A DNA stretch of 64,000 nt from contig NZ_MSIE01000014.1 of the NCBI RefSeq assembly GCF_001921205.1, forward strand, positions 1-64,000. The letters are read 5' to 3'. Each line of letters starts with the position of its first letter. The stretch's first letter is position 1. A program made the translations under genes and the position numbers. This DNA comes from Actinophytocola xanthii (lineage in GTDB: Bacteria; Actinomycetota; Actinomycetes; Mycobacteriales; Pseudonocardiaceae). This document shows positions 1 through 64,000 of this stretch, piece after piece. Under the pieces are notes generated by a model. That model was given only the letters and a program-made list of their open reading frames with translations. It had not been told where the DNA came from and made no database searches.

Positions 1-51
1 GCCGCCGCCGCTCCGGCCGGTGGCGACCCCACCGGCGGCATGGACTTCTGA
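1..51 (+). CDS. groEL: C-terminal end of 60 kDa chaperonin GroEL (partial)
   Basis: Only the last 16 residues are present. They form an alanine/proline-rich tail ending in GGDPTGGMDF before a TGA. A glycine/methionine-rich tail ending GGMDF is the usual C-terminus of actinobacterial GroEL, the ATP-driven protein-folding cage. The assignment rests on this tail alone, since the start lies outside the window. A perfect hairpin follows 35 bases downstream. Confidence 0.75.
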   Translation, partial: AAAAPAGGDPTGGMDF

Positions 52-85
52 TCCAGCCGGCTGGTTAGTCGACAGCGAGACCCGT

Positions 86-115
86 GGGCCCGGACACCGT
101 GTGGTGTCCGGGCCC
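86..115. terminator. Bidirectional intrinsic terminator between groEL and the CHAT gene
   Basis: A perfect 13-bp stem (GGGCCCGGACACC / GGTGTCCGGGCCC) with a GTGT loop sits between two converging genes. There is no long T-run, as is common for high-GC actinobacterial terminators. Confidence 0.8.
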
Positions 116-138
116 TCGGCCGTTCGTGGGACCTGTCC

Positions 139-2844
139 TCAACCCGCGCCGAGCAGGATGAACGGGCGGCGCAGAGGGTCGGTCGCGGTCGCCTCGGCCA
201 GGGCGCGGGCCGGCGTGATGCCGGAGGCGAGGCGCCGGTGGTAGTCGGTCATGGCCTCGGCCAGGTCCGAGCTGAGCGTGGAGAGCAGCCGGTGGTAGTC
301 GGTCATGGTGCGGGCTGCGGAGCGGTGGCCGACGCGGTTGACCGCGGCGACGACGGTGCGTGAGCCGCTGGCGAGCATGGCGCCGGCGAAGCCGAGGGGT
401 TCGTCGCCGGGGCGGATGTGGGACAGGGCGAGCTCGCAGGCGGCGAGCACGATGTGCTCGGGTGGGCGGTGCAGTCGGGCGACCTCGTGGGCGAGCAGGC
501 CGCCGTCGACCAGCTCGAGTCGGGAGAACATGGCGTTGTTGGGTTCGTGGGTGCCGTGGGCGGCGATGTGGACGAGCTTGGCGCCGTCCATGGCCGCCAG
601 CACCGCGCCGGTGGTGGCGCGTTCGCCCTCGAGGATGATCGCGTCGGGGTAGACCGTGCGCAGGTGCTCCAGCTCGGAGACCGACTCGGGCAGGTCGGGC
701 CCGCAGACCAGGACCACCTTGCCGCCGGTGCGGTGGGTGTCGGCGGCGCTGATCCAGGCGGTGGCCGAGGGCGCGACCGAGACCGCGCGGCCGCGCAGGG
801 CCGGGAGCGACTCCCAGGGCACCGAGTACAGCCCGCCGAAGGGCACGATCACCAGCTCGCGGCCCTCGATCAGCTCCTGGGGGATGCCGTTCGGGCCGAA
901 CAGGTACTCGTCGAGCTTCATGATCCGGTTCGCCGCGGACCGGGAGACGGCGTTGACCAGCGGTTCGATCAGGTCGTCCGGGGCCAGCGCGTCCAGGTCG
1001 GCATGCAGCTGCCTGGCCACCTCGAGCACCCTCTCCTGCGACCCGAGCCGGAACAGGTGGGTCCGCCCGCCGCTGACCACGACCGCGGCCAGCTCGTCGC
1101 CCGGCCCGGCGAAGCTGATCATGGCCCGGTCGTCGAGGCGGGCCACGACCTCGTCCGGCGGGCAGACCGGCCGCGGCTTGCCCCAGTGGCTGGTGTGCCA
1201 GCCCAGCCGGCTCACCTCCCGCTGCAGGACCGTCGAGCGGCGTTCCAGGTGGGCCGTGGGTCGGCGTTCCAGTCGCGCCTGCTGCATAGTGCGCAGCACC
1301 GTGCGCAGCTCGGCGACCGCGTCCGCGAGCTCCGGGTCCTCGATCGCCGGCTGTGGCTCGTAGCGGTAGACCTGGGCCCGGGTCTTCTCCTGCCAGCTGA
1401 GCACGCGACGCGCGTCGGCCTCGGTCCTGGCGTCGGCGAGCACGACGTTCACCGCGAGGCGGGCCAGCTCCAGGCCGTGCACGGCGGTGCCGCACACCAG
1501 GTCCAGCCCACCCATCCGGTCCCGCGCGGTGCCGAGCTCGTCCAGCCCTGCCTTCGCCTGGGCCAGCGCGCGGCGGGTCTGCCCCCGTGCCAGCGCCACC
1601 TCCGCCCGGCACAGCCGCAGCAGCATCTTGTGGTCGATCGGGCTCAGCTTGCGCGGGGGTGGTACCCGCTCCAGGAAGGCCTCCGCGGTGTCGATCTCGC
1701 CGCGGCGCAGCGCCAGCCGCACCGCCAACATCCGCGCCATAGCCGACTCGTCGGGCAGCCCGACCTCGGCCAGCCGTTCGGCGAGCTGCTCGGCCTTGGC
1801 GTAGGAGGACCTGCGCGGCCGGCCGTTGAGCGCCAGGTCGACCTCCGCGCGCATTCTGGTCAGCGCGGCGACCTCGGCCCAGGCTTCGTTGCCGCGCTTG
1901 AGGAACCGGCGGTGGGCCGACCCGGCGAGCTGGCGGGCGAGCTCCCGGTCGTCCTGCAGCAACGCCACCGCGGCCCGCGCCACCTCCGCCTCGGCCAGGT
2001 CCTGACCGTTGCGGTGCTCCCGCAGGACGGGCAACGCCTCGTCGAGGTGACGGGCCGCGTCGTCCAGGACGCCCGCCGACAGCAGCGCCCGGGCCTGGTC
2101 GATCTGGGTGCGCGGCACCAGCGCCGGCGCGATCAGCCGGAAGGACTGCTCGGCCTGCTCGTGGTGGACCAACGCACCCGGGATGTCCCCGACCAGCTGC
2201 GCGATCTCGCCCAGGTTGCCCAGGGCCTTGCCCTGGATCGTCGGCAGGTCGTGCTCGACCGCCAGCTCCAGACAGCGCTTCTGGTCCCGCTCCGCCGGCC
2301 CCGGCCTCCCCAGCTCGGCGTAGCCGAACCCGCGGTTCATGTACGCGACAGCGAGCAGCTCCGGATTCCCCGCCGGCGTCCCCTCCGCCTCCTCGAGCAA
2401 CGGGATCGCCCGGTCGAACAACGCCAACGCATCGACCGTCCGCCGGGCACGCAACAGGATCACCCCGTGCTGGTGGTCCACCAACCCCTGCAACGCCGAC
2501 CGCAACGGCCCCTCCGGCAGACCCGCCACGAGGTCGCTCGCCGTGCCCAGGTGCATCAGCCCGTCGGCCACGGACCCGGTCTCGGCCTCGCAGAACGCCA
2601 ACGTCGCCAGCACCCGGGCTCGGATGGCGGCGACGTCGGGGTGGCCGGAGGTGACCGGCAGCGAGCGGAGCGCCAGCCGAAGGAGCTTGATCGCCTCCGG
2701 CGAGCGCCCCGCCTGCGCCTCGTCGACCGCCTTCTTGCGCAGCGCACCGGCGGCCTCGATGCTCTCCTCGAGAGCGGCCGCGCGCCTCGCGGCCTCCGGA
2801 GTGGATTCCGGAGTCACGGCGGAGGAACGGCGCGAACGGGACAC
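139..2844 (-). CDS. TPR-CHAT domain protein (caspase-like protease)
   Basis: A 901-aa protein whose first ~600 residues are helical TPR-type repeats with many A/L/E-rich hairpins, followed by a C-terminal CHAT (caspase HetF associated with TPRs) peptidase. The catalytic dyad is visible: His ~763 in HIAAHG and Cys ~803 in VLAACEL, 40 residues apart. No signal peptide or membrane segment is seen, so it should be cytosolic. CHAT proteases cleave partner proteins after a sensing event transmitted through the TPR scaffold. It is last in a minus-strand cassette, 57 bases after the repeat protein and behind a sigma-factor gene. The GTG start has no clear Shine-Dalgarno; a second GTG lies 9 codons in. 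The final helix carries an odd internal duplication of MTDYHR. The native substrate is unknown; the sequence of the repeat protein next door makes it a candidate. Confidence 0.85.
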   Translation of the reverse strand: MSRSRRSSAVTPESTPEAARRAAALEESIEAAGALRKKAVDEAQAGRSPEAIKLLRLALRSLPVTSGHPDVAAIRARVLATLAFCEAETGSVADGLMHLGTASDLVAGLPEGPLRSALQGLVDHQHGVILLRARRTVDALALFDRAIPLLEEAEGTPAGNPELLAVAYMNRGFGYAELGRPGPAERDQKRCLELAVEHDLPTIQGKALGNLGEIAQLVGDIPGALVHHEQAEQSFRLIAPALVPRTQIDQARALLSAGVLDDAARHLDEALPVLREHRNGQDLAEAEVARAAVALLQDDRELARQLAGSAHRRFLKRGNEAWAEVAALTRMRAEVDLALNGRPRRSSYAKAEQLAERLAEVGLPDESAMARMLAVRLALRRGEIDTAEAFLERVPPPRKLSPIDHKMLLRLCRAEVALARGQTRRALAQAKAGLDELGTARDRMGGLDLVCGTAVHGLELARLAVNVVLADARTEADARRVLSWQEKTRAQVYRYEPQPAIEDPELADAVAELRTVLRTMQQARLERRPTAHLERRSTVLQREVSRLGWHTSHWGKPRPVCPPDEVVARLDDRAMISFAGPGDELAAVVVSGGRTHLFRLGSQERVLEVARQLHADLDALAPDDLIEPLVNAVSRSAANRIMKLDEYLFGPNGIPQELIEGRELVIVPFGGLYSVPWESLPALRGRAVSVAPSATAWISAADTHRTGGKVVLVCGPDLPESVSELEHLRTVYPDAIILEGERATTGAVLAAMDGAKLVHIAAHGTHEPNNAMFSRLELVDGGLLAHEVARLHRPPEHIVLAACELALSHIRPGDEPLGFAGAMLASGSRTVVAAVNRVGHRSAARTMTDYHRLLSTLSSDLAEAMTDYHRRLASGITPARALAEATATDPLRRPFILLGAG

Positions 2845-2901
2845 GGTACTAATGTCAGCACATCATGCCGCTCGCGCCCTACCCGCCTCGGTGTATTGCA
2901 C

Positions 2902-3339
2902 CTAGTTCTTCGCGGTGACCGGCTCGGCCTCGGAGTCGCCCTCGGGGGCACTCCCCGTGCCGACGTGGCCATCGGGGATGCTGCCGGTGCCGACGTGCCC
3001 GTTGGGCGTGCTGCCGGTGCCGCCTTCGGGTGCGCTGCCGGTTCCGACGTGCCCGTTCGGGGTGCTGCCGGTGCCGCCCTCGGGGATGCTGCCGGTACCG
3101 ACGTGGCCCTCGGGGATGCTGCCCGTTCCAACGTGTCCGTTCGGGGTGGCGCCGGTGCCGCCCTCGGGTGCGCTGCCCGTCCCCACGTGTCCGTCCGGTG
3201 TGCTGCCCGCACCACCCTCGGGTGCGCTCCCGGTGCCCACGTGGCCCTCGGGTGCGCTACCCGTGCCCACATGGCCGTCGTCGCCACCCGGGGGCGGGAC
3301 CTCTGGGTCGAAGGTGGGCTTGGTGATCGAGTCAGTCAT
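2902..3339 (-). CDS. GHVGTGS-repeat low-complexity protein of the CHAT cassette
   Basis: 145 aa. A 21-residue head (MTDSITKPTFDPEVPPPGGD) precedes eight copies of GHVGTGS[A/I]P[E/D] and a short acidic tail ending in TAKN. Four copies are extended by GG[A/T]G[S/A]TP[D/N]. There are no hydrophobic segments, no cysteines and no fold that I recognise; it should be disordered. The start is the second ATG of the open frame because GAGGGGAG lies just upstream. It sits between the 153-aa protein and the CHAT protease on the same strand, so it is probably co-expressed. It could be a substrate, a bait or a structural linker; none of these is proven. Confidence 0.7.
   Translation of the reverse strand: MTDSITKPTFDPEVPPPGGDDGHVGTGSAPEGHVGTGSAPEGGAGSTPDGHVGTGSAPEGGTGATPNGHVGTGSIPEGHVGTGSIPEGGTGSTPNGHVGTGSAPEGGTGSTPNGHVGTGSIPDGHVGTGSAPEGDSEAEPVTAKN
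2941..3276 (-). repeat. In-frame tandem repeat with a short-long-long superperiod
   Basis: The coding repeat uses a 30-nt (10-aa) unit and a 54-nt (18-aa) unit in the order S-L-L-S-L-L-S, ending in a partial last unit. The higher-order period is therefore 138 nt (46 aa). Codon-level variation between copies shows that they have drifted while keeping the peptide. Confidence 0.85.
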
Positions 3340-3445
3340 GACTACTCCCCTCAGCAGAACTGGGCAACTCACCTACACAAGAGGCGGGCGCTCACAGTGA
3401 GATACAAACTATCTGCCGAATGGGTCGTAGAAGACTCCGATCGGA

Positions 3446-3907
3446 TTACAAATCCACGGTAGGAGTCACCACGGTCCGTGACTGCTCCGCATTCATGCGC
3501 ACCAGGAGCTGGGTCGTTCCGCGCGGCACCTCGGTCAGCACGAATCGCCCGCCCTCATCGGCTGTGGTCGCCGTCGAGCCGTGGTCGGCCACGCGGACCT
3601 CGACGCCGTGCGCCCCGGCCGGCACGAGCCAGCCGTCGATGCGTTGGCGCTCCCCCGTCCGGGTTACGTTGACCATGACGGTCAGGTCGCCCACGAAGAA
3701 CGTGATGGTTCCCGGCAGTCCCCCGCGCACCCCGGCCAGCATGTTCGTGTTCGCCCACTGCGCGACCTCGATCTCGATGTCCTCGATCGAGTCGATCGCC
3801 ACCGCGAACTGGGCTCGTTCCACCAGACCGGGCGGCATGGGGTCGAGTACGTTGACCAACCGAGCCACCTCGGACATCAGCTCGTCGTCAGACTGGTGCG
3901 TTCTCAT
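3446..3907 (-). CDS. Sigma-coupled protein with C-terminal carboxypeptidase-regulatory-like beta-sandwich
   Basis: 153 aa. The N-terminal half is acidic/helical (DDELMSEVARLVNVLDPMPP, GLVERAQFAVAI). The C-terminal half has a pattern of the carboxypeptidase-regulatory/SpaA-like beta-sandwich (DGWLVPAGAHGVEVRV, TTADEGGRFVLTEVPRG, RTVVTPTVDL). No transmembrane segment or zinc motif is seen, so it is not an ordinary ZAS anti-sigma factor. Its ATG overlaps the sigma TGA by ATGA, which implies translational coupling and a stoichiometric partner. From memory, proteins of this layout follow sigma genes and precede CHAT genes in many actinomycetes. A role as regulator of the sigma factor or adaptor to CHAT is inference. 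Confidence 0.7.
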   Translation of the reverse strand: MRTHQSDDELMSEVARLVNVLDPMPPGLVERAQFAVAIDSIEDIEIEVAQWANTNMLAGVRGGLPGTITFFVGDLTVMVNVTRTGERQRIDGWLVPAGAHGVEVRVADHGSTATTADEGGRFVLTEVPRGTTQLLVRMNAEQSRTVVTPTVDL

Positions 3908-4482
3908 GATCCACTGTCCCCGTGGTAAAGGGTGCGCAGCGTGTTCAGGCAGCGCCCTCTGGTTGGTCCGATACTGCCGTGTGGCATGTGCAGCGCCTCG
4001 GCGACCGCTCGGTACTCCGCGCGCCCGGCGAGCACCGTGAGGCGCAGCAGTTCCTGGCACCGTTGCGTCAGCTGGTGGAACGCCGCCCACAGCTGGCGGT
4101 CCCGCTCACCCCGGAGCACCTCGTGCTCGGGCGACGGATCGGTCGTCGGCAGTTGTTCGGTGATCTCGCTCGACAGCTCCACCTGCCCGGAGCCGCGTTG
4201 TTGCACCCGGCTGGCTTCCCGGCGCGTGGTGGTGATGAGCCACCCGGCCAGCGCCCGCGGTTCGGACAGGCGGTTGATGTGCCGCACCAGGGCGAGCCAC
4301 ACGGTCTGGACCACGTCCTCCGCGCTCGTGCGGTCCAGACCGCCGCTCCGCGCCACGTGCCACACGAGCGGCGAGAGCTCGGCCACGAGGACGTCGAAGG
4401 CGGAGCGGTCCCCGGCCTGCGCGGCGATCATGCATGCCGCGTGCCGGTCCCGTCCCTCCAGGCCCTCCCACGGTTTGACCAT
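3904..4482 (-). CDS. ECF-type RNA polymerase sigma factor
   Basis: 192 aa with sigma region 2 (SAEDVVQTVWLALVRHINRL, then ALAGWLITTTRREASR) and region 4 (LTQRCQELLRLTVLAGRAEY, MPHGSIGPTRGRCLNTLRTL). GSIGPTRxRCLxxL is a common helix-turn-helix signature of one actinobacterial ECF group. The start is the ATG of MVKPWEG; an in-frame GTG 24 bases upstream (VTEVQTAS) is an alternative, and neither has a strong ribosome site. It heads the cassette and is coupled by a 4-base overlap to the next gene. It presumably directs polymerase to its own promoter and a small regulon, released or held by its partner proteins. Confidence 0.88.
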   Translation of the reverse strand: MVKPWEGLEGRDRHAACMIAAQAGDRSAFDVLVAELSPLVWHVARSGGLDRTSAEDVVQTVWLALVRHINRLSEPRALAGWLITTTRREASRVQQRGSGQVELSSEITEQLPTTDPSPEHEVLRGERDRQLWAAFHQLTQRCQELLRLTVLAGRAEYRAVAEALHMPHGSIGPTRGRCLNTLRTLYHGDSGS

Positions 4483-4706
4483 GCTTGCTGTCTGCACCTC
4501 GGTCACCGCTTCCCACCCCGCTTCGTGGGTTGATGTCGTGATGGCACCCAGTCCATCGTGCCAACCCCCGGCGCGTTCGTTGTCCTCATTGCCCTGCTGT
4601 CCTCCGATCGCTCGTCCGAGCGACCGCCAACGAGAGATCTTCTCATCCTTCAAGAGACGAGCTGACAGGTCCAGATACCGGCCATTCGGGTGGTTACCAG
4701 CGGGTA

Positions 4707-5042
4707 TCAGGCAATCCTCGAGATCAACAGCAACAACGCCGCGAGACCAATGACGATACCCGCCAGTAGGGCGCCGCAGCCACCGAGGACGACGCGGCGC
4801 ACCGAACGTGCCCTGGCCGCCACCACCCCGGCCGCCGCCGCGAACACCAGCACCACCCCGACGAACACCGCGCTCGCGCCGATCAGCGCGCCCGGCAGGC
4901 CCGGTCGCTCGGCGAGCGCGGGGCCGACCAGGAGCGCGGCGACGCAGAGCAGCACCGAGCCTCCCACCGCGAGCACCGCGGCCAGCGACACCAGCGCCCG
5001 GGCGGTGCCCACGCGAGAGACTTCCCTCGGCTGCTCGTCCAC
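4707..5042 (-). CDS. Small multi-pass membrane protein
   Basis: 111 aa with about three hydrophobic helices (AVLAVGGSVLLCVAALLVG, ALIGASAVFVGVVLVFAAAA, ALLAGIVIGLAALLLLI) and basic loops, so an integral membrane protein. The family is not recognised. The GTG start is supported by a TAGCCT box ending exactly 6 nt upstream, a leaderless-promoter signature. It is divergent from the MoxR gene and could be independent of both neighbours. Confidence 0.65.
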   Translation of the reverse strand: MDEQPREVSRVGTARALVSLAAVLAVGGSVLLCVAALLVGPALAERPGLPGALIGASAVFVGVVLVFAAAAGVVAARARSVRRVVLGGCGALLAGIVIGLAALLLLISRIA

Positions 5043-5048
5043 GCCGGC

Positions 5049-5054
5049 AGGCTA
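5049..5054 (-). promoter_or_regulatory. Leaderless -10 box of the small membrane protein
   Basis: On the minus strand TAGCCT is followed by 6 nt and then GTG. Confidence 0.5.
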
Positions 5055-5112
5055 CGTGGTCGGTGACAGCGCCCGACCGGCCGCGATGCCGCTCCGGGCG
5101 GGGCACACCATC

Positions 5113-5118
5113 TACCCT
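5113..5118 (+). promoter_or_regulatory. Leaderless -10 box of the MoxR gene
   Basis: TACCCT, 6 nt, then GTG at 5125. This favours the GTG start over the ATG three codons later. Confidence 0.5.
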
Positions 5119-5124
5119 CGAGGC

Positions 5125-6018
5125 GTGGCGGACATGACGTGGGCGCCGGTCGGCTCGCCCGAGGAGCTCGCCGGCTCGCTGGACCGGGTCGGCTACCTGG
5201 CCGACGAGGGCGTCGCCACCGCGGCCTTCCTGGCGCTCCGGCTGGGCCGGCCGCTGTTCTGCGAGGGCGAGCCCGGTACCGGCAAGACCTCCCTCGCCGT
5301 CGCGTTGGCCACGGCGCTCGACGTCCCGATGATCAAGCTCCAGTGCCACGAGGGGATCGACTTCAGCCAGGCCCTCTACGACTGGGACTTCCCGCGCCAG
5401 CTGCTGCACCTGCGGGCGCTCGAAGCGGCGTCGGGAGCGGCACTGGACGCGGACGTCGCCGAGCGCTCGCTGTACACGCGGCGTTTCCTGCTTGCCCGGC
5501 CGCTGCTTCGGGCCCTGGAGGAGGCCCCGTGCGTGCTCCTGGTCGACGAGGTCGACCGGGCGGACGACGAGTTCGAGGCGTTCCTGCTCGAGGTCCTTGG
5601 CGAGAACGCGGTCACCGTGCCTGAGCTCGGTGAGGTTCGGGCCGAGGTGCCGCCGCTGGTCGTGCTGACCTCGAACCGGACCAGGGAGGTGCACGACGCG
5701 CTCAAGCGGCGGTGCCTGTACCACTGGCTCGAGCACCCGGGTCTCGACCGCGAGGTGGCGATCCTCCGCCGCCGGCTGCCGGAGCTGTCCCAGCGCCTGG
5801 CCGAGCAGGTGGCCGGCGCGGTGCGCCGCCTCCGTGCGGTCGAGTTGCTCAAGCCGCCCGGTGTGGCCGAGTCGATCGACTGGGCCGAGGCGCTGGCGGC
5901 GCTGGGCAGGACCGAGCTGGACGCGGCCGCCGCCGCGGCGACCCTCGGCGCGGTGCTGAAGTACCGGGAGGACGCCCAGCGCGTCGTCGCCGGGCTGGAC
6001 ACGATCCTCGCCGGCTGA
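5125..6018 (+). CDS. coxD: MoxR-family AAA+ ATPase, CoxD-like
   Basis: 297 aa. Walker A GEPGTGKTS (~residues 50-58), Walker B CVLLVDEVDRADDEFEAFLL, sensor-1 LTSNRTREVHDALKRRC and the HWLEHPG arginine-finger region are all visible and complete. MoxR ATPases of this subgroup act with a VWA protein to insert or mature the metal centre of molybdenum hydroxylases; CoxD in Oligotropha is needed for the Cu/Mo site. The expected VWA partner lies 3.4 kb downstream, separated by an accessory stretch. GTG 5125 is chosen because of the leaderless box; ATG 5134 is possible. Confidence 0.8.
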   Translation: MADMTWAPVGSPEELAGSLDRVGYLADEGVATAAFLALRLGRPLFCEGEPGTGKTSLAVALATALDVPMIKLQCHEGIDFSQALYDWDFPRQLLHLRALEAASGAALDADVAERSLYTRRFLLARPLLRALEEAPCVLLVDEVDRADDEFEAFLLEVLGENAVTVPELGEVRAEVPPLVVLTSNRTREVHDALKRRCLYHWLEHPGLDREVAILRRRLPELSQRLAEQVAGAVRRLRAVELLKPPGVAESIDWAEALAALGRTELDAAAAAATLGAVLKYREDAQRVVAGLDTILAG

Positions 6019-6098
6019 GCACCGCGAAAAATCGTTCGCCCCGCCCCGGGGCCGCGGCGCATAGTTGTCCCGACGCGCGTCAACCAAGGAGGACCAGG

Positions 6099-6131
6099 AT
6101 GAACACCGCTGCCTGGGGGAGTTCGCGGTAG
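6099..6131 (+). CDS. Possible 10-codon leader ORF
   Basis: ATG with AAGGAGG seven bases upstream encodes MNTAAWGSSR followed by TAG. The ribosome site is one of the best in the window, but the peptide matches nothing I know. It could be a leader peptide, a micropeptide or chance. Confidence 0.25.
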   Translation: MNTAAWGSSR

Positions 6132-6301
6132 TTCGGTGGTCCTCACCGGTGGTGCCGCCGCGATGTCCGGGCCGGTCGCGGTGCCCGCTCGCGGCGGCAC
6201 CACTCGGTTCTCCCGCCTTGTCCGGCGGGTTCCCCTTCGAGCCACTTTCGCCCTCCCGCGCCCGGCCCCGCTACCTGGCCCTGGTCGCTGTGGGAGGCCC
6301 G

Positions 6302-6334
6302 CCTGGCGCCGGCCGTGATCCGGCCGGCGCCAGG
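6302..6334 (+). terminator. Strong hairpin, probable terminator
   Basis: A perfect 13-bp stem CCTGGCGCCGGCC / GGCCGGCGCCAGG with a 7-base loop. It lies 280 bases after the MoxR stop and 170 after the micro-ORF, so it probably ends one of those transcripts. Confidence 0.6.
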
Positions 6335-6781
6335 GTTGGCCGGACCGCGGCCCCCCGTCTCGCCGGAATGGTGACGGCACGGTCGGTGCGATGAGATGGT
6401 AGGACAACTTGTCGAATCTGGAACAGTGTTCGCTTGCGATTTGGTGATTGCGGATTAATCGCGTGCGGAGATGGCCAGAGTATGGCCGTTTGTCAGTTCT
6501 CCAGCCAGGTCCGGGCGTCCTGTCGGAGGAATTAGCTGCTCCGCTATGGTCTCATCGCCAGGCGTTGAGCAGGGTAACTTTTCAGTCCGAACTTGATCCG
6601 ATCGGGGAATTCGCGTGGATCCGTTCAGCCAGAACGAGACCAGCCGTGGGCGGCGCCCGAGATCCCGGTATGCGTCCGTGGGTGACAAGCGCGCGGACCG
6701 CTTAACCGCCGGCCGTCGATCCGGTCCGCCGGGCGCCGCGGGCGCCGGTGTGCCGTGCGACCCGCCCTCGGTTGGGCGGGC

Positions 6782-7987
6782 ATGAGCGGGGAGGTGCTGC
6801 TCGAGGAGGACATCACCGGTTGGTCTGCCCGGTTCGCCGTGCGCGTCCGGGCCGCGGTCGACCTGTCCGCGTCCGACCGTGCCTCCGACCGTGCTTCCGA
6901 CGGGCCGCTGGACGATCAGGCCGGCGGCGCGCTGGAGCAGCGGGTGCGACGGGCCTACCGCGACGACGTCGAGTACCTCCGTCGTCTGTCCACTGTGGAA
7001 AACGCCGCGTTCGAGGTGCGGTGGCTCGCCGTGCCGGGCAGGCCGATCACGTTGACCCTGCTCGGCCGCGTGGACCGCCAGGACCGGGCCCGGGCGAGGG
7101 CGGACGCGGTCGAGGCGCTCGAGCAGCTGGCCGAGGTGCCCGCGCACGTCGTGGCCGAGCCGCTGCGGACCCGGCTCGCCGTCGAGCGGGCGTTCACCCC
7201 GTTCCGGGTGGCGCCAACCGGGCTGGCCGAGGTGCGCAAGCCCTGCCTGATCGGCCGTCCCCGGCGCGCGGACGCGCCGATGCGGGTCTACCTCGCCGTA
7301 CCGCGGCTGCGCCCGGTGTCCAGCGCCTGGCCCGGAGTGCTCGAGCTGCTCGCCGCGGCCGGCCAGCCCGCGATGCTCTCGGTCGGCCTGGTGCCCACGG
7401 CCGTCGCGCCGACCTTCGGCCAGTTCCTCTCGCTGGTCGCCGACCAGTACGCGGCGCTCGGGCGGCCGGGCAGGTCCGGTGGAACCGTTGCCCGCTACGG
7501 GATGCCGGACCGGATCGACGGCGACCCGTTCGCCGCCGAGGCGGAGCGGTTCTACCGGGACGCCGCGCAGCGCTACCGCGGCACCGTGCTCCGGACGAGG
7601 ATCACGCTGGCGACGCTCGGCCCGCTCGACGAGTGCCTCGCCCACGGTGTTGCCGAGCGCATCGGTCGCGGTATCGCCCAACAGGTCCCGGGCAAGTCCT
7701 GCGTCGTCGAGCGTCCGGTCTCACCGCGGGACCAGGGTGTCGCCCTGGCCAGCCTGCGCGCTCTCGGCGTACCCCGGTGGGGTGGGCACGAGGTCTGGCG
7801 CGCCGAGGGCGTCCCACAGGCGCTGCGGGAGCTGTGTGAGCTGGCCGACCCGGAGGAGGCCGCCGCCGCTGCCTGGTTGCCGGCCGCGGCCACCGGCCGG
7901 CTCCCCGGTGGGTTCCCCACGCTCGGGCCACCCGGTGCGGACGGCGACGGCGCCGATCCCGGTGTACGGCACCTGAACTCCCGCTGA
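6782..7987 (+). CDS. VirB4/HerA-like N-terminal module without its ATPase domain
   Basis: 401 aa, not firmly recognised. The C-terminal pattern (RELCELADPEEAAAAAWLP, then TGRLPGGFPTLG) resembles the linker (EEAxxxFRLP...PG) that precedes the ATPase core in VirB4/HerA-type ATP-binding proteins. Here the reading frame stops about 35 residues later, before any Walker A. Upstream there is a mixed alpha/beta body (FEVRWLAVPGRPITLTLLGR; RYRGTVLRTRITLATLGPLD). It may be the adaptor half of such an ATPase, a remnant, or a free-standing protein. The ATG follows GGGCGGG; GTG 6755 is an alternative. It lies in the accessory stretch that splits the cox genes. Confidence 0.6.
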   Translation: MSGEVLLEEDITGWSARFAVRVRAAVDLSASDRASDRASDGPLDDQAGGALEQRVRRAYRDDVEYLRRLSTVENAAFEVRWLAVPGRPITLTLLGRVDRQDRARARADAVEALEQLAEVPAHVVAEPLRTRLAVERAFTPFRVAPTGLAEVRKPCLIGRPRRADAPMRVYLAVPRLRPVSSAWPGVLELLAAAGQPAMLSVGLVPTAVAPTFGQFLSLVADQYAALGRPGRSGGTVARYGMPDRIDGDPFAAEAERFYRDAAQRYRGTVLRTRITLATLGPLDECLAHGVAERIGRGIAQQVPGKSCVVERPVSPRDQGVALASLRALGVPRWGGHEVWRAEGVPQALRELCELADPEEAAAAAWLPAAATGRLPGGFPTLGPPGADGDGADPGVRHLNSR

Positions 7988-8105
7988 CGGTCGCGCACCG
8001 CGACCGCGTAGTTCCTCCCTGTGTGTCAGGTGACGCAGAGCAGTTCCCCTCCCCGTGTGAGGCTCGAATAGTCGAGGCGCTTCGGGAAAGAAGGGGGGAG
8101 GAACG

Positions 8106-8285
8106 ATGCAGGCATACTGCTCCGTCTCCTTCGCACTCAAACTTGCCGCGTTCTGCCTGCTTGTCGGGGTAGTCGTCGGAGCGTGGCTGAGTGCGGCCGT
8201 GTGGAGTGGCAGCGCGGCCGGCTCCGAGCCTTCCCGAGCGCCGTTGACCCAGGTGGCCGACGTGCTGCCGGGGCCACGGGAATGA
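8106..8285 (+). CDS. 59-aa single-pass membrane peptide
   Basis: Begins at ATG behind GGGGGGAGGAACG, an excellent ribosome site. Sequence: MQAYCSVSFALKLAAF followed by a hydrophobic CLLVGVVVGAWLSAAVW helix and a short polar tail. The family is not recognised. It follows the 401-aa gene by 118 bases and is closed by a palindrome and a T-tailed terminator, so it is probably a real short transcript. The small size and one helix would suit a toxin-like or regulatory membrane peptide, but nothing in the sequence proves it. Confidence 0.55.
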   Translation: MQAYCSVSFALKLAAFCLLVGVVVGAWLSAAVWSGSAAGSEPSRAPLTQVADVLPGPRE

Positions 8286-8336
8286 GGAACAACGAACGAA
8301 GGGCGCGGACATGGAGTCACACGAGATGAGGTAGGG

Positions 8337-8354
8337 CCAGTCGTCGACGACTGG
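8337..8354. other. 18-bp perfect palindrome
   Basis: CCAGTCGTCGACGACTGG is fully self-complementary and lies immediately before the terminator, between the 59-aa ORF and a converging gene. It could be a protein-binding site or an extra hairpin. Confidence 0.5.
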
Positions 8355-8359
8355 GGGTG

Positions 8360-8404
8360 AGGTGGGCCGGCCGGAAAGCCATTCCGGCGCGGCCCACCTG
8401 TTTT
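8360..8404 (+). terminator. Intrinsic terminator with T-run
   Basis: AGGTGGGCCG / CGGCCCACCT outer stem, CCGGAA / TTCCGG inner stem, then TGTTTT. It is the only terminator in the window with a clear T tract. It ends the plus-strand small-peptide transcript and may also serve the converging gene. Confidence 0.8.
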
Positions 8405-8419
8405 GTGGTCAGGGGTTTC

Positions 8420-9370
8420 TCAGGCGCGCCATTGCACGCCGTACGCGAATCCCTGGCGCGGCCCGGGGAAAACCTCGTGGATCTCCCCGGCGGAGTTCGC
8501 GACGAGCAGTTCGCCCGACGGCTGGCCGTCGTCGATGACCCGGATCGGGCTGTCGGTCACCCGCCACAGCGTGCGCGGCACGCGGCTCGGCTCGAAGCGC
8601 AGCCGGAGCTCGAACAGGTCGCAGCGGCGGTGCGGTACGAACAGGTAGTGCGGTCGCACGGGTTGGCCCGGCGGCACCCGCAGGCGCATCGCGTAGTCGT
8701 GGCTCTGCCCGTGGGCCAGGGTGAGCGGCAGCTCGACGGTGAAGCGGAAGTGGCTCTCCGACGGGCGCTCGCGGCGGACCAGCCGACCGCCGTAGAGCAT
8801 GGTGACCGCCAGGTCGTGGATCGGGCGGCGGTCGGCGGGGTGGCGCGGCAGGCTGAACTCGGTGTCCAGCTCGGCGATCCCGTCCCGGGCTGCGACGACC
8901 GTGCGTGACTCGGTGACCTCGGGGGACTGGCCGTCCAACCGGACCAGCGCGGAGAACTGCCGGACGTACCAGCCCTCGCCGTCGGCGCCGCGCGCCGTTG
9001 GCAGGCCGGCGGCGATCTCGGCCAGCCGCGCGCAGGCCGCCTCGGTCCGCCGGCGCGCGGTGCGGTCGTTCTTCGCCAGCCGCTGCGACAGCCAGGACAG
9101 CCGCTCGCCGAGCCGCGGCTGGCTGGCGTCCGGGTGCAGGGCGAACGCGGCGAGTGCGGCCAGCCGCAGGTCCGGCGGCAGCCGCTCGGCGAGGTCGGTC
9201 AGCGTGGCGGTCAGCCGGTCCCGCACGGTGCTCGGCGGGTCCTCCGGGCCGATCCCGCACAGTCGCCGCAGCGCCGGGCCGGCGCGGTCGACGATGTTGG
9301 TCGCCTGCACCCCGCGGCCCTTGCGCAGGTGCTTGAGCTCGTCGGCGAGCGTCGCGTGGTCGTCAAGCAT
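8420..9370 (-). CDS. Conserved actinobacterial protein of unknown function
   Basis: 316 aa. The N-terminus (HATLADELKHLRKGRGVQ, GPALRRLCGI) is a helical pattern seen at the start of many uncharacterised actinomycete proteins, some annotated as regulators. The rest is beta-rich (SHFRFTVELPLTLAHGQSHD, LRVPPGQPVRPHYLFVPHRR, LFELRLRFEPS). No catalytic motif or membrane segment is seen. The ATG is chosen over an upstream start because GGAAAG precedes it. It is divergent from the VWA gene with 49 bases between starts, so they may share regulation. Confidence 0.6.
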   Translation of the reverse strand: MLDDHATLADELKHLRKGRGVQATNIVDRAGPALRRLCGIGPEDPPSTVRDRLTATLTDLAERLPPDLRLAALAAFALHPDASQPRLGERLSWLSQRLAKNDRTARRRTEAACARLAEIAAGLPTARGADGEGWYVRQFSALVRLDGQSPEVTESRTVVAARDGIAELDTEFSLPRHPADRRPIHDLAVTMLYGGRLVRRERPSESHFRFTVELPLTLAHGQSHDYAMRLRVPPGQPVRPHYLFVPHRRCDLFELRLRFEPSRVPRTLWRVTDSPIRVIDDGQPSGELLVANSAGEIHEVFPGPRQGFAYGVQWRA

Positions 9371-9419
9371 CGCTTTCCGTGCCTGAGGCGAACGGGATCC
9401 GAAGAGTAACAATACGAGT

Positions 9420-10541
9420 GTGCCGTCCACTGACTCCGCCGACCCGCTGCCAGGTCTGGTCGGGTTCGCCTCGGCACTGCGCGAGGCCGGGTTGGCCTGC
9501 GACGCGCACCGGGTGCAGGCCTACCTGCGTGCGGTGGACGAGCTCGACCCCGCGCGGCCGAACCAGCTGTACTGGGCCGGTCGCCTGACGTTGTGCTCGG
9601 AGCCGGACGACCTCCCGCGCTACGACGACGCGTTCGCCGCCTGGTTCTCCGCCGCGCCGCCAACCCGGCGGCGGCCGCCCGCCCGGACGGTGCCGAGGCG
9701 CACCAGCACGGCCGCGTTGACCGAGGTACCCAGCGCCGGCGGGCGGACCGACCGGGAGACCGAGGAGCTCCGGGTGGCCGCCGCGGGGGAGGAGGTGCTG
9801 CGCCACCGCGACATCGCCGCGCTCACCACCGCCGAACGCGAGCACCTCCGCTCGCTGCTCGCGGCGCTGCGGCTCGACCCGCCGCTGCGCGTGTCCATGC
9901 GGCTGCACCCGTCCAGGGCCGGCCGGCTGGACCCGGCCCGGGTGCTGCGAGGGATGCGGGCGACCGGCGGCGAGCCCGTCCGGTTGGCCTACCGGGACCG
10001 GAGCCGCCGCCCACGCCGGCTCGTGCTACTGGTGGACGTGTCCGGGTCGATGAGCCCGTACGCGGACGCGCTGCTGCGGTTCGCGCACGCGGTGACCAGG
10101 GCCGCGCCGGCCAGTACCGAGGTGTTCACCGTCGGCACCCGGCTGACCCGGCTGACCAGGCAGCTGCGGGCCCGGGACCCGGAGGAGGCGCTGCGCGCGG
10201 CCGCCCGCGCGGTGCCCGACTTCGCCGGCGGCACCCGGTTGGGCGAGGTGCTGCGGGTGTTCCTGGACCGCTGGGGGCAGCGAGGGCTGGCCAGGCGTGC
10301 GGTGGTCGTGCTGTTCTCCGACGGGTGGGAACGGGGTGACGCGTCGCTGCTGGGTTCGGAGCTGGCCAGGCTGCGCCGGCTGGCGCACGCGGTGCTCTGG
10401 GTCAACCCGCACGCCGGCCGGGACGGGTACGCACCGGTCCAGGCCGGGATCGCCGCCGCGCTGCCACACCTGGACCGGTTGCTGGCCGGACATAGTCTGG
10501 CGACGTTGCGGGAGTTGCTGACGGAGGTGCGCCGTGCGTGA
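9420..10541 (+). CDS. coxE: VWA domain protein, CoxE-like
   Basis: 373 aa. The C-terminal von Willebrand A domain carries an intact MIDAS motif (LLVDVSGSMS, about residues 203-212; FAGGTRLGEVL; LFSDGWERGD). The N-terminal half is helical with an Arg-rich linker. CoxE-type proteins pair with MoxR/CoxD ATPases in maturation of CO-dehydrogenase-like enzymes. The GTG start leaves 49 bases to the divergent gene. Its 3' end overlaps the xdhC-like gene by 8 bases, so they are translationally coupled. Confidence 0.82.
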   Translation: MPSTDSADPLPGLVGFASALREAGLACDAHRVQAYLRAVDELDPARPNQLYWAGRLTLCSEPDDLPRYDDAFAAWFSAAPPTRRRPPARTVPRRTSTAALTEVPSAGGRTDRETEELRVAAAGEEVLRHRDIAALTTAEREHLRSLLAALRLDPPLRVSMRLHPSRAGRLDPARVLRGMRATGGEPVRLAYRDRSRRPRRLVLLVDVSGSMSPYADALLRFAHAVTRAAPASTEVFTVGTRLTRLTRQLRARDPEEALRAAARAVPDFAGGTRLGEVLRVFLDRWGQRGLARRAVVVLFSDGWERGDASLLGSELARLRRLAHAVLWVNPHAGRDGYAPVQAGIAAALPHLDRLLAGHSLATLRELLTEVRRA

Positions 10542-11652
10542 CGTGCTGGACGAACTCGTGGGCCGGTACTCGGCAGGGGAGGCGGTGGCCCTGGGCACCG
10601 TCGTGGCGACGTTCTCCTCGGCGCCGCGCGCGCCGGGGGCGGCGATGCTGGTCGCCGCGGACGGCACCGTGGCGGGCAGCGTGTCCGGCGGGTGTGTCGA
10701 GGGAGCGGTCTACGAGCAGGGCCGCGAGGTGCTCGACACCGGTACCCCGGTGCTCCGGCGCTTCGGCGTGAGCGACGACGACGCGTTCGCGGTCGGCCTG
10801 ACCTGCGGCGGGATCATCGACATCTTCATCGAGCGGGTCAGCGCGGCCGACTTCCCGGAGTTCGCCGACCTGGCGAAGTCCATCCAGACCGGGGAGCCGG
10901 TGGCGCTGGCGACCGTGGTCGACCATCCCGAGCCGGAGCGGGTGGGCCGGCGCCTCGTCGTCTGGCCGGACCGCGTGCTGGGCGATCTCGGGACGGCCAG
11001 GATCAACGCGGCGGTGGCCGACGACGCCCGCGGCGTGCTGGCCACCGGTCGGACCGGGACCCTGCACTACGGCGTCGAGGGGGAGCGGCGAGGTGAGGGC
11101 CTGTCGGTGTTCGTGAGCTCGTTCGAGCCGCCGCCGCGGCTGCTGGTGTTCGGCGCGATCGACTTCGCCGCGGCCATGGCGAGGCTCGGGGCGTTCCTCG
11201 GGTACCAGGTCACGGTCTGCGACGCGCGCGCGGTGTTCGCCACCGCGAGCCGGTTCCCCGAGGCGGACGAGGTGGTGGTGGACTGGCCGCACCGCTACTT
11301 GGCGGCGGAGGTGGCGGCGGGCCGGGTGGACCGGCGCACGGTCGTCGCCGTGCTCACCCACGACCCGAAGTTCGACGTACCGGTGCTCGAGGTCGCGCTG
11401 CGCTCGGAGGCAGGCTACGTCGGGGCGATGGGGTCCCGGCGCACCCACGACGACCGGATGGCCCGCCTGCGGGAGGCCGGCCTGTCCGAGGACGAGCTGG
11501 CCCGGCTGGCTTCACCGATCGGTCTGGACCTCGGTGCCCGCACCCCGGAGGAGACCGCCGTGTCGATCGCGGCCGAGATCATCTCGCTGCGCTGGGGCGG
11601 TGCGGGCACCCGGCTGAGCGAGGCCAGCGGCCGTATCCACCGCGAGTCCTGA
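10534..11652 (+). CDS. XdhC/CoxI family maturation factor
   Basis: 372 aa with both domains of the family. The N-terminal XdhC_CoxI domain carries GSVSGGCVEGAV and TCGGIIDIFIE. The C-terminal Rossmann-like domain contains VVAVLTHDPKFDVPVL and YVGAMGSRRTHDDRM. XdhC binds molybdopterin and supports sulfuration and insertion into xanthine-dehydrogenase-type enzymes, so a chaperone role for the CoxSLM enzyme downstream is likely. It is coupled to the VWA gene and ends 10 bases from the converging rarD, so the cox structural genes need a separate promoter. Confidence 0.88.
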   Translation: MRDVLDELVGRYSAGEAVALGTVVATFSSAPRAPGAAMLVAADGTVAGSVSGGCVEGAVYEQGREVLDTGTPVLRRFGVSDDDAFAVGLTCGGIIDIFIERVSAADFPEFADLAKSIQTGEPVALATVVDHPEPERVGRRLVVWPDRVLGDLGTARINAAVADDARGVLATGRTGTLHYGVEGERRGEGLSVFVSSFEPPPRLLVFGAIDFAAAMARLGAFLGYQVTVCDARAVFATASRFPEADEVVVDWPHRYLAAEVAAGRVDRRTVVAVLTHDPKFDVPVLEVALRSEAGYVGAMGSRRTHDDRMARLREAGLSEDELARLASPIGLDLGARTPEETAVSIAAEIISLRWGGAGTRLSEASGRIHRES

Positions 11653-11662
11653 CCGGCCGTCC

Positions 11663-12625
11663 TCAGAGCGGCTGCGCCGGCGCGGTCCCGGCGGACGTGC
11701 GGGAGGTGCGGGCGTGGCGCATGCCCTCCACGGTCAGCACGACCAGCCCCAGCCACACGATGGCGAAGCCGAGCCACCGCTCCGGCGGCATGGCCTCGTG
11801 GAACACCAGCACCCCGAACGCGAACTGGAGCACCGGCGCCAGGTACTGGAGCAGCCCGATCATCGACAACGGGATCCGCACCACCGCCCCGCCGAAGGCC
11901 AACAGCGGCAGGGTGGACACCACGCCCCCGGCCATCAGCAGCAACGCGTGGCCGACCCCCAGTGAGAAGTAGGTGCCGCTGCCCGAGATCTCGAGGTAGG
12001 AGATGTAGGCAAGGGCCGGGAGGAAGCTCAGCCCGGCCTCGATGCCGACCGACTCCACCGCGGGGACGTCGGCGAGCTTCTTGACCAGGCTGTAGATCGA
12101 GAAGCTGAACGCGAGCAGCAGCGCGAGCCAGGGCACCTCGCCGTACCCGATCGCGAGCACCACGACCGCCACCACGCCGAGCGCCACGGCGACCCACTGC
12201 CAGGCCCGTAGCCGCTCGCCCAGCAGCAGGACGCCGATCAGCACCGCGACCAGCGGCCCGGTGAAGTACCCGAGCGCGGTCTCCACGACCCGGCCGTGGT
12301 TCACGCCCCAGATGTAGCCACCCCAGTTGAGGGCGATCAGCACGGTCGCGAGCGACAACAGCCCGAGCCGGCGCCGGTTGGCCAGCACCTGCCGGACCGT
12401 GGAGAAGCCCGTGCCCCGACGCCGGCCGAGGAACCAGAGCACGCCGACCATCACGACCAGCGACCACACCATCCGGTGGGCGAGCGTCTCCACCGCTCCC
12501 GCCGACCCGAGCAGGGTCCAGAACAGCGGGAACACCCCCCACAGCCCGTAGGCGACGGCGCCGAGCAGCACTCCGCGCTGGTACTCGGGGTAGGGCTCGA
12601 GCCGTGGCTCTACGACTGTGGACAC
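11663..12625 (-). CDS. rarD: RarD-type EamA/DMT transporter
   Basis: 320 aa with ten hydrophobic helices in two EamA halves and the RarD signature region ([44 protein letters not shown]). RarD proteins are inner-membrane permeases of uncertain substrate. The GTG start is 6 nt after a minus-strand TACGAT, a leaderless signature. It is transcribed against the surrounding cox genes and separates xdhC from coxS; no functional link is evident. Confidence 0.9.
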
Positions 12626-12628
12626 CGC

Positions 12629-12655
12629 ACGATCGTACGCTTGCCTAACGATCGT
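12629..12655 (-). promoter_or_regulatory. rarD promoter with twin ACGATCGT palindromes
   Basis: The minus-strand -10 TACGAT (12632-12637) is followed by 6 nt and the GTG start. Two copies of the 8-bp palindrome ACGATCGT (12629-12636, 12648-12655), 19 bp centre to centre, flank or overlap it, as an operator pair would. Confidence 0.45.
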
Positions 12656-12910
12656 CAGGGTGGAGGCGGCGCAGGATCACACCCCGTCGAAAGAGGTCCT
12701 CGACACAGCGACGTGGCCGCCCGTCGACGTCCCGATCAGGTCAGTCAGTTTCCGCAACCGAGGCCCTCCCGGCTTCGCCGCCGGTGTCCACTTTCCCGCC
12801 GCGGGTCTTGTCGCGCGGGCTTCGCGGGGGCAGGCTCACTAGCTGTGAGCCCGCTCACGCCAGTCCCGAACCGACCAGCCGGAGCCGTCTGTGTCGTATT
12901 TGGAGGCCCT

Positions 12911-13438
12911 ATGCGCATCACCGTGACCGTTGACGGAACCACCTTCACCGACGACGTCGAACCCCGCCAGCTGCTCGTGCACTACCTGCGCGAACGGCTC
13001 GGCAAGGTCGGCACCGTCGTCGGCTGCGACACCAGCAACTGCGGAGCGTGCACCGTCCATCTCGACGGCCACAGCGTCAAGTCCTGTTCCGTCCTCGCCG
13101 TCCAGGCCGACGGGAGCGAGGTCACCACGATCGAAGGTCTCGCCCGGGACGGCCGGCTCCACCCGGTCCAGCAGGCGTTCCACGACAACCACGCCCTGCA
13201 GTGCGGGTTCTGTACGCCGGGCATGATCATGCAGTCGATCGACCTGCTCGCCGACAACCCGGACCCGGACGAACAGGCCGTTCGGGAAGGGCTGGAGGGC
13301 AACCTCTGCCGGTGCACCGGCTACCAGAACATCGTCCGGGCGGTCCGCGCCGCGGCGAGCACGATGAGCGGCGGTGCCGGACCCGAGGCCGAACAGGTCG
13401 CCCCGGCGAGCAACGTCGCGGGGGGCGGGGACCGATGA
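12911..13438 (+). CDS. coxS: CO-dehydrogenase-like small [2Fe-2S] subunit
   Basis: 175 aa. The N-terminal plant-type [2Fe-2S] site ([16 protein letters not shown] ... KSC) and the C-terminal four-helix [2Fe-2S] site (CGFCTPGMI ... [11 protein letters not shown]) are both complete. It carries electrons from the Mo site in CoxL to FAD in CoxM. About 20 residues longer at the C-terminus than typical CoxS. The ATG sits 5 bases after GGAGG. It overlaps coxL by ATGA. The 285 bases upstream show no obvious operator. Confidence 0.92.
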
Positions 13439-15879
13439 CCGCGACCGTCGAGCCCGAGATCGGTCGGGCGAGGCTCCGCAAGGAGGACGCGCGGCTGATC
13501 GCCGGCCGCACCCGCTGGACCGACAACCTCACCCTGCCCGGCCTGCTCCACATGGCGATCCTGCGCAGCCCGATGGCGCATGCCAGGATCACCGCGATTG
13601 ACGTCACCGTGGCCAGGAAGATGTCGGGCGTGCTCGCCGTGTTCACCGGGGCCGACCTCGCCGACGAGCAGGGCAGCCTGCCGTGCGCCTGGCCGATCAC
13701 CGAGGACATGAAGTCGCCGTCGGCCCCCTCGGTCGCGGTGGACCGGGTCAACTTCGCCGGCGAGGCGGTGGCCGTCGTGGTCGCCCGCAGCGCCTACGAG
13801 GCTGCCGACGCGCTCGAGGCGATCGACGTCGACTACGACGAGCTGCCGGTGGTGCTCGACATGGAGGCCGCGGTGGCCGAGGGTGCCGACCTAGTGCACG
13901 AGGACCTGGGCACCAACACCAGCGCCACCTGGGTCTTCGACTCGGCCGAGGCCGGTACCGGCTCCGACGTCGAGCAGGCCATCGCCGAGGCCGAGGTGCT
14001 GATCGAGCGCACCTACCGGCAGCAGCGGCTGATCCCCGCCTTCATGGAGCCCCGCTCGGTCGTGGTCGACCCGACCGGCGAGCAGTTCACCATGTGGTCG
14101 GCGACCCAGGTTCCGCACATCCTGCGGGTGATGCTGGCGATGACGCTGTCCGTGCCCGAGCACAAGGTCCGGGTGATCGCCCCGGACGTCGGCGGCGGGT
14201 TCGGCGGCAAGCTCCAGGTCACGCCCGAGGAGGTGCTGACCTTCCTGGTCGCCCGTCGGATGGGCAAGGCGGTGAAGTACACCGAGACCCGCAGCGAGAG
14301 CATCCTGGCCGCCCACCACGGCCGCGACCAGCTCCAGAAGCTCACGCTGGCGGCCCGCCGGGACGGCACGGTCACCGGGCTCAAGGTCGAGCTGCTCGCC
14401 GACATGGGTGCCTACCTGCGTCTGGTCAGCCCCGGCGTGCCGATCCTGGGCGCGTTCATGTTCAATGCCATCTACAAGTTCCCGGCCTACCGGTTCGTGT
14501 GCACCAATGTGTTCACCAACAAGACCCCGACCGACGCCTACCGCGGCGCCGGCCGACCCGAGGCCACCTTCGCCATCGAGCGGCTGATGGACGAGCTGGC
14601 CGCCGAGCTCGGCGTCGACCCGATCGAGGTCCGCGAGCGGAACTGGATCAGGCACGAGGAGTTCCCGTTCACCACGGTCGCCGGGCTCACCTACGACTCC
14701 GGCAACTACGAGGCGGCCACGGCGAAGGCCAAGGAGCTGTTCGGCTACGACGCGCTGCGGGCCGAGCAGCGGGAGCGCCGAGAGCGCGGGGACAGCGTTC
14801 AGCTGGGCATCGGCACCTCCACGTTCACCGAGATGTGCGGCCTCGCTCCGTCCCGGGTGCTCGGCTCGCTGTCCTACGGGGCCGGCGGTTGGGAGCACGC
14901 GGCGATCCGCATGTTGCCTACCGGCAAGGTGGAGGTGGTCACCGGCTCCTCGCCGCACGGGCAGGGGCACGAGACGGCGTGGAGCCAGATCGTGGCCGAC
15001 CAGCTCGGCGTGCCGTTCGAGGACGTCGAGGTGCTGCACGGTGACACCCAGTCCTCGCACAAGGGCATGGACACCTACGGCTCCAGGTCCCTCACCGTGG
15101 GTGCGATGGCCGTGGTGCGGGCGGCGGACAAGGTGAAGGCAAAGGCCGCCAAGGTGGCCGCGCACATGCTCGAGGCGAGCGAGGGCGACGTCGAGTTCGA
15201 GGCCGGCGCGTTCCGGGTCAGGGGTGCCGGCGCGACGGCGAAGTCGGTGAGCATCCAGGACGTCGCGCTTGCCGTGTTCGCCGCGCACGACCTGCCCGAC
15301 GGCGTCGAGCCCAACCTCGACTCCGAGGCGACGTTCGACCCGGAGAACTTCTCCTACCCGCACGGGACCCACCTGTGCGCGGTCGAGGTCGACACCGAGA
15401 CGGGCCGGGTCGACGTCCGCTCCTACGTCGCGGTGGACGACGTGGGGAAGGTGGTCAACCCGCTGATCGTCGAGGGCCAGGTGCACGGCGGCCTGGCCCA
15501 GGGCATCGCGCAGGCGCTGTTCGAGGAGGCCGTGCACGACGAGTCGGGCACGCTCCTGACCGGCACGTTCGCCGACTACCTGGTGCCCTCGGCGGCGGAT
15601 CTGCCGACGTTCACCACGGACCGCACCGAGACCCCGGCCACGTCCAACGTGCTCGGGGTCAAGGGGGTCGGCGAGGCCGGCACGATCGCGTCCACCCCCG
15701 CGGTGGTGAACGCGGTCGTCGACGCGGTGCGCCACCTCGGCGTGTCCGACATCCAGATGCCGTGCACGCCGATGCGTGTCTGGCAGGCGATCCGCACCGG
15801 GCAGACCGACGCGGGCGGGCTCGGCAACGAGGCCGGCGGCGGGCTCGGCTCCATCGACTCCTCGGGAGGTGCGCGGTGA
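13435..15879 (+). CDS. coxL: Form II CO-dehydrogenase-like large molybdopterin subunit
   Basis: 814 aa of the xanthine-oxidase family. The active-site loop reads AYRGAGRPE, the form II signature, not the AYxCSFR loop of proven form I CO dehydrogenases, so the Cu-binding Cys is absent. Other motifs are intact: [18 protein letters not shown] for the cofactor, and KGVGEAGTI with the catalytic Glu near the C-terminus. The substrate is therefore uncertain: CO activity of form II enzymes is weak or disputed, and other aldehydes, purines or heterocycles are possible. It is coupled on both sides (ATGA with coxS, GTGA with coxM). Confidence 0.92.
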
Positions 15880-16730
15880 TCCCAGCCGCTTTCGACTACG
15901 TCGCGCCGTCCAGTGTGGACGAGGTGGTGCGTGAGCTGGCGGCGGCCGGCGACGAGGCCAAGGTGATCGCCGGCGGGCAGAGCCTGCTGCCGGTGCTGCG
16001 GATGCGCCTCGCCGCCCCGGCGAAGCTGGTCGACCTCGGCCGGATCCCGGAGCTGCGCGGGGTCCGCGACGACGGCGACGCGATCGTCATCGGCGCCATG
16101 ACGACCCACTACGAGGTGCAGCGGGACCCGCTCGTGCGCGAGCACGCCTCGCTGATCGCGCTGGCCACCGACACGGTCGCCGACCCGCAGGTCCGCCACC
16201 GCGGCACGTTCGGCGGCTCGCTCGCGCACGCCGATCCGGCCGGGGACCTGCTCGCCCCCGCGCTGGCGCTGGACGCCGAGCTGGTTCTGTCCGGTGTGGA
16301 CGGGCGGCGAACGGTGCCGGCGGGTGAGTTCTTCACCGACATCTTCACCACCTCGATGCGCCAGGACGAGATCCTGTGCGAGGTGCGGGTGCCGAAGCGG
16401 ACCGGCTGGAACGCCCACTACGAGAAGTTCAACCGGGTCGCCCAGGCGTGGTCGATCGTCGCCGTGGCGGCGGCGGTGCGCACCGAGGACGGCACGATCG
16501 CCGAGGCCAGGGTGGGTCTCACCAACATGGCGGCCACCCCGCTGCGCGCCACGGCCGTCGAGCAGGCGCTGGTCGGTCAGCCGGCCACGACCGAGGCGAT
16601 CACCGCGGCCGCCCAGCACGCGGCGGAGGGCACCAGCCCCTCCGTCGACGGGAACGCCGACCTGGAGTTCCGCCAGCACCTCGCCCGGGTACTCACGTCT
16701 CGAGCGGTGTCAGCCGCGGTAGGCGCATAA
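15876..16730 (+). CDS. coxM: CO-dehydrogenase-like medium FAD subunit
   Basis: 284 aa. The FAD-binding motifs AGGQSLLPVLRMRLA (N-terminal) and TFGGSLAHADPAGDL are both present, followed by the CO_deh_flav_C domain (FNRVAQAWSIVAVAAAV, LTNMAATPLRA). It passes electrons from the [2Fe-2S] clusters to the quinone pool. The GTG start overlaps the coxL stop. A strong hairpin follows its stop. Confidence 0.92.
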   Translation: MIPAAFDYVAPSSVDEVVRELAAAGDEAKVIAGGQSLLPVLRMRLAAPAKLVDLGRIPELRGVRDDGDAIVIGAMTTHYEVQRDPLVREHASLIALATDTVADPQVRHRGTFGGSLAHADPAGDLLAPALALDAELVLSGVDGRRTVPAGEFFTDIFTTSMRQDEILCEVRVPKRTGWNAHYEKFNRVAQAWSIVAVAAAVRTEDGTIAEARVGLTNMAATPLRATAVEQALVGQPATTEAITAAAQHAAEGTSPSVDGNADLEFRQHLARVLTSRAVSAAVGA

Positions 16731-16736
16731 AATGCA

Positions 16737-16787
16737 CCCGCCGGGACGCCTCCGCCGGCACCAGCTCGGCGGAGGCGTCCGGCGGGG
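16737..16787 (+). terminator. Hairpin between coxM and coxG
   Basis: A 13-bp perfect inner stem (GGACGCCTCCGCC and its complement) extended by about 7 bp past one bulge. It lies inside the operon and is followed closely by the coxG ribosome site, so it may attenuate or stabilise rather than end transcription. Confidence 0.6.
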
Positions 16788-16805
16788 CTTTGTGAGGAGG
16801 ACCCA

Positions 16806-17555
16806 GTGAAGCTCGAGCACTCGTTCAGCGTGCCGGCCGATCTCGACACGGTGTGGGCGGCGGTACTCGACCCGCGACGGGTGGCGCCGTGCATGCCCGG
16901 TGCCGCCCTCACCGAGGTGGACGGGGACGCCTTCCGGGGCACCGTGAAGGTCAAGGTCGGGCCGATCTCGCTGCAGTACAAGGGCTCGGGTGAGTTCCTC
17001 GAGAAGGACGAGGCGGCTCGGAAGGTCGTCATCAAGGCGGCGGGCAAGGACACCCGAGGCAACGGCACCGCCTCGGCCACGGTCACCGTGACGCTGCGGG
17101 AGGACGACGCCGGCACAACCGGCTCGGTGCACACCGACCTGTCGATCACCGGCAAGCCGGCGCAGTTCGGCCGCGGGCTCATCTCCGAGGTCGGTGGCAA
17201 GATCCTCAGCTCGTTCGCCACCTCCCTGGCCGCGGAGCTGGCTCCCGCGCCCGATCCACCGGTCGAGCCGCCGACGCTCACTGCCGTGCCGACGCCCGAA
17301 GCACCCGCCTCGGTCGTGGACGAGGCGGAACGTGCCGAGGCGGTGGAAATCGGTGCGAAGGCGGGAGAAGCGGCCGCGCGAGCCGGTGCGTCCGCAAAGA
17401 AGCCGGTCCTCACGGCGGTCGGCCCGGAACCGGGCTCCGAACCGATCGATCTGCTGTCCTACGCCGGTCCCTCGGTGCTCAAACGTGTTCTCCCAGTCCT
17501 CGCCGCGGTGATCGCGGTCGTGGCCGTGGTGACCAGACGGCGCGGAAAACGGTGA
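16806..17555 (+). CDS. coxG: CoxG-type SRPBCC protein with C-terminal membrane anchor
   Basis: 249 aa. Residues ~1-145 form the CoxG/SRPBCC domain (HSFSVPADLDTVWAAVLDPR, CMPGAALTEVDGDAF, GKPAQFGRGLISEVGGKIL). A Pro/Ala-rich linker and a final hydrophobic helix (VLKRVLPVLAAVIAVVAVV) with a basic RRRGKR tail follow. CoxG helps tether CO dehydrogenase to the membrane in Oligotropha. GAGGAGG just before the ATG gives good initiation. It closes the cox structural operon. Confidence 0.85.
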   Translation: MKLEHSFSVPADLDTVWAAVLDPRRVAPCMPGAALTEVDGDAFRGTVKVKVGPISLQYKGSGEFLEKDEAARKVVIKAAGKDTRGNGTASATVTVTLREDDAGTTGSVHTDLSITGKPAQFGRGLISEVGGKILSSFATSLAAELAPAPDPPVEPPTLTAVPTPEAPASVVDEAERAEAVEIGAKAGEAAARAGASAKKPVLTAVGPEPGSEPIDLLSYAGPSVLKRVLPVLAAVIAVVAVVTRRRGKR

Positions 17556-17601
17556 GCGCCACCCCTTGAACACCCAGTGCCACGCGGGGAGGATGTCGCG
17601 C

Positions 17602-18744
17602 GTGCGCGCGTCGATGGGCTTTGTGGGTGGGTTACTCCTCCTGGTCGCCGCCTGCGCGCCAGAACCGGCCGACGACGCGCCGGGGGAGGTGGTCGCGCCG
17701 TTCCGGTCGGAGACCGTGCTCCCCCCACCGACCTCGGCGCCTCCGCCGTCGTTCACCGTGCTCGCGACCGGGGACGTGCTGATCCACCCCGCGCTCACCG
17801 CGCAGGCGATCGAGGACGGCGGCGGCCGGCGGGACTTCACCAACCTGTTCGCCGGCGTCCGGCCGGCTGTGCAGACAGCGGATCTCGCGATCTGCCACCT
17901 CGAGGTGCCGCTCGCCGGTCCCAACGGGCCGTTCCAGGGCTTCCCGCTGTTCTACGCGCCGCCCGAGGTGGCCACCGCGCTCGCCAGGACCGGCTACGAC
18001 ACCTGCACCACGGCGTCCAACCACACCTTCGACCACGGCGCGGCCGGGGTGCGCAGCACCCTCGACGCGCTGGACCGCGCCGGCATCCGGCACACGGGCT
18101 CGGCCCGCACCCGGCAGGAGGCCCTGACCCCGTTGATCAGCGAGGCCAACGGGGTGAAGGTCGGCCAGGTGTCGTTCACCTTCGGCTTCAACCTGGGCAC
18201 GAGGGAGCCGGAGCCCTGGATGTCCAACGAGCTGGACGTCAACGCCGTCCTCGCCGCCGCCAGGGCCACCAAACGGGCCGGCGCCGAGGTCGTGATCGCG
18301 AGCCTGCACTGGGGCGAGGAGCACCGGGCGGATCCGACACCCGAGCAGCGGAGCATCGCCGACCGGCTGCTCGCCGATCCCGCGGTCGACCTGGTGATCG
18401 GCCACCACGCCCATGTCGTACAGCCCTTCGAGAAGCTGCACGGCAAGTGGGTGGCCTACGGCCTCGGCAACCACGTCGCCCGGCACGAGCAGCCGCGCGG
18501 CACCACGGAGGAGGGTGTGATGGCCCGCTTCCGGTTCGTCAAGGAGGCCGACGGGTGGACCGCCCAGAGCGCCGAGTACCTGCCGACGCTCGTCGACCTC
18601 GGGCCGCCGATCCGCCTGAAGGACCTGTCCAGGAACATCGAGTTCGACCCGGCGCGCGCGGACGTGGCGATCGACCGCATCGACCAGGTGGTCCGGGCGC
18701 GTGCCGGCATCAATGAGGGCCTGACCCGCCCCGTCATCGGGTGA
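17602..18744 (+). CDS. CapA-family lipoprotein (poly-gamma-glutamate-synthesis-like metallophosphatase fold)
   Basis: 380 aa. A lipobox (LLLLVAAC) follows a short basic start, so it should be exported and lipid-anchored. The PGA_cap domain begins near residue 45 (FTVLATGDVLIHPAL) and contains CHLEVPL, TASNHTFDHG, SLHWGEEH and IGHHAHVVQPFE, all typical metal-ligand motifs of the CapA family. The GTG start is chosen because GGGGAGG lies 9 bases upstream; an ATG nine bases earlier would abut that site. Its role may be in cell-surface polymer handling; the actual substrate is unknown. Confidence 0.85.
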   Translation: MRASMGFVGGLLLLVAACAPEPADDAPGEVVAPFRSETVLPPPTSAPPPSFTVLATGDVLIHPALTAQAIEDGGGRRDFTNLFAGVRPAVQTADLAICHLEVPLAGPNGPFQGFPLFYAPPEVATALARTGYDTCTTASNHTFDHGAAGVRSTLDALDRAGIRHTGSARTRQEALTPLISEANGVKVGQVSFTFGFNLGTREPEPWMSNELDVNAVLAAARATKRAGAEVVIASLHWGEEHRADPTPEQRSIADRLLADPAVDLVIGHHAHVVQPFEKLHGKWVAYGLGNHVARHEQPRGTTEEGVMARFRFVKEADGWTAQSAEYLPTLVDLGPPIRLKDLSRNIEFDPARADVAIDRIDQVVRARAGINEGLTRPVIG

Positions 18745-18756
18745 CCGTGCGCTCGG

Positions 18757-18762
18757 TACCGT
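18757..18762 (+). promoter_or_regulatory. Leaderless -10 box of the beta-lactamase-like gene
   Basis: TACCGT, 6 nt, then ATG at 18769. Confidence 0.5.
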
Positions 18763-18768
18763 CAGCGT

Positions 18769-19599
18769 ATGGACGGTGTGCGGGCGGTGGCCGGGTGGCC
18801 GGTGGAGAACGTGGCCGCGGCGGTGGTCGACGCGGACGGCTCGGTGCGAGCCGCCGAGGGACCCCTCGACCGGGAGTTCAAGCTGGCTTCGGTGACCAAG
18901 CTGCTCACCGCCTACGCCACGCTGGTCGCGGTCGAGGAGGGCGCCGTCGAGTGGGACCAGCCCGCCGGTCCCGAGGGTTCGACGGTGCGCCACCTGATCG
19001 CGCACACCTCCGGCCTGGCCTTCGACGAGCACAAGGTGTTCGCCCCGCCCGGCAACCGGCGGCTGTACTCCAACACGGGTTTCGAGGTGCTGGCCGACAC
19101 CGTGCACGAGGCGACGGACATCCCCTTCTCCGAGTACCTCACCGAGGCCGTGCTCTCCCCGCTCGGAATGGGCTCCTCGCGGCTGGCCGGCACGGCCGGT
19201 GCCGGTGCCGTGTCCACATGTGACGACCTGGTGCGGTTCGCGGCCGAGCTCCAGCGGCCGACGCTGGTGTCCGAGCAGACGCTCGACGAGGCGACGACCG
19301 TGGCCTTCCCCGGTCTGGCCGGCGTGCTGCCCGGCTTCGGCTACCAGAAGGAGAACGACTGGGGGCTGGGCTTCGAGCTGCGCGACCACAAAAGTCCGCA
19401 TTGGACCGGGAAGAACAGCTCGCCGAGGACGTTCGGCCACTTCGGTCAGTCCGGCACCTTCCTGTGGGTCGACCCGGACGCCGGCGTGGCGTGCGTCGTA
19501 CTGACCGATCGGGCCTTCGGCCAGTGGGCCGTCGACGCCTGGCCCGAGTTCACCGACGGGGTGCTCGCCGACCTCCGAGCGGGCAGGATGGGCGCATGA
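18769..19599 (+). CDS. Serine beta-lactamase-family protein (class C / DD-peptidase-like)
   Basis: 276 aa. Visible motifs: SVTK (catalytic Ser-x-x-Lys, ~residue 42), YSNTGF (Tyr-x-Asn) and HFGQSGT in place of the KTG box. No signal peptide is seen, so it is probably cytoplasmic, and shorter than secreted class C enzymes. Family members include esterases, D-amino-acid amidases and carboxypeptidases, so resistance should not be assumed. The stop overlaps the next ATG (ATGA). Confidence 0.85.
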   Translation: MDGVRAVAGWPVENVAAAVVDADGSVRAAEGPLDREFKLASVTKLLTAYATLVAVEEGAVEWDQPAGPEGSTVRHLIAHTSGLAFDEHKVFAPPGNRRLYSNTGFEVLADTVHEATDIPFSEYLTEAVLSPLGMGSSRLAGTAGAGAVSTCDDLVRFAAELQRPTLVSEQTLDEATTVAFPGLAGVLPGFGYQKENDWGLGFELRDHKSPHWTGKNSSPRTFGHFGQSGTFLWVDPDAGVACVVLTDRAFGQWAVDAWPEFTDGVLADLRAGRMGA

Positions 19600-20030
19600 A
19601 CATGACCCGCGAGGAGTGGCTCGAGTTCGCCACGCACGGCACCCGCACCGGCAAGCTCGCCACGGTGCGCGCGAACGGGGCGCCCCACATCGCGCCGGTC
19701 TGGTTCCTGGTCGACACCACCGGGGACGCCGACCGCCTGGTGTTCACGACCGGAGCGGACACGGTCAAGGGCAAGGCGCTGCGCCGCGACCCTCGGTTCG
19801 CCCTCTGCGTGGACAGCGAGGACCCGCCCTACTCGTTCGTCACCTTCCAGGCCGAGGCCGAGCTCAGCGAGGACCTCGACCTCATGCTCGACTGGGCCAC
19901 CCGCCTCGGCGCCCGCTACATGGGCGCCGACCAGGGCGAGCGCTTCGGCCGCCGCAACGCCGTCCCCGGCGAACTACTGGTCCTCGCCCCCATCACCAAG
20001 GTCGTCGCCATCGCCAACGTAGCCGACTGA
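19596..20030 (+). CDS. PPOX-class F420-dependent oxidoreductase
   Basis: 144 aa, split-barrel flavin/deazaflavin-binding fold: GKLATVRANGAPHIAPVWFL, DRLVFTTGADTVKGKALRRD, RFALCVDSEDPPYSFV. This matches the F420-dependent PPOX family common in actinomycetes. It is translationally coupled to the beta-lactamase-like gene. The substrate is unknown. Confidence 0.85.
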   Translation: MNMTREEWLEFATHGTRTGKLATVRANGAPHIAPVWFLVDTTGDADRLVFTTGADTVKGKALRRDPRFALCVDSEDPPYSFVTFQAEAELSEDLDLMLDWATRLGARYMGADQGERFGRRNAVPGELLVLAPITKVVAIANVAD

Positions 20031-20037
20031 CCCCCGG

Positions 20038-20059
20038 CCAGGACCAACCCAGGACCAAC
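20038..20059 (+). repeat. 11-bp tandem duplication
   Basis: CCAGGACCAAC occurs twice back to back in the 169-base gap between two converging genes. No terminator hairpin was found in this gap. Confidence 0.7.
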
Positions 20060-20199
20060 CCAGTCAATCTTTGTGCGCAAGCCCCCACGCGATCAACAGC
20101 TACCTCAGGGGAACGTGACGCCACCCAGCCACACTCCACGTCGGCCCCTCACACCCAGCTCCGCAAGTTGACCAACACTTGAAATTCCGGGGAGGCGGC

Positions 20200-21840
20200 T
20201 CAGACCAGGAAATCTTCGGCGTCTCTGATGGTGTAGGCGTAGCCCTGTTCGGCCAGGAAGCGTTGGCGGTGGGCGGCGTAGTCGGTGTCCAGGGTGTCCC
20301 GCGAGACGACCGAGTAGAAGTGCGCCTGGCGCCCGTCCTCCTTCGGGCGCAGCAGCCGGCCCAGCCGTTGCGCCTCCTCCTGCCGCGAGCCGAACGTGCC
20401 GGACACCTGCACGGCGACCGTGGCCTCCGGCAGGTCGATCGAGAAGTTGGCCACTTTGGACACCACCAGCACGCGTAGCTTTCCCTGGCGGAACTCGTCG
20501 AACAGCCGTTCCCGCTCGGCGTTGCGGGTGGAGCCCTGGATCACCGGTGCGTCCAGCGCGGCTCCGAGCTCCTCGAGCTGGTCGAGGTAGGCGCCGATCA
20601 CCAGGGTCGGCTCCTCCGGGTGTCGCTCCAGGATGCTGCGCACCACCGGGAGCTTCGTGTCCACGGTGGAGCAGAGCCGGTAGCGCTCCTCGGGCTCGGC
20701 CGTGGCGTAGGTCATCCGCTCGTTGTCGGTCAGGGTCACCCGCACCTCGACGCACTCGGCGGGCGCGATCCAGCCCTGTGCCTCGATGTCGCGCCAGGGC
20801 ACGTCGTAGCGCTTGGGACCGATCAGCGAGAACACGTCGCCCTCGCGCCCGTCCTCGCGCACCAGGGTCGCGGTCAGCCCGAGGCGGCGACGGGACTGCA
20901 GGTCGGCGGTCATCCGGAACACCGGCGCCGGCAACAGGTGCACCTCGTCGTAGACGACCAGGCCCCAGTCGCGCGAGTCGAACAGGTCGAGGTGGCGGTA
21001 CTCGCCCTTGGACCGGCGGGTCATCACCTGGTACGTGGCGATCGTGACCGGACGGATCTCCTTGCGCTCGCCCGAGTACTCGCCGATCTCGTCCTCGGTG
21101 AGCGAGGTCCTGGCGACCAGCTCCCGCTTCCACTGCCGTCCGGCCACGGTGTTGGTCACCAGGATCAGCGTCGTCGCCTTGGCGTGCGCCATCGCGGCGG
21201 CGCCGACCAGGGTCTTGCCGGCGCCGCAGGGCAGGACGACGACACCCGAACCGCCGGCCCAGAACGCCTCGGCGGCCCTGCGCTGGTAGTCGCGCAGCTG
21301 CCAGCCGTTCTCCTCGAGCTCTATCGAATGGTGCTCGCCGTCGACGTACCCCGCCAGGTCCTCGGCCGGCCAGCCGACCTTGAGCAGCACCTGCTTGAGC
21401 CGCCCGCGTTCGCTCGGGTGGACGACGACGGTGTCATCGTCGATCCGGGCTCCCAGCATCGGGGCGATCTTCTTGTGCCGCAGCACCTCCTCGAGCACGG
21501 CACGGTCGATCGTGGACATCGTGAGCCCGTGCGCCGGATGGTTCTGCAGCGTCAGCCGCCCGAAGCGGCCCATGGTGTCCACGATGTCGATCAGCAGCGG
21601 CTGCGGCACCGGGTAGCGCGAGAAGCGGGTCAGTGCGTCCACCACCTGCTCGGCGTCGTGACCGGCCGCCCTGGCGTTCCACAGCGCGAGCGGGGTGACC
21701 CGGTAGGTGTGCACGTGCTCGGGGGCGCGTTCCAGCTCGGCGAACGGGGCGATGGCGATCCGCGCATCGTCCGCGCTCGGGTGGTCGACCTCGAGCAGCA
21801 GCGTCTTGTCGGACTGCACGATCAGCGGACCCTCGGTCAC
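20200..21840 (-). CDS. DNA repair helicase XPB
   Basis: 546 aa, the usual bacterial XPB length. N-terminal damage-recognition-like domain, then helicase domain 1 with Walker A (LPCGAGKTLVGAA), DEVH box (VVYDEVHLLPAP), GLTATLVREDGRE including the RED motif, and helicase domain 2 (VLVVSKVANFSIDLPEA, QRLGRLLRPK). It is an SF2 3'-5' helicase thought to act in nucleotide excision repair. The GTG start follows GGGGAAGGGG. In mycobacteria its gene lies beside that of the WYL-like protein found here at 35.2-37.5 kb; in this window the two are about 13 kb apart. Confidence 0.93.
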   Translation of the reverse strand: MTEGPLIVQSDKTLLLEVDHPSADDARIAIAPFAELERAPEHVHTYRVTPLALWNARAAGHDAEQVVDALTRFSRYPVPQPLLIDIVDTMGRFGRLTLQNHPAHGLTMSTIDRAVLEEVLRHKKIAPMLGARIDDDTVVVHPSERGRLKQVLLKVGWPAEDLAGYVDGEHHSIELEENGWQLRDYQRRAAEAFWAGGSGVVVLPCGAGKTLVGAAAMAHAKATTLILVTNTVAGRQWKRELVARTSLTEDEIGEYSGERKEIRPVTIATYQVMTRRSKGEYRHLDLFDSRDWGLVVYDEVHLLPAPVFRMTADLQSRRRLGLTATLVREDGREGDVFSLIGPKRYDVPWRDIEAQGWIAPAECVEVRVTLTDNERMTYATAEPEERYRLCSTVDTKLPVVRSILERHPEEPTLVIGAYLDQLEELGAALDAPVIQGSTRNAERERLFDEFRQGKLRVLVVSKVANFSIDLPEATVAVQVSGTFGSRQEEAQRLGRLLRPKEDGRQAHFYSVVSRDTLDTDYAAHRQRFLAEQGYAYTIRDAEDFLV

Positions 21841-22068
21841 CTCTGCCTGTCCCCTTCCCCACCTCGGCTCGACGTCGGACGCCGGAGCCCTCGCTCGCCG
21901 GCGGGCCGGCGGCGGCAGCAACCACCATACGTCCGGCGCCGCGGCCCCGGCCTGTCCGGGAGGTCGGCCGCTGACGCTGTGTCGGTAGCGGGTGCACTTT
22001 CGGTACATTGCTGCCCCGACCCGGACACGGAACCTCCTGGGCGCACGCCGGACTACCACGAGGTGCAC

Positions 22069-22992
22069 ATGAACACGCCCAACCACCCGCCGCCGGGCCC
22101 GTATTCCCGCCCGGGCCAGCCCGGCCCCGGCCGCGCTCCCGCCCCGCAGGTCCGGCGGCCCGCCCCCGGCAGTGGGTACCCGGGCGCGGACCCGCGCTGG
22201 CCGGGGGGCGCCGGCGGCCGGCCCGGCCCGGTCGACCCGCGCCCGGGTGGCCACGGCCCGGGTCCGGCGGGACCCCGGCCCGCCTTCCCCGGGCAGTCCC
22301 GCCCGCACCATCCCCCGACCGGCCCCGACATCGCCGGCCCGCGCGGTCCACGGCCCGACGACGGTCCGGAGACCCTTCCCGTGGTCTACGACGGGCCCCC
22401 GCCTCCGCCGCCGGCACGGTCCCGCCGCACCGAGGAGGGCCAGCCGGCCGTTCCGCCCGCCGCGGCCGGGGAACCGGGGCGGTCCTCCTCCCCGCACGCG
22501 GGCAAGATCGTGAAGGTCGTCGGGATCGTCGTGCTGCTCGCCGTCGTCGCCGGCGTGGCGTTGTGGCTGCAGAGCTCCTCGCCCTCGTCGGCGAAGGTCG
22601 GCGACTGCATCAAGATCAACGATGTGGCCGCGGCGGACATCGACAAGGTCGACTGCGCCGCCGAGGACGCGCTCTACAAGGTCGCGGTCACCACCGAGGA
22701 CGCGGAGGCAGGCTGCCCCTCCCGCGCCTACCTGGCCTACAGCGAGACCGGGCGCAACGAGCTGCTGCTGTGCCTGGCGCTCAACGCCGATGAGGGCGAG
22801 TGCTTCCAGGCGACGCCGCAGAGCCACCGGAAGGTCGACTGCGCCTCGCCGGACGCCATGTTCCGGGTCTCCCAGGTGATCCCCGGTGTCGACGACGCGT
22901 CCCGGTGCGGCGAGTTCGCCGACAACGCGCTCACCTATCCGGAGCCGGCGATGACCATCTGTCGGGTGGCTCCGGACGCCGCGGCGACCTGA
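22069..22992 (+). CDS. Proline-rich membrane-anchored protein, LppU/SCO3897-like
   Basis: 307 aa. An N-terminal ~145 residues of Pro/Gly/Arg-rich low-complexity sequence lead into one transmembrane helix (VVGIVVLLAVVAGVALWL) and an extracellular domain with six cysteines in the LppU pattern (VGDCIKI, KVDCAAED, GCPSRAYL, LLLCLAL, ECFQA, KVDCASPD, RCGEF, TICRV). The function is unknown. GAGG lies 7 bases before the ATG. It is divergent from xpb (228-base intergenic region). Confidence 0.75.
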   Translation: MNTPNHPPPGPYSRPGQPGPGRAPAPQVRRPAPGSGYPGADPRWPGGAGGRPGPVDPRPGGHGPGPAGPRPAFPGQSRPHHPPTGPDIAGPRGPRPDDGPETLPVVYDGPPPPPPARSRRTEEGQPAVPPAAAGEPGRSSSPHAGKIVKVVGIVVLLAVVAGVALWLQSSSPSSAKVGDCIKINDVAAADIDKVDCAAEDALYKVAVTTEDAEAGCPSRAYLAYSETGRNELLLCLALNADEGECFQATPQSHRKVDCASPDAMFRVSQVIPGVDDASRCGEFADNALTYPEPAMTICRVAPDAAAT

Positions 22993-23036
22993 CGGCGGGG
23001 CCCGACGAACACGGCCGGTCGCTGGTTCACCTGAGG

Positions 23037-23042
23037 TAGCTT
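23037..23042 (+). promoter_or_regulatory. Leaderless -10 box of the acyl-CoA dehydrogenase gene
   Basis: TAGCTT, 6 nt, then GTG at 23049. Confidence 0.5.
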
Positions 23043-23048
23043 GACCGG

Positions 23049-24266
23049 GTGAACCGCTGTCTTACCCAACGTCAGCAAGAGCTCGTCGACGTGGCCGGGA
23101 AGCTCGCGGACGTCTTCGCCGAGCGGGCCGCAGAGCACGACCGGGAGAACACCTTCCCGGTGGAGAACTACGACGACCTGCGGGCCGCCGGTTTCCTCGG
23201 CCTCACCGTGCCGACCGAGCTCGGTGGTCAGGGCGCCTCGCTCGAGGAGCTGGTGCCGGTCCTGGAGCGCCTGGCCATGGGCGACGGGGCCACCGCGCTG
23301 GCCGTGGCGATGCACATCTCGCCGATCGGCCAGTGGGCCAGCGTGTGGCGGCGCACGGGGAACCCGCGCCTGGCCGACATGCTGGGCCGGGCGGCGCGGG
23401 GCGAGTTGATCTGGGCGTCGATCACCAGCGAGCCCGGCATGCGCAACGACATGACCGACGCGCGGACCGCGGCGGTCAGGGTGGCCGGCGGGTACCGGCT
23501 GACCGGCCGCAAGGCGTATGCGACGAACTCGGCGGTGGCCACCCACTGCTCGACCACCGCGCGGTACGAGGACGCGCCAGGCGGCCCGCGCCTGCTGCTG
23601 TGCCGGATCGCGCTGGACGCTCCCGGGGTCGCCACCCAGAAGACCTGGGACACCATGGGCATGCGGGGGACCCAGAGCAACGACGTCGTCTACGAGGACG
23701 TGTTCGTCGCCGACGAGGACGTCGTGCACTCGCTGCCGGTCGGGCACCTCGACGCGTTGGTGTTCGAGACCGTCTGGTCCTGGGCCATGGGCGCGTTCGC
23801 CGCGGTGTACACCGGGATCGCGGCCGGCGCCCTCGACTGGGCGGCCTCCCAGCTCGCCGCCCGGGGCAAGGGGACCGACCCGCTGGTCCAGGACACGGTG
23901 GGGGAGTGCGAGATCCTGGTGGAGAGCGCGCGGGCGTTGGCCTACCGGCACGCCCAGGAGGTCACCTCACGGCGGCTGTTCGAGCTCGGTGTGCAGGAGG
24001 GCATCGCCCGCTGCGCGCTGGTGAAGTACGTGGCCAGCAACAACGCGACGCAGGTGCTGCGCAGGCTGGTGGACGTGCTCGGCGGAGCGAGCTACTCCCG
24101 CAAGCTGCCCTACGAACGCATGTGGCGCGACGCGCAGGCCGGCACCTTCATGCCGATGGGCAACCAGGCGGCGCGCAAGATCATCGGAGCCAGCGCGCTC
24201 GGCGTCCCGGTCGCGCCGGTCATCGACTTCCCCGAGACCGGCCCGGACAGCAGGCCCAAGGCATGA
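23049..24266 (+). CDS. Acyl-CoA dehydrogenase family protein
   Basis: 405 aa with the full ACAD fold: N-terminal helical domain (GFLGLTVPTELGGQGASLEE), central beta domain (WASITSEPGMRNDMTDARTA, GYRLTGRKAYATNSAVATHC) and C-terminal helical domain (ALVKYVASNNATQVLRRLVD, MWRDAQAGTFMPMGNQAAR). It oxidises an acyl-CoA-like thioester with FAD. Its ATGA overlap with the ThDP decarboxylase gene suggests that they act on one pathway. The exact substrate is not evident; some relatives act as flavin monooxygenases. Confidence 0.87.
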   Translation: MNRCLTQRQQELVDVAGKLADVFAERAAEHDRENTFPVENYDDLRAAGFLGLTVPTELGGQGASLEELVPVLERLAMGDGATALAVAMHISPIGQWASVWRRTGNPRLADMLGRAARGELIWASITSEPGMRNDMTDARTAAVRVAGGYRLTGRKAYATNSAVATHCSTTARYEDAPGGPRLLLCRIALDAPGVATQKTWDTMGMRGTQSNDVVYEDVFVADEDVVHSLPVGHLDALVFETVWSWAMGAFAAVYTGIAAGALDWAASQLAARGKGTDPLVQDTVGECEILVESARALAYRHAQEVTSRRLFELGVQEGIARCALVKYVASNNATQVLRRLVDVLGGASYSRKLPYERMWRDAQAGTFMPMGNQAARKIIGASALGVPVAPVIDFPETGPDSRPKA

Positions 24267-25843
24267 GACAGACCGTCCGCGACGTCACCCGGGAGCTGTT
24301 GCGGGAGCTGGGGTTGACCACGATCTTCGGCAACCCCGGGACGACCGAGATCGGCTTCCTGCGGGACTTCCCGAACGACTTCCGCTACGTGCTCGGGCTG
24401 CAGGAGTCGGTCGCGGTGGCGATGGCCGACGGCTACGCGCACGCGAGCGGCTCGGCGGTGCTGGTGAACCTGCATTCGGCGGGTGGTGTCGGCCACGGGC
24501 TCGGGCACGTGTTCACCGCGTATCGCAACAACACGCCGATGATCGTGTTGGCCGGGCAGCAGGTGCGGTCGCTGATGCCGGGGGAGCCGTTCTTGGGGGC
24601 GATGGACGCGACACTGTTCCCCCGCCCGTACGTGAAGTGGGCTGTCGAGCCGGCCCGCCCGCAGGACGTGCCGGCAGCGCTGGCCCATGCCCACCGGGTC
24701 GCGACCCAACCGCCCCGGGGCCCGGTGTTCGTCTCGGTACCCGCCGACGACTGGGACGCCGAGTGCGCGCCGCTGCCCCTGCGTCCGCCGGTCCCCGGCT
24801 TCTGGCCCGACCCCGAGGCCATCGCCGGCCTGGCCGCCGCGCTCGCCGTCGCCGAACGGCCGGCCCTGGTCGCCGGCCCGGGCGTGGACGCGGAGGGAGC
24901 GATCCCGGACCTCGTGGCGCTGGCCGAGCGCACGCGCTCGCTGGTCTGGGCGAGCCCGATGGCCTGGCGCGGCTGCTTTCCCGAGGACCACCCGCAGTTC
25001 GCGGGTTTCCTGCCGCCGGAGGAGCGCGGCACGGTGGAGGCGTTGAGCCACCACGACCTCGTCGTGGTGCTCGGCGCCCCGGCGTTCCTGTACCACGTCT
25101 TCCGCGGCGCGGCCGAGCTGACGCTGCCCCCGCTGTACCTGGTCAGCGACGACGAGCAGGTGCTGGCCAGGGCCAGTGCGGGCGTCGGCATCCGGTCGGG
25201 GGTCGGCGCGGCGGTGCGTGCCCTGACCGCCGTGGCGGCCGAGCCGTCCCGCCCCGCACCGACCGGGCGAACCCGCAGGCCGCGGCCGCCGCGGAGCACG
25301 CCGCTCACGGTCGACTGGGTGTTCTCCGTGCTCGCCGACGTGTTGCCCGAGGACGTCCTGCTGGTCGAGGAGATCCCCAGCCACCTGCTGGTGCGCCGGG
25401 AGTACCTGCCCGTGCGCGCCCCCCGGACCGGCCTGCTCAGCACGGGCGGCGGTGCCCTCGGCTACGGCCTGCCGGCGGCGGTGGGCGCCGCGATCGGCGC
25501 CCCGCACCGCCCGGTGGTGGCGGTACTGGGCGACGGCTCGAGCATGTACTCCATCCAGGCACTCTGGACCGCGGCCCGCGAGCACCTGCCGGTCACGTTC
25601 GTGGTCCTGGACAACGCCCAGTACGCAGCGGTGGACATCCTCGCCGGCCCGGAGGGCGGGAAGATGCCGGGCGTCGAGCTGGGCGGCATCGACTTCCCCT
25701 CGCTGGCCACCTCCCTGGGCTGCCGAGCCCACCGGGTCACCCACCCCGACGACCTCGAGCCGACGATCGCCACCGCCCTCACGACCGCCGAGCCCACCCT
25801 CGTCCACATCCCCGTGGACCCCAAGCCCACGACGCTCTACTAG
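24263..25843 (+). CDS. mdlC: Thiamine-diphosphate decarboxylase, benzoylformate-decarboxylase-like
   Basis: 526 aa, the normal length for the family. Pyr domain (FGNPGTTEIGFL, LQESVAVAMADGYAHASG, NLHSAGGVGHG), central domain and PP domain with the ThDP motif GDGSSMYSIQALWTAAREH ... NAQYAAVDIL. The cofactor Glu (LQE) and active-site His (NLHSA) of benzoylformate decarboxylase are kept; the position of its Ser (GSNE) is Thr here (GTTE). It would release CO2 from a 2-oxo acid to give an aldehyde. Its stop TAG shares CTAG with the converging ABC gene. Confidence 0.83.
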   Translation: MRQTVRDVTRELLRELGLTTIFGNPGTTEIGFLRDFPNDFRYVLGLQESVAVAMADGYAHASGSAVLVNLHSAGGVGHGLGHVFTAYRNNTPMIVLAGQQVRSLMPGEPFLGAMDATLFPRPYVKWAVEPARPQDVPAALAHAHRVATQPPRGPVFVSVPADDWDAECAPLPLRPPVPGFWPDPEAIAGLAAALAVAERPALVAGPGVDAEGAIPDLVALAERTRSLVWASPMAWRGCFPEDHPQFAGFLPPEERGTVEALSHHDLVVVLGAPAFLYHVFRGAAELTLPPLYLVSDDEQVLARASAGVGIRSGVGAAVRALTAVAAEPSRPAPTGRTRRPRPPRSTPLTVDWVFSVLADVLPEDVLLVEEIPSHLLVRREYLPVRAPRTGLLSTGGGALGYGLPAAVGAAIGAPHRPVVAVLGDGSSMYSIQALWTAAREHLPVTFVVLDNAQYAAVDILAGPEGGKMPGVELGGIDFPSLATSLGCRAHRVTHPDDLEPTIATALTTAEPTLVHIPVDPKPTTLY

Positions 25844-26715
25844 CGAGTGGTGCTCTTCCGGGTTTCCTGGCGTTCTGCTTCCAGGAAGCGTTGGGCTGCC
25901 AGCTGGGCGTTCGCGGGTGAGGGGTGGGCGGGCTGGGGCGTGGAGTGCGGGCGGTCGTGCAGCAGGCGCGCGATCTCCGTGCGCAGCTCGACGAACGTGG
26001 CCGAGCCGCGGGTGCTGATCTGGTCACGCTGGGCCGGCAGGCCGACGGTGAGGTCGGCCACGATCGACGCGGGCGACTTGGACAGCACCAGCACGCGGTC
26101 CCCGAGGTACACGCTCTCGTCGATGTCGTGGGTGACCAGCAGTACGGTGCTGCCGTGCTCGCGGCGTACGCGCAGCAGCAGGTCCTCGAGGTCGGCCCTG
26201 GTCTGCGCGTCCACCGAGGCGAACGGCTCGTCCATCAGCAGCAGGGCCGGCTGGCAGGCCAGCGCCCTGGCGATGGACACCCGCTGCTGCATGCCGCCGG
26301 AGAGCTGCCAGGGGTACTTGTGCGCCGCGTCGGTCAGCCCGACCCAGCTCAACGCCTCCATGGCCCTGGCCCGTCGCGGGGCTCGGCCCCGCGCCCGCGC
26401 CCGCAACGGGAACTCCACGTTGCCGCGCACCGACAGCCACGGGAACAGCGAGCGGCTGTAGTCCTGGAACACCACGGCCAGGTCAGCGGGCACGCCCTCC
26501 ACCCGGTCGCCGTGCAGGGACACCTCGCCCGCGGTCGGCTTGATCAGACCGGCGATGCAGCGCAGCAGGGTCGACTTCCCGCACCCGGAGGGGCCGACGA
26601 TGCAGGCCAGCTCGTCCTTGGCCACGGTGAAGGACAGGTCCTCCACGGCCACGTGCGCGCCGGGGCCGGCGCCGTAGTGGTGCGCGAGCCCGCGCACCTC
26701 CAGCATTGTCGGCAT
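25840..26715 (-). CDS. ABC importer ATPase (SsuB/TauB/NMT1-type)
   Basis: 291 aa. Walker A VGPSGCGKST, Q-loop VFQDYSRSLFPW, signature LSGGMQQR, Walker B LLLMDEPFASVDAQTRADLE and H-loop VTHDIDES are intact. A ~40-residue C-terminal extension is rich in P/H/Q. It energises uptake with the two permeases upstream. The inner ATG is chosen over one 33 bases upstream because GGAGG lies 5 bases before it. Confidence 0.88.
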   Translation of the reverse strand: MPTMLEVRGLAHHYGAGPGAHVAVEDLSFTVAKDELACIVGPSGCGKSTLLRCIAGLIKPTAGEVSLHGDRVEGVPADLAVVFQDYSRSLFPWLSVRGNVEFPLRARARGRAPRRARAMEALSWVGLTDAAHKYPWQLSGGMQQRVSIARALACQPALLLMDEPFASVDAQTRADLEDLLLRVRREHGSTVLLVTHDIDESVYLGDRVLVLSKSPASIVADLTVGLPAQRDQISTRGSATFVELRTEIARLLHDRPHSTPQPAHPSPANAQLAAQRFLEAERQETRKSTTR

Positions 26716-26716
26716 G

Positions 26717-27538
26717 TCATCCTCCTGCTCTTGCGGTCTGCTTGGCATTCGCCACCGTGGAGCGGGTCGGCTGCCAGCGGAGTGCGCGGCGCTCGACGGC
26801 GAGCAGCGCGATGTTCAGGCCATACCCGATGATGCCAAGCAGCACGATCCATGCCCACATCGTCAGGTAGTTGAACGCGGTCTGGGCGATGCGCAGCTGG
26901 GCACCGATGCCGTTGGGGGTACCCACCATCTCGGACACGACCATCAGGATCACCGCGATCGCCAGGCTCAGCCGGAGGCCGGCGAAGATCTTCGGCAGCG
27001 CGGCCGGCAGCACGACCATCGTCACCCACTGGGTGCGCGAGGTGCGGAACGAGCGCGCCGTGTCGGTCTTCACCGAGTCCACCGAGCGTACGCCGTCGAC
27101 CGTGTTGAGCAGGATGGGCCAGAGGCAGCCGAACACGATCAGCGCCAGCTGCATGTCCTGGTTGAGCCCGAACAGCACGATGAACACGGGCAGCAGCGCG
27201 GGCGAGGGAAGGGCCCGGAAGAACGCGAACAATGGTCCTACGTACTGCATCCCGGTGCGGGAGCGTCCGAGGGCGGTGCCGAGTACGACGCCCAGCGTGA
27301 CCGCGATGAGCCAGCCGCCGAGCAGGCGCAGCATGCTCGGCACCATGTCGTCGGCGATGCTGTCGCTCAGCGCGACGTTGCCGTTTCCGTCGGTGAACCA
27401 GATGGCCCACGCGTGGTGGACGATCTGCCACGGCGACGGGAAGAACACGTCGTCGGCCGCCGCGGTGGCCAGCTGCCAGGCCAGGACGGCGACGGCGAAG
27501 ATGACCCAGCGCTGTGCGAAGGCCGCCACGCGGTTCAT
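26717..27538 (-). CDS. ABC importer permease (SsuC-like), second
   Basis: 273 aa with about six transmembrane helices and the BPD_transp_1 EAA-like loop (TDTARSFRTSRTQWVTMVVL, PAALPKIFAGLRLSLAIAVI). ATGA overlap with the first permease. The two unequal permeases probably form a heterodimeric channel. Confidence 0.86.
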   Translation of the reverse strand: MNRVAAFAQRWVIFAVAVLAWQLATAAADDVFFPSPWQIVHHAWAIWFTDGNGNVALSDSIADDMVPSMLRLLGGWLIAVTLGVVLGTALGRSRTGMQYVGPLFAFFRALPSPALLPVFIVLFGLNQDMQLALIVFGCLWPILLNTVDGVRSVDSVKTDTARSFRTSRTQWVTMVVLPAALPKIFAGLRLSLAIAVILMVVSEMVGTPNGIGAQLRIAQTAFNYLTMWAWIVLLGIIGYGLNIALLAVERRALRWQPTRSTVANAKQTARAGG

Positions 27539-28308
27539 GACAGGGCCTCCGTGCGGGTCGTGTCGCTCCACCGGAACAGCCGTCGGCCGACCCGCTCCAG
27601 GCTCTCGTTGACCAGGTAGCCGAACAGGCCGATCACGACCGTGCCGGCGAGCACCTGGTCCATCGCGCCGATGGTGCTCGACACGTCGATGATGAACGCG
27701 CCGACGCCGACCTCACTGCCGGCCAGGTACTCCGTCGAGACCGTGACGATCAGTGCGATCGCCGCGGACAGGCGCAGGCCGGTGAACGCGAACGGCGCCA
27801 CGTGCGGCAGGGCGACGGCGGCCAGGACCCTGGACCGGCGGGTGCCGAACGACCGCGCGGTGTCCAGCAGCAGCGGGTCGATCTCGTCGAGGGCGTAGAT
27901 GATGTTGAACAGGATCGGCCACACCGAGGCGTAGAAGGCGAGCGTGATCTTCGCCTCCGGACCGGAGCCGAGCGTGACGATGACCAGGGGGATGAGCGCG
28001 ACCGGCGGGATCGGCCGGAGGAACTCGATCAGTACCCGGGTCGCCGTGCGCAGCCACGGCAGGCTGCCCAGCAGCAATCCGGCGGGCACCGCGACCGCGA
28101 CCGCGATGGCCAGGGCGACGAGCCAGGCCAGCACGGTCGCGATCACGTCGCGGATGAACGCCTCCTGGCCGAGCAGGTCGACCAGCGCACCCCACACGTC
28201 GGTGGGAGTGGGCAGGAAGGCCCGCTCGACCAGGCCGAGCCGGACGACTCCTTCCCAGAGCAGGAAGAAGCCGGCCAGCCCGATCAGGTTCCGGACTAAG
28301 GGACGCAA
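27535..28308 (-). CDS. ABC importer permease (SsuC-like), first
   Basis: 257 aa, six helices, EAA loop LLDTARSFGTRRSRVLAAVA ... PHVAPFAFTGLRLSAAIALI. It starts at TTG 4 bases after the stop of the binding-protein gene, so initiation probably depends on coupling. Paired with the second permease. Confidence 0.86.
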   Translation of the reverse strand: MRPLVRNLIGLAGFFLLWEGVVRLGLVERAFLPTPTDVWGALVDLLGQEAFIRDVIATVLAWLVALAIAVAVAVPAGLLLGSLPWLRTATRVLIEFLRPIPPVALIPLVIVTLGSGPEAKITLAFYASVWPILFNIIYALDEIDPLLLDTARSFGTRRSRVLAAVALPHVAPFAFTGLRLSAAIALIVTVSTEYLAGSEVGVGAFIIDVSSTIGAMDQVLAGTVVIGLFGYLVNESLERVGRRLFRWSDTTRTEALS

Positions 28309-28312
28309 CGAC

Positions 28313-29350
28313 TCAGGTGACGGGTGCGGTGGGAACGATCATCTTCTCCGCGTCGAGTTCGGTCTTGATGACCTCGAACTCGAGCATGAGGTCCGGCACC
28401 CGCTGGATGCGGCTCGCTTCGAGCTTGGACTGGAACGTCAGCAGGGTCGCCATCTTCGCCGTCTGCTCGTCCACGCCCGCGAACTCGACGAGCAGCGGCT
28501 CGACCAGGCTGCGGTCGGACAGGGCGAGGTCGGTGCCCCGCTGCATGGCGCGCTGGAAGGCGGCGATGGTGTTCGGATGCTTCTCCACGAAGTCACCCAG
28601 CGCGCCCCAGCCGGCCACGGGCATGTCGGCGGTCGGACCGACGGCGGTGTCGAAGATCGGCACGGCCCCGGCGTTGCGCTGGGTGTCGACGATCCACGGC
28701 TCGGTCACGAACGCCGCGTCCACGTTGCCGCTCTTGAGCTGCTGCGCGGTCTGCGGGAAGGGGGTGGGGACGTAGGTGACGCTCTTCCAGTCCACGCCGT
28801 TGGTCTTCAGGGTGGCGTTGGTGAGCAGGTCGGAGATCGTGTTGGGGGCCGTGACGGCGACCCGCTTGTTCGCCATGTCCCGGACGCTCTTCACCGGCGA
28901 GTCCGGCACCGCGACGACCATCGTGGAGTTGGGACCGGCCGACGCGGCGTCGGCCACCAGCTTGACCCCGCCCTTGCTCGCCGCCGCGCCCTTGCTCTCG
29001 GCGAGGAACAGCGGCGTGTAGCTGGAGTAGGAGATGTCCGACTCGCCGCCGAGGAGCTTCTGCACGGAGGCGTTACCGCTGGGCGCGTCGACGGTCTTTA
29101 CCGACAGGCCCTCCTCCTCGAAGAAGCCTTCCTTCCGCGCCAGGTGGAACGGCGTCAGGTCGGTGGTCTTCATGATCGAAATTGTGAGTTCTGTTTTCTC
29201 CAGCTTGCCGTTCCCGCTCGACTGCGGTTCGGTCTCGTCGTCCGAGCCGCCAAGCAGCCCGCAGCTGGACAACGCCGTGACCAGCGTCAACGTCGTTGCG
29301 ACCTTGGGGAGACGGGTGCGCAGACCGCGCCCGGTACTGCCTTTGGGCAT
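28313..29350 (-). CDS. ABC importer substrate-binding lipoprotein (NMT1/THI5-like)
   Basis: 345 aa. Signal peptide with lipobox (TLVTALSSC), then the NMT1/SsuA fold: TDLTPFHLARKEGFFEEEGL, LLGGESDISYSSYTPLFLAE, SVRDMANKRVAVTAPNTISD, NVDAAFVTEPWIVD. This family binds thiamine precursors, sulfonates, nitrate or other small aromatics; the ligand cannot be read from sequence. It heads a four-gene minus-strand operon. The start is chosen for GAGGAGAGG upstream and the signal peptide. Confidence 0.86.
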   Translation of the reverse strand: MPKGSTGRGLRTRLPKVATTLTLVTALSSCGLLGGSDDETEPQSSGNGKLEKTELTISIMKTTDLTPFHLARKEGFFEEEGLSVKTVDAPSGNASVQKLLGGESDISYSSYTPLFLAESKGAAASKGGVKLVADAASAGPNSTMVVAVPDSPVKSVRDMANKRVAVTAPNTISDLLTNATLKTNGVDWKSVTYVPTPFPQTAQQLKSGNVDAAFVTEPWIVDTQRNAGAVPIFDTAVGPTADMPVAGWGALGDFVEKHPNTIAAFQRAMQRGTDLALSDRSLVEPLLVEFAGVDEQTAKMATLLTFQSKLEASRIQRVPDLMLEFEVIKTELDAEKMIVPTAPVT

Positions 29351-29933
29351 TTGAAGCCTCTCCTCAGGGAGTGAGGTTGCGAAAGCCGATAGGTGGTGGT
29401 GCCCCGTACACCAGGTCGCCACTCTAGAGACCTTCATCCCCGGGTCACAATGAGTGCCCGGTATCTCTCTTCCCAGTGACGGTCCCCAGGAGAACCGGGT
29501 GGTGAGCGCGTGTCTCCGTGCGCGTAGGGTGCCGGTTACTTCCGCACGTGCCGTGCGACCTGCGGGCCAACAGATACCCGATTGGGCACGTTCGTCACCC
29601 GATCGTGACCTTGGCCGAGCTAAACCGATCGAGAAAAATTGTTGCCTCCGCGTGACGTTTCAGACCCTGATGTGTGACCATCCGTCCGGAGGACTTACAT
29701 CGCGAGAGAGCTTCCGCTACCTTCTGTGGCCACAGTGAGGTAGTCATCCATCGAAGCGGTTAAGGAGCACGCCCCGATGTACTTGCGCGTGCTTCCCAGC
29801 AGTGGGAGCTGGGAAGACGAGCGACAGGGGTGTCGCGCCGCTGGGGGCGCGCGAGGAGTCGGGGTCCTCACTGGGGTACTTGTCCGTTCGAGCTGGCGGG
29901 CTACCGGCTTGACAACCAGGGAGAGTGCTGGGA
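29351..29933. other. Divergent control region between the ABC importer and the conservon
   Basis: 583 bases without a firm gene, relatively A/T-rich at 29560-29760. The right half holds three hairpins in the cvnA leader: CTTCCCAGC/GCTGGGAAG (29792-29816), a GCGCC/GGCGC stem and a GAGGA/TCCTC stem. A possible 58-codon ORF overlaps cvnA. Confidence 0.6.
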
Positions 29934-29953
29934 GTGCCCGACCACACTGCTGA
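29777..29953 (+). CDS. Possible 58-aa upstream ORF overlapping cvnA
   Basis: ATG with AAGGAG at good spacing opens MYLRVLPSSGSWEDERQG and runs in another frame 20 bases past the cvnA start. The first hairpin of the leader lies within it. It could be a regulatory leader peptide; composition is Arg/Gly-rich and not clearly protein-like. Confidence 0.3.
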   Translation: MYLRVLPSSGSWEDERQGCRAAGGARGVGVLTGVLVRSSWRATGLTTRESAGSARPHC

Positions 29954-32900
29954 CGTCCCACCCCGTGCCGGAAACGCCACCGTCTATGGTGCCGCCGTGC
30001 CCGAGCAGAACCCGGACCGCAAACCCGGCCGCCCGTCGGCGCCGTCCGCCAGCGTGGTGAAGGGCGGCTCCGCCCTCCGCATGCGCAACTGGCGGCTGCG
30101 TACGAAGGTCATCGCCGTCATCGTGGTCCCGACGCTGACCGCACTCGCCCTCGGCGCGTTGCGGGCCAGTGACGACCTTGGCCGAGCCGCCGAGTTCCGG
30201 CAGACGGTCAGCCAGGTCGACCTGGCCCGGAACCTGACGAACGTGGTGCACGAGCTGCAGAAGGAACGCACCCTCGCGGTGGCCTGGGTCGCCGGCGACC
30301 GCCAGGGCGACCGGACCGTGCTGGACACCCAGATCCGCCTGGTCAACGAGGCGGTGGACTCCACGCGCAGTGTCGCGGCCGCGCTCGAGACCGACGACGA
30401 GGAAGCCAGGATTCGCTACAACGGCGGCCTGCAGCGCCTGTCCTCGCTCGGGGCGATCCGCGACTCGGCCAAGGACACGAGCTACCCCGACGTCGGGTTG
30501 TTCACCGTGTACTCCCAGGTGCTCGACGACGTGGTCCGCCTCGGCCGCGAGGTCAACAGCGCGGTCAACGACCGGGACCTGCTGCGTGACGGCACGGTCA
30601 TCCAGTCGCTGTCCGAGGAAAAAGAGAACGTGGGCAAGGAGAACGCGATCCTCGAGATCGCCGCCGCCCACGACTCGTTCCCGGCCGACATGCTCTCCCG
30701 GATCCGCGACGCGCAGGCGAACGTGGACGCGGCGCAGCAGGACTTCAAGGCGAACGCCTCGATCGCGCAGTCGCAGCTTTACAGCGACACCTTCAGCGGC
30801 GCGGCGGTGGACGAGCGGGAGGCGCTCAAGGCCGAGGCGATCGCCACCGCGGAGCAGTCGACCGGTGAGATCCCGCTGCCGCTGCGGATCGACGGCGCGG
30901 ACCTGGCCAACACCGGCTCCGAGGCACTCGAGAAGATGCGGCAGGTCGAGAGCGAACTGCTCAACCAGCTGCGCACCGACGCCAACGCCCTCGCCGACGA
31001 GGCGACGGCCGCCGCCTGGCGCGACGCGGCGGTCGTGCTGGTCGCTCTGCTCCTGGCGCTGGGTCTGATGGCGATCGTGACCCGCTCGCTGCTGAACCCG
31101 CTGCGGGTGCTGCGCCGCGAGGCGCTGGAGGTCGCGAACCGGAAGCTGCCCGCCTCGGTGCAGCGAATCCTCGCCGATCCGGACCCGGCCGAGGCCGCCA
31201 AGCACGCGATCGAGCCGGTGCCGGTGTTCACTCGGGAGGAGACCGGCCAGCTGGCCCGCTCGTTCGACGCGGTCCAGGAGCAGGCGGTCCTGATGGCGAC
31301 CGAGCAGGCCCTCCTGCGCGACAACATCAACTCGATCTTCGTCAACCTGTCCCGCCGGTCCCAGGCGCTGGTGGAACGCCAGCTTTCGCTGATCGACCGG
31401 CTCGAGCAGGACGAGCAGGACCCGGACCAGCTGGCAAGCCTGTTCGAGCTCGACCACCTGGCCACCCGGATGCGGCGGAACTCGGAAAGCCTGCTGGTGC
31501 TCTCGGGTACCGGCCTGTCCCGCCAGCTCAACCGCCCGGTCCCGGCCTCCGAGGTCGTGGGCGCCGCGGTCTCCGAGGTCGAGCACTACGCCCGGATCGA
31601 GGTCGCCTCGGCACCGGACGTCGCGGTGCAGGGTCGCGCGGTCTCCGACCTCGTGCACGTCATCGCCGAGCTGCTGGACAACGCCACCTTCTTCTCCGAG
31701 CCGGAGAAGAAGGTCATCGTCCGGATGGCGATGACCCGCAAGAAGGAGCTCGCGATCCAGATCACCGACCAGGGTGTCGGTATGTCGGAGGACGAGATCA
31801 ACGCGGCCAACGCCCGTCTGGCCGACCCGCCCGACCTGGATGTCGCCGTGACCAGGCGAATGGGTCTGTACGTGGTCGCCCGGCTGGCGAAGCGGCACAA
31901 CATCGTCGTCCGGCTGCGGGACAACGAGGACATCGAGGGCGGCCTCATCGCCCGGATCAACGTCCCGGCCGACCTGGTCCAGCCGCTCGGCGCGACCCCG
32001 CGCTCGATGTCGGCGACCTCGACGACCTCGTCCCTGCAGGCCGCGGCCATGGACTCGCCCGGGATGGGTCTCGGCTCGAGCATGCCGAACGTGCCGAACA
32101 CCCCGGCGCCCGTGCGCAACAGCGGGATCGCCGGAGCGTTCACCGGCGGCATGCCGAGGCTGCGTCCCGACGGCAGCGCGATGGGCGAGGAGACCCGGCA
32201 GGACCGCACTCCGCAGGAGGTCGCGGGATACCCGCCGTACTCGCCGGGCTCGGAGCGTAACGGCGCCACCCCCGCCAACGGCACGCCGTCGGCGACCGGT
32301 GCCAACGGCCGGCACGACGAGGACAACACGGCCACGCTGTTCGGCAGCCCGCTGCCGGAGACCAGCGAGACCGACACCGGCTACCCGCCGCTCGGTGCCG
32401 GCCGTCCGCCCGCCGAGCAGGACCACAACGTGGACGCGCCGACCGAGCGCCTGCCGATCTACGAGGCCGTCCTGTCGCAGTGGTTCGAGGCGGCGGACAC
32501 CGGCTCGCACCAGCGGCAGCCGGCCGAACAGGGCGCTGAGCCCTCGGCCGAGCGGCAGAACGGCAACGGCTCGACCAACGGTGCGAACGGCGCCACCGCC
32601 AACGGCACGGCGAACGCCAACGGCACGGCGAACGGCAACGGCAACGGTGTCGCCCCCGCGACCGACAACGGTCACGCGGCGGCTCCCGCCGAGGCGCCGG
32701 CCGAGCAGCGGCCTGAGCCGGCGGCGTGGACCTCGCCCGGTGACGAGGGCTGGCTAGCCGCGCAGGCGCTGCTGGAGAACAAGCCGGACGCCACCACGAC
32801 CGCCGGGCTGCCCAAGCGGGTGCCCAAGGCGCACCTGGTGCCGGGTTCGGCGCAGCCGCGCACATCGGAGACCGCCGACGACACGCAGGTGGCCCCTCCG

Positions 32901-33047
32901 TTGCCCCCGCGCACCGCGGACGCCGTCCGCGGTCGCATGTCAAGCTTCCAGCAGGGTGTGCGCCGTGGCAGGCACGCTCTCATCGAGGCCTACGCTGGTG
33001 ACCAGTCCGGTCCCGAGGTCAGCCGTAAAGACGAGGAGCAGGAGTGA
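29934..33047 (+). CDS. cvnA: Conservon sensor histidine kinase with nitrate/nitrite-sensing domain
   Basis: 1037 aa. A basic N-terminus leads to TM1 ([18 protein letters not shown]), an extracellular NIT domain ([20 protein letters not shown]), TM2 ([18 protein letters not shown]), a HAMP-like region and a HATPase domain ([52 protein letters not shown]). A long disordered tail rich in N-G-T-A repeats (about residues 850-920) follows. CvnA acts with CvnB-D as a membrane signalling complex sometimes likened to a eukaryotic GPCR-G-protein module. GTG 29934 has GGGAG at 10 bases; other GTGs nearby are possible. Confidence 0.88.
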
Positions 33048-33469
33048 CGACCCCGTCCACGAATCAGCCCGGTAGCTTCGGGTGGCTCATCACAGATTTC
33101 GTCCGTCAAGTGCCCGGTGTGGCACACGCCGTCGTCGTGTCGGCTGATGGGCTCTTGTTGGCCGGGTCCCAGGGCCTGCCGAGGGACAGGGCCGAGCAAC
33201 TCTCGGCGGTGTCCTCCGGTCTGGTCAGCCTCACGCAGGGTGCGGCCCGGTGCTTCGAGGCCGGCGGCGTGAACCAGACCGTGGTCGAGATGGACCGCGG
33301 GTACCTGTTCCTGATGTCGATCTCGGACGGCTCGTGCCTCGCGGTGCTCGCCGCGCCGAACTGCGACATCGGACTGGTCGCCTACGAGATGACGTTGCTG
33401 GTCGAGCGGGTTGGCCAGCAGATGACTCCGGAACTGCGTGCGCAGCTACAGGGCGCACAGCGCAGGTAG
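33044..33469 (+). CDS. cvnB: Roadblock/LC7 domain protein
   Basis: 141 aa single Roadblock/LC7 domain ([20 protein letters not shown], GCxx-free; [20 protein letters not shown]). In conservons it links the sensor CvnA to the GTPase CvnD, acting as a regulator of nucleotide state. The GTG start overlaps the cvnA stop by GTGA. Confidence 0.9.
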
Positions 33470-33587
33470 TCGTGCTCACCGCCCGGATGCGGATGGAGAG
33501 CGGAGGTAGGGCCCCATGCGACCCACTCGGGGACACCTGCAGCGACGATTATCGCGCGCCGAAGAGTCAGAGCGGAGGCGAGTAGAG

Positions 33588-34205
33588 ATGCCCGAAAGAG
33601 GCTGGGAGGACCTCCCCGAGCCTGATGTCGGCGACGCGCCGAACAGGTTCGACGTCGACGGTTTCCGGGCCCGACTGTTCGGCGGGCCCGGGGCCACGCT
33701 GTACGGCGACTCCGGCATCCCGGCGCAGTCCGCGTGGGACAGCAAGGAGATCCCGACCGTCTCGCCCAACGAGGACAGTGGTTACCACAGCGGTTACCAC
33801 ACCGGTGGGTTCAACAGCGGGGTCTTCAACAGCAGCTCGGACCTGCTCGGGGACTCGGGACGGGAGGGCGGCTCGCTCGTCCGCCCGTACACCAAGACCG
33901 GTGGCCGTACACGGTCCGACTACGATCTGGCGATCGAGGCGCTGGTCTCCACCAGCGAGAGGGGGAAGGCACCGGACGCGGCCGTCCTTCCGGAGCACCG
34001 GTCGATCTGCGGCCTGTGCCTGGACACCAGGTCGGTCGCGGAGGTGGCCGCACACCTCCGGCTGCCCCTCGGGGTGGCCAAGGTGTTGATCGGAGACATG
34101 GCCGGTATGGGACTGGTCCTGATCCACCAGAGCGGCATGGTCGTCGGCGACCGGCCGTCGATCGAATTCATGGAAAGGGTGCTCAGTGGTCTCCGCAGGC
34201 TCTAG
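33588..34205 (+). CDS. cvnC: DUF742 conservon protein
   Basis: 205 aa. The C-terminal DUF742 winged-helix-like domain (SICGLCLDTRSVAEVAAHLR, LPLGVAKVLIGDMAGMGLVL, FMERVLSGLRRL) follows an unusually long N-terminal part with a G-Y-H/F-N-S-rich segment. The ATG is chosen for GGAGG at 9 bases; an in-frame ATG 72 bases upstream has no such site. Its 3' end overlaps cvnD by 20 bases. Confidence 0.85.
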   Translation: MPERGWEDLPEPDVGDAPNRFDVDGFRARLFGGPGATLYGDSGIPAQSAWDSKEIPTVSPNEDSGYHSGYHTGGFNSGVFNSSSDLLGDSGREGGSLVRPYTKTGGRTRSDYDLAIEALVSTSERGKAPDAAVLPEHRSICGLCLDTRSVAEVAAHLRLPLGVAKVLIGDMAGMGLVLIHQSGMVVGDRPSIEFMERVLSGLRRL

Positions 34206-34794
34206 TCCCCTCAGCCCGCGTGGCGCGGCACCGCAGCCGACAACTTCGGCCAAGATCGTTGTCGCCGGCGGGTTCGGGGTCGGCAAGACGACCCTCGTCG
34301 GCTCGGTGTCGGAAATCGTTCCGCTGACCACCGAGGCCGTCATGACCGAGGCGAGCGTCGACGTCGACGACCTGACGAACACACCGAACAAGGTCACCAC
34401 CACGGTGGCGATGGACTTCGGCCGCGTGTCGCTGGACAGCGACCTGATCCTGTACCTGTTCGGTACGCCGGGTCAGCACCGGTTCTGGTTCATGTGGGAC
34501 GACCTCGTCCGCGGCGCGATCGGTGCCGTGGTGCTGGTCGACACCCGACGGCTGGCCGACGCGTTCGCCTCGATCGACTTCTTCGAGGACCGCGGGCTGC
34601 CCTACGTGGTCGCGATCAACTGCTTCGACCGGGTGCTGCACCACCGCGTGGACGACGTCCGGGACGCGCTCACGATCGAGCAGACCGTGCCCGTGGTCAC
34701 CTGCGACGCGCGCGACCGCGAGTCCACCAAGGAAACGCTGATCACGCTGGTGGAGCACGCGATGCACCAGCGGATGTCGGCCCGCGCCGGCTGA
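34186..34794 (+). CDS. cvnD: Conservon small Ras-like GTPase
   Basis: 202 aa. P-loop GGFGVGKTT, switch II GTPGQHRFWFMWDDLVRGA, and a base-recognition loop INCFD in place of NKxD. It should bind GTP and be membrane-associated through the complex. The GTG start lies inside cvnC, with GGAAAGG upstream. A terminator follows. Confidence 0.9.
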   Translation: MVSAGSSPLSPRGAAPQPTTSAKIVVAGGFGVGKTTLVGSVSEIVPLTTEAVMTEASVDVDDLTNTPNKVTTTVAMDFGRVSLDSDLILYLFGTPGQHRFWFMWDDLVRGAIGAVVLVDTRRLADAFASIDFFEDRGLPYVVAINCFDRVLHHRVDDVRDALTIEQTVPVVTCDARDRESTKETLITLVEHAMHQRMSARAG

Positions 34795-34833
34795 CGCCGC
34801 ACCAGGCGGACCGGACCACAGACGGACCAACGA

Positions 34834-34860
34834 CGCGCCCTCGGCTCAGCCGAGGGCGCG
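34834..34860. terminator. Intrinsic terminator after cvnD
   Basis: 12-bp perfect stem CGCGCCCTCGGC / GCCGAGGGCGCG with a TCA loop. It overlaps the 3' end of the converging 91-aa gene and may serve both. Confidence 0.75.
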
Positions 34861-35121
34861 CCGTGCGTAGTGGGCCATCGAGCACGTCGCCTCGTCGGCC
34901 TCGTCGATGTCCCCGCGGGCCAGTGCCCGCAGCGCGTCGGCGGCCCGGCAGACGCCCATCAGCGCGTCGATCACGCGCTCGTGCTCCTCGTCGGTCCGGG
35001 TGAGGTCGAGCCGGGCGAGTAACCTCCGCACACCACCGTCGATGACGTCGGCGCGGTCGAGGAGGCCCGCCCGCGCGACGCGGAGCCGGTGGTGCGCGGC
35101 GCGCCGCTCGTCCTCACCCAT
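34846..35121 (-). CDS. Small helical protein of unknown function
   Basis: 91 aa, Arg/Asp/Leu-rich and fully helical (ERVIDALMGVCRAADALRAL, DIDEADEATCSMAHYARRAL). No family recognised and no membrane segment. It follows the helicase-associated gene's start region on the same strand but is downstream of that gene's stop by 67 bases in the wrong order to be its leader, so it is separately transcribed. Moderate support: good codon bias, converging with cvnD over a shared terminator. Confidence 0.5.
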   Translation of the reverse strand: MGEDERRAAHHRLRVARAGLLDRADVIDGGVRRLLARLDLTRTDEEHERVIDALMGVCRAADALRALARGDIDEADEATCSMAHYARRALG

Positions 35122-35188
35122 ACGCCGACGATGCGCGCCTCGGCTCGAGAACGACTCGCACCCAGGTCGAGACCTGCGCGTGGGCGGG

Positions 35189-37453
35189 TCAGGAGGACGC
35201 GATCAGGGACGCCGAGGTGATGCGGTGCAGCGGGTACTGGCGGACCGTGTCGTTGACCTTGTCGCGGCCCTCGAGGATCCCGCCGCCGACCCGGAACGGT
35301 GTGACCACCCGCTGGCTGGCCACGCCGCGGGAGTCGACGAAGTCGATCAGCACGTGGCCGTTCTGCTCGATGGCCTCCCGCAGCAGGGCCAGCGTCGCCG
35401 CGGTGTCGGCCGCGCCGCCGCCCGCGGTGAGCGAGACGGTGCGGCCGCGGCGGGTGGCGGCCGCGGTGTCGCCGGCACGCAGCTGCGCGACGATCTCGCG
35501 CATCCGCTCCTCGCTGGGCGCGGTCGGCGGACCGCCGCGCCGAACCCGCGCCGTGGCCGGCACCCGGTGCCCGGCCTGGCGCAGGTCCACCACCTGGCCG
35601 TCGGCTCCCTCCGCGGCCGGGGCGAACCCGACCTTGCGCAGCTCATCCAGCACCTCGGCCAGGGGGAGCGGGCTGACCAGCACGGTGGGTGCGATCCGCC
35701 GCAGCTCCAGCGAGGCCGCCGTGGGGTGGGCGGACACCTCGGCCAGCAGGACCGGGTCGTCGCAGCGCAGGAAGGACGTGGCGGTACCGCCGCGGAGCCG
35801 GCCGTGGCGGCGGGCGATGTCGTCGATCAGGTAGCTCAGCGACTGCGGGACCGGTGTCCTGGACCTGGTTCGGAACAGCTCGTGGAGGTCCTCGGCGGTC
35901 CGGCCGGTGTCCAGGGCGCGCCGCACCGAGGCCTCGGTGACCCGATAGACGGTCGCGCTGCCCGCCGACTCGACGTCGGCGACCTGGCCGATGTCGATGG
36001 CCAGGGTGGGTTCGAGCGGACCCGGCGCGACGACGGTCAGGTCGGCCTGCACCAGGACGTGGTCCACCGGCTCCGGCATCGACTCGGCCATGGCCTTCGC
36101 CGCGGCGGCGGGACCGTCGTCGAGCAGCGCGCGGCCGGCCGAGGTGATCGCGCCCAGCGCCACCACGCCGAGCGCGGTGGCCTCGGTCATGGTCCAGCGC
36201 ACGATCTCGTCGCGCAGCCGGCCGCCGCGACGCGGGGCGCGCCAGGCCAGCACCTCGGCCAGCTCGTCGGGTGAGGCGACGCCGGTGTTCGGCGGCAGCT
36301 CGGCCAACGCGGCGAGCACCCGGCGTCGCTCGACCGGCGCCGGCGGGCGCCGCAGGTCGTCCGAGAGCGGTGCGAGCACCTTGTCCTTTGCGTCGCGCAT
36401 CCCGGCCAGGCCGGGCAGGCGCGGCAGGTCCAGCCAGGCCGCGGCCAGCGTGGCCCACTGGTTGGCCGGCGCGGCCACCAGCCAGGGCTCGACCGCGGTG
36501 GTCGGCATCCACTCCGGGTTCGTCGCGGTGGCGCTGTCGGCGACCAGGCCCGCGCCGAACAGGAGCTCGGCGACGAACGCCGCACCCCGGTCGTCGGTGT
36601 CCAGCTCGCGCGCGAGCCGCCGGACGTCGCGTACCCCGAGCCCGCCGGACTTGAGCACGCCGGCCGGTTCGACCGACCACAGGGCGACGAGGTTCTCCGC
36701 CCGGCGAACCAGTTCCAGCACCTCGCCGGCGCCGGTGGCGTCCACATCGGAGCGCCTGGTGGTGCGCAGCGGCGGCTCGTCCAGCCGAACCGTCCCCAGT
36801 GGACTCTCGCCGCGCAGGGCGAGGCCGACCTGGCGGGGCAGTTCGACGGTCTCGGCGTCCCGACGCAGCAGCAGCCCCTGGGCGAGCAGCCGCTGGACCG
36901 GCGTCTCGGCGCGCTCGAGCGGCACCACCACGGCGGCGTCGCGGGTGCGGCCGACCGGCGAGCCGTGGGCGAGCGTGGCCAGCAGGCGGCGGTCCGCCTC
37001 GGGCAGTGTCTCCAGCAACGCCGCCACGTCCACACCCTCGAGCACCGGCGAGGTCTGGCCGAGCCCGGCCGGGTAGAGCCCGCTCGCCTCCCGCGCGGCC
37101 GGCGCGACCGAGTACTCCGCCGACCCCCAGGCGAGCGCGAGCGCCACCAGCCGGTCGAGGGCGGCGCGGACCCGACTCGTGGACGCCTCGGGCCCGACCA
37201 GCTCGGCGACCCGCTCGGCCGCCACCGGGTGCTGGTCGGCGTCGGCCACGACGAGCGCGTCGAGCACCGCGAGCGTGAACGTGTCCAGGCTCTCCGCGGC
37301 CCTGGTCAGCGAGGCCCTGCTGCCGGCCCTGGCGGCCAGCACCGCGATGTCCGGCGGCGGGGGCGCGGCCAGGTCGGGACGGGCGCGCAGCAGGTCGGCC
37401 AGCATCTGGTCGTCCTGACCGCGCAGCCATTCGGTCAGCGGGACGGCGGGCAC
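35189..37453 (-). CDS. Helicase-associated WYL-like protein (Rv0862c-like)
   Basis: 754 aa. An N-terminal winged-helix region (SLTRAAESLDTFTLAVLDAL), a long helical centre, then an XPB/Ssl2-like central domain (VLVQADLTVVAPGPLEPTLA, YRVTEASVRRALDTGRTAED) and a C-terminal WYL-like sandwich (VLIDFVDSRGVASQRVVTPF, YPLHRITSASL). No helicase motifs are present. From memory it matches M. tuberculosis Rv0862c, adjacent to the XPB helicase gene there, and is probably its partner in DNA repair. GTG start, 6 nt after a minus-strand TACCGT. Confidence 0.82.
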   Translation of the reverse strand: MPAVPLTEWLRGQDDQMLADLLRARPDLAAPPPPDIAVLAARAGSRASLTRAAESLDTFTLAVLDALVVADADQHPVAAERVAELVGPEASTSRVRAALDRLVALALAWGSAEYSVAPAAREASGLYPAGLGQTSPVLEGVDVAALLETLPEADRRLLATLAHGSPVGRTRDAAVVVPLERAETPVQRLLAQGLLLRRDAETVELPRQVGLALRGESPLGTVRLDEPPLRTTRRSDVDATGAGEVLELVRRAENLVALWSVEPAGVLKSGGLGVRDVRRLARELDTDDRGAAFVAELLFGAGLVADSATATNPEWMPTTAVEPWLVAAPANQWATLAAAWLDLPRLPGLAGMRDAKDKVLAPLSDDLRRPPAPVERRRVLAALAELPPNTGVASPDELAEVLAWRAPRRGGRLRDEIVRWTMTEATALGVVALGAITSAGRALLDDGPAAAAKAMAESMPEPVDHVLVQADLTVVAPGPLEPTLAIDIGQVADVESAGSATVYRVTEASVRRALDTGRTAEDLHELFRTRSRTPVPQSLSYLIDDIARRHGRLRGGTATSFLRCDDPVLLAEVSAHPTAASLELRRIAPTVLVSPLPLAEVLDELRKVGFAPAAEGADGQVVDLRQAGHRVPATARVRRGGPPTAPSEERMREIVAQLRAGDTAAATRRGRTVSLTAGGGAADTAATLALLREAIEQNGHVLIDFVDSRGVASQRVVTPFRVGGGILEGRDKVNDTVRQYPLHRITSASLIASS

Positions 37454-37459
37454 GTGACC

Positions 37460-37465
37460 ACGGTA
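37460..37465 (-). promoter_or_regulatory. Leaderless -10 box of the helicase-associated gene
   Basis: Minus-strand TACCGT, 6 nt, then GTG at 37453. Confidence 0.5.
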
Positions 37466-37577
37466 TACGCGATCTCCGACAGTCGCGGAGGTCCGGTAGC
37501 CTCAAGCACCGTCAAGCGTCACAGTAGTGATGCCGTGAGTGATGTCCGCAATGATGTCCCAGTCGTTGGAGGCCCCA

Positions 37578-37754
37578 GTGGCGAAGGCCAAGCGTTCGCA
37601 CCGCATCGATCCGACCTGGCCGGACGTCGAGCACCCGGTGTCCGAGCTTGCCGCCGACCGGCAGGGCGCGCTGTCCCCCTACGGTGACCTCACCTTCCCG
37701 CTCCCGGCCGACGAGCTCGGCTACGAGCACCCGGACACCGAGATCAACAAGTAG
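37578..37754 (+). CDS. Small conserved protein (Rv0863-like)
   Basis: 58 aa: MAKAKRSHRIDPTWPDVEHP then VSELAADRQGALSPYGDLTF. Acidic with a basic head. The GTG start has GGAGG at 5 bases. It sits between the helicase-associated gene and moaC, the place of Rv0863 in mycobacteria. Two bases separate it from the malic enzyme gene, so they share a transcript. The function is unknown. Confidence 0.75.
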   Translation: MAKAKRSHRIDPTWPDVEHPVSELAADRQGALSPYGDLTFPLPADELGYEHPDTEINK

Positions 37755-37756
37755 CC

Positions 37757-39157
<1,401 letters not shown>

Positions 39158-39166
39158 GGCGCGGCA

Positions 39167-39172
39167 TAGCAT
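39167..39172 (+). promoter_or_regulatory. Leaderless -10 box of moaC
   Basis: TAGCAT, 6 nt, then GTG at 39179; moaC therefore has its own promoter behind the malic enzyme gene. Confidence 0.5.
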
Positions 39173-39178
39173 CGGTGT

Positions 39179-39658
39179 GTGGTTGAGCTGAGTCATGTGG
39201 ACGCCTCCGGTGCGGCCCACATGGTGGACGTGACGGGCAAGGAGGCCTCCGCGCGCGTCGCGGTCGCCACCGGGACGGTGCGGACCACCGAGGAGGTGGT
39301 GTCGCTGCTCCGCTCGGACGGCCTGAAGAAGGGCGACGCGCTCGGCACTGCCCGGATCGCCGGCATCATGGGCGCGAAGCGCACGCCGGACCTGATCCCG
39401 CTGTGCCATCCGATCGCGATCTCCGGGGTGAGCGTGGAGTTCACCCTGGGGTCGGACCGGGTGGACATCACGGCGACCACGAAGACCACCGATCGCACCG
39501 GCGTGGAGATGGAGGCGTTGACCGCGGTCGCGGTCGCCGGCCTGACCCTGCACGACATGATCAAGGCGGTGGACCCGGCCGCGGTGCTCGACGCCGTACG
39601 GCTGGAGCGCAAGGACGGCGGCAAGACCGGTACCTGGACGCGACCGGAGGACAGATGA
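39179..39658 (+). CDS. moaC: Cyclic pyranopterin monophosphate synthase MoaC
   Basis: 159 aa, full length. Signature motifs: HMVDVTGKEASARVA, KKGDALGTARIAGIMGAKRT, DLIPLCHPI, TDRTGVEMEALTAVAVA and HDMIKAVD. It converts the MoaA product to cPMP, the first stable molybdopterin precursor. moaA is not in the window. Overlaps the mog-moaE gene by ATGA. Confidence 0.95.
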   Translation: MVELSHVDASGAAHMVDVTGKEASARVAVATGTVRTTEEVVSLLRSDGLKKGDALGTARIAGIMGAKRTPDLIPLCHPIAISGVSVEFTLGSDRVDITATTKTTDRTGVEMEALTAVAVAGLTLHDMIKAVDPAAVLDAVRLERKDGGKTGTWTRPEDR

Positions 39659-40569
39659 CGCGCACGGCACGGGTGGTGACCGCGTCCAACCGCGCGGCCG
39701 CCGGGGTGTACGAGGACCGGACCGGCCCGCTGATCGTGGACTGGTTGCTTGGCCGCGGTTTCGAGGTACCCGCGCCGGCGGTGGTACCCGACGGCGATCC
39801 GGTGCTGCGTGCCCTGCGTGAGGCGGTCGGCGAGCGGGTCGACCTGGTGATCACGACCGGCGGCACCGGGATCACCCCCACCGACCACACGCCGGAGATG
39901 ACCGCACGGGTTCTCGACTACGAGATCCCCGGCCTCGCCGACGCCGTGCGGAGCGCGGGCTTGCCCGCCGTTCCCACCGCGGTGCTTTCCCGTGGCCGGG
40001 CCGGCGTGGCCGGCACCACCCTGGTCGTGAATCTGCCGGGGTCGCCGGGTGGGGTTCGGGACGGGCTCGGGGTGCTGGAGGGGGTGCTGGACCACGCGCT
40101 CGACCAGCTGCACGGCGGAGACCACCAGCGCCCCTCGGTCGTGCCGGCCCGGGTGCTGCGTGCCGAGGTGCTCGACGTCCCGTTGTCGGTCGAGGAGCAC
40201 GCGGCCCTCGTGGACGACCCGGCGGCCGGCGCGGTGGTGACCTTCGCCGGCGTGGTCCGCGACCACGACGGGGGGCGGGGGGTGCGCGACCTCGACTACG
40301 AGGGCCACCCGAGTGCGAAGGCCGTGATCGAGGAGGTCGCCGGCGAGGTGGCCGGTCGGCACCCCGGCGTCCGGGCACTGGCGGTGAGCCACCGCCTCGG
40401 CTCACTTGCCATCGGTGACGTCGCGCTGGCCTGCGCCGTGGCCGCCGAGCACCGGGCCGAGGCGTTCGCGGCCTGTTCGGACCTGGTGGACGAGGTGAAG
40501 CGGCGCCTGCCGGTGTGGAAGCACCAGAACTTCACCGACGGCACCGACGAATGGGTCAACTGCCCCTGA
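39655..40569 (+). CDS. Mog-MoaE fusion, molybdopterin biosynthesis
   Basis: 304 aa. Residues ~1-155 are a Mog/MoaB molybdopterin adenylyltransferase domain (LVITTGGTGITPTDHTPEM, AGVAGTTLVVNLPGSPGGVR). Residues ~165-304 are MoaE, the large subunit of molybdopterin synthase (GAVVTFAGVVRDHDGGRGV, YEGHPSAKAVIEEV, RLPVWKHQNFTDGTDEWV with the conserved Lys). The fusion joins MPT formation and adenylylation, which are separate proteins in E. coli and M. tuberculosis. Coupled to moaC; its partner MoaD is encoded 1.5 kb downstream on the other strand. Confidence 0.93.
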   Translation: MTRTARVVTASNRAAAGVYEDRTGPLIVDWLLGRGFEVPAPAVVPDGDPVLRALREAVGERVDLVITTGGTGITPTDHTPEMTARVLDYEIPGLADAVRSAGLPAVPTAVLSRGRAGVAGTTLVVNLPGSPGGVRDGLGVLEGVLDHALDQLHGGDHQRPSVVPARVLRAEVLDVPLSVEEHAALVDDPAAGAVVTFAGVVRDHDGGRGVRDLDYEGHPSAKAVIEEVAGEVAGRHPGVRALAVSHRLGSLAIGDVALACAVAAEHRAEAFAACSDLVDEVKRRLPVWKHQNFTDGTDEWVNCP

Positions 40570-40574
40570 CGCTC

Positions 40575-40594
40575 GACAGACAGACAGACAGACA
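40575..40594 (+). repeat. (GACA)5 microsatellite
   Basis: Five perfect GACA units between the mog-moaE stop and the terminator. Untranslated. Confidence 0.8.
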
Positions 40595-40596
40595 GG

Positions 40597-40639
40597 CGAA
40601 GGGCTCCACCGCCGGGGGATGACGCGGTGGAGCCCTTCG
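40597..40639. terminator. Bidirectional terminator, mog-moaE / rpfA
   Basis: 16-bp perfect stem (CGAAGGGCTCCACCGC and complement) with an 11-base loop between converging genes. Confidence 0.85.
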
Positions 40640-40662
40640 GTACTGCTATGCCTGTCGGCTGG

Positions 40663-41586
<924 letters not shown>

Positions 41587-41902
41587 TCATCGTTATCTCC
41601 CCGTTTCATTGGGGATATAGTTCACCCTAGCTGAGGTCTGCGTCACGTTTTCTTGAGAACTTTCACGTTCCGTATCGGTTGGGACAATAGCGCAGACACT
41701 GCAGTGTGAAAGCAGCTCGCTACGCGGTGGAGTGCTCTCGTAATTCGAGGGAGGATTGGCCGTCGAAGTCAAGCTCGAGGTGGATCGGGAAAACAGCAGG
41801 TCACAAAGGTTTTCAGACGCGGCCGGCCGCCCGCGCCGGCCGCGTGGCGTCGAACGGCGCGCTGCGTGGCGTGAGCCGCTGGAGCGAAGGCGCACCGTGG
41901 GA

Positions 41903-41999
41903 GTCCGCCCAGGTCGGTGACCAGGTCGCGGAGGGTGGCTGGCCGGTCTTCCGTCGCCATGGAGGCGGGCCGAGCGTCAGAGGCACGCACCGTAGTCAA
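41903..41999 (-). pseudogene. Decayed moaD-like fragment
   Basis: The minus-strand frame from 41999 reads LTTVRASDARPASMATEDRP then ATLRDLVTDLGG, matching moaD's TTVR ... GATLHDLVADLGG with about eight residues missing. Bases 41903-41939 match 42210-42246 in moaD at 32 of 37. After this point the similarity stops and no GG terminus follows. It looks like the remnant of a partial duplication. Confidence 0.5.
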
Positions 42000-42075
42000 C
42001 GCGGACGCGGAACGTCACTCTCAGGGCCGCAGAGGGCTTCCCGGTGAGCCGGGCGGGTGGGCCTCGGGGCCGTGC

Positions 42076-42348
42076 TCAGCCGCCGGCGAACGGGGGCAGG
42101 ACGTCCACGGTGGCGCCGTCCGGGACCGCCGTGCTCGTGTCACGCACAGCGACAGCGTCGAGCAGGAAGCTGCACGCGGTGAGCACCCGCGTCAGGCCCG
42201 CGCCGTGCCGTCCGCCGAGGTCGGCCACCAGGTCGTGCAGGGTGGCTCCGCCGGGGAGCCGCACGGTTTCCTCGTCGTGCCCCACTGCGGCCCTCGCGCC
42301 GGCGAAGAACCGCACACGGACCGTAGTAGTGCTGGGAGCAGCGGTCAC
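42076..42348 (-). CDS. moaD: Molybdopterin synthase sulfur-carrier subunit MoaD
   Basis: 90 aa, ubiquitin-like: VRVRFFAGARAAVG, ETVRLPGGATLHDLVADLGG, DGATVDVLPPFAGG. It ends in the required Gly-Gly, which is thiocarboxylated and delivers sulfur to MoaE. GTG 42348 is preferred over GTG 42354 because a minus-strand TAACCT ends exactly 6 nt upstream. It is divergent from the HAD gene, with overlapping -10 boxes. Confidence 0.9.
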   Translation of the reverse strand: MTAAPSTTTVRVRFFAGARAAVGHDEETVRLPGGATLHDLVADLGGRHGAGLTRVLTACSFLLDAVAVRDTSTAVPDGATVDVLPPFAGG

Positions 42349-42354
42349 ACCCAC

Positions 42355-42360
42355 AGGTTA
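42355..42360 (-). promoter_or_regulatory. Leaderless -10 box of moaD
   Basis: Minus-strand TAACCT, 6 nt, then GTG. On the plus strand TAGCGT (42359-42364) probably serves the HAD gene, so the two promoters overlap by two bases. Confidence 0.5.
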
Positions 42361-42369
42361 GCGTTGCGC

Positions 42370-43152
42370 ATGGCCTGGACGTATCTGATGGACATGGACG
42401 GGGTCCTGGTGCACGAGGAACACCTCGTGCCGGGCGCGGACAAGCTGATCGAGGAGCTGCGTGAACGTCAGCTCTCCTTCCTGGTCCTGACCAACAACTC
42501 GATCTACACCCCCCGGGACCTGCGGGCCCGGCTGCTCCGGACGGGCCTGGACGTCCCCGAGACGTCGATCTGGACCTCGGCGCTGGCCACGGCGACCTTC
42601 CTCGAAGCCCAGCGGCCGGAGGGTTCCGCCTACGTCATCGGCGAGTCCGGACTGACCACCGCCCTGCACGAGATCGGTTACGTGCTGACCGACCGGGACC
42701 CGGACTACGTCGTGCTGGGCGAGACCAGGACCTACAGCTTCACCGCGATCACCACGGCCATCCGGCTCATCGAGCAGGGTGCGCGGTTCATCGCCACCAA
42801 CCCGGACGCCACCGGTCCCTCCCGGGAGGGCTCGCTACCCGCGACGGGCTCGGTTGCCGCGCTGATCGAACGCGCCACGGGGCGGGCGCCGTACTTCGTC
42901 GGCAAGCCCAACCCGCTGATGATGCGCTCGGCGCTCCGCGCGCTGGGTGCGCACTCGGAGTCGACGCTGATGATCGGCGACCGGATGGACACCGATGTGC
43001 GCTCCGGCCTGGAGGCGGGTCTGCGCACGATCCTGGTCATGACCGGCATCTCGACCCCGCAGACAGCGGAGCTCTTCCCGTACCGGCCGAGCCGGGTCAT
43101 CGACTCGGTGGCGGACCTGGTGGGGCAGGCCGACAACCCGTTCCCCGAATAA
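42370..43152 (+). CDS. HAD-IIA (NagD-like) phosphatase
   Basis: 260 aa. Motif I DMDGVLVHE, motif II LTNNSIYTPRD, Lys loop FVGKPNPLMM and motif III MIGDRMDTDV give a complete class II HAD phosphatase of the NagD group, which acts on sugar phosphates or nucleotides. Cytosolic. A convergent terminator follows. Confidence 0.9.
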   Translation: MAWTYLMDMDGVLVHEEHLVPGADKLIEELRERQLSFLVLTNNSIYTPRDLRARLLRTGLDVPETSIWTSALATATFLEAQRPEGSAYVIGESGLTTALHEIGYVLTDRDPDYVVLGETRTYSFTAITTAIRLIEQGARFIATNPDATGPSREGSLPATGSVAALIERATGRAPYFVGKPNPLMMRSALRALGAHSESTLMIGDRMDTDVRSGLEAGLRTILVMTGISTPQTAELFPYRPSRVIDSVADLVGQADNPFPE

Positions 43153-43156
43153 CACA

Positions 43157-43194
43157 GCACCCCGGCCAGTGGTGCCAGCCACCGGCCGGGGTGC
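43157..43194. terminator. Convergent terminator, HAD / MFS
   Basis: 11-bp perfect stem GCACCCCGGCC / GGCCGGGGTGC between converging genes. Confidence 0.75.
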
Positions 43195-43240
43195 CGCATG
43201 TTCCCGAACTGACTGCCGCTCCCACCACGAAGCGACGCGC

Positions 43241-43259
43241 TAAGGTTAGCCTAACTTTA
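43241..43259. promoter_or_regulatory. DtxR/IdeR-type iron box in a convergent gap
   Basis: TAAGGTTAGCCTAACTTTA closely matches the iron-box consensus TTAGGTTAGSCTAACCTAA, with a perfect GTTAGSCTAAC core. It lies between a terminator and the 3' end of the MFS gene, so no start codon on either strand is served by it. Confidence 0.55.
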
Positions 43260-43273
43260 GGGATCTGTGCAAG

Positions 43274-44665
43274 CTATGCGGCGTCGGCTCGTTCGAGGTT
43301 CCGTGCCTGGTTCCGCCGGGCCCGGCCGCGGGTCCACCGCGCGGTGCGCATCCGGTCCCGCACCGTCACACCGCCCCGCCGGGCGAGTACGACCCCGCAG
43401 ACCACCGCGCTCAGTGCCGCGACGACGCCGCCCACCACGAACGGGGCCCGCCCGCCGAACTCCGCGGCGAGCCAGCCGGTCATCGGCGCGCCGATCGGGT
43501 TCCCGCCGACGAACACCAGCATGTACAGCGCCATCACCCGCCCGCGCATCTCCGGCGCCGTCGCGAGCTGGATCGTGCTGTTCGCGGTGGTCATGAACGT
43601 GATCATTGCGATCCCGGTCGGGATCAGGGCCAGCCCGAAGGCGAGGTAGGTCGGCATCAGCCCGGTCCCCACCTCGAGCACGCCGAAGGTGAAGGCCGCA
43701 CCCACCAGCAGACCCATGCTCGGCCGGCTCTTCGTGCTGCGGCGTACGGCGAGCAGGGCGCCGGACAGCGTGCCGACCGCGAGCATCGTGGACAGCAGGC
43801 CGTAGCCGTCGGCGTCGCGGTGGAAGACGTTGGCCGCGGCGATGGCGAGCGTGGTGAAGAACGTGAAGGCGAACGTGCTGACGAACAGCACCATGGTCAG
43901 CACGATCAGGATGTCCGGTCGTCCCCGCACGTAGCGCAGGCCCTCCCGCAGCTGGCCCCGGCGCGAGGCGGGTCGTGGCTGGCGGTACAGCTCGGCCGGG
44001 TTCATCCGGACCAGGTTCACGATCACCGCGACCGTGGTGAGCGCGTTGACCAGGAACACCCAGCCGGTGCCGGTCCAGATGATCATCACGCCGGCGATGG
44101 CGGGGCCGACCACCCGGGCGAGGTTGAACATCGAGGAGTTCAGCGCGACGGCGTTGGTCAGGTGCTCCTTGCCGACCATCTCGCCGACGAACGACTGCCG
44201 CACGGGCGGGTCGACGGCGGTGAACATGCCGAACACCAGGCACAGCGCGTACACCTGCCAGAGCTGCACCAACCCGGTCAGGTCGAGCGTGCCGAGCACC
44301 AGCGCGCACGCCGCCATGCCCGCCTGCACGACGACCAGCATCCGACGCTTGTCATGCCGGTCGGCGAGCACGCCGGCCCACAGCGTGAACAGCAGGGTGG
44401 GCAGGAACTGGAGCGACGCGGCGATGCCCAGCGCCACCGGGTCGTAGCCGGACAGCTCGAGCACCAGCCAGTCCTGGGCGATGCGCTGCATCCACGTGCC
44501 GACGTTCGAGATCACCTGGCCCGACGCGAACAACCGGTAGTTGCGCACGCGCAGTGATCCGAACATGCCTCGAGGGTTCCGTTCGGTCTTCGACGGATCG
44601 ACGAGCGCGGCTCGAGGCGAACCGTTCGTCCTGGTGGGGTCACACGTTTTTCGACTGTCTGTCAC
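43274..44665 (-). CDS. MFS exporter (enterobactin-exporter-like / MFS_3)
   Basis: 463 aa with about 10-12 membrane helices. Motifs: SLRVRNYRLFASGQVISNVG, WMQRIAQDWLVLELS, GVLADRHDKRRMLVVVQAG, MRGRVMALYMLVFVGGNPIG. This resembles the EntS/MdtG-type exporter subfamily of drug and siderophore pumps. The GTG start overlaps the marR stop (GTGA); a start at MFGSLRV 99 bases in is possible. With an upstream MarR gene it is probably a repressor-controlled efflux pump. Confidence 0.88.
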   Translation of the reverse strand: MTDSRKTCDPTRTNGSPRAALVDPSKTERNPRGMFGSLRVRNYRLFASGQVISNVGTWMQRIAQDWLVLELSGYDPVALGIAASLQFLPTLLFTLWAGVLADRHDKRRMLVVVQAGMAACALVLGTLDLTGLVQLWQVYALCLVFGMFTAVDPPVRQSFVGEMVGKEHLTNAVALNSSMFNLARVVGPAIAGVMIIWTGTGWVFLVNALTTVAVIVNLVRMNPAELYRQPRPASRRGQLREGLRYVRGRPDILIVLTMVLFVSTFAFTFFTTLAIAAANVFHRDADGYGLLSTMLAVGTLSGALLAVRRSTKSRPSMGLLVGAAFTFGVLEVGTGLMPTYLAFGLALIPTGIAMITFMTTANSTIQLATAPEMRGRVMALYMLVFVGGNPIGAPMTGWLAAEFGGRAPFVVGGVVAALSAVVCGVVLARRGGVTVRDRMRTARWTRGRARRNQARNLERADAA

Positions 44666-45111
44666 GGATCCTGCTGGCTCGCCAACCGGTCGATGATCTC
44701 CGACGCCTGGGACAGGATGTCCCGGTCGGCCTGGCTCAGCTCGGCCAGCCGCTTGTCCAGCCAGGCCTCGCGGGCGGAGATGTCGGCCAGGATGAGCGCG
44801 CTCCCCTCCTCGGTGATCTCGACGATGGCCTGCCGGCCGTCGCTGGGGTGCGGTCGACGGCTGACGTAGCCCGACTCCTCGAGCGCGGCGATCACCCGGG
44901 TCATGGAGGGAGGTTGGACGACCTCCTTGGCCGCCAGCTCGCCAGGGGTGAGCGGCCCGCACTTGTGCAGGCAGGACAGGGCGGAGAGCTGGGTGAGCGT
45001 GACCGAGGAGCTGGTCCGCTGGACCCGGAGCCTGCGGTTGAGCCGCACTGTCGCCAGCCGCAGACGGCTGGCGAGCGAGCGTTGGGCTACGTCGTGCTCA
45101 CTTTTCGACAC
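44662..45111 (-). CDS. MarR-family transcriptional regulator
   Basis: 149 aa winged helix: LTQLSALSCLHKCGPLTPGE, VVQPPSMTRVIAALEESGYV and SRRPHPSDGRQAIVEITEEG. It probably represses its own MFS operon. From memory Rv0880 is a MarR gene of the same neighbourhood in mycobacteria. The upstream GAGGTAAGCTAACG serves as ribosome site and might also be bound by protein. Confidence 0.9.
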   Translation of the reverse strand: MSKSEHDVAQRSLASRLRLATVRLNRRLRVQRTSSSVTLTQLSALSCLHKCGPLTPGELAAKEVVQPPSMTRVIAALEESGYVSRRPHPSDGRQAIVEITEEGSALILADISAREAWLDKRLAELSQADRDILSQASEIIDRLASQQDP

Positions 45112-45142
45112 ATCGTTAGCTTACCTCACGAATTCGGCGAAG

Positions 45143-46597
45143 TCAGGCGAACGCCGCCCGAATTGGCCCGATTGCGAAGTACACCACGAACAAGGCGGCA
45201 ACGACCCACAGCAGCGGGTGGATGCCGCGTGCCCTGCCAGTCGCCGTGCGCAGGAGCACGTAGCTGATGAAGCCCGCGCCGATGCCGTTGGCGATCGAGT
45301 AGGTGAAGGGCATGACGACGATCGTGAGGAAGGCGGGGAGGGCGACGGTGAAGTCCTCGAAGTCGATCTCCCGGATCTGGCCCATCATCAGCACGCCGAC
45401 GATCACCAGCGCCGGTGCTGCCGCCTCGACCGGGACCGAGGCGTAGAGCGGGGTGAGGAACATGGCCGCGATGAACAGCAGGCCGGTCACCACGTTCGCG
45501 AGCCCGGTCCTGGCGCCCTCGGCGATCCCGGCGGCGGACTCGATGTAGACGGTGTTGGAGCTGGACGACGCGGCCCCGCCGGCGACCGCACCGAGCCCGT
45601 CGACGAACAGCGCCTTGCCGACGTCGGGGAGCCGGCCGTCCTGGTCGACGAGCCCGGCCTCCTTGCCGAGACCGGTCATGGTCCCGATGGTGTCGAAGAA
45701 GTCGGTCAGTACGAGCGTGAACACGAGCAGGAACGCGGTGACGACCGGCACCTGGACCCACGCGTCGAAGTTGACCTGGCCGAGCAGCGAGAGGTCGGGC
45801 ACCCCCACGACGTCCTCGGGAACCGCCGGGTAGCCGAGGTTCCAGCCGGTCGGGTCGACCCCCGCCGAGGGGCCGGCGTCCACGAGGGCCTCGATGAGGA
45901 TCGCCAGCACCGTGGTGGCCAGCACTCCGATCAGGATCGCGCCCTTGACCCGCTTCGCGACGAGGATCCCGGTGAGGACCAACCCCACGACGAACACCAA
46001 CGTCGGCCAGGACGCGATCGACCCGTTGATCCCGAGTCCGACCGGGACGGTGGTGTTCGCCGCGTCCGGTACGCGCCGGACGAACCCGGCGTCGACGAGC
46101 CCGATGAGCGTGATGAACAGCCCGATGCCCACCGCGATCGCCGCCTTGAGCGAGGGTGGGACGGCGTTGAACACCATCGTCCGCACCCCGGTGACGACGA
46201 GGATGAGCACGACGACCCCGTTGACCAGCACCAGTCCCATCGCCGCCGGCCAGCTCATCTGCGGCGCGATGCTGACCGCGACGAACGCGTTGATCCCCAG
46301 CCCGGTGGCCATCGCGAACGGGTAGTTCGCGACGAGTCCGAAGAGGATCGTGAGGACCCCGGCAACCAGCGCTGTGACCGCCGCGACCTGTCCGGCCGGG
46401 AGGATGTCGCCGAAGGCGTCGTCGTGGGTGGCCGGATTGTCCGGATCGGTGGAGAAGCTGCCGATGATCAGCGGGTTCAGCACCACGATGTAGGCCATCG
46501 TGACGAAGGTGACCAGCCCGCCGCGGATCTCCCGGGCGGGGGTGGAGCCGCGTTCGGAGATTTTGAAGTAGCGGTCCAGCGCTGTCCTGGTGCTCAT
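45143..46597 (-). CDS. NCS2-family AzgA-type purine permease
   Basis: 484 aa, ~12-14 helices. AzgA-group signatures: LDRYFKISERGSTPAREIRG, TFVTMAYIVVLNPLI, MATGLGINAFVAVSIAPQM, LTDFFDTIGTMTGLGKEAG, SSSSNTVYIESAAGIAEGAR. It imports adenine, guanine or hypoxanthine with protons. The inner ATG is chosen because the conserved domain begins there. It is divergent from the DUF2530 gene with only 20 bases between starts. Confidence 0.9.
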   Translation of the reverse strand: MSTRTALDRYFKISERGSTPAREIRGGLVTFVTMAYIVVLNPLIIGSFSTDPDNPATHDDAFGDILPAGQVAAVTALVAGVLTILFGLVANYPFAMATGLGINAFVAVSIAPQMSWPAAMGLVLVNGVVVLILVVTGVRTMVFNAVPPSLKAAIAVGIGLFITLIGLVDAGFVRRVPDAANTTVPVGLGINGSIASWPTLVFVVGLVLTGILVAKRVKGAILIGVLATTVLAILIEALVDAGPSAGVDPTGWNLGYPAVPEDVVGVPDLSLLGQVNFDAWVQVPVVTAFLLVFTLVLTDFFDTIGTMTGLGKEAGLVDQDGRLPDVGKALFVDGLGAVAGGAASSSSNTVYIESAAGIAEGARTGLANVVTGLLFIAAMFLTPLYASVPVEAAAPALVIVGVLMMGQIREIDFEDFTVALPAFLTIVVMPFTYSIANGIGAGFISYVLLRTATGRARGIHPLLWVVAALFVVYFAIGPIRAAFA

Positions 46598-46604
46598 GGG
46601 CCGG

Positions 46605-46610
46605 TAGCCT
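46605..46610 (+). promoter_or_regulatory. Leaderless -10 box of the DUF2530 gene
   Basis: TAGCCT, 7 nt, then GTG at 46618. Confidence 0.5.
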
Positions 46611-46617
46611 CGCAAAC

Positions 46618-46908
46618 GTGCCAGGTGAAGCGGAACCCGACGTGCGGATCGAAACGCAGAAGTCACCTCCGCCCGCGCTGCCGCCCCGGCTGCTGGCGCT
46701 GGCGCCGGTGGTGTACGTGGGGACGGCGGTCTGGCTGCTCGCGTTCGTCCTGCTCGCGCTGGGGCACTACGTGCTCGACCTGGTGCCGCCGATCTGGATG
46801 TGGACGGCCCTGTGCGGGTTCGTGTTGGGAATGATCGGCGTGCCGGTCATGTGGTGGCAGAGCAGCGCCAGCCGGCGGGGGTCACGGGGAGCGCAGAAGG
46901 TCCAGTAG
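46618..46908 (+). CDS. DUF2530 membrane protein
   Basis: 96 aa with two helices (VYVGTAVWLLAFVLLALGHYVL; MWTALCGFVLGMIGVPVMWW) and a basic tail. It matches the small actinobacterial DUF2530 family (Rv0882-like, from memory). The function is unknown. Confidence 0.82.
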   Translation: MPGEAEPDVRIETQKSPPPALPPRLLALAPVVYVGTAVWLLAFVLLALGHYVLDLVPPIWMWTALCGFVLGMIGVPVMWWQSSASRRGSRGAQKVQ

Positions 46909-46915
46909 GGCCGTT

Positions 46916-49744
46916 CTAGTCGAGCAGGGTCTCGGGGTCCTCGAGCAGGGCGGCGAACGTGTGGCGTTCCGCCCAGCGGTCGGTGACCCAGGCCAGCGCG
47001 CGGGACATGCCCTCGGTCGTGTCGGTGCAGTGGGCCACGCCGTCCACGACCCACCAGGCCACCCGGTAGTCGATCAGTCCGATGCGCACGGTCAGCTCCT
47101 CGTGCACCATCGGCCCCCCTGCCGGGACCGGGATTCCCACCAGGTCACATGCGTCCACAACGGCGCCGAGGTCGGCCCAGGCGACCGGGGACGGCGTGCC
47201 GGCTGGGGTGCCGACGACGACCTCGGTGGCCAGCGGCAGGTCCAGCAGCTCCGCCAGCGGCTCGGCCAGCTCGAACTCCGCGCCGACGGCGACCACCCGC
47301 TCGCGGTCCACCACCTGGAGCACCCAGGGCACGTCGAGCACCAGGCCCTCCGCCGCCGGCAGCACCTCACCGGTCAGCGTCCGCACCGCGACCGGCGGCC
47401 GCACGTCCCCGGTGTGCACCACACCGTCGCGGACGGCGCGCGCGAGCGCGGTGTAGGCACGCATGGCCGTGCCGAGCGAGATCGTGCGCCGCTCGTCACC
47501 CAGGCGCTCGACCAGGTCCTCCACGTCGTCGGCGGACGCGACATGCAACCGGTCCCGCACGCCGATCGCCCGCAGCACCGAGGGGTCGACGGCCACCGGC
47601 GGCACCGGGTCGAACAGGCCGACGAGCTCCGTCGCATCCGGCATGCGCAACGCCCGGGGCGGCTGCCCGGCGAGCAGACCGTGATGCCCGACCCACCAGC
47701 CGGTGTAGCCACCTGGCTCCCGAAGTGCTTGTGCGGTAAGGGGATCCGAGACCAGGAGTCGGATTGCGGCGTCCCAGGCAGTGTCTGCAACGAGGTCCAG
47801 GTCCCGCACGGCGCTCATCCGCGCGGGGGGTTCGGGCAGCGACTCCCACCAGTCCCGCTCGTCGGCGAGGTCGTGGTCGGGGTCGGTCGGCTCCTCGTCG
47901 ACGACGACGGCGAACGTCTCGAGCACGCCGACAGCGGTGAGCACGGTCGGCGGCCACGCCCGCGCCACGGCGTCGTCGAGGATGCCCAGCGGCGCGTCCT
48001 CGGCGAGCAGCTCGAGGAAGGCGGCGCCGGGTAGTGCGAGCTCGTCGGCCCGCCGCCAGTCGCCGGACGAGTCCCGCAGGGCGAGAGCGGCGAGCCAGGG
48101 GACCTCGCCGGGGCGGATCCCGGCCCGGTCCACGAGCCCGAGGACCGTCTCGGCGAGCCCGTCGACGTCCATCCCGGACTCGGCGTCGTCCAGGCTGCGC
48201 TCGACGTCCTCGTGCAGCGACTCGAGCAGGTCCACCGGCCCACCGCGGCGGGCGCCGAGCCGTTCGAGCAGCGGGTGTGCGGCGTCCGGGTGCACCGCGC
48301 CGCCGAGTGCGAGCTCCCCCTCGACGAGCAGCGTGCCGCGTGGGCCGGGGATCGTGCGCCCGTCGGCCAACGGCACGGGCAGTGCACCGAGCGCCTCCCG
48401 CGCGTCGGCGTCCACCTCGGCGAGCGGGGAGAGGGCGTCGTAGAGCCGGTACCACCAGGTCGGGGGCCGGTCGATCCCGGTCACCGCGGCGACGACGTCG
48501 GCCGCGTGCAGCCGGGTGACGTCCAGGGCGGCGAGCGCCGGCGCGTGCTCGGGCGCGGCGAGCGCGGCGTCCACGAGCCCGGGGACGACGTCGGCGAGCA
48601 GCTCGGCGAGCGGAGAGCTGTCCACCGGCAGGAGCGCGGCCTTGCTCGGTGGCACCAGCGCGCCGCTGGGCTGGGGTAGCCAGGGTGTGGTCCGCAGCTC
48701 GGCGAGCACGCCCTGCCGCAGCTGATCGTCTACTTCGGACAACGGGAACCCGGGGAGCGGTACGAGGTCCGTCCGCTCGGCGGGGGAGAGCCGGTCGAGC
48801 AGGAGTGGATAGGCGCGCGCCGCAGCGGCGAGCACTGCGTCGGTCGCCGGTCCTGGCATGAGCCGTCGCCGCGACGGCTCGATCGGGAGGGTGGCGATCA
48901 GGCGGGCGGGCAGGGACAGCCGCTCGTCGGTGGGGGTCGGGGCGTGCAGCACCTGGTCTCGGTGAGGGCTGCCGCGTTCGAGCGCCCAGCACACGGTCCA
49001 GGTCCCGCGCTGCTCGGTACCCAGCCCCGCGGTGAGGTCCTCATCCAGCTCGCCGGCGACACGCACGACGACCCAGTCCGTGGCGCCCTCGGGGGTGTGG
49101 AGTCGCTCGCCCTCGCGCCACCAGACCCGGTCGCCTATCTCGACGCGGGTGAGCCCGTCGAGTGAGAGCAGCAGGTCGACCGCCTGCTCGCCGAACTCCT
49201 CGAGCAGCGCCCCCGGCTCGACGCCGTCCTTGAGCGGCAACCGCACCTCGGTGTCGAACCCCTCCGGCACCGGGTCCTCGGCGTCGTCGACCGGCCAGAC
49301 CAGCCGCAGGACCGGCACCCGGCCCGTGACGCCGGCGGCCTCCCGGCTCCGTTGCGCGGAGAACGCGACACCCCCGGTCCGCGAGACGACCCGGGGCGCG
49401 TCCGAGACCGTGAGCACTGCCGCGAACCCGACGCCGAACTGCCCCACGCCGTCCCGCTTGGCCGAGGCACGCAGCGAGGCGAGCGAGGCGACCCCGGCCG
49501 CGTCGAGTGGCCGCCCGGTGTTGGCTACCCGTAACTCGCGGTCTACAAAGGACACCCGAAGTCGACCGTCCGAGCCGGCCGCGTCGGCGGCGTTCTGCGC
49601 CAGCTCGACGAGCAGCCGGTCCCGGTAGCCGCCGAGGTAGAGGTCCTCCTCGGCGTTGGCGTCCTCCCGGAACCGGGTCGGGGAACCCCGCCACGCCGTG
49701 AGCACCGCCTCCCGAAGCCGAGCGGTGTCGAAGGGATCGTTCAC
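46916..49744 (-). CDS. Sacsin-type N-terminal HATPase protein
   Basis: 942 aa. The N-terminal GHKL ATPase module has LLVELAQNAADAAGSDGRLR (N box) and KRDGVGQFGVGFAAVLTVSD (G box), as in sacsin and Hsp90. The remaining ~700 residues are Asp/Glu/Leu/Val-rich and without known domains. Likely an ATP-driven clamp with a chaperone- or defence-like role; the function in actinomycetes is unproven. The GTG start overlaps the DUF3027 stop by GTGA, so the two are co-translated. Confidence 0.82.
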   Translation of the reverse strand: MNDPFDTARLREAVLTAWRGSPTRFREDANAEEDLYLGGYRDRLLVELAQNAADAAGSDGRLRVSFVDRELRVANTGRPLDAAGVASLASLRASAKRDGVGQFGVGFAAVLTVSDAPRVVSRTGGVAFSAQRSREAAGVTGRVPVLRLVWPVDDAEDPVPEGFDTEVRLPLKDGVEPGALLEEFGEQAVDLLLSLDGLTRVEIGDRVWWREGERLHTPEGATDWVVVRVAGELDEDLTAGLGTEQRGTWTVCWALERGSPHRDQVLHAPTPTDERLSLPARLIATLPIEPSRRRLMPGPATDAVLAAAARAYPLLLDRLSPAERTDLVPLPGFPLSEVDDQLRQGVLAELRTTPWLPQPSGALVPPSKAALLPVDSSPLAELLADVVPGLVDAALAAPEHAPALAALDVTRLHAADVVAAVTGIDRPPTWWYRLYDALSPLAEVDADAREALGALPVPLADGRTIPGPRGTLLVEGELALGGAVHPDAAHPLLERLGARRGGPVDLLESLHEDVERSLDDAESGMDVDGLAETVLGLVDRAGIRPGEVPWLAALALRDSSGDWRRADELALPGAAFLELLAEDAPLGILDDAVARAWPPTVLTAVGVLETFAVVVDEEPTDPDHDLADERDWWESLPEPPARMSAVRDLDLVADTAWDAAIRLLVSDPLTAQALREPGGYTGWWVGHHGLLAGQPPRALRMPDATELVGLFDPVPPVAVDPSVLRAIGVRDRLHVASADDVEDLVERLGDERRTISLGTAMRAYTALARAVRDGVVHTGDVRPPVAVRTLTGEVLPAAEGLVLDVPWVLQVVDRERVVAVGAEFELAEPLAELLDLPLATEVVVGTPAGTPSPVAWADLGAVVDACDLVGIPVPAGGPMVHEELTVRIGLIDYRVAWWVVDGVAHCTDTTEGMSRALAWVTDRWAERHTFAALLEDPETLLD

Positions 49745-51297
49745 GCGTCCGAGGAGCGGGAGTCCGCCTCGTCCTGACCCGGCCGCGTCTCGGGGACCGA
49801 GGTCTCCGCGGTGACCAACGGCTCCAACGGCGCTATCGGCTCGGCGCCCTGAAGCGCCTCGCTGGAGAAGCCCTCGGACGGGTGCGTTTCGCCGGGGGCG
49901 GAGTCGGCCTCGCTGGTCGCATCGGCCTCGAGCCCGGCGCCGGGTTCGGTGGCCGCGCCTTCGCCGGTGACTCCGGCGTCGGTGGCGGGGCCGGTCACGG
50001 AGGAGCCGTCTTCGGGTTCCGGCGAGGCGCTGGTCGCGTCGGCCGGTGGGGCTTCGGCGGCCGTGGTGCCGGTTTCGGTGCTGGCGGCCGGGAAGGCCTG
50101 GGTGGCGGTGCCGACGTCGAAGGAGCTGCCCACCTCTTCGGATCCGGTGGTGGCGCTGGGTTCGTGGCTGGTGGGGTCGGCGGATGCGTCCACTTCGGGG
50201 GAGGTGGGCTGCTCCGGCACGACAGCGGCGACAGCGGCGGTCTCGGCGGTATCGCCGGTTTCGGCGGCCTCGCCAGCCTCCGCGGAAGGAGCCGCGGCCG
50301 CCGCGGCCGCCGGGGGCGCGGGGGGTGTCGCTTCCGGGACGCCCGGCTCGGTGAGCGGGGCCAGGTCGGTGAAGGCGCCGGACTCGACGGGGTCGGCGAC
50401 CGGCGCGGGCGGGGTGATCTGACCGGGCGTGGTGAGGTCCGCTGCCCGGTCCGGGTCCGCCGCGATCTCCACCTCGGGCCCGGGGCGGGCGTAGGTCTCC
50501 GCGTCGCTCACCGGCGGCGGCTCGGCCGCCGGCTCCTGGGCCACCGGCAGCGGTTCCACGTCCAACAGCGCGTCGTCGTAGATGAGGTTGGCCACGAGGA
50601 CCGGGGAGACCTGCTCCACCTCTGCCTCGGAGTGGGCACCGCAGCCGTACTCGGCGTGCACGACGTGGGCGTCGGCGGGGGAGAGCTCGTTGGCGCACGT
50701 GCCGAACGCCGCACGCAGCGAGCCGGCCAGGGGGAGGTAGAAGCCGCATGTCCCGCAGTGCGCCGGCGCGCTCCGGGCCATGTCCGACCTGGGGCCGAAC
50801 TCGCCCTCCTGCCACCGGGCCGCGGTGTCCTCGCGCGCGGATCGGGCCATCACCCGCACCCGGCCCAACCCCACCTCGAGGGCGACCTCCTCCACCGCCG
50901 GGTCGTCCGACTCCACGTACGCCGGGACCAGGCGCGGGTCGTCCGGCGCCGTCGGCAGCAGGTCACCGACACCGAGGTCGCCGGCCTGGACGCGGTTCTC
51001 CCACGGCACCCAGTCCGGCGCCACCAGGGCCTCCGGCCCGGGCAGCAGCACGACCTCGCTCACGGTCACGTCCGTCTCCGGACCCGCGCTGGCCACGGTC
51101 GCCGCCCACCGCCAGCCGCGGTAGCCGGGTTTGCTCGCCTCGAACAGGTGGGTGACCGCGGCCTCACCCTCGATCTGGGTGCCGACGTGGGCACCGACCT
51201 CCTCCTCGCCGGCCTCCTGCTGGGCGGCGGCGCGCGCGAGATCGACCTCCGCGACCAGCGCGGGGTCCTTCAGCTCGTCGGACTGCGGCAGACTCAT
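49741..51297 (-). CDS. DUF3027 protein with Ala/Glu/Pro-rich tail
   Basis: 518 aa. Residues 1-~265 are the DUF3027 domain (KPGYRGWRWAATVASAGPE, APDWVPWENRVQAGDLGVGD, HCGTCGFYLPLAGSLRAAFG with a Cys cluster CGTC ... C ... C). The remaining half is low-complexity A/E/P/T/S. The Cys spacing suggests metal binding. From memory Rv0883c is the mycobacterial counterpart. It sits first in a two-gene operon with the sacsin-type ATPase. Confidence 0.83.
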   Translation of the reverse strand: MSLPQSDELKDPALVAEVDLARAAAQQEAGEEEVGAHVGTQIEGEAAVTHLFEASKPGYRGWRWAATVASAGPETDVTVSEVVLLPGPEALVAPDWVPWENRVQAGDLGVGDLLPTAPDDPRLVPAYVESDDPAVEEVALEVGLGRVRVMARSAREDTAARWQEGEFGPRSDMARSAPAHCGTCGFYLPLAGSLRAAFGTCANELSPADAHVVHAEYGCGAHSEAEVEQVSPVLVANLIYDDALLDVEPLPVAQEPAAEPPPVSDAETYARPGPEVEIAADPDRAADLTTPGQITPPAPVADPVESGAFTDLAPLTEPGVPEATPPAPPAAAAAAAPSAEAGEAAETGDTAETAAVAAVVPEQPTSPEVDASADPTSHEPSATTGSEEVGSSFDVGTATQAFPAASTETGTTAAEAPPADATSASPEPEDGSSVTGPATDAGVTGEGAATEPGAGLEADATSEADSAPGETHPSEGFSSEALQGAEPIAPLEPLVTAETSVPETRPGQDEADSRSSDA

Positions 51298-51336
51298 CGT
51301 GACCGATTGTGCCGTACCCGTGTGACACTGGTTCGC

Positions 51337-52137
51337 ATGAGGGCTCCGTTGGTGCTCGTCACCGTGCTGGCGACCGCATCCTGCTCCGCCGCCGCCCGGG
51401 GGGCCGAACCGGCCCCCGACCCACCGTCCAACGGTGCCGAGGTGATGCGGGCCGAGGTGCTCGAGGTGCGGCCGCACGACAGGACGGCCTTCACCCAGGG
51501 GTTCGAGATCGCCGACGGCGTCCTCTACGAGGGCACCGGGCTCGAGGGCGAGTCGACTATGCGTGCGACCGACCCGAAGACCGGCGCCGTCACCCGGAAG
51601 GTCGACCTGCCGCCGGAGTTCTTCGGCGAGGGCATCACCGTCGTCGACGACACCATCTGGCAGTTGACCTGGCAGAACGGCGTCGCCATTCGACGCGACC
51701 GGGCCACCCTCGCCGAACGGGAGCGGGTCGGCTACACCGGCGAGGGCTGGGGGATCTGCCACGACGGCGAACGCCTCGTGATGAGCGACGGCAGCGCCGA
51801 GCTGACCTTCCGCGACCCCGAGACCTTCGCCGAGACCGGCCGGCAGGAGGTGCACGACGACGAGGGCACTCCGGTCGAGCGGCTCAACGAGCTCGAGTGC
51901 GTCGACGGCTCGGTCTACGCGAACGTCTGGCTGACCGACAGCATCGTCCGGATCGACCCCGACTCCGGCGACGTCACCGCCACCGTCGACCTCGCCGGGC
52001 TGCTGCCCGAGGAGGACGGCGTCGGCGCCGACGTGCTGAACGGGATCGCCGCGATCCCCGACACCGACGAGTTCCTGGTGACCGGGAAGCTCTGGCCCAA
52101 GATGTTCCGGGTGAGGTTCGTCACCGCCCAGGGCTGA
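51337..52137 (+). CDS. Glutaminyl-peptide cyclotransferase-like lipoprotein
   Basis: 266 aa. Signal peptide with lipobox (TVLATASC), then a five-bladed beta-propeller of the glutamine-cyclotransferase family: RPHDRTAFTQGFEIADGVLY, YEGTGLEGESTMR, FFGEGITVVDDTIWQLTWQN, NELECVDGSVYANVW, LNGIAAIPDTDEFLVTGKLW. It would form N-terminal pyroglutamate on exported proteins. The starts are 39 bases from the divergent DUF3027 gene. Confidence 0.88.
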   Translation: MRAPLVLVTVLATASCSAAARGAEPAPDPPSNGAEVMRAEVLEVRPHDRTAFTQGFEIADGVLYEGTGLEGESTMRATDPKTGAVTRKVDLPPEFFGEGITVVDDTIWQLTWQNGVAIRRDRATLAERERVGYTGEGWGICHDGERLVMSDGSAELTFRDPETFAETGRQEVHDDEGTPVERLNELECVDGSVYANVWLTDSIVRIDPDSGDVTATVDLAGLLPEEDGVGADVLNGIAAIPDTDEFLVTGKLWPKMFRVRFVTAQG

Positions 52138-52210
52138 CCTCCCCGCCCGTCACCGGGACGTGTCCACCGTTGTGGCGCCAGACCGGCACGCCGTACGGCA
52201 GGATGGGGGG

Positions 52211-54115
52211 GTGATTCGTTCCGGTTCGGGTGACCAGCAGTCGGGTGGCCGCCGTGGCCGCTTCGGCGCCGGCCGGAAGCGTCGCCGTTGGACCGACCAG
52301 CCGCAGCCGTCGATCCAGCCCAGGCGCCCGGTCGAACAGCCCCGCGAGGAGCCGCCGACCAACGCGATTCCCATGGGGAACTGGGACCAGCCCCGGGAGG
52401 AGCCGCTGACCAGCGCCATCCCGACGGCTCACCCCTACCCGGTCGAGGACCAGCGGCGGACCCAGCGGGTCCAGCGGCAGCCGCCGCCCGCGCCCCGCGA
52501 CCCCGAATGGGACCCCGAGCGCCAACCCCCGTCGGGGCGGCGCAACTGGCGCGACGTCCCCCCGCCCCGCCGGCACCTGCCCGAGACCCGCCAGGTCACC
52601 CGGCGCGAGGAGTACCCGGAGACCTACGGCCCGGACGGGTACGTCCCGGCCACCCCGCCGCCGCCCCAGCCGGAGCGGCCGGAGCGGCCGGCCGCCGCGC
52701 CGCAGTTCCCCAAGAAGCTGACGGTCACCCGGGTCGCCGCGCTGCGTGGCCGCGAGCTGACCGGCAAGGCGGTGACGGCGTTCCGCCGCGCGGCCAACGC
52801 CGACGGCGCCGACAAGTCCGGTCTCACCGCGCTGACCTACGCGACGATGCTCAACTACGCCAGCGACGCCGCGATGGCGGTGGCGCTGGCCAACACCCTG
52901 TTCTTCTCCGCCGCGAGCACCGACTCCAGCAAGGGCAAGGTCGCGCTCTACCTGCTGATCACGGTCGCGCCGTTCGCCTTGCTGGCGCCGGTGATCGGCC
53001 CGGCGCTCGACCGCATCCAGCGCGGCCGACGGCTCGCCATGGGCGTGGCGTCGGCCGGTCAGGCGCTGATGTGCGTGATCATGGCGATGAACTTCGACTC
53101 CTGGCTGCTCTACCCGGCCGCGCTCGGCAAGATGGTGCTGTCCAAGTCGTTCACCGTGCTCAAGGCGGCGGTCACGCCGAGGGTCGTGCCGCCGGAGATC
53201 ACCCTGGCCAAGACCAACGCCCGGCTGACCGTGTTCGGCCTGGCGGGCGGTGCGGCGTTCGGCGCCGTCGCGACACTGGTCCTCCAGCTGTTCGACTCAC
53301 CGGGCGCGCTCTGGTTCACCGCGGTCATCTGCGTCGCCGGTGCGGTGCAGGCCATGCGGATCCCGGCCTGGGTCGAGGTGACCGAGGGCGAGGTTCCGGC
53401 GTCGCTGTCCGCCAGCCCGGACAAGCCGAAACGACAACCGATGGGGCGGCAGGTGGTCGTCGCCCTGTCCGGCAACGCGACGATCCGGCTGCTCACCGGC
53501 TTCCTGATGATGTTCGCCGCGTTCGCCGTGCGGGCCCAGACCGAGGGCGAGGCGTTCAAGCAGCTGCTGCTGCTCGGCGTGATCGCCGGCGCGGCGGGTC
53601 TCGGCAGCTTCGTGGGCAACGGCATCGGCGCGCGCATGCACCTCGGGCACCCGGAACAGGTGGTGCTCGGCTGCATCGCCGGGTCGCTGGCCTCGACGCT
53701 CGTCGCGATCGTGCTGGAGGGCGTGCTCACCGCGGCGATCGTCGGCCTCGTCGGCGCCACCGCCAGTGCCCTCGCGAAGAACAGCCTGGACGCGGTCATC
53801 CAGGACGACCTCCCCGAGGAGTCGCGGGCCTCCGCCTTCGGCCGTTCGGAGACCGTGCTCCAGCTCGCGTGGGTGTTCGGCGGCGCGCTTGGCGTCCTGC
53901 TCCCCCCGACGTTCTGGCTCGGCTTCCTCGTGATCTCGGTCCTGCTGGCGATCGGAATGGTGCAGACCATCCTGACCCGTCGGGGCGCCTCGCTACTGCC
54001 GTGGTTCGGCGGGGACCGCTCGGTCCGCCCGCCGCGCACGAGTACCGGCCCGCAGGGAACGCCGGCCGTCGCGTTCCAGGAGGGCCCGCCGCGCCAGCCG
54101 GACGAGCGCCCGTAG
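52211..54115 (+). CDS. MFS transporter with long disordered N-terminus
   Basis: 634 aa. The first ~190 residues are Pro/Arg/Gln-rich and disordered. Then come about ten helices (NYASDAAMAVALANTLFFSA, VALYLLITVAPFALLAPVIG, FGRSETVLQLAWVFGGALGV). It resembles the mycobacterial Rv0876c-type MFS protein. The substrate is unknown. GTG 52211 is chosen because GGATGGGGGG lies directly upstream; a GTG 51 bases earlier is possible. Confidence 0.8.
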   Translation: MIRSGSGDQQSGGRRGRFGAGRKRRRWTDQPQPSIQPRRPVEQPREEPPTNAIPMGNWDQPREEPLTSAIPTAHPYPVEDQRRTQRVQRQPPPAPRDPEWDPERQPPSGRRNWRDVPPPRRHLPETRQVTRREEYPETYGPDGYVPATPPPPQPERPERPAAAPQFPKKLTVTRVAALRGRELTGKAVTAFRRAANADGADKSGLTALTYATMLNYASDAAMAVALANTLFFSAASTDSSKGKVALYLLITVAPFALLAPVIGPALDRIQRGRRLAMGVASAGQALMCVIMAMNFDSWLLYPAALGKMVLSKSFTVLKAAVTPRVVPPEITLAKTNARLTVFGLAGGAAFGAVATLVLQLFDSPGALWFTAVICVAGAVQAMRIPAWVEVTEGEVPASLSASPDKPKRQPMGRQVVVALSGNATIRLLTGFLMMFAAFAVRAQTEGEAFKQLLLLGVIAGAAGLGSFVGNGIGARMHLGHPEQVVLGCIAGSLASTLVAIVLEGVLTAAIVGLVGATASALAKNSLDAVIQDDLPEESRASAFGRSETVLQLAWVFGGALGVLLPPTFWLGFLVISVLLAIGMVQTILTRRGASLLPWFGGDRSVRPPRTSTGPQGTPAVAFQEGPPRQPDERP

Positions 54116-54118
54116 TCT
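54113..54118 (+). promoter_or_regulatory. Leaderless -10 box of the DUF2771 gene
   Basis: TAGTCT, 7 nt, then GTG at 54126. The TAG of the box is also the stop codon of the MFS gene. Confidence 0.5.
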
Positions 54119-54125
54119 CGCTGAC

Positions 54126-54611
54126 GTGCGCACCGTGGCTGTCCCGATGACGCTGGTCCTGCTGCTGGCCGGATGCTCGTCCACGCCACCACCGCCGGCG
54201 GACCCCAGCATCGACTTCTCGGTCGCCGACACCAAGGTCAGCGCCAAGCCGTACCTCTACTGCGACATCGAGGTCAACGCCTGCAAGCGGGACAACACCG
54301 CCCAGGTCCGCCTGACCGTCGCGCCGGGGACGCCGGTACGGGTGCGGGTGCCGAAGGAGGTCGCCGAGACGCCCTGGTCGGTGGTGATCCAGTACCGGAC
54401 CGCCGCCGGCGAGCAGAAGGCCCCGGAGACCGTCGCCACGTTCGCCCCGAACAAGGCATCGACGTTCGACGCGCTCCCCCCGGGCAAGGGGGACCAGCTG
54501 CAGACGGTCGAGGTGAAGCAGGCCGGCGCCAAGCTCGTCCGGGACGAGGCGGGGGAGCCGGCCGCGGTCAGCCGCGGTGTCTGGTCCGCCCGCATCGAGG
54601 CGCCGGCCTGA
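54126..54611 (+). CDS. DUF2771 lipoprotein
   Basis: 161 aa. Lipobox LVLLLAGC, then a beta-rich domain (SAKPYLYCDIEVNACKRDNT, RLTVAPGTPVRVRVPKEV, APETVATFAPNKASTFDALP) of the actinobacterial DUF2771 family (Rv0875c-like, from memory). Ten bases behind the MFS gene. The function is unknown. Confidence 0.8.
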   Translation: MRTVAVPMTLVLLLAGCSSTPPPPADPSIDFSVADTKVSAKPYLYCDIEVNACKRDNTAQVRLTVAPGTPVRVRVPKEVAETPWSVVIQYRTAAGEQKAPETVATFAPNKASTFDALPPGKGDQLQTVEVKQAGAKLVRDEAGEPAAVSRGVWSARIEAPA

Positions 54612-54628
54612 CCTCGCCTGACGCTTCG

Positions 54629-55015
54629 CTACGGATCGAGCTCGCGGGCCACCGCGCGGACCACGTCCGCGATCCGCTTGGTGGCCTTGCGGTCCGGGTA
54701 GCGGCCTCGGCGCAGGTCCGGCTGGACCTTGGCCTCCAGCAGCTTGATCATGTCCTCGATCAGACCGTGCAGCTCCTCCGCCGGCCGACGCCGCGCCTCC
54801 ACCACCGACGGCGGCGGGTCGAGCAGGCGTACCGACAACGCCTGCGGCCCACGCCGCCCGTCGGCGACGCCGAACTCGATTCGTTGGCCAGCCTTCAGCC
54901 CCGGCACCCCGGCCGGCAGGGCTGACGACCGGACGTAGACGTCCTCGCCGCCATCCTGTGTGACGAACCCGAAGCCCTTCTCCGAGTCGTACCACTTGAC
55001 CTTTCCGGTCGGCAC
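54629..55015 (-). CDS. Cold-shock domain protein with C-terminal extension
   Basis: 128 aa. Residues 1-~67 are a cold-shock domain ([23 protein letters not shown]1 KGFGFV; RNP2 region [10 protein letters not shown]). A ~60-residue helical extension follows ([40 protein letters not shown]), which most CspA proteins lack. It binds single-stranded nucleic acid. GTG 55015 is chosen with GGAGGTGA upstream. From memory it corresponds to mycobacterial cspB (Rv0871). Confidence 0.88.
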
Positions 55016-55145
55016 AACGGTCACCTCCACATACGAACGCGCCCCGGGGCGTACCCAGGACGCGTCCGTCCAGCCTATGTCACGCGGGGGCACCAGGGGT
55101 AGCGGGTTGGCCCCCAGTCGGGCGCGAAACGTCCCGGAGCGGCGT

Positions 55146-56795
55146 TCAGGCGTGCCGGGTGGTCGCGGCGTCACCGAGACCGAGCAACTCCACCGCGGCG
55201 GCGCGCATCTCCACCTTGCGCACCTTGCCGGTGACCGTCATCGGGAACTCGTCGACGACGTGCACGTAGCGGGGGATCTTGAAGTGGGCGAGCCGGCCCT
55301 GGCAGAACTCCCGCACGGCCTCGGCGGTCAGTGGCTCGGCGCCCTCCCGCATCCGCAGCCACACCATGAGCTCCTCGCCGTAGCGCTCGTCGGGCACCCC
55401 GATCACCTGGGCGTCCAGCACGTCCGGGTGGGTGTAGAGGAACTCCTCGATCTCCCGCGGGTACACGTTCTCACCGCCCCGGATGACCATGTCCTTGATC
55501 CTGCCGGTGATGTTGAGGTAGCCCTCCTCGTCGAGCACCGCGAGGTCGCCGGTGTGCATCCAGCGTGCCGCGTCGATCACCTCGGCGGTACGGTCCGGCT
55601 GCTCCCAGTAGCCGAGCATCACCGAGTAGCCGCGGGTGCACAGCTCGCCGGGCGTGCCGCGCGGGACGGTGCGGCCGGTCTCGGGGTCGACCACCTTCAC
55701 CTCGAGATGCGGGTGCACTCTGCCCACTGTGGACACTCGACGTTCGAGCGGGTCGTCCGCCCTGGTCTGGGTGGAGACCGGCGAGGTCTCGGTCATGCCG
55801 TAGCAGATGGTCACCTCGGTCATCCCCATTCGCTCGACCACCTGCCGCATCACCTCCACCGGGCAGGGCGAGCCGGCCATGATCCCGGTGCGCAGCGAGG
55901 ACAGGTCGTGCTCGCCGAACGAGGGGTCGGCGAGCTCGGCGATGAACATCGTCGGCACGCCGTAGAGCGAGGTGCAGCGCTCGGCGGCGACGGCGGCGAG
56001 GGTCTGCGCCGGGTCGAACGCCGGCGCCGGCACGACCATGCAGGCCCCGTGCGAGGTCGCCGCGAGGTTGCCCATGACCATGCCGAAGCAGTGGTAGAAG
56101 GGCACCGGGATGCAGATCCGGTCCAGCTCGGTGTAGCCGCACAGCTCGCCGACGAAGTAGCCGTTGTTGAGGATGTTGTGGTGGGAGAGGGTCGCGCCCT
56201 TGGGGAAGCCCGTGGTGCCCGAGGTGTACTGGATGTTGATCGGATCGTCGGCCGACAGCTCCGCCTGGAGCTCCTCGAGCAGCGCGACCGAGCCCCCACG
56301 ACCGATCGAGACCAGGCCGGTCCACTCCTCTCGACCGATCAGCAGGACCTCCTCCAGCGCCGGGCACCTCGGGCGGACCTCGTCGATCATGGCCGCGTAG
56401 TCGGAGGTCCTGAAGCTCTCCGCGGCGACCAGGACGCGGATGCCGGACTGGTTGAGCACGTACTCGAGCTCGTGCACCCGGTAGGCGGGGTTGATGTTGA
56501 CCAGGATCGCCCCGATCTTGGCCGTCGCGTACTGGGTGAACGTCCACTCCGCGCAGTTCGGCGCCCAGATTCCGACCCGGTCGCCCTTCTCCACGCCGAG
56601 GTCGACCAACCCCAGCGCGACCGCGTTGACCTCCTCGGCGAACTGCCGGTAGGTCCACCGCCGCCCGCTGGCCCGCTCGACCAGCGCGTCCCGTTCCCCG
56701 AAGGCGGCGACGGTCCGGTCGAGGTTGTCGCCGATGGTCTCGCCGAGCAGCGGCGTGTCGGAGGTACCGGAGACGTAACTGGGGACGCGGGTCAT
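55146..56795 (-). CDS. AMP-binding acyl-CoA synthetase
   Basis: 549 aa. ATP motif [13 protein letters not shown], adenylate motif [51 protein letters not shown] and C-terminal Lys ([12 protein letters not shown]) are all present. It is most like the medium/long-chain fatty-acyl-CoA synthetases of the FadD35/AcsF type. It starts 7 bases after the metallophosphoesterase stop, so they form one transcript. Confidence 0.9.
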
Positions 56796-56802
56796 ACCTA
56801 CC

Positions 56803-57648
56803 TCAGATGTCTAGTTCCTTGTCCTCTTCTGCGGAGAGGTCTGGTTTCCCCGGCCAGGGCAGCGGCACGACCAGGCACGGCCCTCCGACGAAGACGCCGC
56901 CGTCGACCCCCAGGGCGCGGCCGTCCGCGTACTCGTACGGGCCCTCGACCAGCGCCGGCGCGATGCCGAGCTGGTCGGCGATGACGCTGTGGCCGTGGAC
57001 GACCTGCTCGCCGCCCAGGACGGCCAGCAGGTGCCCGGCCATGTCCGCGCCGTGCGGGCCGCGGAAGGCGTGCCGGGTGGTGAGTCGGCGCCAGACCTCC
57101 CACCACTCGACCAGGTCGTCGGACGTGAGGACCTCCTGGATGCCCTCGTTGATCTCCTCGATGTCCCCGCCCCACACCAGGTACTCGACCGTGTCGGAGT
57201 GCATCAGCAGGTGGGAGCCGACCAGTGCGACGGCCGGGCGGTTGGTCAGCCACTCGACGTGGTCGTCGGTGACCGCCTCCTGGTCGGCCGGCTGGCCGCC
57301 GTTCATCTCCCAGCTCCGGGCGAAGCTGCGCGGACCGAAGTCGGAGGGCACCTCCGTGTCACCGAAGCGGTGCATGCCGAGCAGCAGGATCTCGTGGTTG
57401 CCCAGCAGCGCCTGTACCTGCCCACCGGCCTGCTCGGCCTCCCGGGACAGCCGCATGACCAGGTCGATCACGCCTATCCCGTTCGGGCCGCGGTCGACGA
57501 AGTCGCCGAGGAACCACAGGTGCGTGTCACCTCCGGACCAGTTCGCCTCCTCGTCGACCAGCCCGGCGTCGGCCAGCGCGGCGAGCAACTCGTCCAGGTG
57601 CCCGTGCACGTCGCCGACCACGAAGGTGGAGCGTCCGTCGTCCTGCAC
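56803..57648 (-). CDS. Calcineurin-like metallophosphoesterase
   Basis: 281 aa. Metal motifs [36 protein letters not shown] and GEQVVHGHS place it in the PPP-like bis(5'-nucleosyl)-tetraphosphatase/protein-phosphatase group. Cytosolic. The GTG start lies 6 nt after a minus-strand TATTGT. Confidence 0.88.
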
Positions 57649-57654
57649 AACGCG

Positions 57655-57660
57655 ACAATA
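57655..57660 (-). promoter_or_regulatory. Leaderless -10 box of the metallophosphoesterase gene
   Basis: Minus-strand TATTGT, 6 nt, then GTG at 57648. Confidence 0.5.
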
Positions 57661-57687
57661 TGCCAGGTGGGAAACGAGCGCCGTGTT

Positions 57688-59184
57688 CTACAGGCCCGGC
57701 CAGGTGTGCACCGGCTCGTTTGCCGAGGACAGCTCGAGGTACCGGGCAAGCATCCCGCGCAGTGCCGCGTCCCTGGACAGACCCCGCTCTTCCAGCCGCG
57801 CCACGGTCTCCCGCTGCCAGGTCGACCCGGTGCGCTGGGCCAGGCAGCGCTGCTCGATCACGCCGAGGTACCGCTCGCGGACCTCGTCGGAAACTTTGCA
57901 GTCGCGCAGGCCCTCGTGCGCCATCGGCAGCAGCCGGCGCAGCACCAGCTCGTCCGGCGGGACCCAGCCGATGCCCGGCCAGTACAGCTGCGCGTCGAAG
58001 GCGTGCCTGGCGCCGGCGTACAGGTTCTCCTCGGCGGCCTGGAACGACATCTGAGTCCATAGTGGACGTTCTTCGGCGGCGAGGGCGCGCTGGGCGCCGT
58101 AGAAGAACGCGGCGTTGGCCACCAGGTCGACGACCGTCGGACCGGCCGGCAGCACCCGGTTCTCCACCCGCAGGTGCGGCACGCCGTCGACGACGTCGTA
58201 CACCGGTCGGTTCCAGCGCCAGATCGTGCCGTTGTGCATGCGCAGCTCGGCGAGCTTCGGCGCGGTTCCGGAGTCGAGCGCCTCGATCGGGTCCTCGTCG
58301 TCGATCTGCGGCAGCAGTCCCGGGAAGTAGCGGACGTTCTCCTCGAACAGGTCGAAGATCGAGGTGATCCACCGCTCCCCGAACCAGACCCGCGGCCGCA
58401 CACCCTGGTTCTTCAGCTCCTGCGGACGCGTGTCGGTCGCCTGCTGGAACAGGGGGATCCGGGTCTCGTGCCAGAGCGCCTTGCCCAGCAGGAACGGCGA
58501 GTTCGCCGCGATCGCGACCTGCACACCGGCCAGGCACTGCGCGGCGTTCCAGTGCGTCGCGAACTGGTCCGGCGGCACCTGCAGATGCAGTTGCGCGGAC
58601 GTGCAGGCGGCCTCGGGCAGGATCGAGTCCGCGCTGCTGCGCAGGCGTTCACCGCGTTGGCCGGGGATCGCCGGACCGTCCATGTGCAGCACCATGTCCT
58701 CGCCACGCTCGGCGAAGATCTTCTCGTTGAGCAGCGCGTACCGCGTGTTCTTCGACAGCCACTTGGCCTTGAAGTGCTCCTCGCGAAGCGTCGGCAGCAT
58801 GCCGATCATCACCAGCGTCGCACCGGCGTCCTGAGCCTTCCCGTTGGCCGCCGCGAGGGATCCGGTCAGCTCGGCCTCCAGCTCGCTGGCCTGGCTCCCC
58901 GACAGCGGTCGCGGCAGCACGTTCAGCTCGATGTTGTGCTGACCGAGCTCGGTGGTGAACGCCGGGTCGTTCAGCTTCTCCAGCACGATGCTGTTCGCCA
59001 TCGCGGGCGAGAGCCGGTCGTCCACCAGGTTCAGCTCGACCTCGACACCGATCTGCGGTGGCGCGGTGGCGAACCCGCCCTGGCTCAGCATTCTGGCGAG
59101 CGCGTCCAGACACCGCTGCACCTTCACCCGGTAACGCTGGCGATCCGACCGGTCGAACACCTCGGTCGCCACGTCCTGTCCCAT
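57688..59184 (-). CDS. Glutamate-cysteine-ligase-family (GCS2) protein
   Basis: 498 aa, the usual size. GCS2 features: PPQIGVEVELNLVDDRLSPA (Glu/Mg site), GQHNIELNVLPRPLSGSQAS, TLREEHFKAKWLSKNTRYAL, EAACTSAQLHLQVPPDQFAT, HNGTIWRWNRPVYDVV. It forms a gamma-glutamyl amide bond with ATP. Actinomycetes lack glutathione, so the partner amine may not be cysteine. The inner ATG is chosen for AGGGGAGG at 7 bases. Divergent from trmH. Confidence 0.85.
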   Translation of the reverse strand: MGQDVATEVFDRSDRQRYRVKVQRCLDALARMLSQGGFATAPPQIGVEVELNLVDDRLSPAMANSIVLEKLNDPAFTTELGQHNIELNVLPRPLSGSQASELEAELTGSLAAANGKAQDAGATLVMIGMLPTLREEHFKAKWLSKNTRYALLNEKIFAERGEDMVLHMDGPAIPGQRGERLRSSADSILPEAACTSAQLHLQVPPDQFATHWNAAQCLAGVQVAIAANSPFLLGKALWHETRIPLFQQATDTRPQELKNQGVRPRVWFGERWITSIFDLFEENVRYFPGLLPQIDDEDPIEALDSGTAPKLAELRMHNGTIWRWNRPVYDVVDGVPHLRVENRVLPAGPTVVDLVANAAFFYGAQRALAAEERPLWTQMSFQAAEENLYAGARHAFDAQLYWPGIGWVPPDELVLRRLLPMAHEGLRDCKVSDEVRERYLGVIEQRCLAQRTGSTWQRETVARLEERGLSRDAALRGMLARYLELSSANEPVHTWPGL

Positions 59185-59332
59185 CTGGACCTCCCCTTGC
59201 CGGGTGGGGACCGGCACGTGCGCGGGAGTACCAACCGTGACACAGCTGCGAAACACAAGGCTAGCGTCCAATACGGTGCACTGCGAGGGGTCGGAGGTCA
59301 CGCAGGGCTCATCTCGCCACGGTTGTGGGACC

Positions 59333-60139
59333 ATGCGCCGTGTGATCGAGGTGCGGGATCCCGACGATGCGCGACTGGACGACTTCCGCGGGCTGACCAC
59401 GGCCGATCGACGCCCCGACCGACCGGGTGGTCGTGGGCTGGTGATCGCCGAGGGGGTCGTGGTGGTCCGGCGGATGCTGGCCTCGCGCTACCCGCTGCGT
59501 GCCGTGCTCGGCGTGCCGCGGCGGCTCGAGGAGCTCGCCGAGGACCTCGCCGGCCGCACCGCGCCGGTCTACGCGTGCTCGGCCGAGCTGATGGCCGAGG
59601 TGGTGGGCTTCCACCTCAACCGGGGTGTGCTCGCGGTCGCCGACCGACCGGTGCCGTGGACGCCGCTGGACGTGGTGCGGGACGCGCGGCGGCTGCTGGT
59701 GCTGGAGGGGGTCGGCGACCACGAGAACCTGGGCTCGTTGTTCCGCAACGCCGCCGCGCTCGGCGTGGACGGGGTGCTGCTCGGTCCCGGCTGTGCCGAC
59801 CCGCTCTACCGGCGCAGCGTCCGGGTCTCGATGGGGCACGTCCTCGCCGTGCCGTTCGCGCCGCTTGCCGAATGGCCGGTCGGGCTGAAGTGGCTGCGGG
59901 AGGAGGGGTTCCGGGTGCTCGCGATGACCCCGGCGGCCGAAGCCGTGCCGGTCGGGGAGTTCGCGGGGGTGGAGCGGCTGGCCGTCCTGCTGGGCTCGGA
60001 GGGTCCGGGGCTCACCTCGGCGGCGATCGAGGCCGCCGACGCCGCCGTGCGGATCCCGATGGCCGGCGGCGTCGACTCGCTCAACGTGGCCACCGCGGGC
60101 GCGGTCGCCTTCTACGCTCTCGGTACGTTCCCGGGGTAA
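59333..60139 (+). CDS. TrmH/SpoU-family RNA 2'-O-methyltransferase
   Basis: 268 aa. An N-terminal L30e-like substrate-binding domain precedes the SPOUT knot: LVLEGVGDHENLGSLFRNAA (motif 1), LLGSEGPGLTSAAIEAADAA (motif 2), VRIPMAGGVDSLNVATAGAV (motif 3). It methylates rRNA or tRNA ribose from SAM. From memory Rv0881 is the related mycobacterial gene. ATG 59333 and GTG 59342 are both possible starts. Confidence 0.88.
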   Translation: MRRVIEVRDPDDARLDDFRGLTTADRRPDRPGGRGLVIAEGVVVVRRMLASRYPLRAVLGVPRRLEELAEDLAGRTAPVYACSAELMAEVVGFHLNRGVLAVADRPVPWTPLDVVRDARRLLVLEGVGDHENLGSLFRNAAALGVDGVLLGPGCADPLYRRSVRVSMGHVLAVPFAPLAEWPVGLKWLREEGFRVLAMTPAAEAVPVGEFAGVERLAVLLGSEGPGLTSAAIEAADAAVRIPMAGGVDSLNVATAGAVAFYALGTFPG

Positions 60140-60172
60140 CTGGAGACGGGGCGGCAGGGGGAGGGAGCAGCT

Positions 60173-60763
60173 GTGCAGCTGCGCGCCAGGGGTGAGCGTG
60201 CGGTGCTGGTCGGGTACGAGGGGGAGGTCGAGCACGAGGTCGATCCCCGTCGGCTGCCGCTGGGCGGGGAGCTGACCGACGCGCTGCACGAGTGGGCCAG
60301 GGTGGCCGGGGCCGTCGCCCGCGGCGGCCCGGAGGCCAACCCCGCGGCGAGCGCCGTGGTGACCCGGCGAGGCCTGCAGCTGGCCGCCCGGGTGGCGGCC
60401 TCCATGGGCGCCCCGGTGGACTACCTCGACCCGCTCACCGGGGAGGAGCGGACGGTCGACCCGCCGCCGGCGCGGGCGCGGGTGCGGCGCCCTCCGCGTC
60501 CGCCGGAGCCGACACCCTGGCTGACCGGCCTCACGGTGTCCGGCGTGGTGCTGGCGATCGTGCTGTTCACCGTGGTCACCCTGGCCGCGACGCTCGCCGC
60601 GACACATGCCCTGCTGGCCGTGGCGTCCAACGTCGTGGTCACCGTGGGGCTGCTGCCCTCGCTGTGGCTGGTGCGCCGCCAGCCGGTCTGGCGCTGGGTG
60701 GCCTACGGCGTCGGCGCGGCGATCGTCCTGGCCTGGCTGGTGCTGCCGTTCGTCCTGCTGTAG
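60173..60763 (+). CDS. DUF2537 membrane protein
   Basis: 196 aa. An N-terminal soluble domain (RLPLGGELTDALHEWARVAG) is followed by about three helices (GLTVSGVVLAIVLFTVVTLA; LAVASNVVVTVGLLPSLWL; VAYGVGAAIVLAWLVLPFVL). It matches the actinobacterial DUF2537 family. The ribosome site GGGGGAGGG precedes the GTG. Its last 61 bases overlap the 3' end of the histidine kinase gene on the other strand. Confidence 0.78.
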   Translation: MQLRARGERAVLVGYEGEVEHEVDPRRLPLGGELTDALHEWARVAGAVARGGPEANPAASAVVTRRGLQLAARVAASMGAPVDYLDPLTGEERTVDPPPARARVRRPPRPPEPTPWLTGLTVSGVVLAIVLFTVVTLAATLAATHALLAVASNVVVTVGLLPSLWLVRRQPVWRWVAYGVGAAIVLAWLVLPFVLL

Positions 60764-61917
60764 TCGGCGTCGGTGTCGTCGGGGCCCGCGCCCGGCACGG
60801 CCGCCGCCGCCGGTGCGAGCGGCAGCGTGACCGTGACGACCAGCCCGCCGCCGGGGCGCGGCTCGGCGTGCACGGCCCCGTCGTGCGCGGTGGCCACCGC
60901 CCGCACGATCGACAGGCCGAGGCCGGCGCCGCCGCCGTGGGTGCGGCTGAGCCGGCGGAACGGCTCGAACAGCGAGGGCACCTCGTAGGGCGCCACGGCG
61001 GGGCCGGTGTTGGTGACGCTCACGAAGACCGTCCCGTCCGGGCGGCTGCCGGTGTCGACCCGCACCCAGCCGTCGGCCACGTTGTGCCGGACGCCGTTCT
61101 CCACGAGGTTCTGCACCAGCCGTTCCAGCAGGACGGGGTCGCCGGCGGTGGGGGCCTCGGTGCCGCCGGCCCGCACGTCCACCGCGGCGGACTGCTGGGC
61201 CGCGACGTGCGCCACGATGTCGGCGAGGTCGACGAAGGACCGGTCGGTGAGCTCGCGGTCGGACCGGGCGAGCAGCAGCAGGCCGTCGATCAGCCGCTCG
61301 TGCCGGGCGTTGACCTCCAGCAGGGTCTCGCCCAGCTGGCGGGTCCGCGCGGGGGTTCCCGGCCGGGTCATCGCGATCTCGAGCAGGGTGCGGTTGAGGG
61401 TCAGCGGCGTGCGCAGCTCGTGCGAGGCGTTGGCGATGAACCGGGCCTGCCCCTCGAACGACTGGTCGAGGCGTTCGAGCATCAGGTCGAAGGTGTCGCC
61501 GAGGCGTGTGAGCTCGTCGCTCGGGCCGGACAGCGCGAGGCGTTCGTGCAGGTTGCGCGGGGAGTCGGCGATCCGCCGGGCGGTCTCGGTCACGCGGTGG
61601 AGTGGTTGGAGCATCCGCCCGGCGATCAACCAGCCGATCGCGGTCGCCAGAGCGCCCACCACGGCCAGGGCGATCCCGCCCATCGCCAGCAGTGCCGTCA
61701 GCATGTCCTCGGGGCTGACCCCGCTGATCTGGGTGCTCCGCACCGCACCCGGAGGCGGTTGCACCGAGCCCGGCCCGCGGACGTCGGTGACGCTGACCCC
61801 GCCGGCGAACCGCTGCGAGACCAGCGCGTAGGTCACCCCGAGCAGCACCAACCCGGCCAGGAAGAACAGCCCGCCGTACACCAGGGTCAGCCGCGCGCGG
61901 ATGGTCAGCCTGCTCAT
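60703..61917 (-). CDS. Two-component sensor histidine kinase
   Basis: 404 aa. TM1 (LVYGGLFFLAGLVLLGVTYA), short extracellular loop, TM2, HAMP (AGRMLQPLHRVTETARRIAD), H box FIANASHELRTPLTLNR, N box LVQNLVENGVRHNVADGW and G box GGGAGLGLSIVRAVATAHDG. Coupled to the response-regulator gene by ATGA. Together with the divergent lipoprotein/adaptor genes this suggests envelope-stress or drug-efflux control. Confidence 0.92.
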   Translation of the reverse strand: MSRLTIRARLTLVYGGLFFLAGLVLLGVTYALVSQRFAGGVSVTDVRGPGSVQPPPGAVRSTQISGVSPEDMLTALLAMGGIALAVVGALATAIGWLIAGRMLQPLHRVTETARRIADSPRNLHERLALSGPSDELTRLGDTFDLMLERLDQSFEGQARFIANASHELRTPLTLNRTLLEIAMTRPGTPARTRQLGETLLEVNARHERLIDGLLLLARSDRELTDRSFVDLADIVAHVAAQQSAAVDVRAGGTEAPTAGDPVLLERLVQNLVENGVRHNVADGWVRVDTGSRPDGTVFVSVTNTGPAVAPYEVPSLFEPFRRLSRTHGGGAGLGLSIVRAVATAHDGAVHAEPRPGGGLVVTVTLPLAPAAAAVPGAGPDDTDADYSRTNGSTSQARTIAAPTP

Positions 61918-62573
61918 GGGATGCGGTACCCCACTCCCGGGTCGGTCAGCACCACCGCCGGCTCACCGAGCTTGCGGCGCAGCTTGAGAATGATCATCCG
62001 GACGGTGTGGGTGAACGGGTCGGCGTGCTCGTCCCACGCCTTCTCCAGCAGCTGCTCGGCCGAGACCGCCGCGCCCTGCGCCAGCAGCAGCTCGGTGAGC
62101 ACGGCGAACTCCTTGCGGGAGAGCGGGACGTACCGCCCGTCGCGGTACACCTCACGGCGGTGCGGGTCCAACCGGATCCCGGCTCGCTCGAGCACCGGCG
62201 GCGCCGCCGGTCGCGCCCGGCGGCCCAGCGCCGCCACGCGGGCGGCCAGCTCGCGGAACGCGAACGGCTTGGGTAGGTAGTCGTCGGCGCCCAGGGCGAG
62301 CCCGGCGACCCGATCGTCGACGTCCGAGGCTGCGGTCAGCATCAGCACCCGCACCTGCGAGCCGGCCAGCTCGCGACACACCTCGTCGCCGTGCACCACC
62401 GGCAGGTCGCGGTCGAGCACCACCACGTCGTAGTCGTGCACGCCGAGCCGTTCCAGCGCGGCGCCGCCGTCGTGCACCACGTCCACGGCATGGGCGGCCC
62501 CGCGCAGCCCCTCGGCCACCGCGTCGGCCAGCAGCGGCTCGTCCTCGACGACCAGGATGCGCATGGCCGCCAT
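61914..62573 (-). CDS. OmpR/PhoB-family response regulator
   Basis: 219 aa. Receiver domain (MRILVVEDEPLLADAVAEGL, acceptor Asp in VVVLDRDLP, switch TAASDV, Lys in DDYLPKPFAF) and a C-terminal winged helix (VPLSRKEFAVLTELLLAQGA, DPFTHTVRMIILKLRRKLG, GVGYRIP). First gene of the two-component operon. GGGAG precedes the ATG of MAAMRIL; the second Met is possible. Confidence 0.92.
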   Translation of the reverse strand: MAAMRILVVEDEPLLADAVAEGLRGAAHAVDVVHDGGAALERLGVHDYDVVVLDRDLPVVHGDEVCRELAGSQVRVLMLTAASDVDDRVAGLALGADDYLPKPFAFRELAARVAALGRRARPAAPPVLERAGIRLDPHRREVYRDGRYVPLSRKEFAVLTELLLAQGAAVSAEQLLEKAWDEHADPFTHTVRMIILKLRRKLGEPAVVLTDPGVGYRIP

Positions 62574-62693
62574 GGTCTCCCGCCGCGGTGTCACCTCCGC
62601 GTCAACATCGCGGGAGACGGCCCGGTGACGGCCGCGTCGATGTACTCCCCGCCGACGGCCGGGACCCGCCCGGCCGGTCGAGGAGGCGATCAC

Positions 62694-63215
62694 ATGCGCG
62701 TCAGGACGACCGCACTGGGGCTGTTGTTGCTCGTGCTGGCCGGGTGCGGCTCCGGCATCGACGGGGACCAGGGGGCGCCGGGCCCGAGCAGCGAGCCGAA
62801 CGAGCAGGAGGCCGCGCTGGAGTACTCGCGGTGTATGCGGGAGAACGGGGTTCCCGACTTCCCGGACCCGGAGCCGGGCGAGAACGGCGAAGCGAGGCTG
62901 TCCACTCCGGAGGGAGCCGACAAGGAGGCCATGGACGCCGCGAACGCCGAGTGCAAGCGCCTGTTGCCCAACGGCGGCGAGCCGCGCGAGATGGATCCGG
63001 AGGACATCGTCAAACAGCGGGCGTTCGCGCGGTGCATGCGGGAGAACGGGCTGCCGGACTTCCCCGACCCGAAGCCCGACGGCGGGATCGCCGTCGAGGG
63101 CGGCCCGAACCTCGACCCGTTGAGCGAGGAGTTCAAGGCCGCCGAGCAGAAGTGCGCCAAGCACCTGCCGGACGGCGGTCGGGGCGCCACGACCGACCAC
63201 GAGGACGGCGAATGA
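62694..63215 (+). CDS. Lipoprotein with duplicated C-M-R-E-N-G motif
   Basis: 173 aa. Lipobox LLLLVLAGC, then two copies of an ~75-residue unit, each opening with [Y/F][S/A]RCMRENG[V/L]PDFPDP and ending with a second Cys (NAECKRLL, EQKCAKHL). Four cysteines could form two disulfides. I know this motif only from uncharacterised actinobacterial lipoproteins near efflux genes. GAGGAGG precedes the ATG. The stop overlaps the adaptor gene by ATGA. Confidence 0.75.
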   Translation: MRVRTTALGLLLLVLAGCGSGIDGDQGAPGPSSEPNEQEAALEYSRCMRENGVPDFPDPEPGENGEARLSTPEGADKEAMDAANAECKRLLPNGGEPREMDPEDIVKQRAFARCMRENGLPDFPDPKPDGGIAVEGGPNLDPLSEEFKAAEQKCAKHLPDGGRGATTDHEDGE

Positions 63216-64000
63216 GTCCCGTGAGGTCCGGGAAGGCGGGAAGGCTCGTGGGCGCCGTGGTCGCCGTCGTTCTGACCGCCGCGGCGGCGACGGCGGCCGC
63301 GGTGGGGTTCGACTGGGGCCCCGCCTCGACGTCCCCGCCCACCCGGAGACTTCCGGAGACGGCCGAGCTGACCCGGCAGACCCTGGTCGACAGGCGGATC
63401 GAGAACGGGTCGCTCGGCCACGGCGATGCCACCGGCGTGGCCGGGCGGCTGGGTGGGACGGTGACCGCGCTGCCGGCACCCGGGGCGACGCTGTCGCGGG
63501 GCCAGGCGCTGTACCGGGTCGACGACACCCCGGTGGTGTTGCTCTACGGTCGCCTGCCGGCCTACCGGACGCTCGCCCCGGGCGTCGAGGGCGCCGACGT
63601 GGTGCAGTTCGAGCGGAACCTCGCCGCGCTCGGCTACACCGGGTTCACCGTGGACGAGGAGTACACCTCGGCCACCGCCGCCGCGGTGGCCGACTGGCAG
63701 GACGACCTCGGCCTGAGCGAGACCGGCACGGTCGAGATCGGTCGGGTGTTCTACGCGCCGGGACCGGTGCGGGTCGAGACGGTCGGTGTTGCCCCCGGCG
63801 ACCCCGCCCAGGGCGAGCTGCTCACGGTCACCGGCACCTCCCGCGTGGTCACCGTCGAGCTGGACCCCGAGGACCAGCGCCTGGCGCCGAAGGGCGCGGC
63901 CGTGGACGTCACCCTCCCGGACGGGAAGCGGGTCGCCGGCACGGTGGCCGGCTCGCGCACCGTGGAGACGCAGGCCGAGAACGGCGGAGACCCGACGACC
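63212..64000 (+). CDS. Periplasmic-adaptor-like protein with peptidoglycan-binding domain (partial)
   Basis: The first 263 codons are in the window and the frame runs off the end. An N-terminal anchor (LVGAVVAVVLTAAAATAAAV), a biotinyl-lipoyl-like half-motif (GRLGGTVTALPAPGATLSRG), a peptidoglycan-binding-1 module (VVQFERNLAALGYTGFTVDE, AAAVADWQDDLGL) and a beta-barrel segment are visible. This layout belongs to actinobacterial adaptors that accompany MacB-like ABC exporters, whose genes would lie beyond the window. Confidence 0.78.
   Translation, partial: MSPVRSGKAGRLVGAVVAVVLTAAAATAAAVGFDWGPASTSPPTRRLPETAELTRQTLVDRRIENGSLGHGDATGVAGRLGGTVTALPAPGATLSRGQALYRVDDTPVVLLYGRLPAYRTLAPGVEGADVVQFERNLAALGYTGFTVDEEYTSATAAAVADWQDDLGLSETGTVEIGRVFYAPGPVRVETVGVAPGDPAQGELLTVTGTSRVVTVELDPEDQRLAPKGAAVDVTLPDGKRVAGTVAGSRTVETQAENGGDPTT

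Follow-up and report, generated by a model that had tools for sequence, protein, structure and literature searches.

In the window analysed here (a 64,000-nucleotide stretch of the genome of the soil bacterium Actinophytocola xanthii), genes for an ECF-type sigma factor, its 153-aa partner, a repeat protein (REP) and a TPR-CHAT protease form a cassette which, judging from sequence comparison, may be an autoregulated ECF54-type sigma switch with a TPR-CHAT protease reading a tandem-repeat tag, a reading to which we assign a probability of about one half. Comparison of related loci shows conservation of the gene set, repeat tracts, selection on the repeat unit, covariation of that unit with part of the TPR region of the protease and a shared promoter. 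The grouping of a sigma factor with a CHAT-type protease is itself not new, being in print for ECF54 (PMC8999054, in the portion of that paper available to us). The part that looks new is the repeat element, of which no description was found in the literature on CHAT proteases, subtilases, tandem repeats or ECF54, the last represented by the same portion of PMC8999054.

Gene set and conservation

An earlier note on this DNA had described a four-gene run with a 4-base coupling of its first two genes, and both descriptions hold: the four open reading frames are real and lie on the minus strand where that note placed them (Table 1), and the ATG of the 153-aa gene overlaps the sigma stop codon by 4 bases. 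Gene calls follow a simple GC-position rule rather than a gene finder, and the length of REP depends on the start chosen, being 145 aa from the ATG and 156 aa from the GTG proposed by the ORF tool.

Table 1. Features of the cassette and its upstream region, with positions in the window.
Feature	Position	Strand	Basis
ECF-type sigma factor, 192 aa, probably ECF54 kind	4482-3904	-	TIGR02937, Pfam region 2, adjoins 153-aa gene in 127/133 loci
153-aa partner (BETA)	3907-3446	-	two helices + beta-sandwich; alignment A1, AlphaFold2 model
Repeat protein (REP), 145 aa, 8 x GHVGTGS	3339-2902	-	small repeat ORFs in same position, five congeneric loci
Repeat tract of REP, residues 22-130	2950..3276	-	8 units, 8 different DNA versions
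TPR-CHAT protease, 901 aa, GTG start	2844-139	-	Pfam CHAT + TPR_12; conserved dyad; Foldseek matches
TPR solenoid portion covarying with repeat unit, residues 40-310	1915..2727	-	covariation tests
Catalytic His763 (codon 558-556) to Cys803 (codon 438-436)	436..558	-	alignment of CHAT sequences
Promoter-like motif P1, GTATCT-N16-CTCTTG, upstream of sigma gene	4651..4678	-	motif comparison
Promoter-like motif P2, GTATCT-N16-CTCTTG, 38 bases upstream of REP start codon	3378..3405	-	motif comparison
Extended block upstream of sigma, includes -35-like half	4673..4695	-	alignment of six congeneric genomes

Conserved co-occurrence across genera, set beforehand as a test of the grouping, was found, and beyond what chance would give: among 133 distinct related loci the sigma gene directly precedes the 153-aa gene in 127 and a TPR-CHAT is present in 85, as against 7 CHAT matches in the entire 8.34-Mb A. 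xanthii genome. Within the 127 loci with an adjacent sigma gene the two genes are coupled in 120, by the 4-base overlap in 107, while 44 of the 133 loci retain sigma and partner with no CHAT in reach; this coupling and retention support the proposal that the 153-aa protein is the partner of the sigma factor. Across related loci up to three protease classes adjoin sigma; in the window a sub-threshold CarboxypepD_reg-like protein and CHAT are found, and no subtilase.

The 153-aa family was found in 34 of 60 relatives and in 36 of 396 genomes of the phylum; the search patterns were built on Pseudonocardiaceae sequences, so that locus counts lean to that family, and names were given to the best 80 of 143 confirmed loci (162 matched). 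A search for plasmid carriage of the 153-aa family gave 1 of 72,556 records, an 11.85-Mb replicon, and thus no sign of plasmid spread.

Sigma factor, partner and promoter motifs

The sigma factor matches TIGR02937 (3.4e-20, 72 bits against a cut-off of 42.9) and Pfam Sigma70_r2 (3.8e-11), and is probably of the ECF54 kind. For the 153-aa protein the sole Pfam match is CarboxypepD_reg, below threshold (4.6e-4, 20.9 bits, cut-off 32.3), and its family is marked by the invariants D22, P25, L28 and the R89-D-G-W93 block (alignment A1, 28 sequences). AlphaFold2 gives two N-terminal helices followed by an all-beta domain (mean pLDDT 83), in agreement with the beta-sandwich named in the earlier note. 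An anti-sigma fold was sought for this protein and set aside, as there were only generic beta-sandwich matches, none of them (the PDB included) at E ≤ 0.001, and neither Pfam nor NCBIfam places this protein or REP in a classical anti-sigma family.

One ECF-like promoter motif, GTATCT-N16-CTCTTG, lies ahead of the sigma gene and again ahead of the REP gene. Full (12/12) matches number 16 in the 0.54 Mb of cassette DNA and 1 in the 3.96 Mb outside it, and across six genomes there are 16 matches against 0 for the reversed-pattern control. Upstream of sigma, the block AACCACCCGAATGG-Y-CGGTATCT is identical in six congeneric genomes except at Y. The REP gene has the promoter motif of the sigma gene, which would place REP after sigma as far as expression goes. 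The shared promoter also suggests that sigma acts first and that tag and protease follow, an order that either runs counter to the craspase model or loops back on it. A second sigma factor (C123), 66% identical and encoded elsewhere in the same genome, could also read the motif. For a third promoter target, the matches in Rfam were all to microRNAs and all below threshold, and they are regarded as chance.

Repeat protein and tandem tracts

The eight GHVGTGS units of the window REP all differ in DNA, with a synonymous divergence of 0.67, and small repeat ORFs occupy the same position in five congeneric loci; against Pfam, REP gives nothing significant (ToxB_N, E 0.67). REP itself is absent from most cassettes, in which protease-borne or differently placed repeats are found instead. 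This distribution and the sigma-type promoter speak against the suggestion of the earlier note that REP is a cleavable element restraining sigma. About 30 CHAT-bearing loci (e.g., the Amycolatopsis orientalis group) have no repeat element in reach.

Comparable tracts lie just N-terminal of the catalytic domain in 18 of the 26 subtilase ORFs found in cassettes (8 lack a tract); the catalytic Asp was located in 11 of them, and there the tract begins 57-79 residues ahead of it. As a control, 19 readable subtilases encoded outside the cassettes in these genomes were compared, and just 1 has a tract at that place (Fisher 1e-5), rising to 5 under a looser placement that accepts a tract anywhere in the protein. 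Where a papain-like protease is present, the small repeat protein beside it carries a tract in 21 of the 23 loci that have CHAT and in 0 of 6 without CHAT (p 6e-5, for lineages that are related); in L047 and L059 a homologue of the repeat protein is present and the tract absent. Within A. xanthii itself, the subtilase of a second cassette carries a DPAPWDSHGI repeat, as against GHVGTGS in the window.

The units are conserved as protein while their synonymous sites diverge: pS ranges from 0.14 to 0.71 over 22 tracts, every one of which has a pN lower than its pS, and in 16 of them pN is zero. A test within a tract that takes identical units is circular as regards nonsynonymous changes; with looser unit patterns pN is 0.055 in the window tract and above zero in 6 of the 22 others.

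TPR-CHAT protease and its covariation with the repeat unit

The protease belongs to the CHAT peptidases (Pfam PF12770, 2.1e-27, 96.7 bits against a cut-off of 24) and contains TPR_12 (2.4e-8). Its His/Cys dyad, reported as intact, is confirmed by alignment: His763 and Cys803 are present in 91 of 93 CHATs (the window and 92 others), the other two ending before those columns.

In CHAT, covariation with the repeat unit is seen in the TPR region, over its first two thirds, and not in the protease half. Unit and TPR distances give a partial r of 0.49 (p 0.0003, n=21, controlling for the protease half, sigma, BETA and C1), and residues 40-310 against the unit give 0.84 (p 0.0003, 12 Amycolatopsis-type loci), both Mantel p values being too small since they ignore relatedness; the corresponding values for the protease half are -0.30 and -0.22. 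The window and L044 have a common unit, GH[VI]GTGS, and a TPR identity of 79%, where the remaining 14 pairs of the genus have 55-64%, despite the protease half of L044 being closest to that of L040 (91%). L040 and L041 have similar units, yet a TPR identity of only 64%, still the second highest of the 15 pairs.

Proposed mechanism and alternatives

In the reading we favour, the coupled 153-aa partner would hold the sigma factor, which, once freed, would read the promoter motif and transcribe its own operon and, from the like promoter, the repeat gene, probably with the CHAT gene behind it. REP would then offer many copies of one short peptide for docking to a groove in the TPR solenoid of CHAT, within its first two thirds. 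Elsewhere a tag of this kind is borne by a second protease (subtilase or trypsin-like) or, alternatively, by a small protein whose C-terminal domain is common to the papain-like protease, and for this reason it probably unites CHAT with its client. Caspases are activated by induced proximity, and in the genus of the window, where the cassette is without a second protease, the 8-copy tag would most likely cluster CHAT in such a manner or be cleaved by it as a substrate. Counting against this reading are the CHAT-bearing loci and cassette subtilases that lack a repeat tract, the tract-less homologues of L047 and L059, the 64% TPR identity of L040 and L041, the tracts that the looser placement finds in control subtilases and the second sigma factor. 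Comparison with relatives suggests that the tag recognised by the protease is a small protein built of repeats, with a code that differs between lineages. More tentatively, with odds clearly below even, actinobacterial TPR-CHATs may use diversifying docking codes, a tandem peptide serving as an address for the N-terminal TPR solenoid, in cis on client proteases or in trans on a multivalent activator. Different codes in paralogous cassettes of one cell would allow several caspase-like pathways to run side by side without crosstalk, each with its own sigma or stress input.

A craspase-like switch, in which CHAT as the input cleaves the 153-aa partner (or REP) and thereby frees sigma as the output, appears unlikely, though not strikingly so. 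Anti-sigma genes are often autoregulated, which makes a sigma promoter before REP compatible with it, and the coupled partner and conserved CHAT suit it, as does the precedent of Csx29, which cleaves Csx30, itself a binder of an ECF-like sigma factor (PMC10028731, in its available portion). It fits less well with the persistence of sigma and partner in 44 of 133 loci (no CHAT, subtilase or only C1 in reach), with the unconserved sequence of REP, or with a partner that NCBIfam relates to no Csx30 family (0 families); the switch and the tag model could also operate together as a loop. That the proteases degrade sigma and so keep it off, an idea in print for ECF54, is in keeping with the up to three protease classes beside sigma; we regard it as decidedly unlikely, as it leaves unexplained both the coupled partner, kept with sigma after protease loss, and the covariation of tag and TPR, and CHAT is missing from reach in those same 44 loci.

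The head-to-tail, near-identical units of REP and the place of its gene before a protease gene would suit a multi-copy precursor from which CHAT cuts short signal or effector peptides, a very improbable explanation in our estimate, since no signal sequence is visible by eye, the cassette has no modification or export gene, and like tracts sit inside proteases, where they are not free precursors. Least credible is that the tracts are neutral disordered linkers born of slippage: low-complexity composition and variable copy number agree with this, whereas the synonymous differences between copies with pN below pS, the covariation of unit and TPR and the missing papain-associated tracts at loci without CHAT all oppose it.

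Csx29 apart, we know of no account of target choice by CHAT proteases or of how such a protease meets its target. Covariation of the tag with one stretch of the TPR region names both halves of the recognition, making it testable with peptides and one domain; if true, the tag reading would provide a bacterial parallel to adaptor-driven caspase activation and ready-made orthogonal protease-tag pairs.

Relation to known systems

As described in the available portion of PMC8999054, ECF54 sigma factors (representative: Geodermatophilus amargosae SFT86700.1) have carboxypeptidase, subtilase and CHAT neighbours, and proteolytic control has been proposed for them. The interpretation in the earlier note is supported in part, for co-occurrence across genera and for the sigma partner, and its idea was already published for ECF54. 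Like ECF54 (Casas-Pastor 2021 and Huang 2015, via PMC8999054), the cassette has an actinobacterial ECF sigma factor and no classical anti-sigma domain, and the wider cassette family has the carboxypeptidase-type, subtilase and CHAT neighbours; unlike ECF54, the window cassette is without a subtilase. Several features go beyond the ECF54 description in that portion of the paper: the tandem repeats and the protein made of them, the papain- and trypsin-like members, the covariation of tag and TPR, and the promoter shared by the sigma and REP genes.

With craspase/CASP (type III-E Cas7-11, Csx29, Csx30, CASP-sigma) the cassette shares a TPR-CHAT and an ECF-like sigma factor in one locus and a partner beside sigma, but here the tag precedes CHAT and has a promoter motif in common with sigma. 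Taken as membership, the parallel fails: the window TPR-CHAT scores 24.3 bits against a cut-off of 300 for the Csx29 family (NF041237), and neither REP nor the 153-aa protein has an NCBIfam match at E ≤ 1, Csx30 included. In line with the earlier note, no CRISPR array was found in positions 1-20000 of the window, where the only arrays are the repeats of the REP gene and two short ones, and RAMP (PF03787), the Cas7-11 family, has 0 matches in the A. xanthii genome (control positive in 4 of 14). Craspase is an analogy here, not a family.

Neighbourhoods of caspase, ECF sigma and TPR (DUF1822) with EACC2 likewise couple a caspase-superfamily domain to an ECF sigma factor and TPR, with a different TPR family, other adaptor domains and no tandem-repeat tag described in the available portion of PMC8195603. 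None of the four window proteins was matched by a family of the PADLOC defence models; a cassette subtilase matches the general subtilase and IetS models. The CHAT structure model, poor at residues 762-858, has separase (C50) and LGN/Pins TPR domains as its best Foldseek matches, with Csx29 not among the 50 matches listed, an absence that carries little weight given that stretch, and the sequence match to the TPR-CHAT entry 7zoq is weak (E 0.038). Separase resembles the protease in joining a helical solenoid to a caspase fold; it differs in that there is no sequence-level membership and in that regulation by a tandem-repeat tag is proposed here as a hypothesis.

The cassette and its conservation

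The tandem repeats encoded in these loci appear, from comparison of the sequences, to be a diversifying tag coupled to the TPR-CHAT protease, and this is the new element in a cassette that is conserved and partly already known. The window stands at the start of contig C46 of a draft actinobacterial genome of 8.34 Mb; the four-gene cassette described there by the earlier note was confirmed, and domain searches matched the names it had given to the genes. The His763/Cys803 dyad is present in 91 of 93 aligned CHAT relatives, the remaining two sequences being cut short. CHAT genes that are shortened or in pieces occur at L172, L048, L056, L059 and L200, and may be decaying genes or sequencing errors.

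Genes of the window cassette, in order of transcription
Product	Position	Strand	Remark
ECF sigma factor	4482-3904	-	first
153-aa protein	3907-3446	-	second; four-base overlap between its ATG and the sigma stop
Repeat protein, 145 aa	3339-2902	-	third
TPR-CHAT protease, 901 aa	2844-139	-	fourth

Around relatives of the 153-aa protein 140 stretches were fetched, and removal of six duplicates and one stretch without the gene left 133 loci; 80 loci (the best of 143 confirmed) were obtained with patterns made from Pseudonocardiaceae, which biases the locus counts towards that family. A sigma gene lies directly upstream in 127 of the 133, with a four-base overlap in 107 of these and an overlap of any length in 120. 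Of the 133 loci, 77 encode CHAT no more than 2.6 kb downstream and 85 at any point of the stretch; cassette-type subtilases occur in 22 loci and papain-like proteases in 32. Since 44 of the 127 loci with sigma retain the sigma and 153-aa genes but have no CHAT within reach, this pair is regarded as the core of the cassette. According to a review (PMC8999054), ECF54 sigma factors have neighbours of the carboxypeptidase, subtilase and CHAT kinds, and their proteolytic control had been proposed; on account of such neighbours the window sigma is taken as putatively ECF54-like.

A second cassette of the same genome (L066, G000:C172:61000-78000) encodes a DPAPWDSHGI-repeat subtilase, a 153-aa homologue and a TPR-CHAT protein, and no adjoining sigma gene was found there. 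Two related loci (L190 and L191) each hold two CHAT genes, two or three copies of the 153-aa gene and a pair of neighbouring subtilases that differ in unit (HPLYDG or HPMYDG vs PFTSGG). L119, titled Rhodococcus rhodnii, has a Kibdelosporangium-like locus (73% identity, the same as L118) and is perhaps a mislabelled or mixed assembly.

Repeat tracts and the TPR region

The window repeat protein holds GHVGTGS eight times; all eight units are distinct in DNA, with a synonymous divergence of 0.67, while the protein unit is constant (0.58 synonymous and 0.055 nonsynonymous under a looser unit pattern). Small proteins in the matching position at five congeneric loci have the units GYHDSS, GFHDNS, GHFDGGS, GHHEGN and GHIGTGS, and synonymous exceeded nonsynonymous change in 22/22 further tracts, the latter being zero in 16.

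Outside the genus, similar repeats are found at other places in the cassette, on or beside other proteases. A tandem repeat of 6-12 residues (e.g., PFMKGG, NPAYQG, PAPWDSHGIG) is present in 18 of the 26 subtilase ORFs from cassettes, starting 57-79 residues N-terminal of the catalytic Asp in the 11 ORFs where the Asp was located. Thirty subtilase loci from six of the genomes gave 20 readable ORFs, one of them a cassette subtilase; of the remaining 19, one had a tract within 150 residues before the Asp and five had one anywhere. In Amycolatopsis, Prauserella, Saccharomonospora and their relatives, the region upstream of sigma encodes a repeat protein (GAWDPNTPP, GWDPYAPP etc.) and a papain-like protease, which have a C-terminal domain of ~72 residues in common; this repeat protein has a tract in 21/23 loci with CHAT vs 0/6 without, the latter being mostly Kibdelosporangium and not independent. 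A trypsin-like protease at L206 has PHYQAVTGLE repeats C-terminal of the catalytic His (assigned by eye). At L198, from 8212 on, short GHGLYPA repeats lie in the reading frame directly ahead of an AMP-ligase-like gene adjoining a 153-aa homologue.

The repeat unit seems to go with the TPR domain. The window and L044, with the common unit GH[VI]GTGS, show 79% identity across TPR residues 1-430, vs 55-64% in the 14 other congeneric pairs. Units are similar also in L040-L041 (64%), which ranks second among all pairs. The protease half gives another order, with L040-L044 closest (91%) and window-L044 at 86%. In 21 papain-type cassettes unit distance followed TPR distance (partial r 0.49, p 0.0003, controlling for protease half, sigma, 153-aa protein and papain), although such p values are too small because the tests ignore relatedness. 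By CHAT segment the unit correlation was 0.51 (residues 40-180), 0.46 (180-310), -0.03 (310-430) and -0.30 (protease half); it also had p < 0.02 for the repeat protein's C-terminal domain (0.32), the 153-aa protein (0.29), the linker (0.24) and papain (0.19). Twelve Amycolatopsis-type loci gave 0.84 for residues 40-310 and 0.63 for the repeat protein's C-terminal domain, the rest not being significant.

The cassette-type promoter

An alignment of upstream regions from six congeneric loci shows GTATCT-N16-CTCTTG ahead of both sigma and the repeat gene, at 12/12 positions before sigma in all six, and before the repeat gene at 12/12 in five and 11/12 in L043. Matches inside cassette stretches (0.54 Mb) vs outside (3.96 Mb) numbered 16 vs 1 at 12/12, 30 vs 4 at 11/12 and 70 vs 47 at 10/12, in loci from related genomes, six of which were counted twice. 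Eleven loci, including one duplicate, also carry the motif 52-64 bases upstream of the aligned stretch of the papain gene, and Amycolatopsis has a weaker form before sigma. A scan of six whole genomes from the genus gave 16 exact copies of the motif vs none for a reversed control: 11 in cassettes, four before a structured RNA and one elsewhere. We infer that the window sigma reads this promoter. A second sigma, 66% identical to it, is encoded at another place in this genome (G000:C123:80663-81232) with no 153-aa or CHAT gene beside it. One exact match, present in one genome only (G000:C35:110812-110839), is upstream of a 91-aa ORF.

Proposed mechanism

The most likely reading of the whole, drawn from comparative evidence, is that sigma and its 153-aa partner would form the switch, with the promoter autoregulating this pair and giving shared control of the repeat protein and, judging from its position, of CHAT. 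The N-terminal TPR solenoid of CHAT would read the repeat tag. As the tag sits on or beside the second protease in cassettes that have one, CHAT may recruit or activate that protease; in the window, where the tag has eight copies and the cassette lacks a second protease, the likeliest outcomes would be that CHAT is clustered or that the tag is cleaved. The proteolysis-gated sigma switch proposed by the earlier note is supported in part, and in part already in print. Its craspase parallel holds as an analogy and not as family membership, for which the family tests fail; as a precedent for a link between sigma and protease, craspase (PMC10028731) is still a good analogy.

A structured RNA behind the promoter

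A structured RNA of ~120 nt (G000:C1:180478-180620; L259 from 1501; L268 5479, + strand), matching no Rfam family at threshold, lies between a GAPDH gene and a WhiA-like gene (named by eye) and has counterparts in five congeneric genomes (L249, L248, L251, L256 and L260). The cassette-type promoter is upstream in 6/6 genomes (12/12 positions in four, 11/12 in two), and the RNA is possibly a sigma-controlled small RNA. In 15 of its 44 predicted pairs one or more sequences have both partners changed, and its last hairpin is terminator-like.
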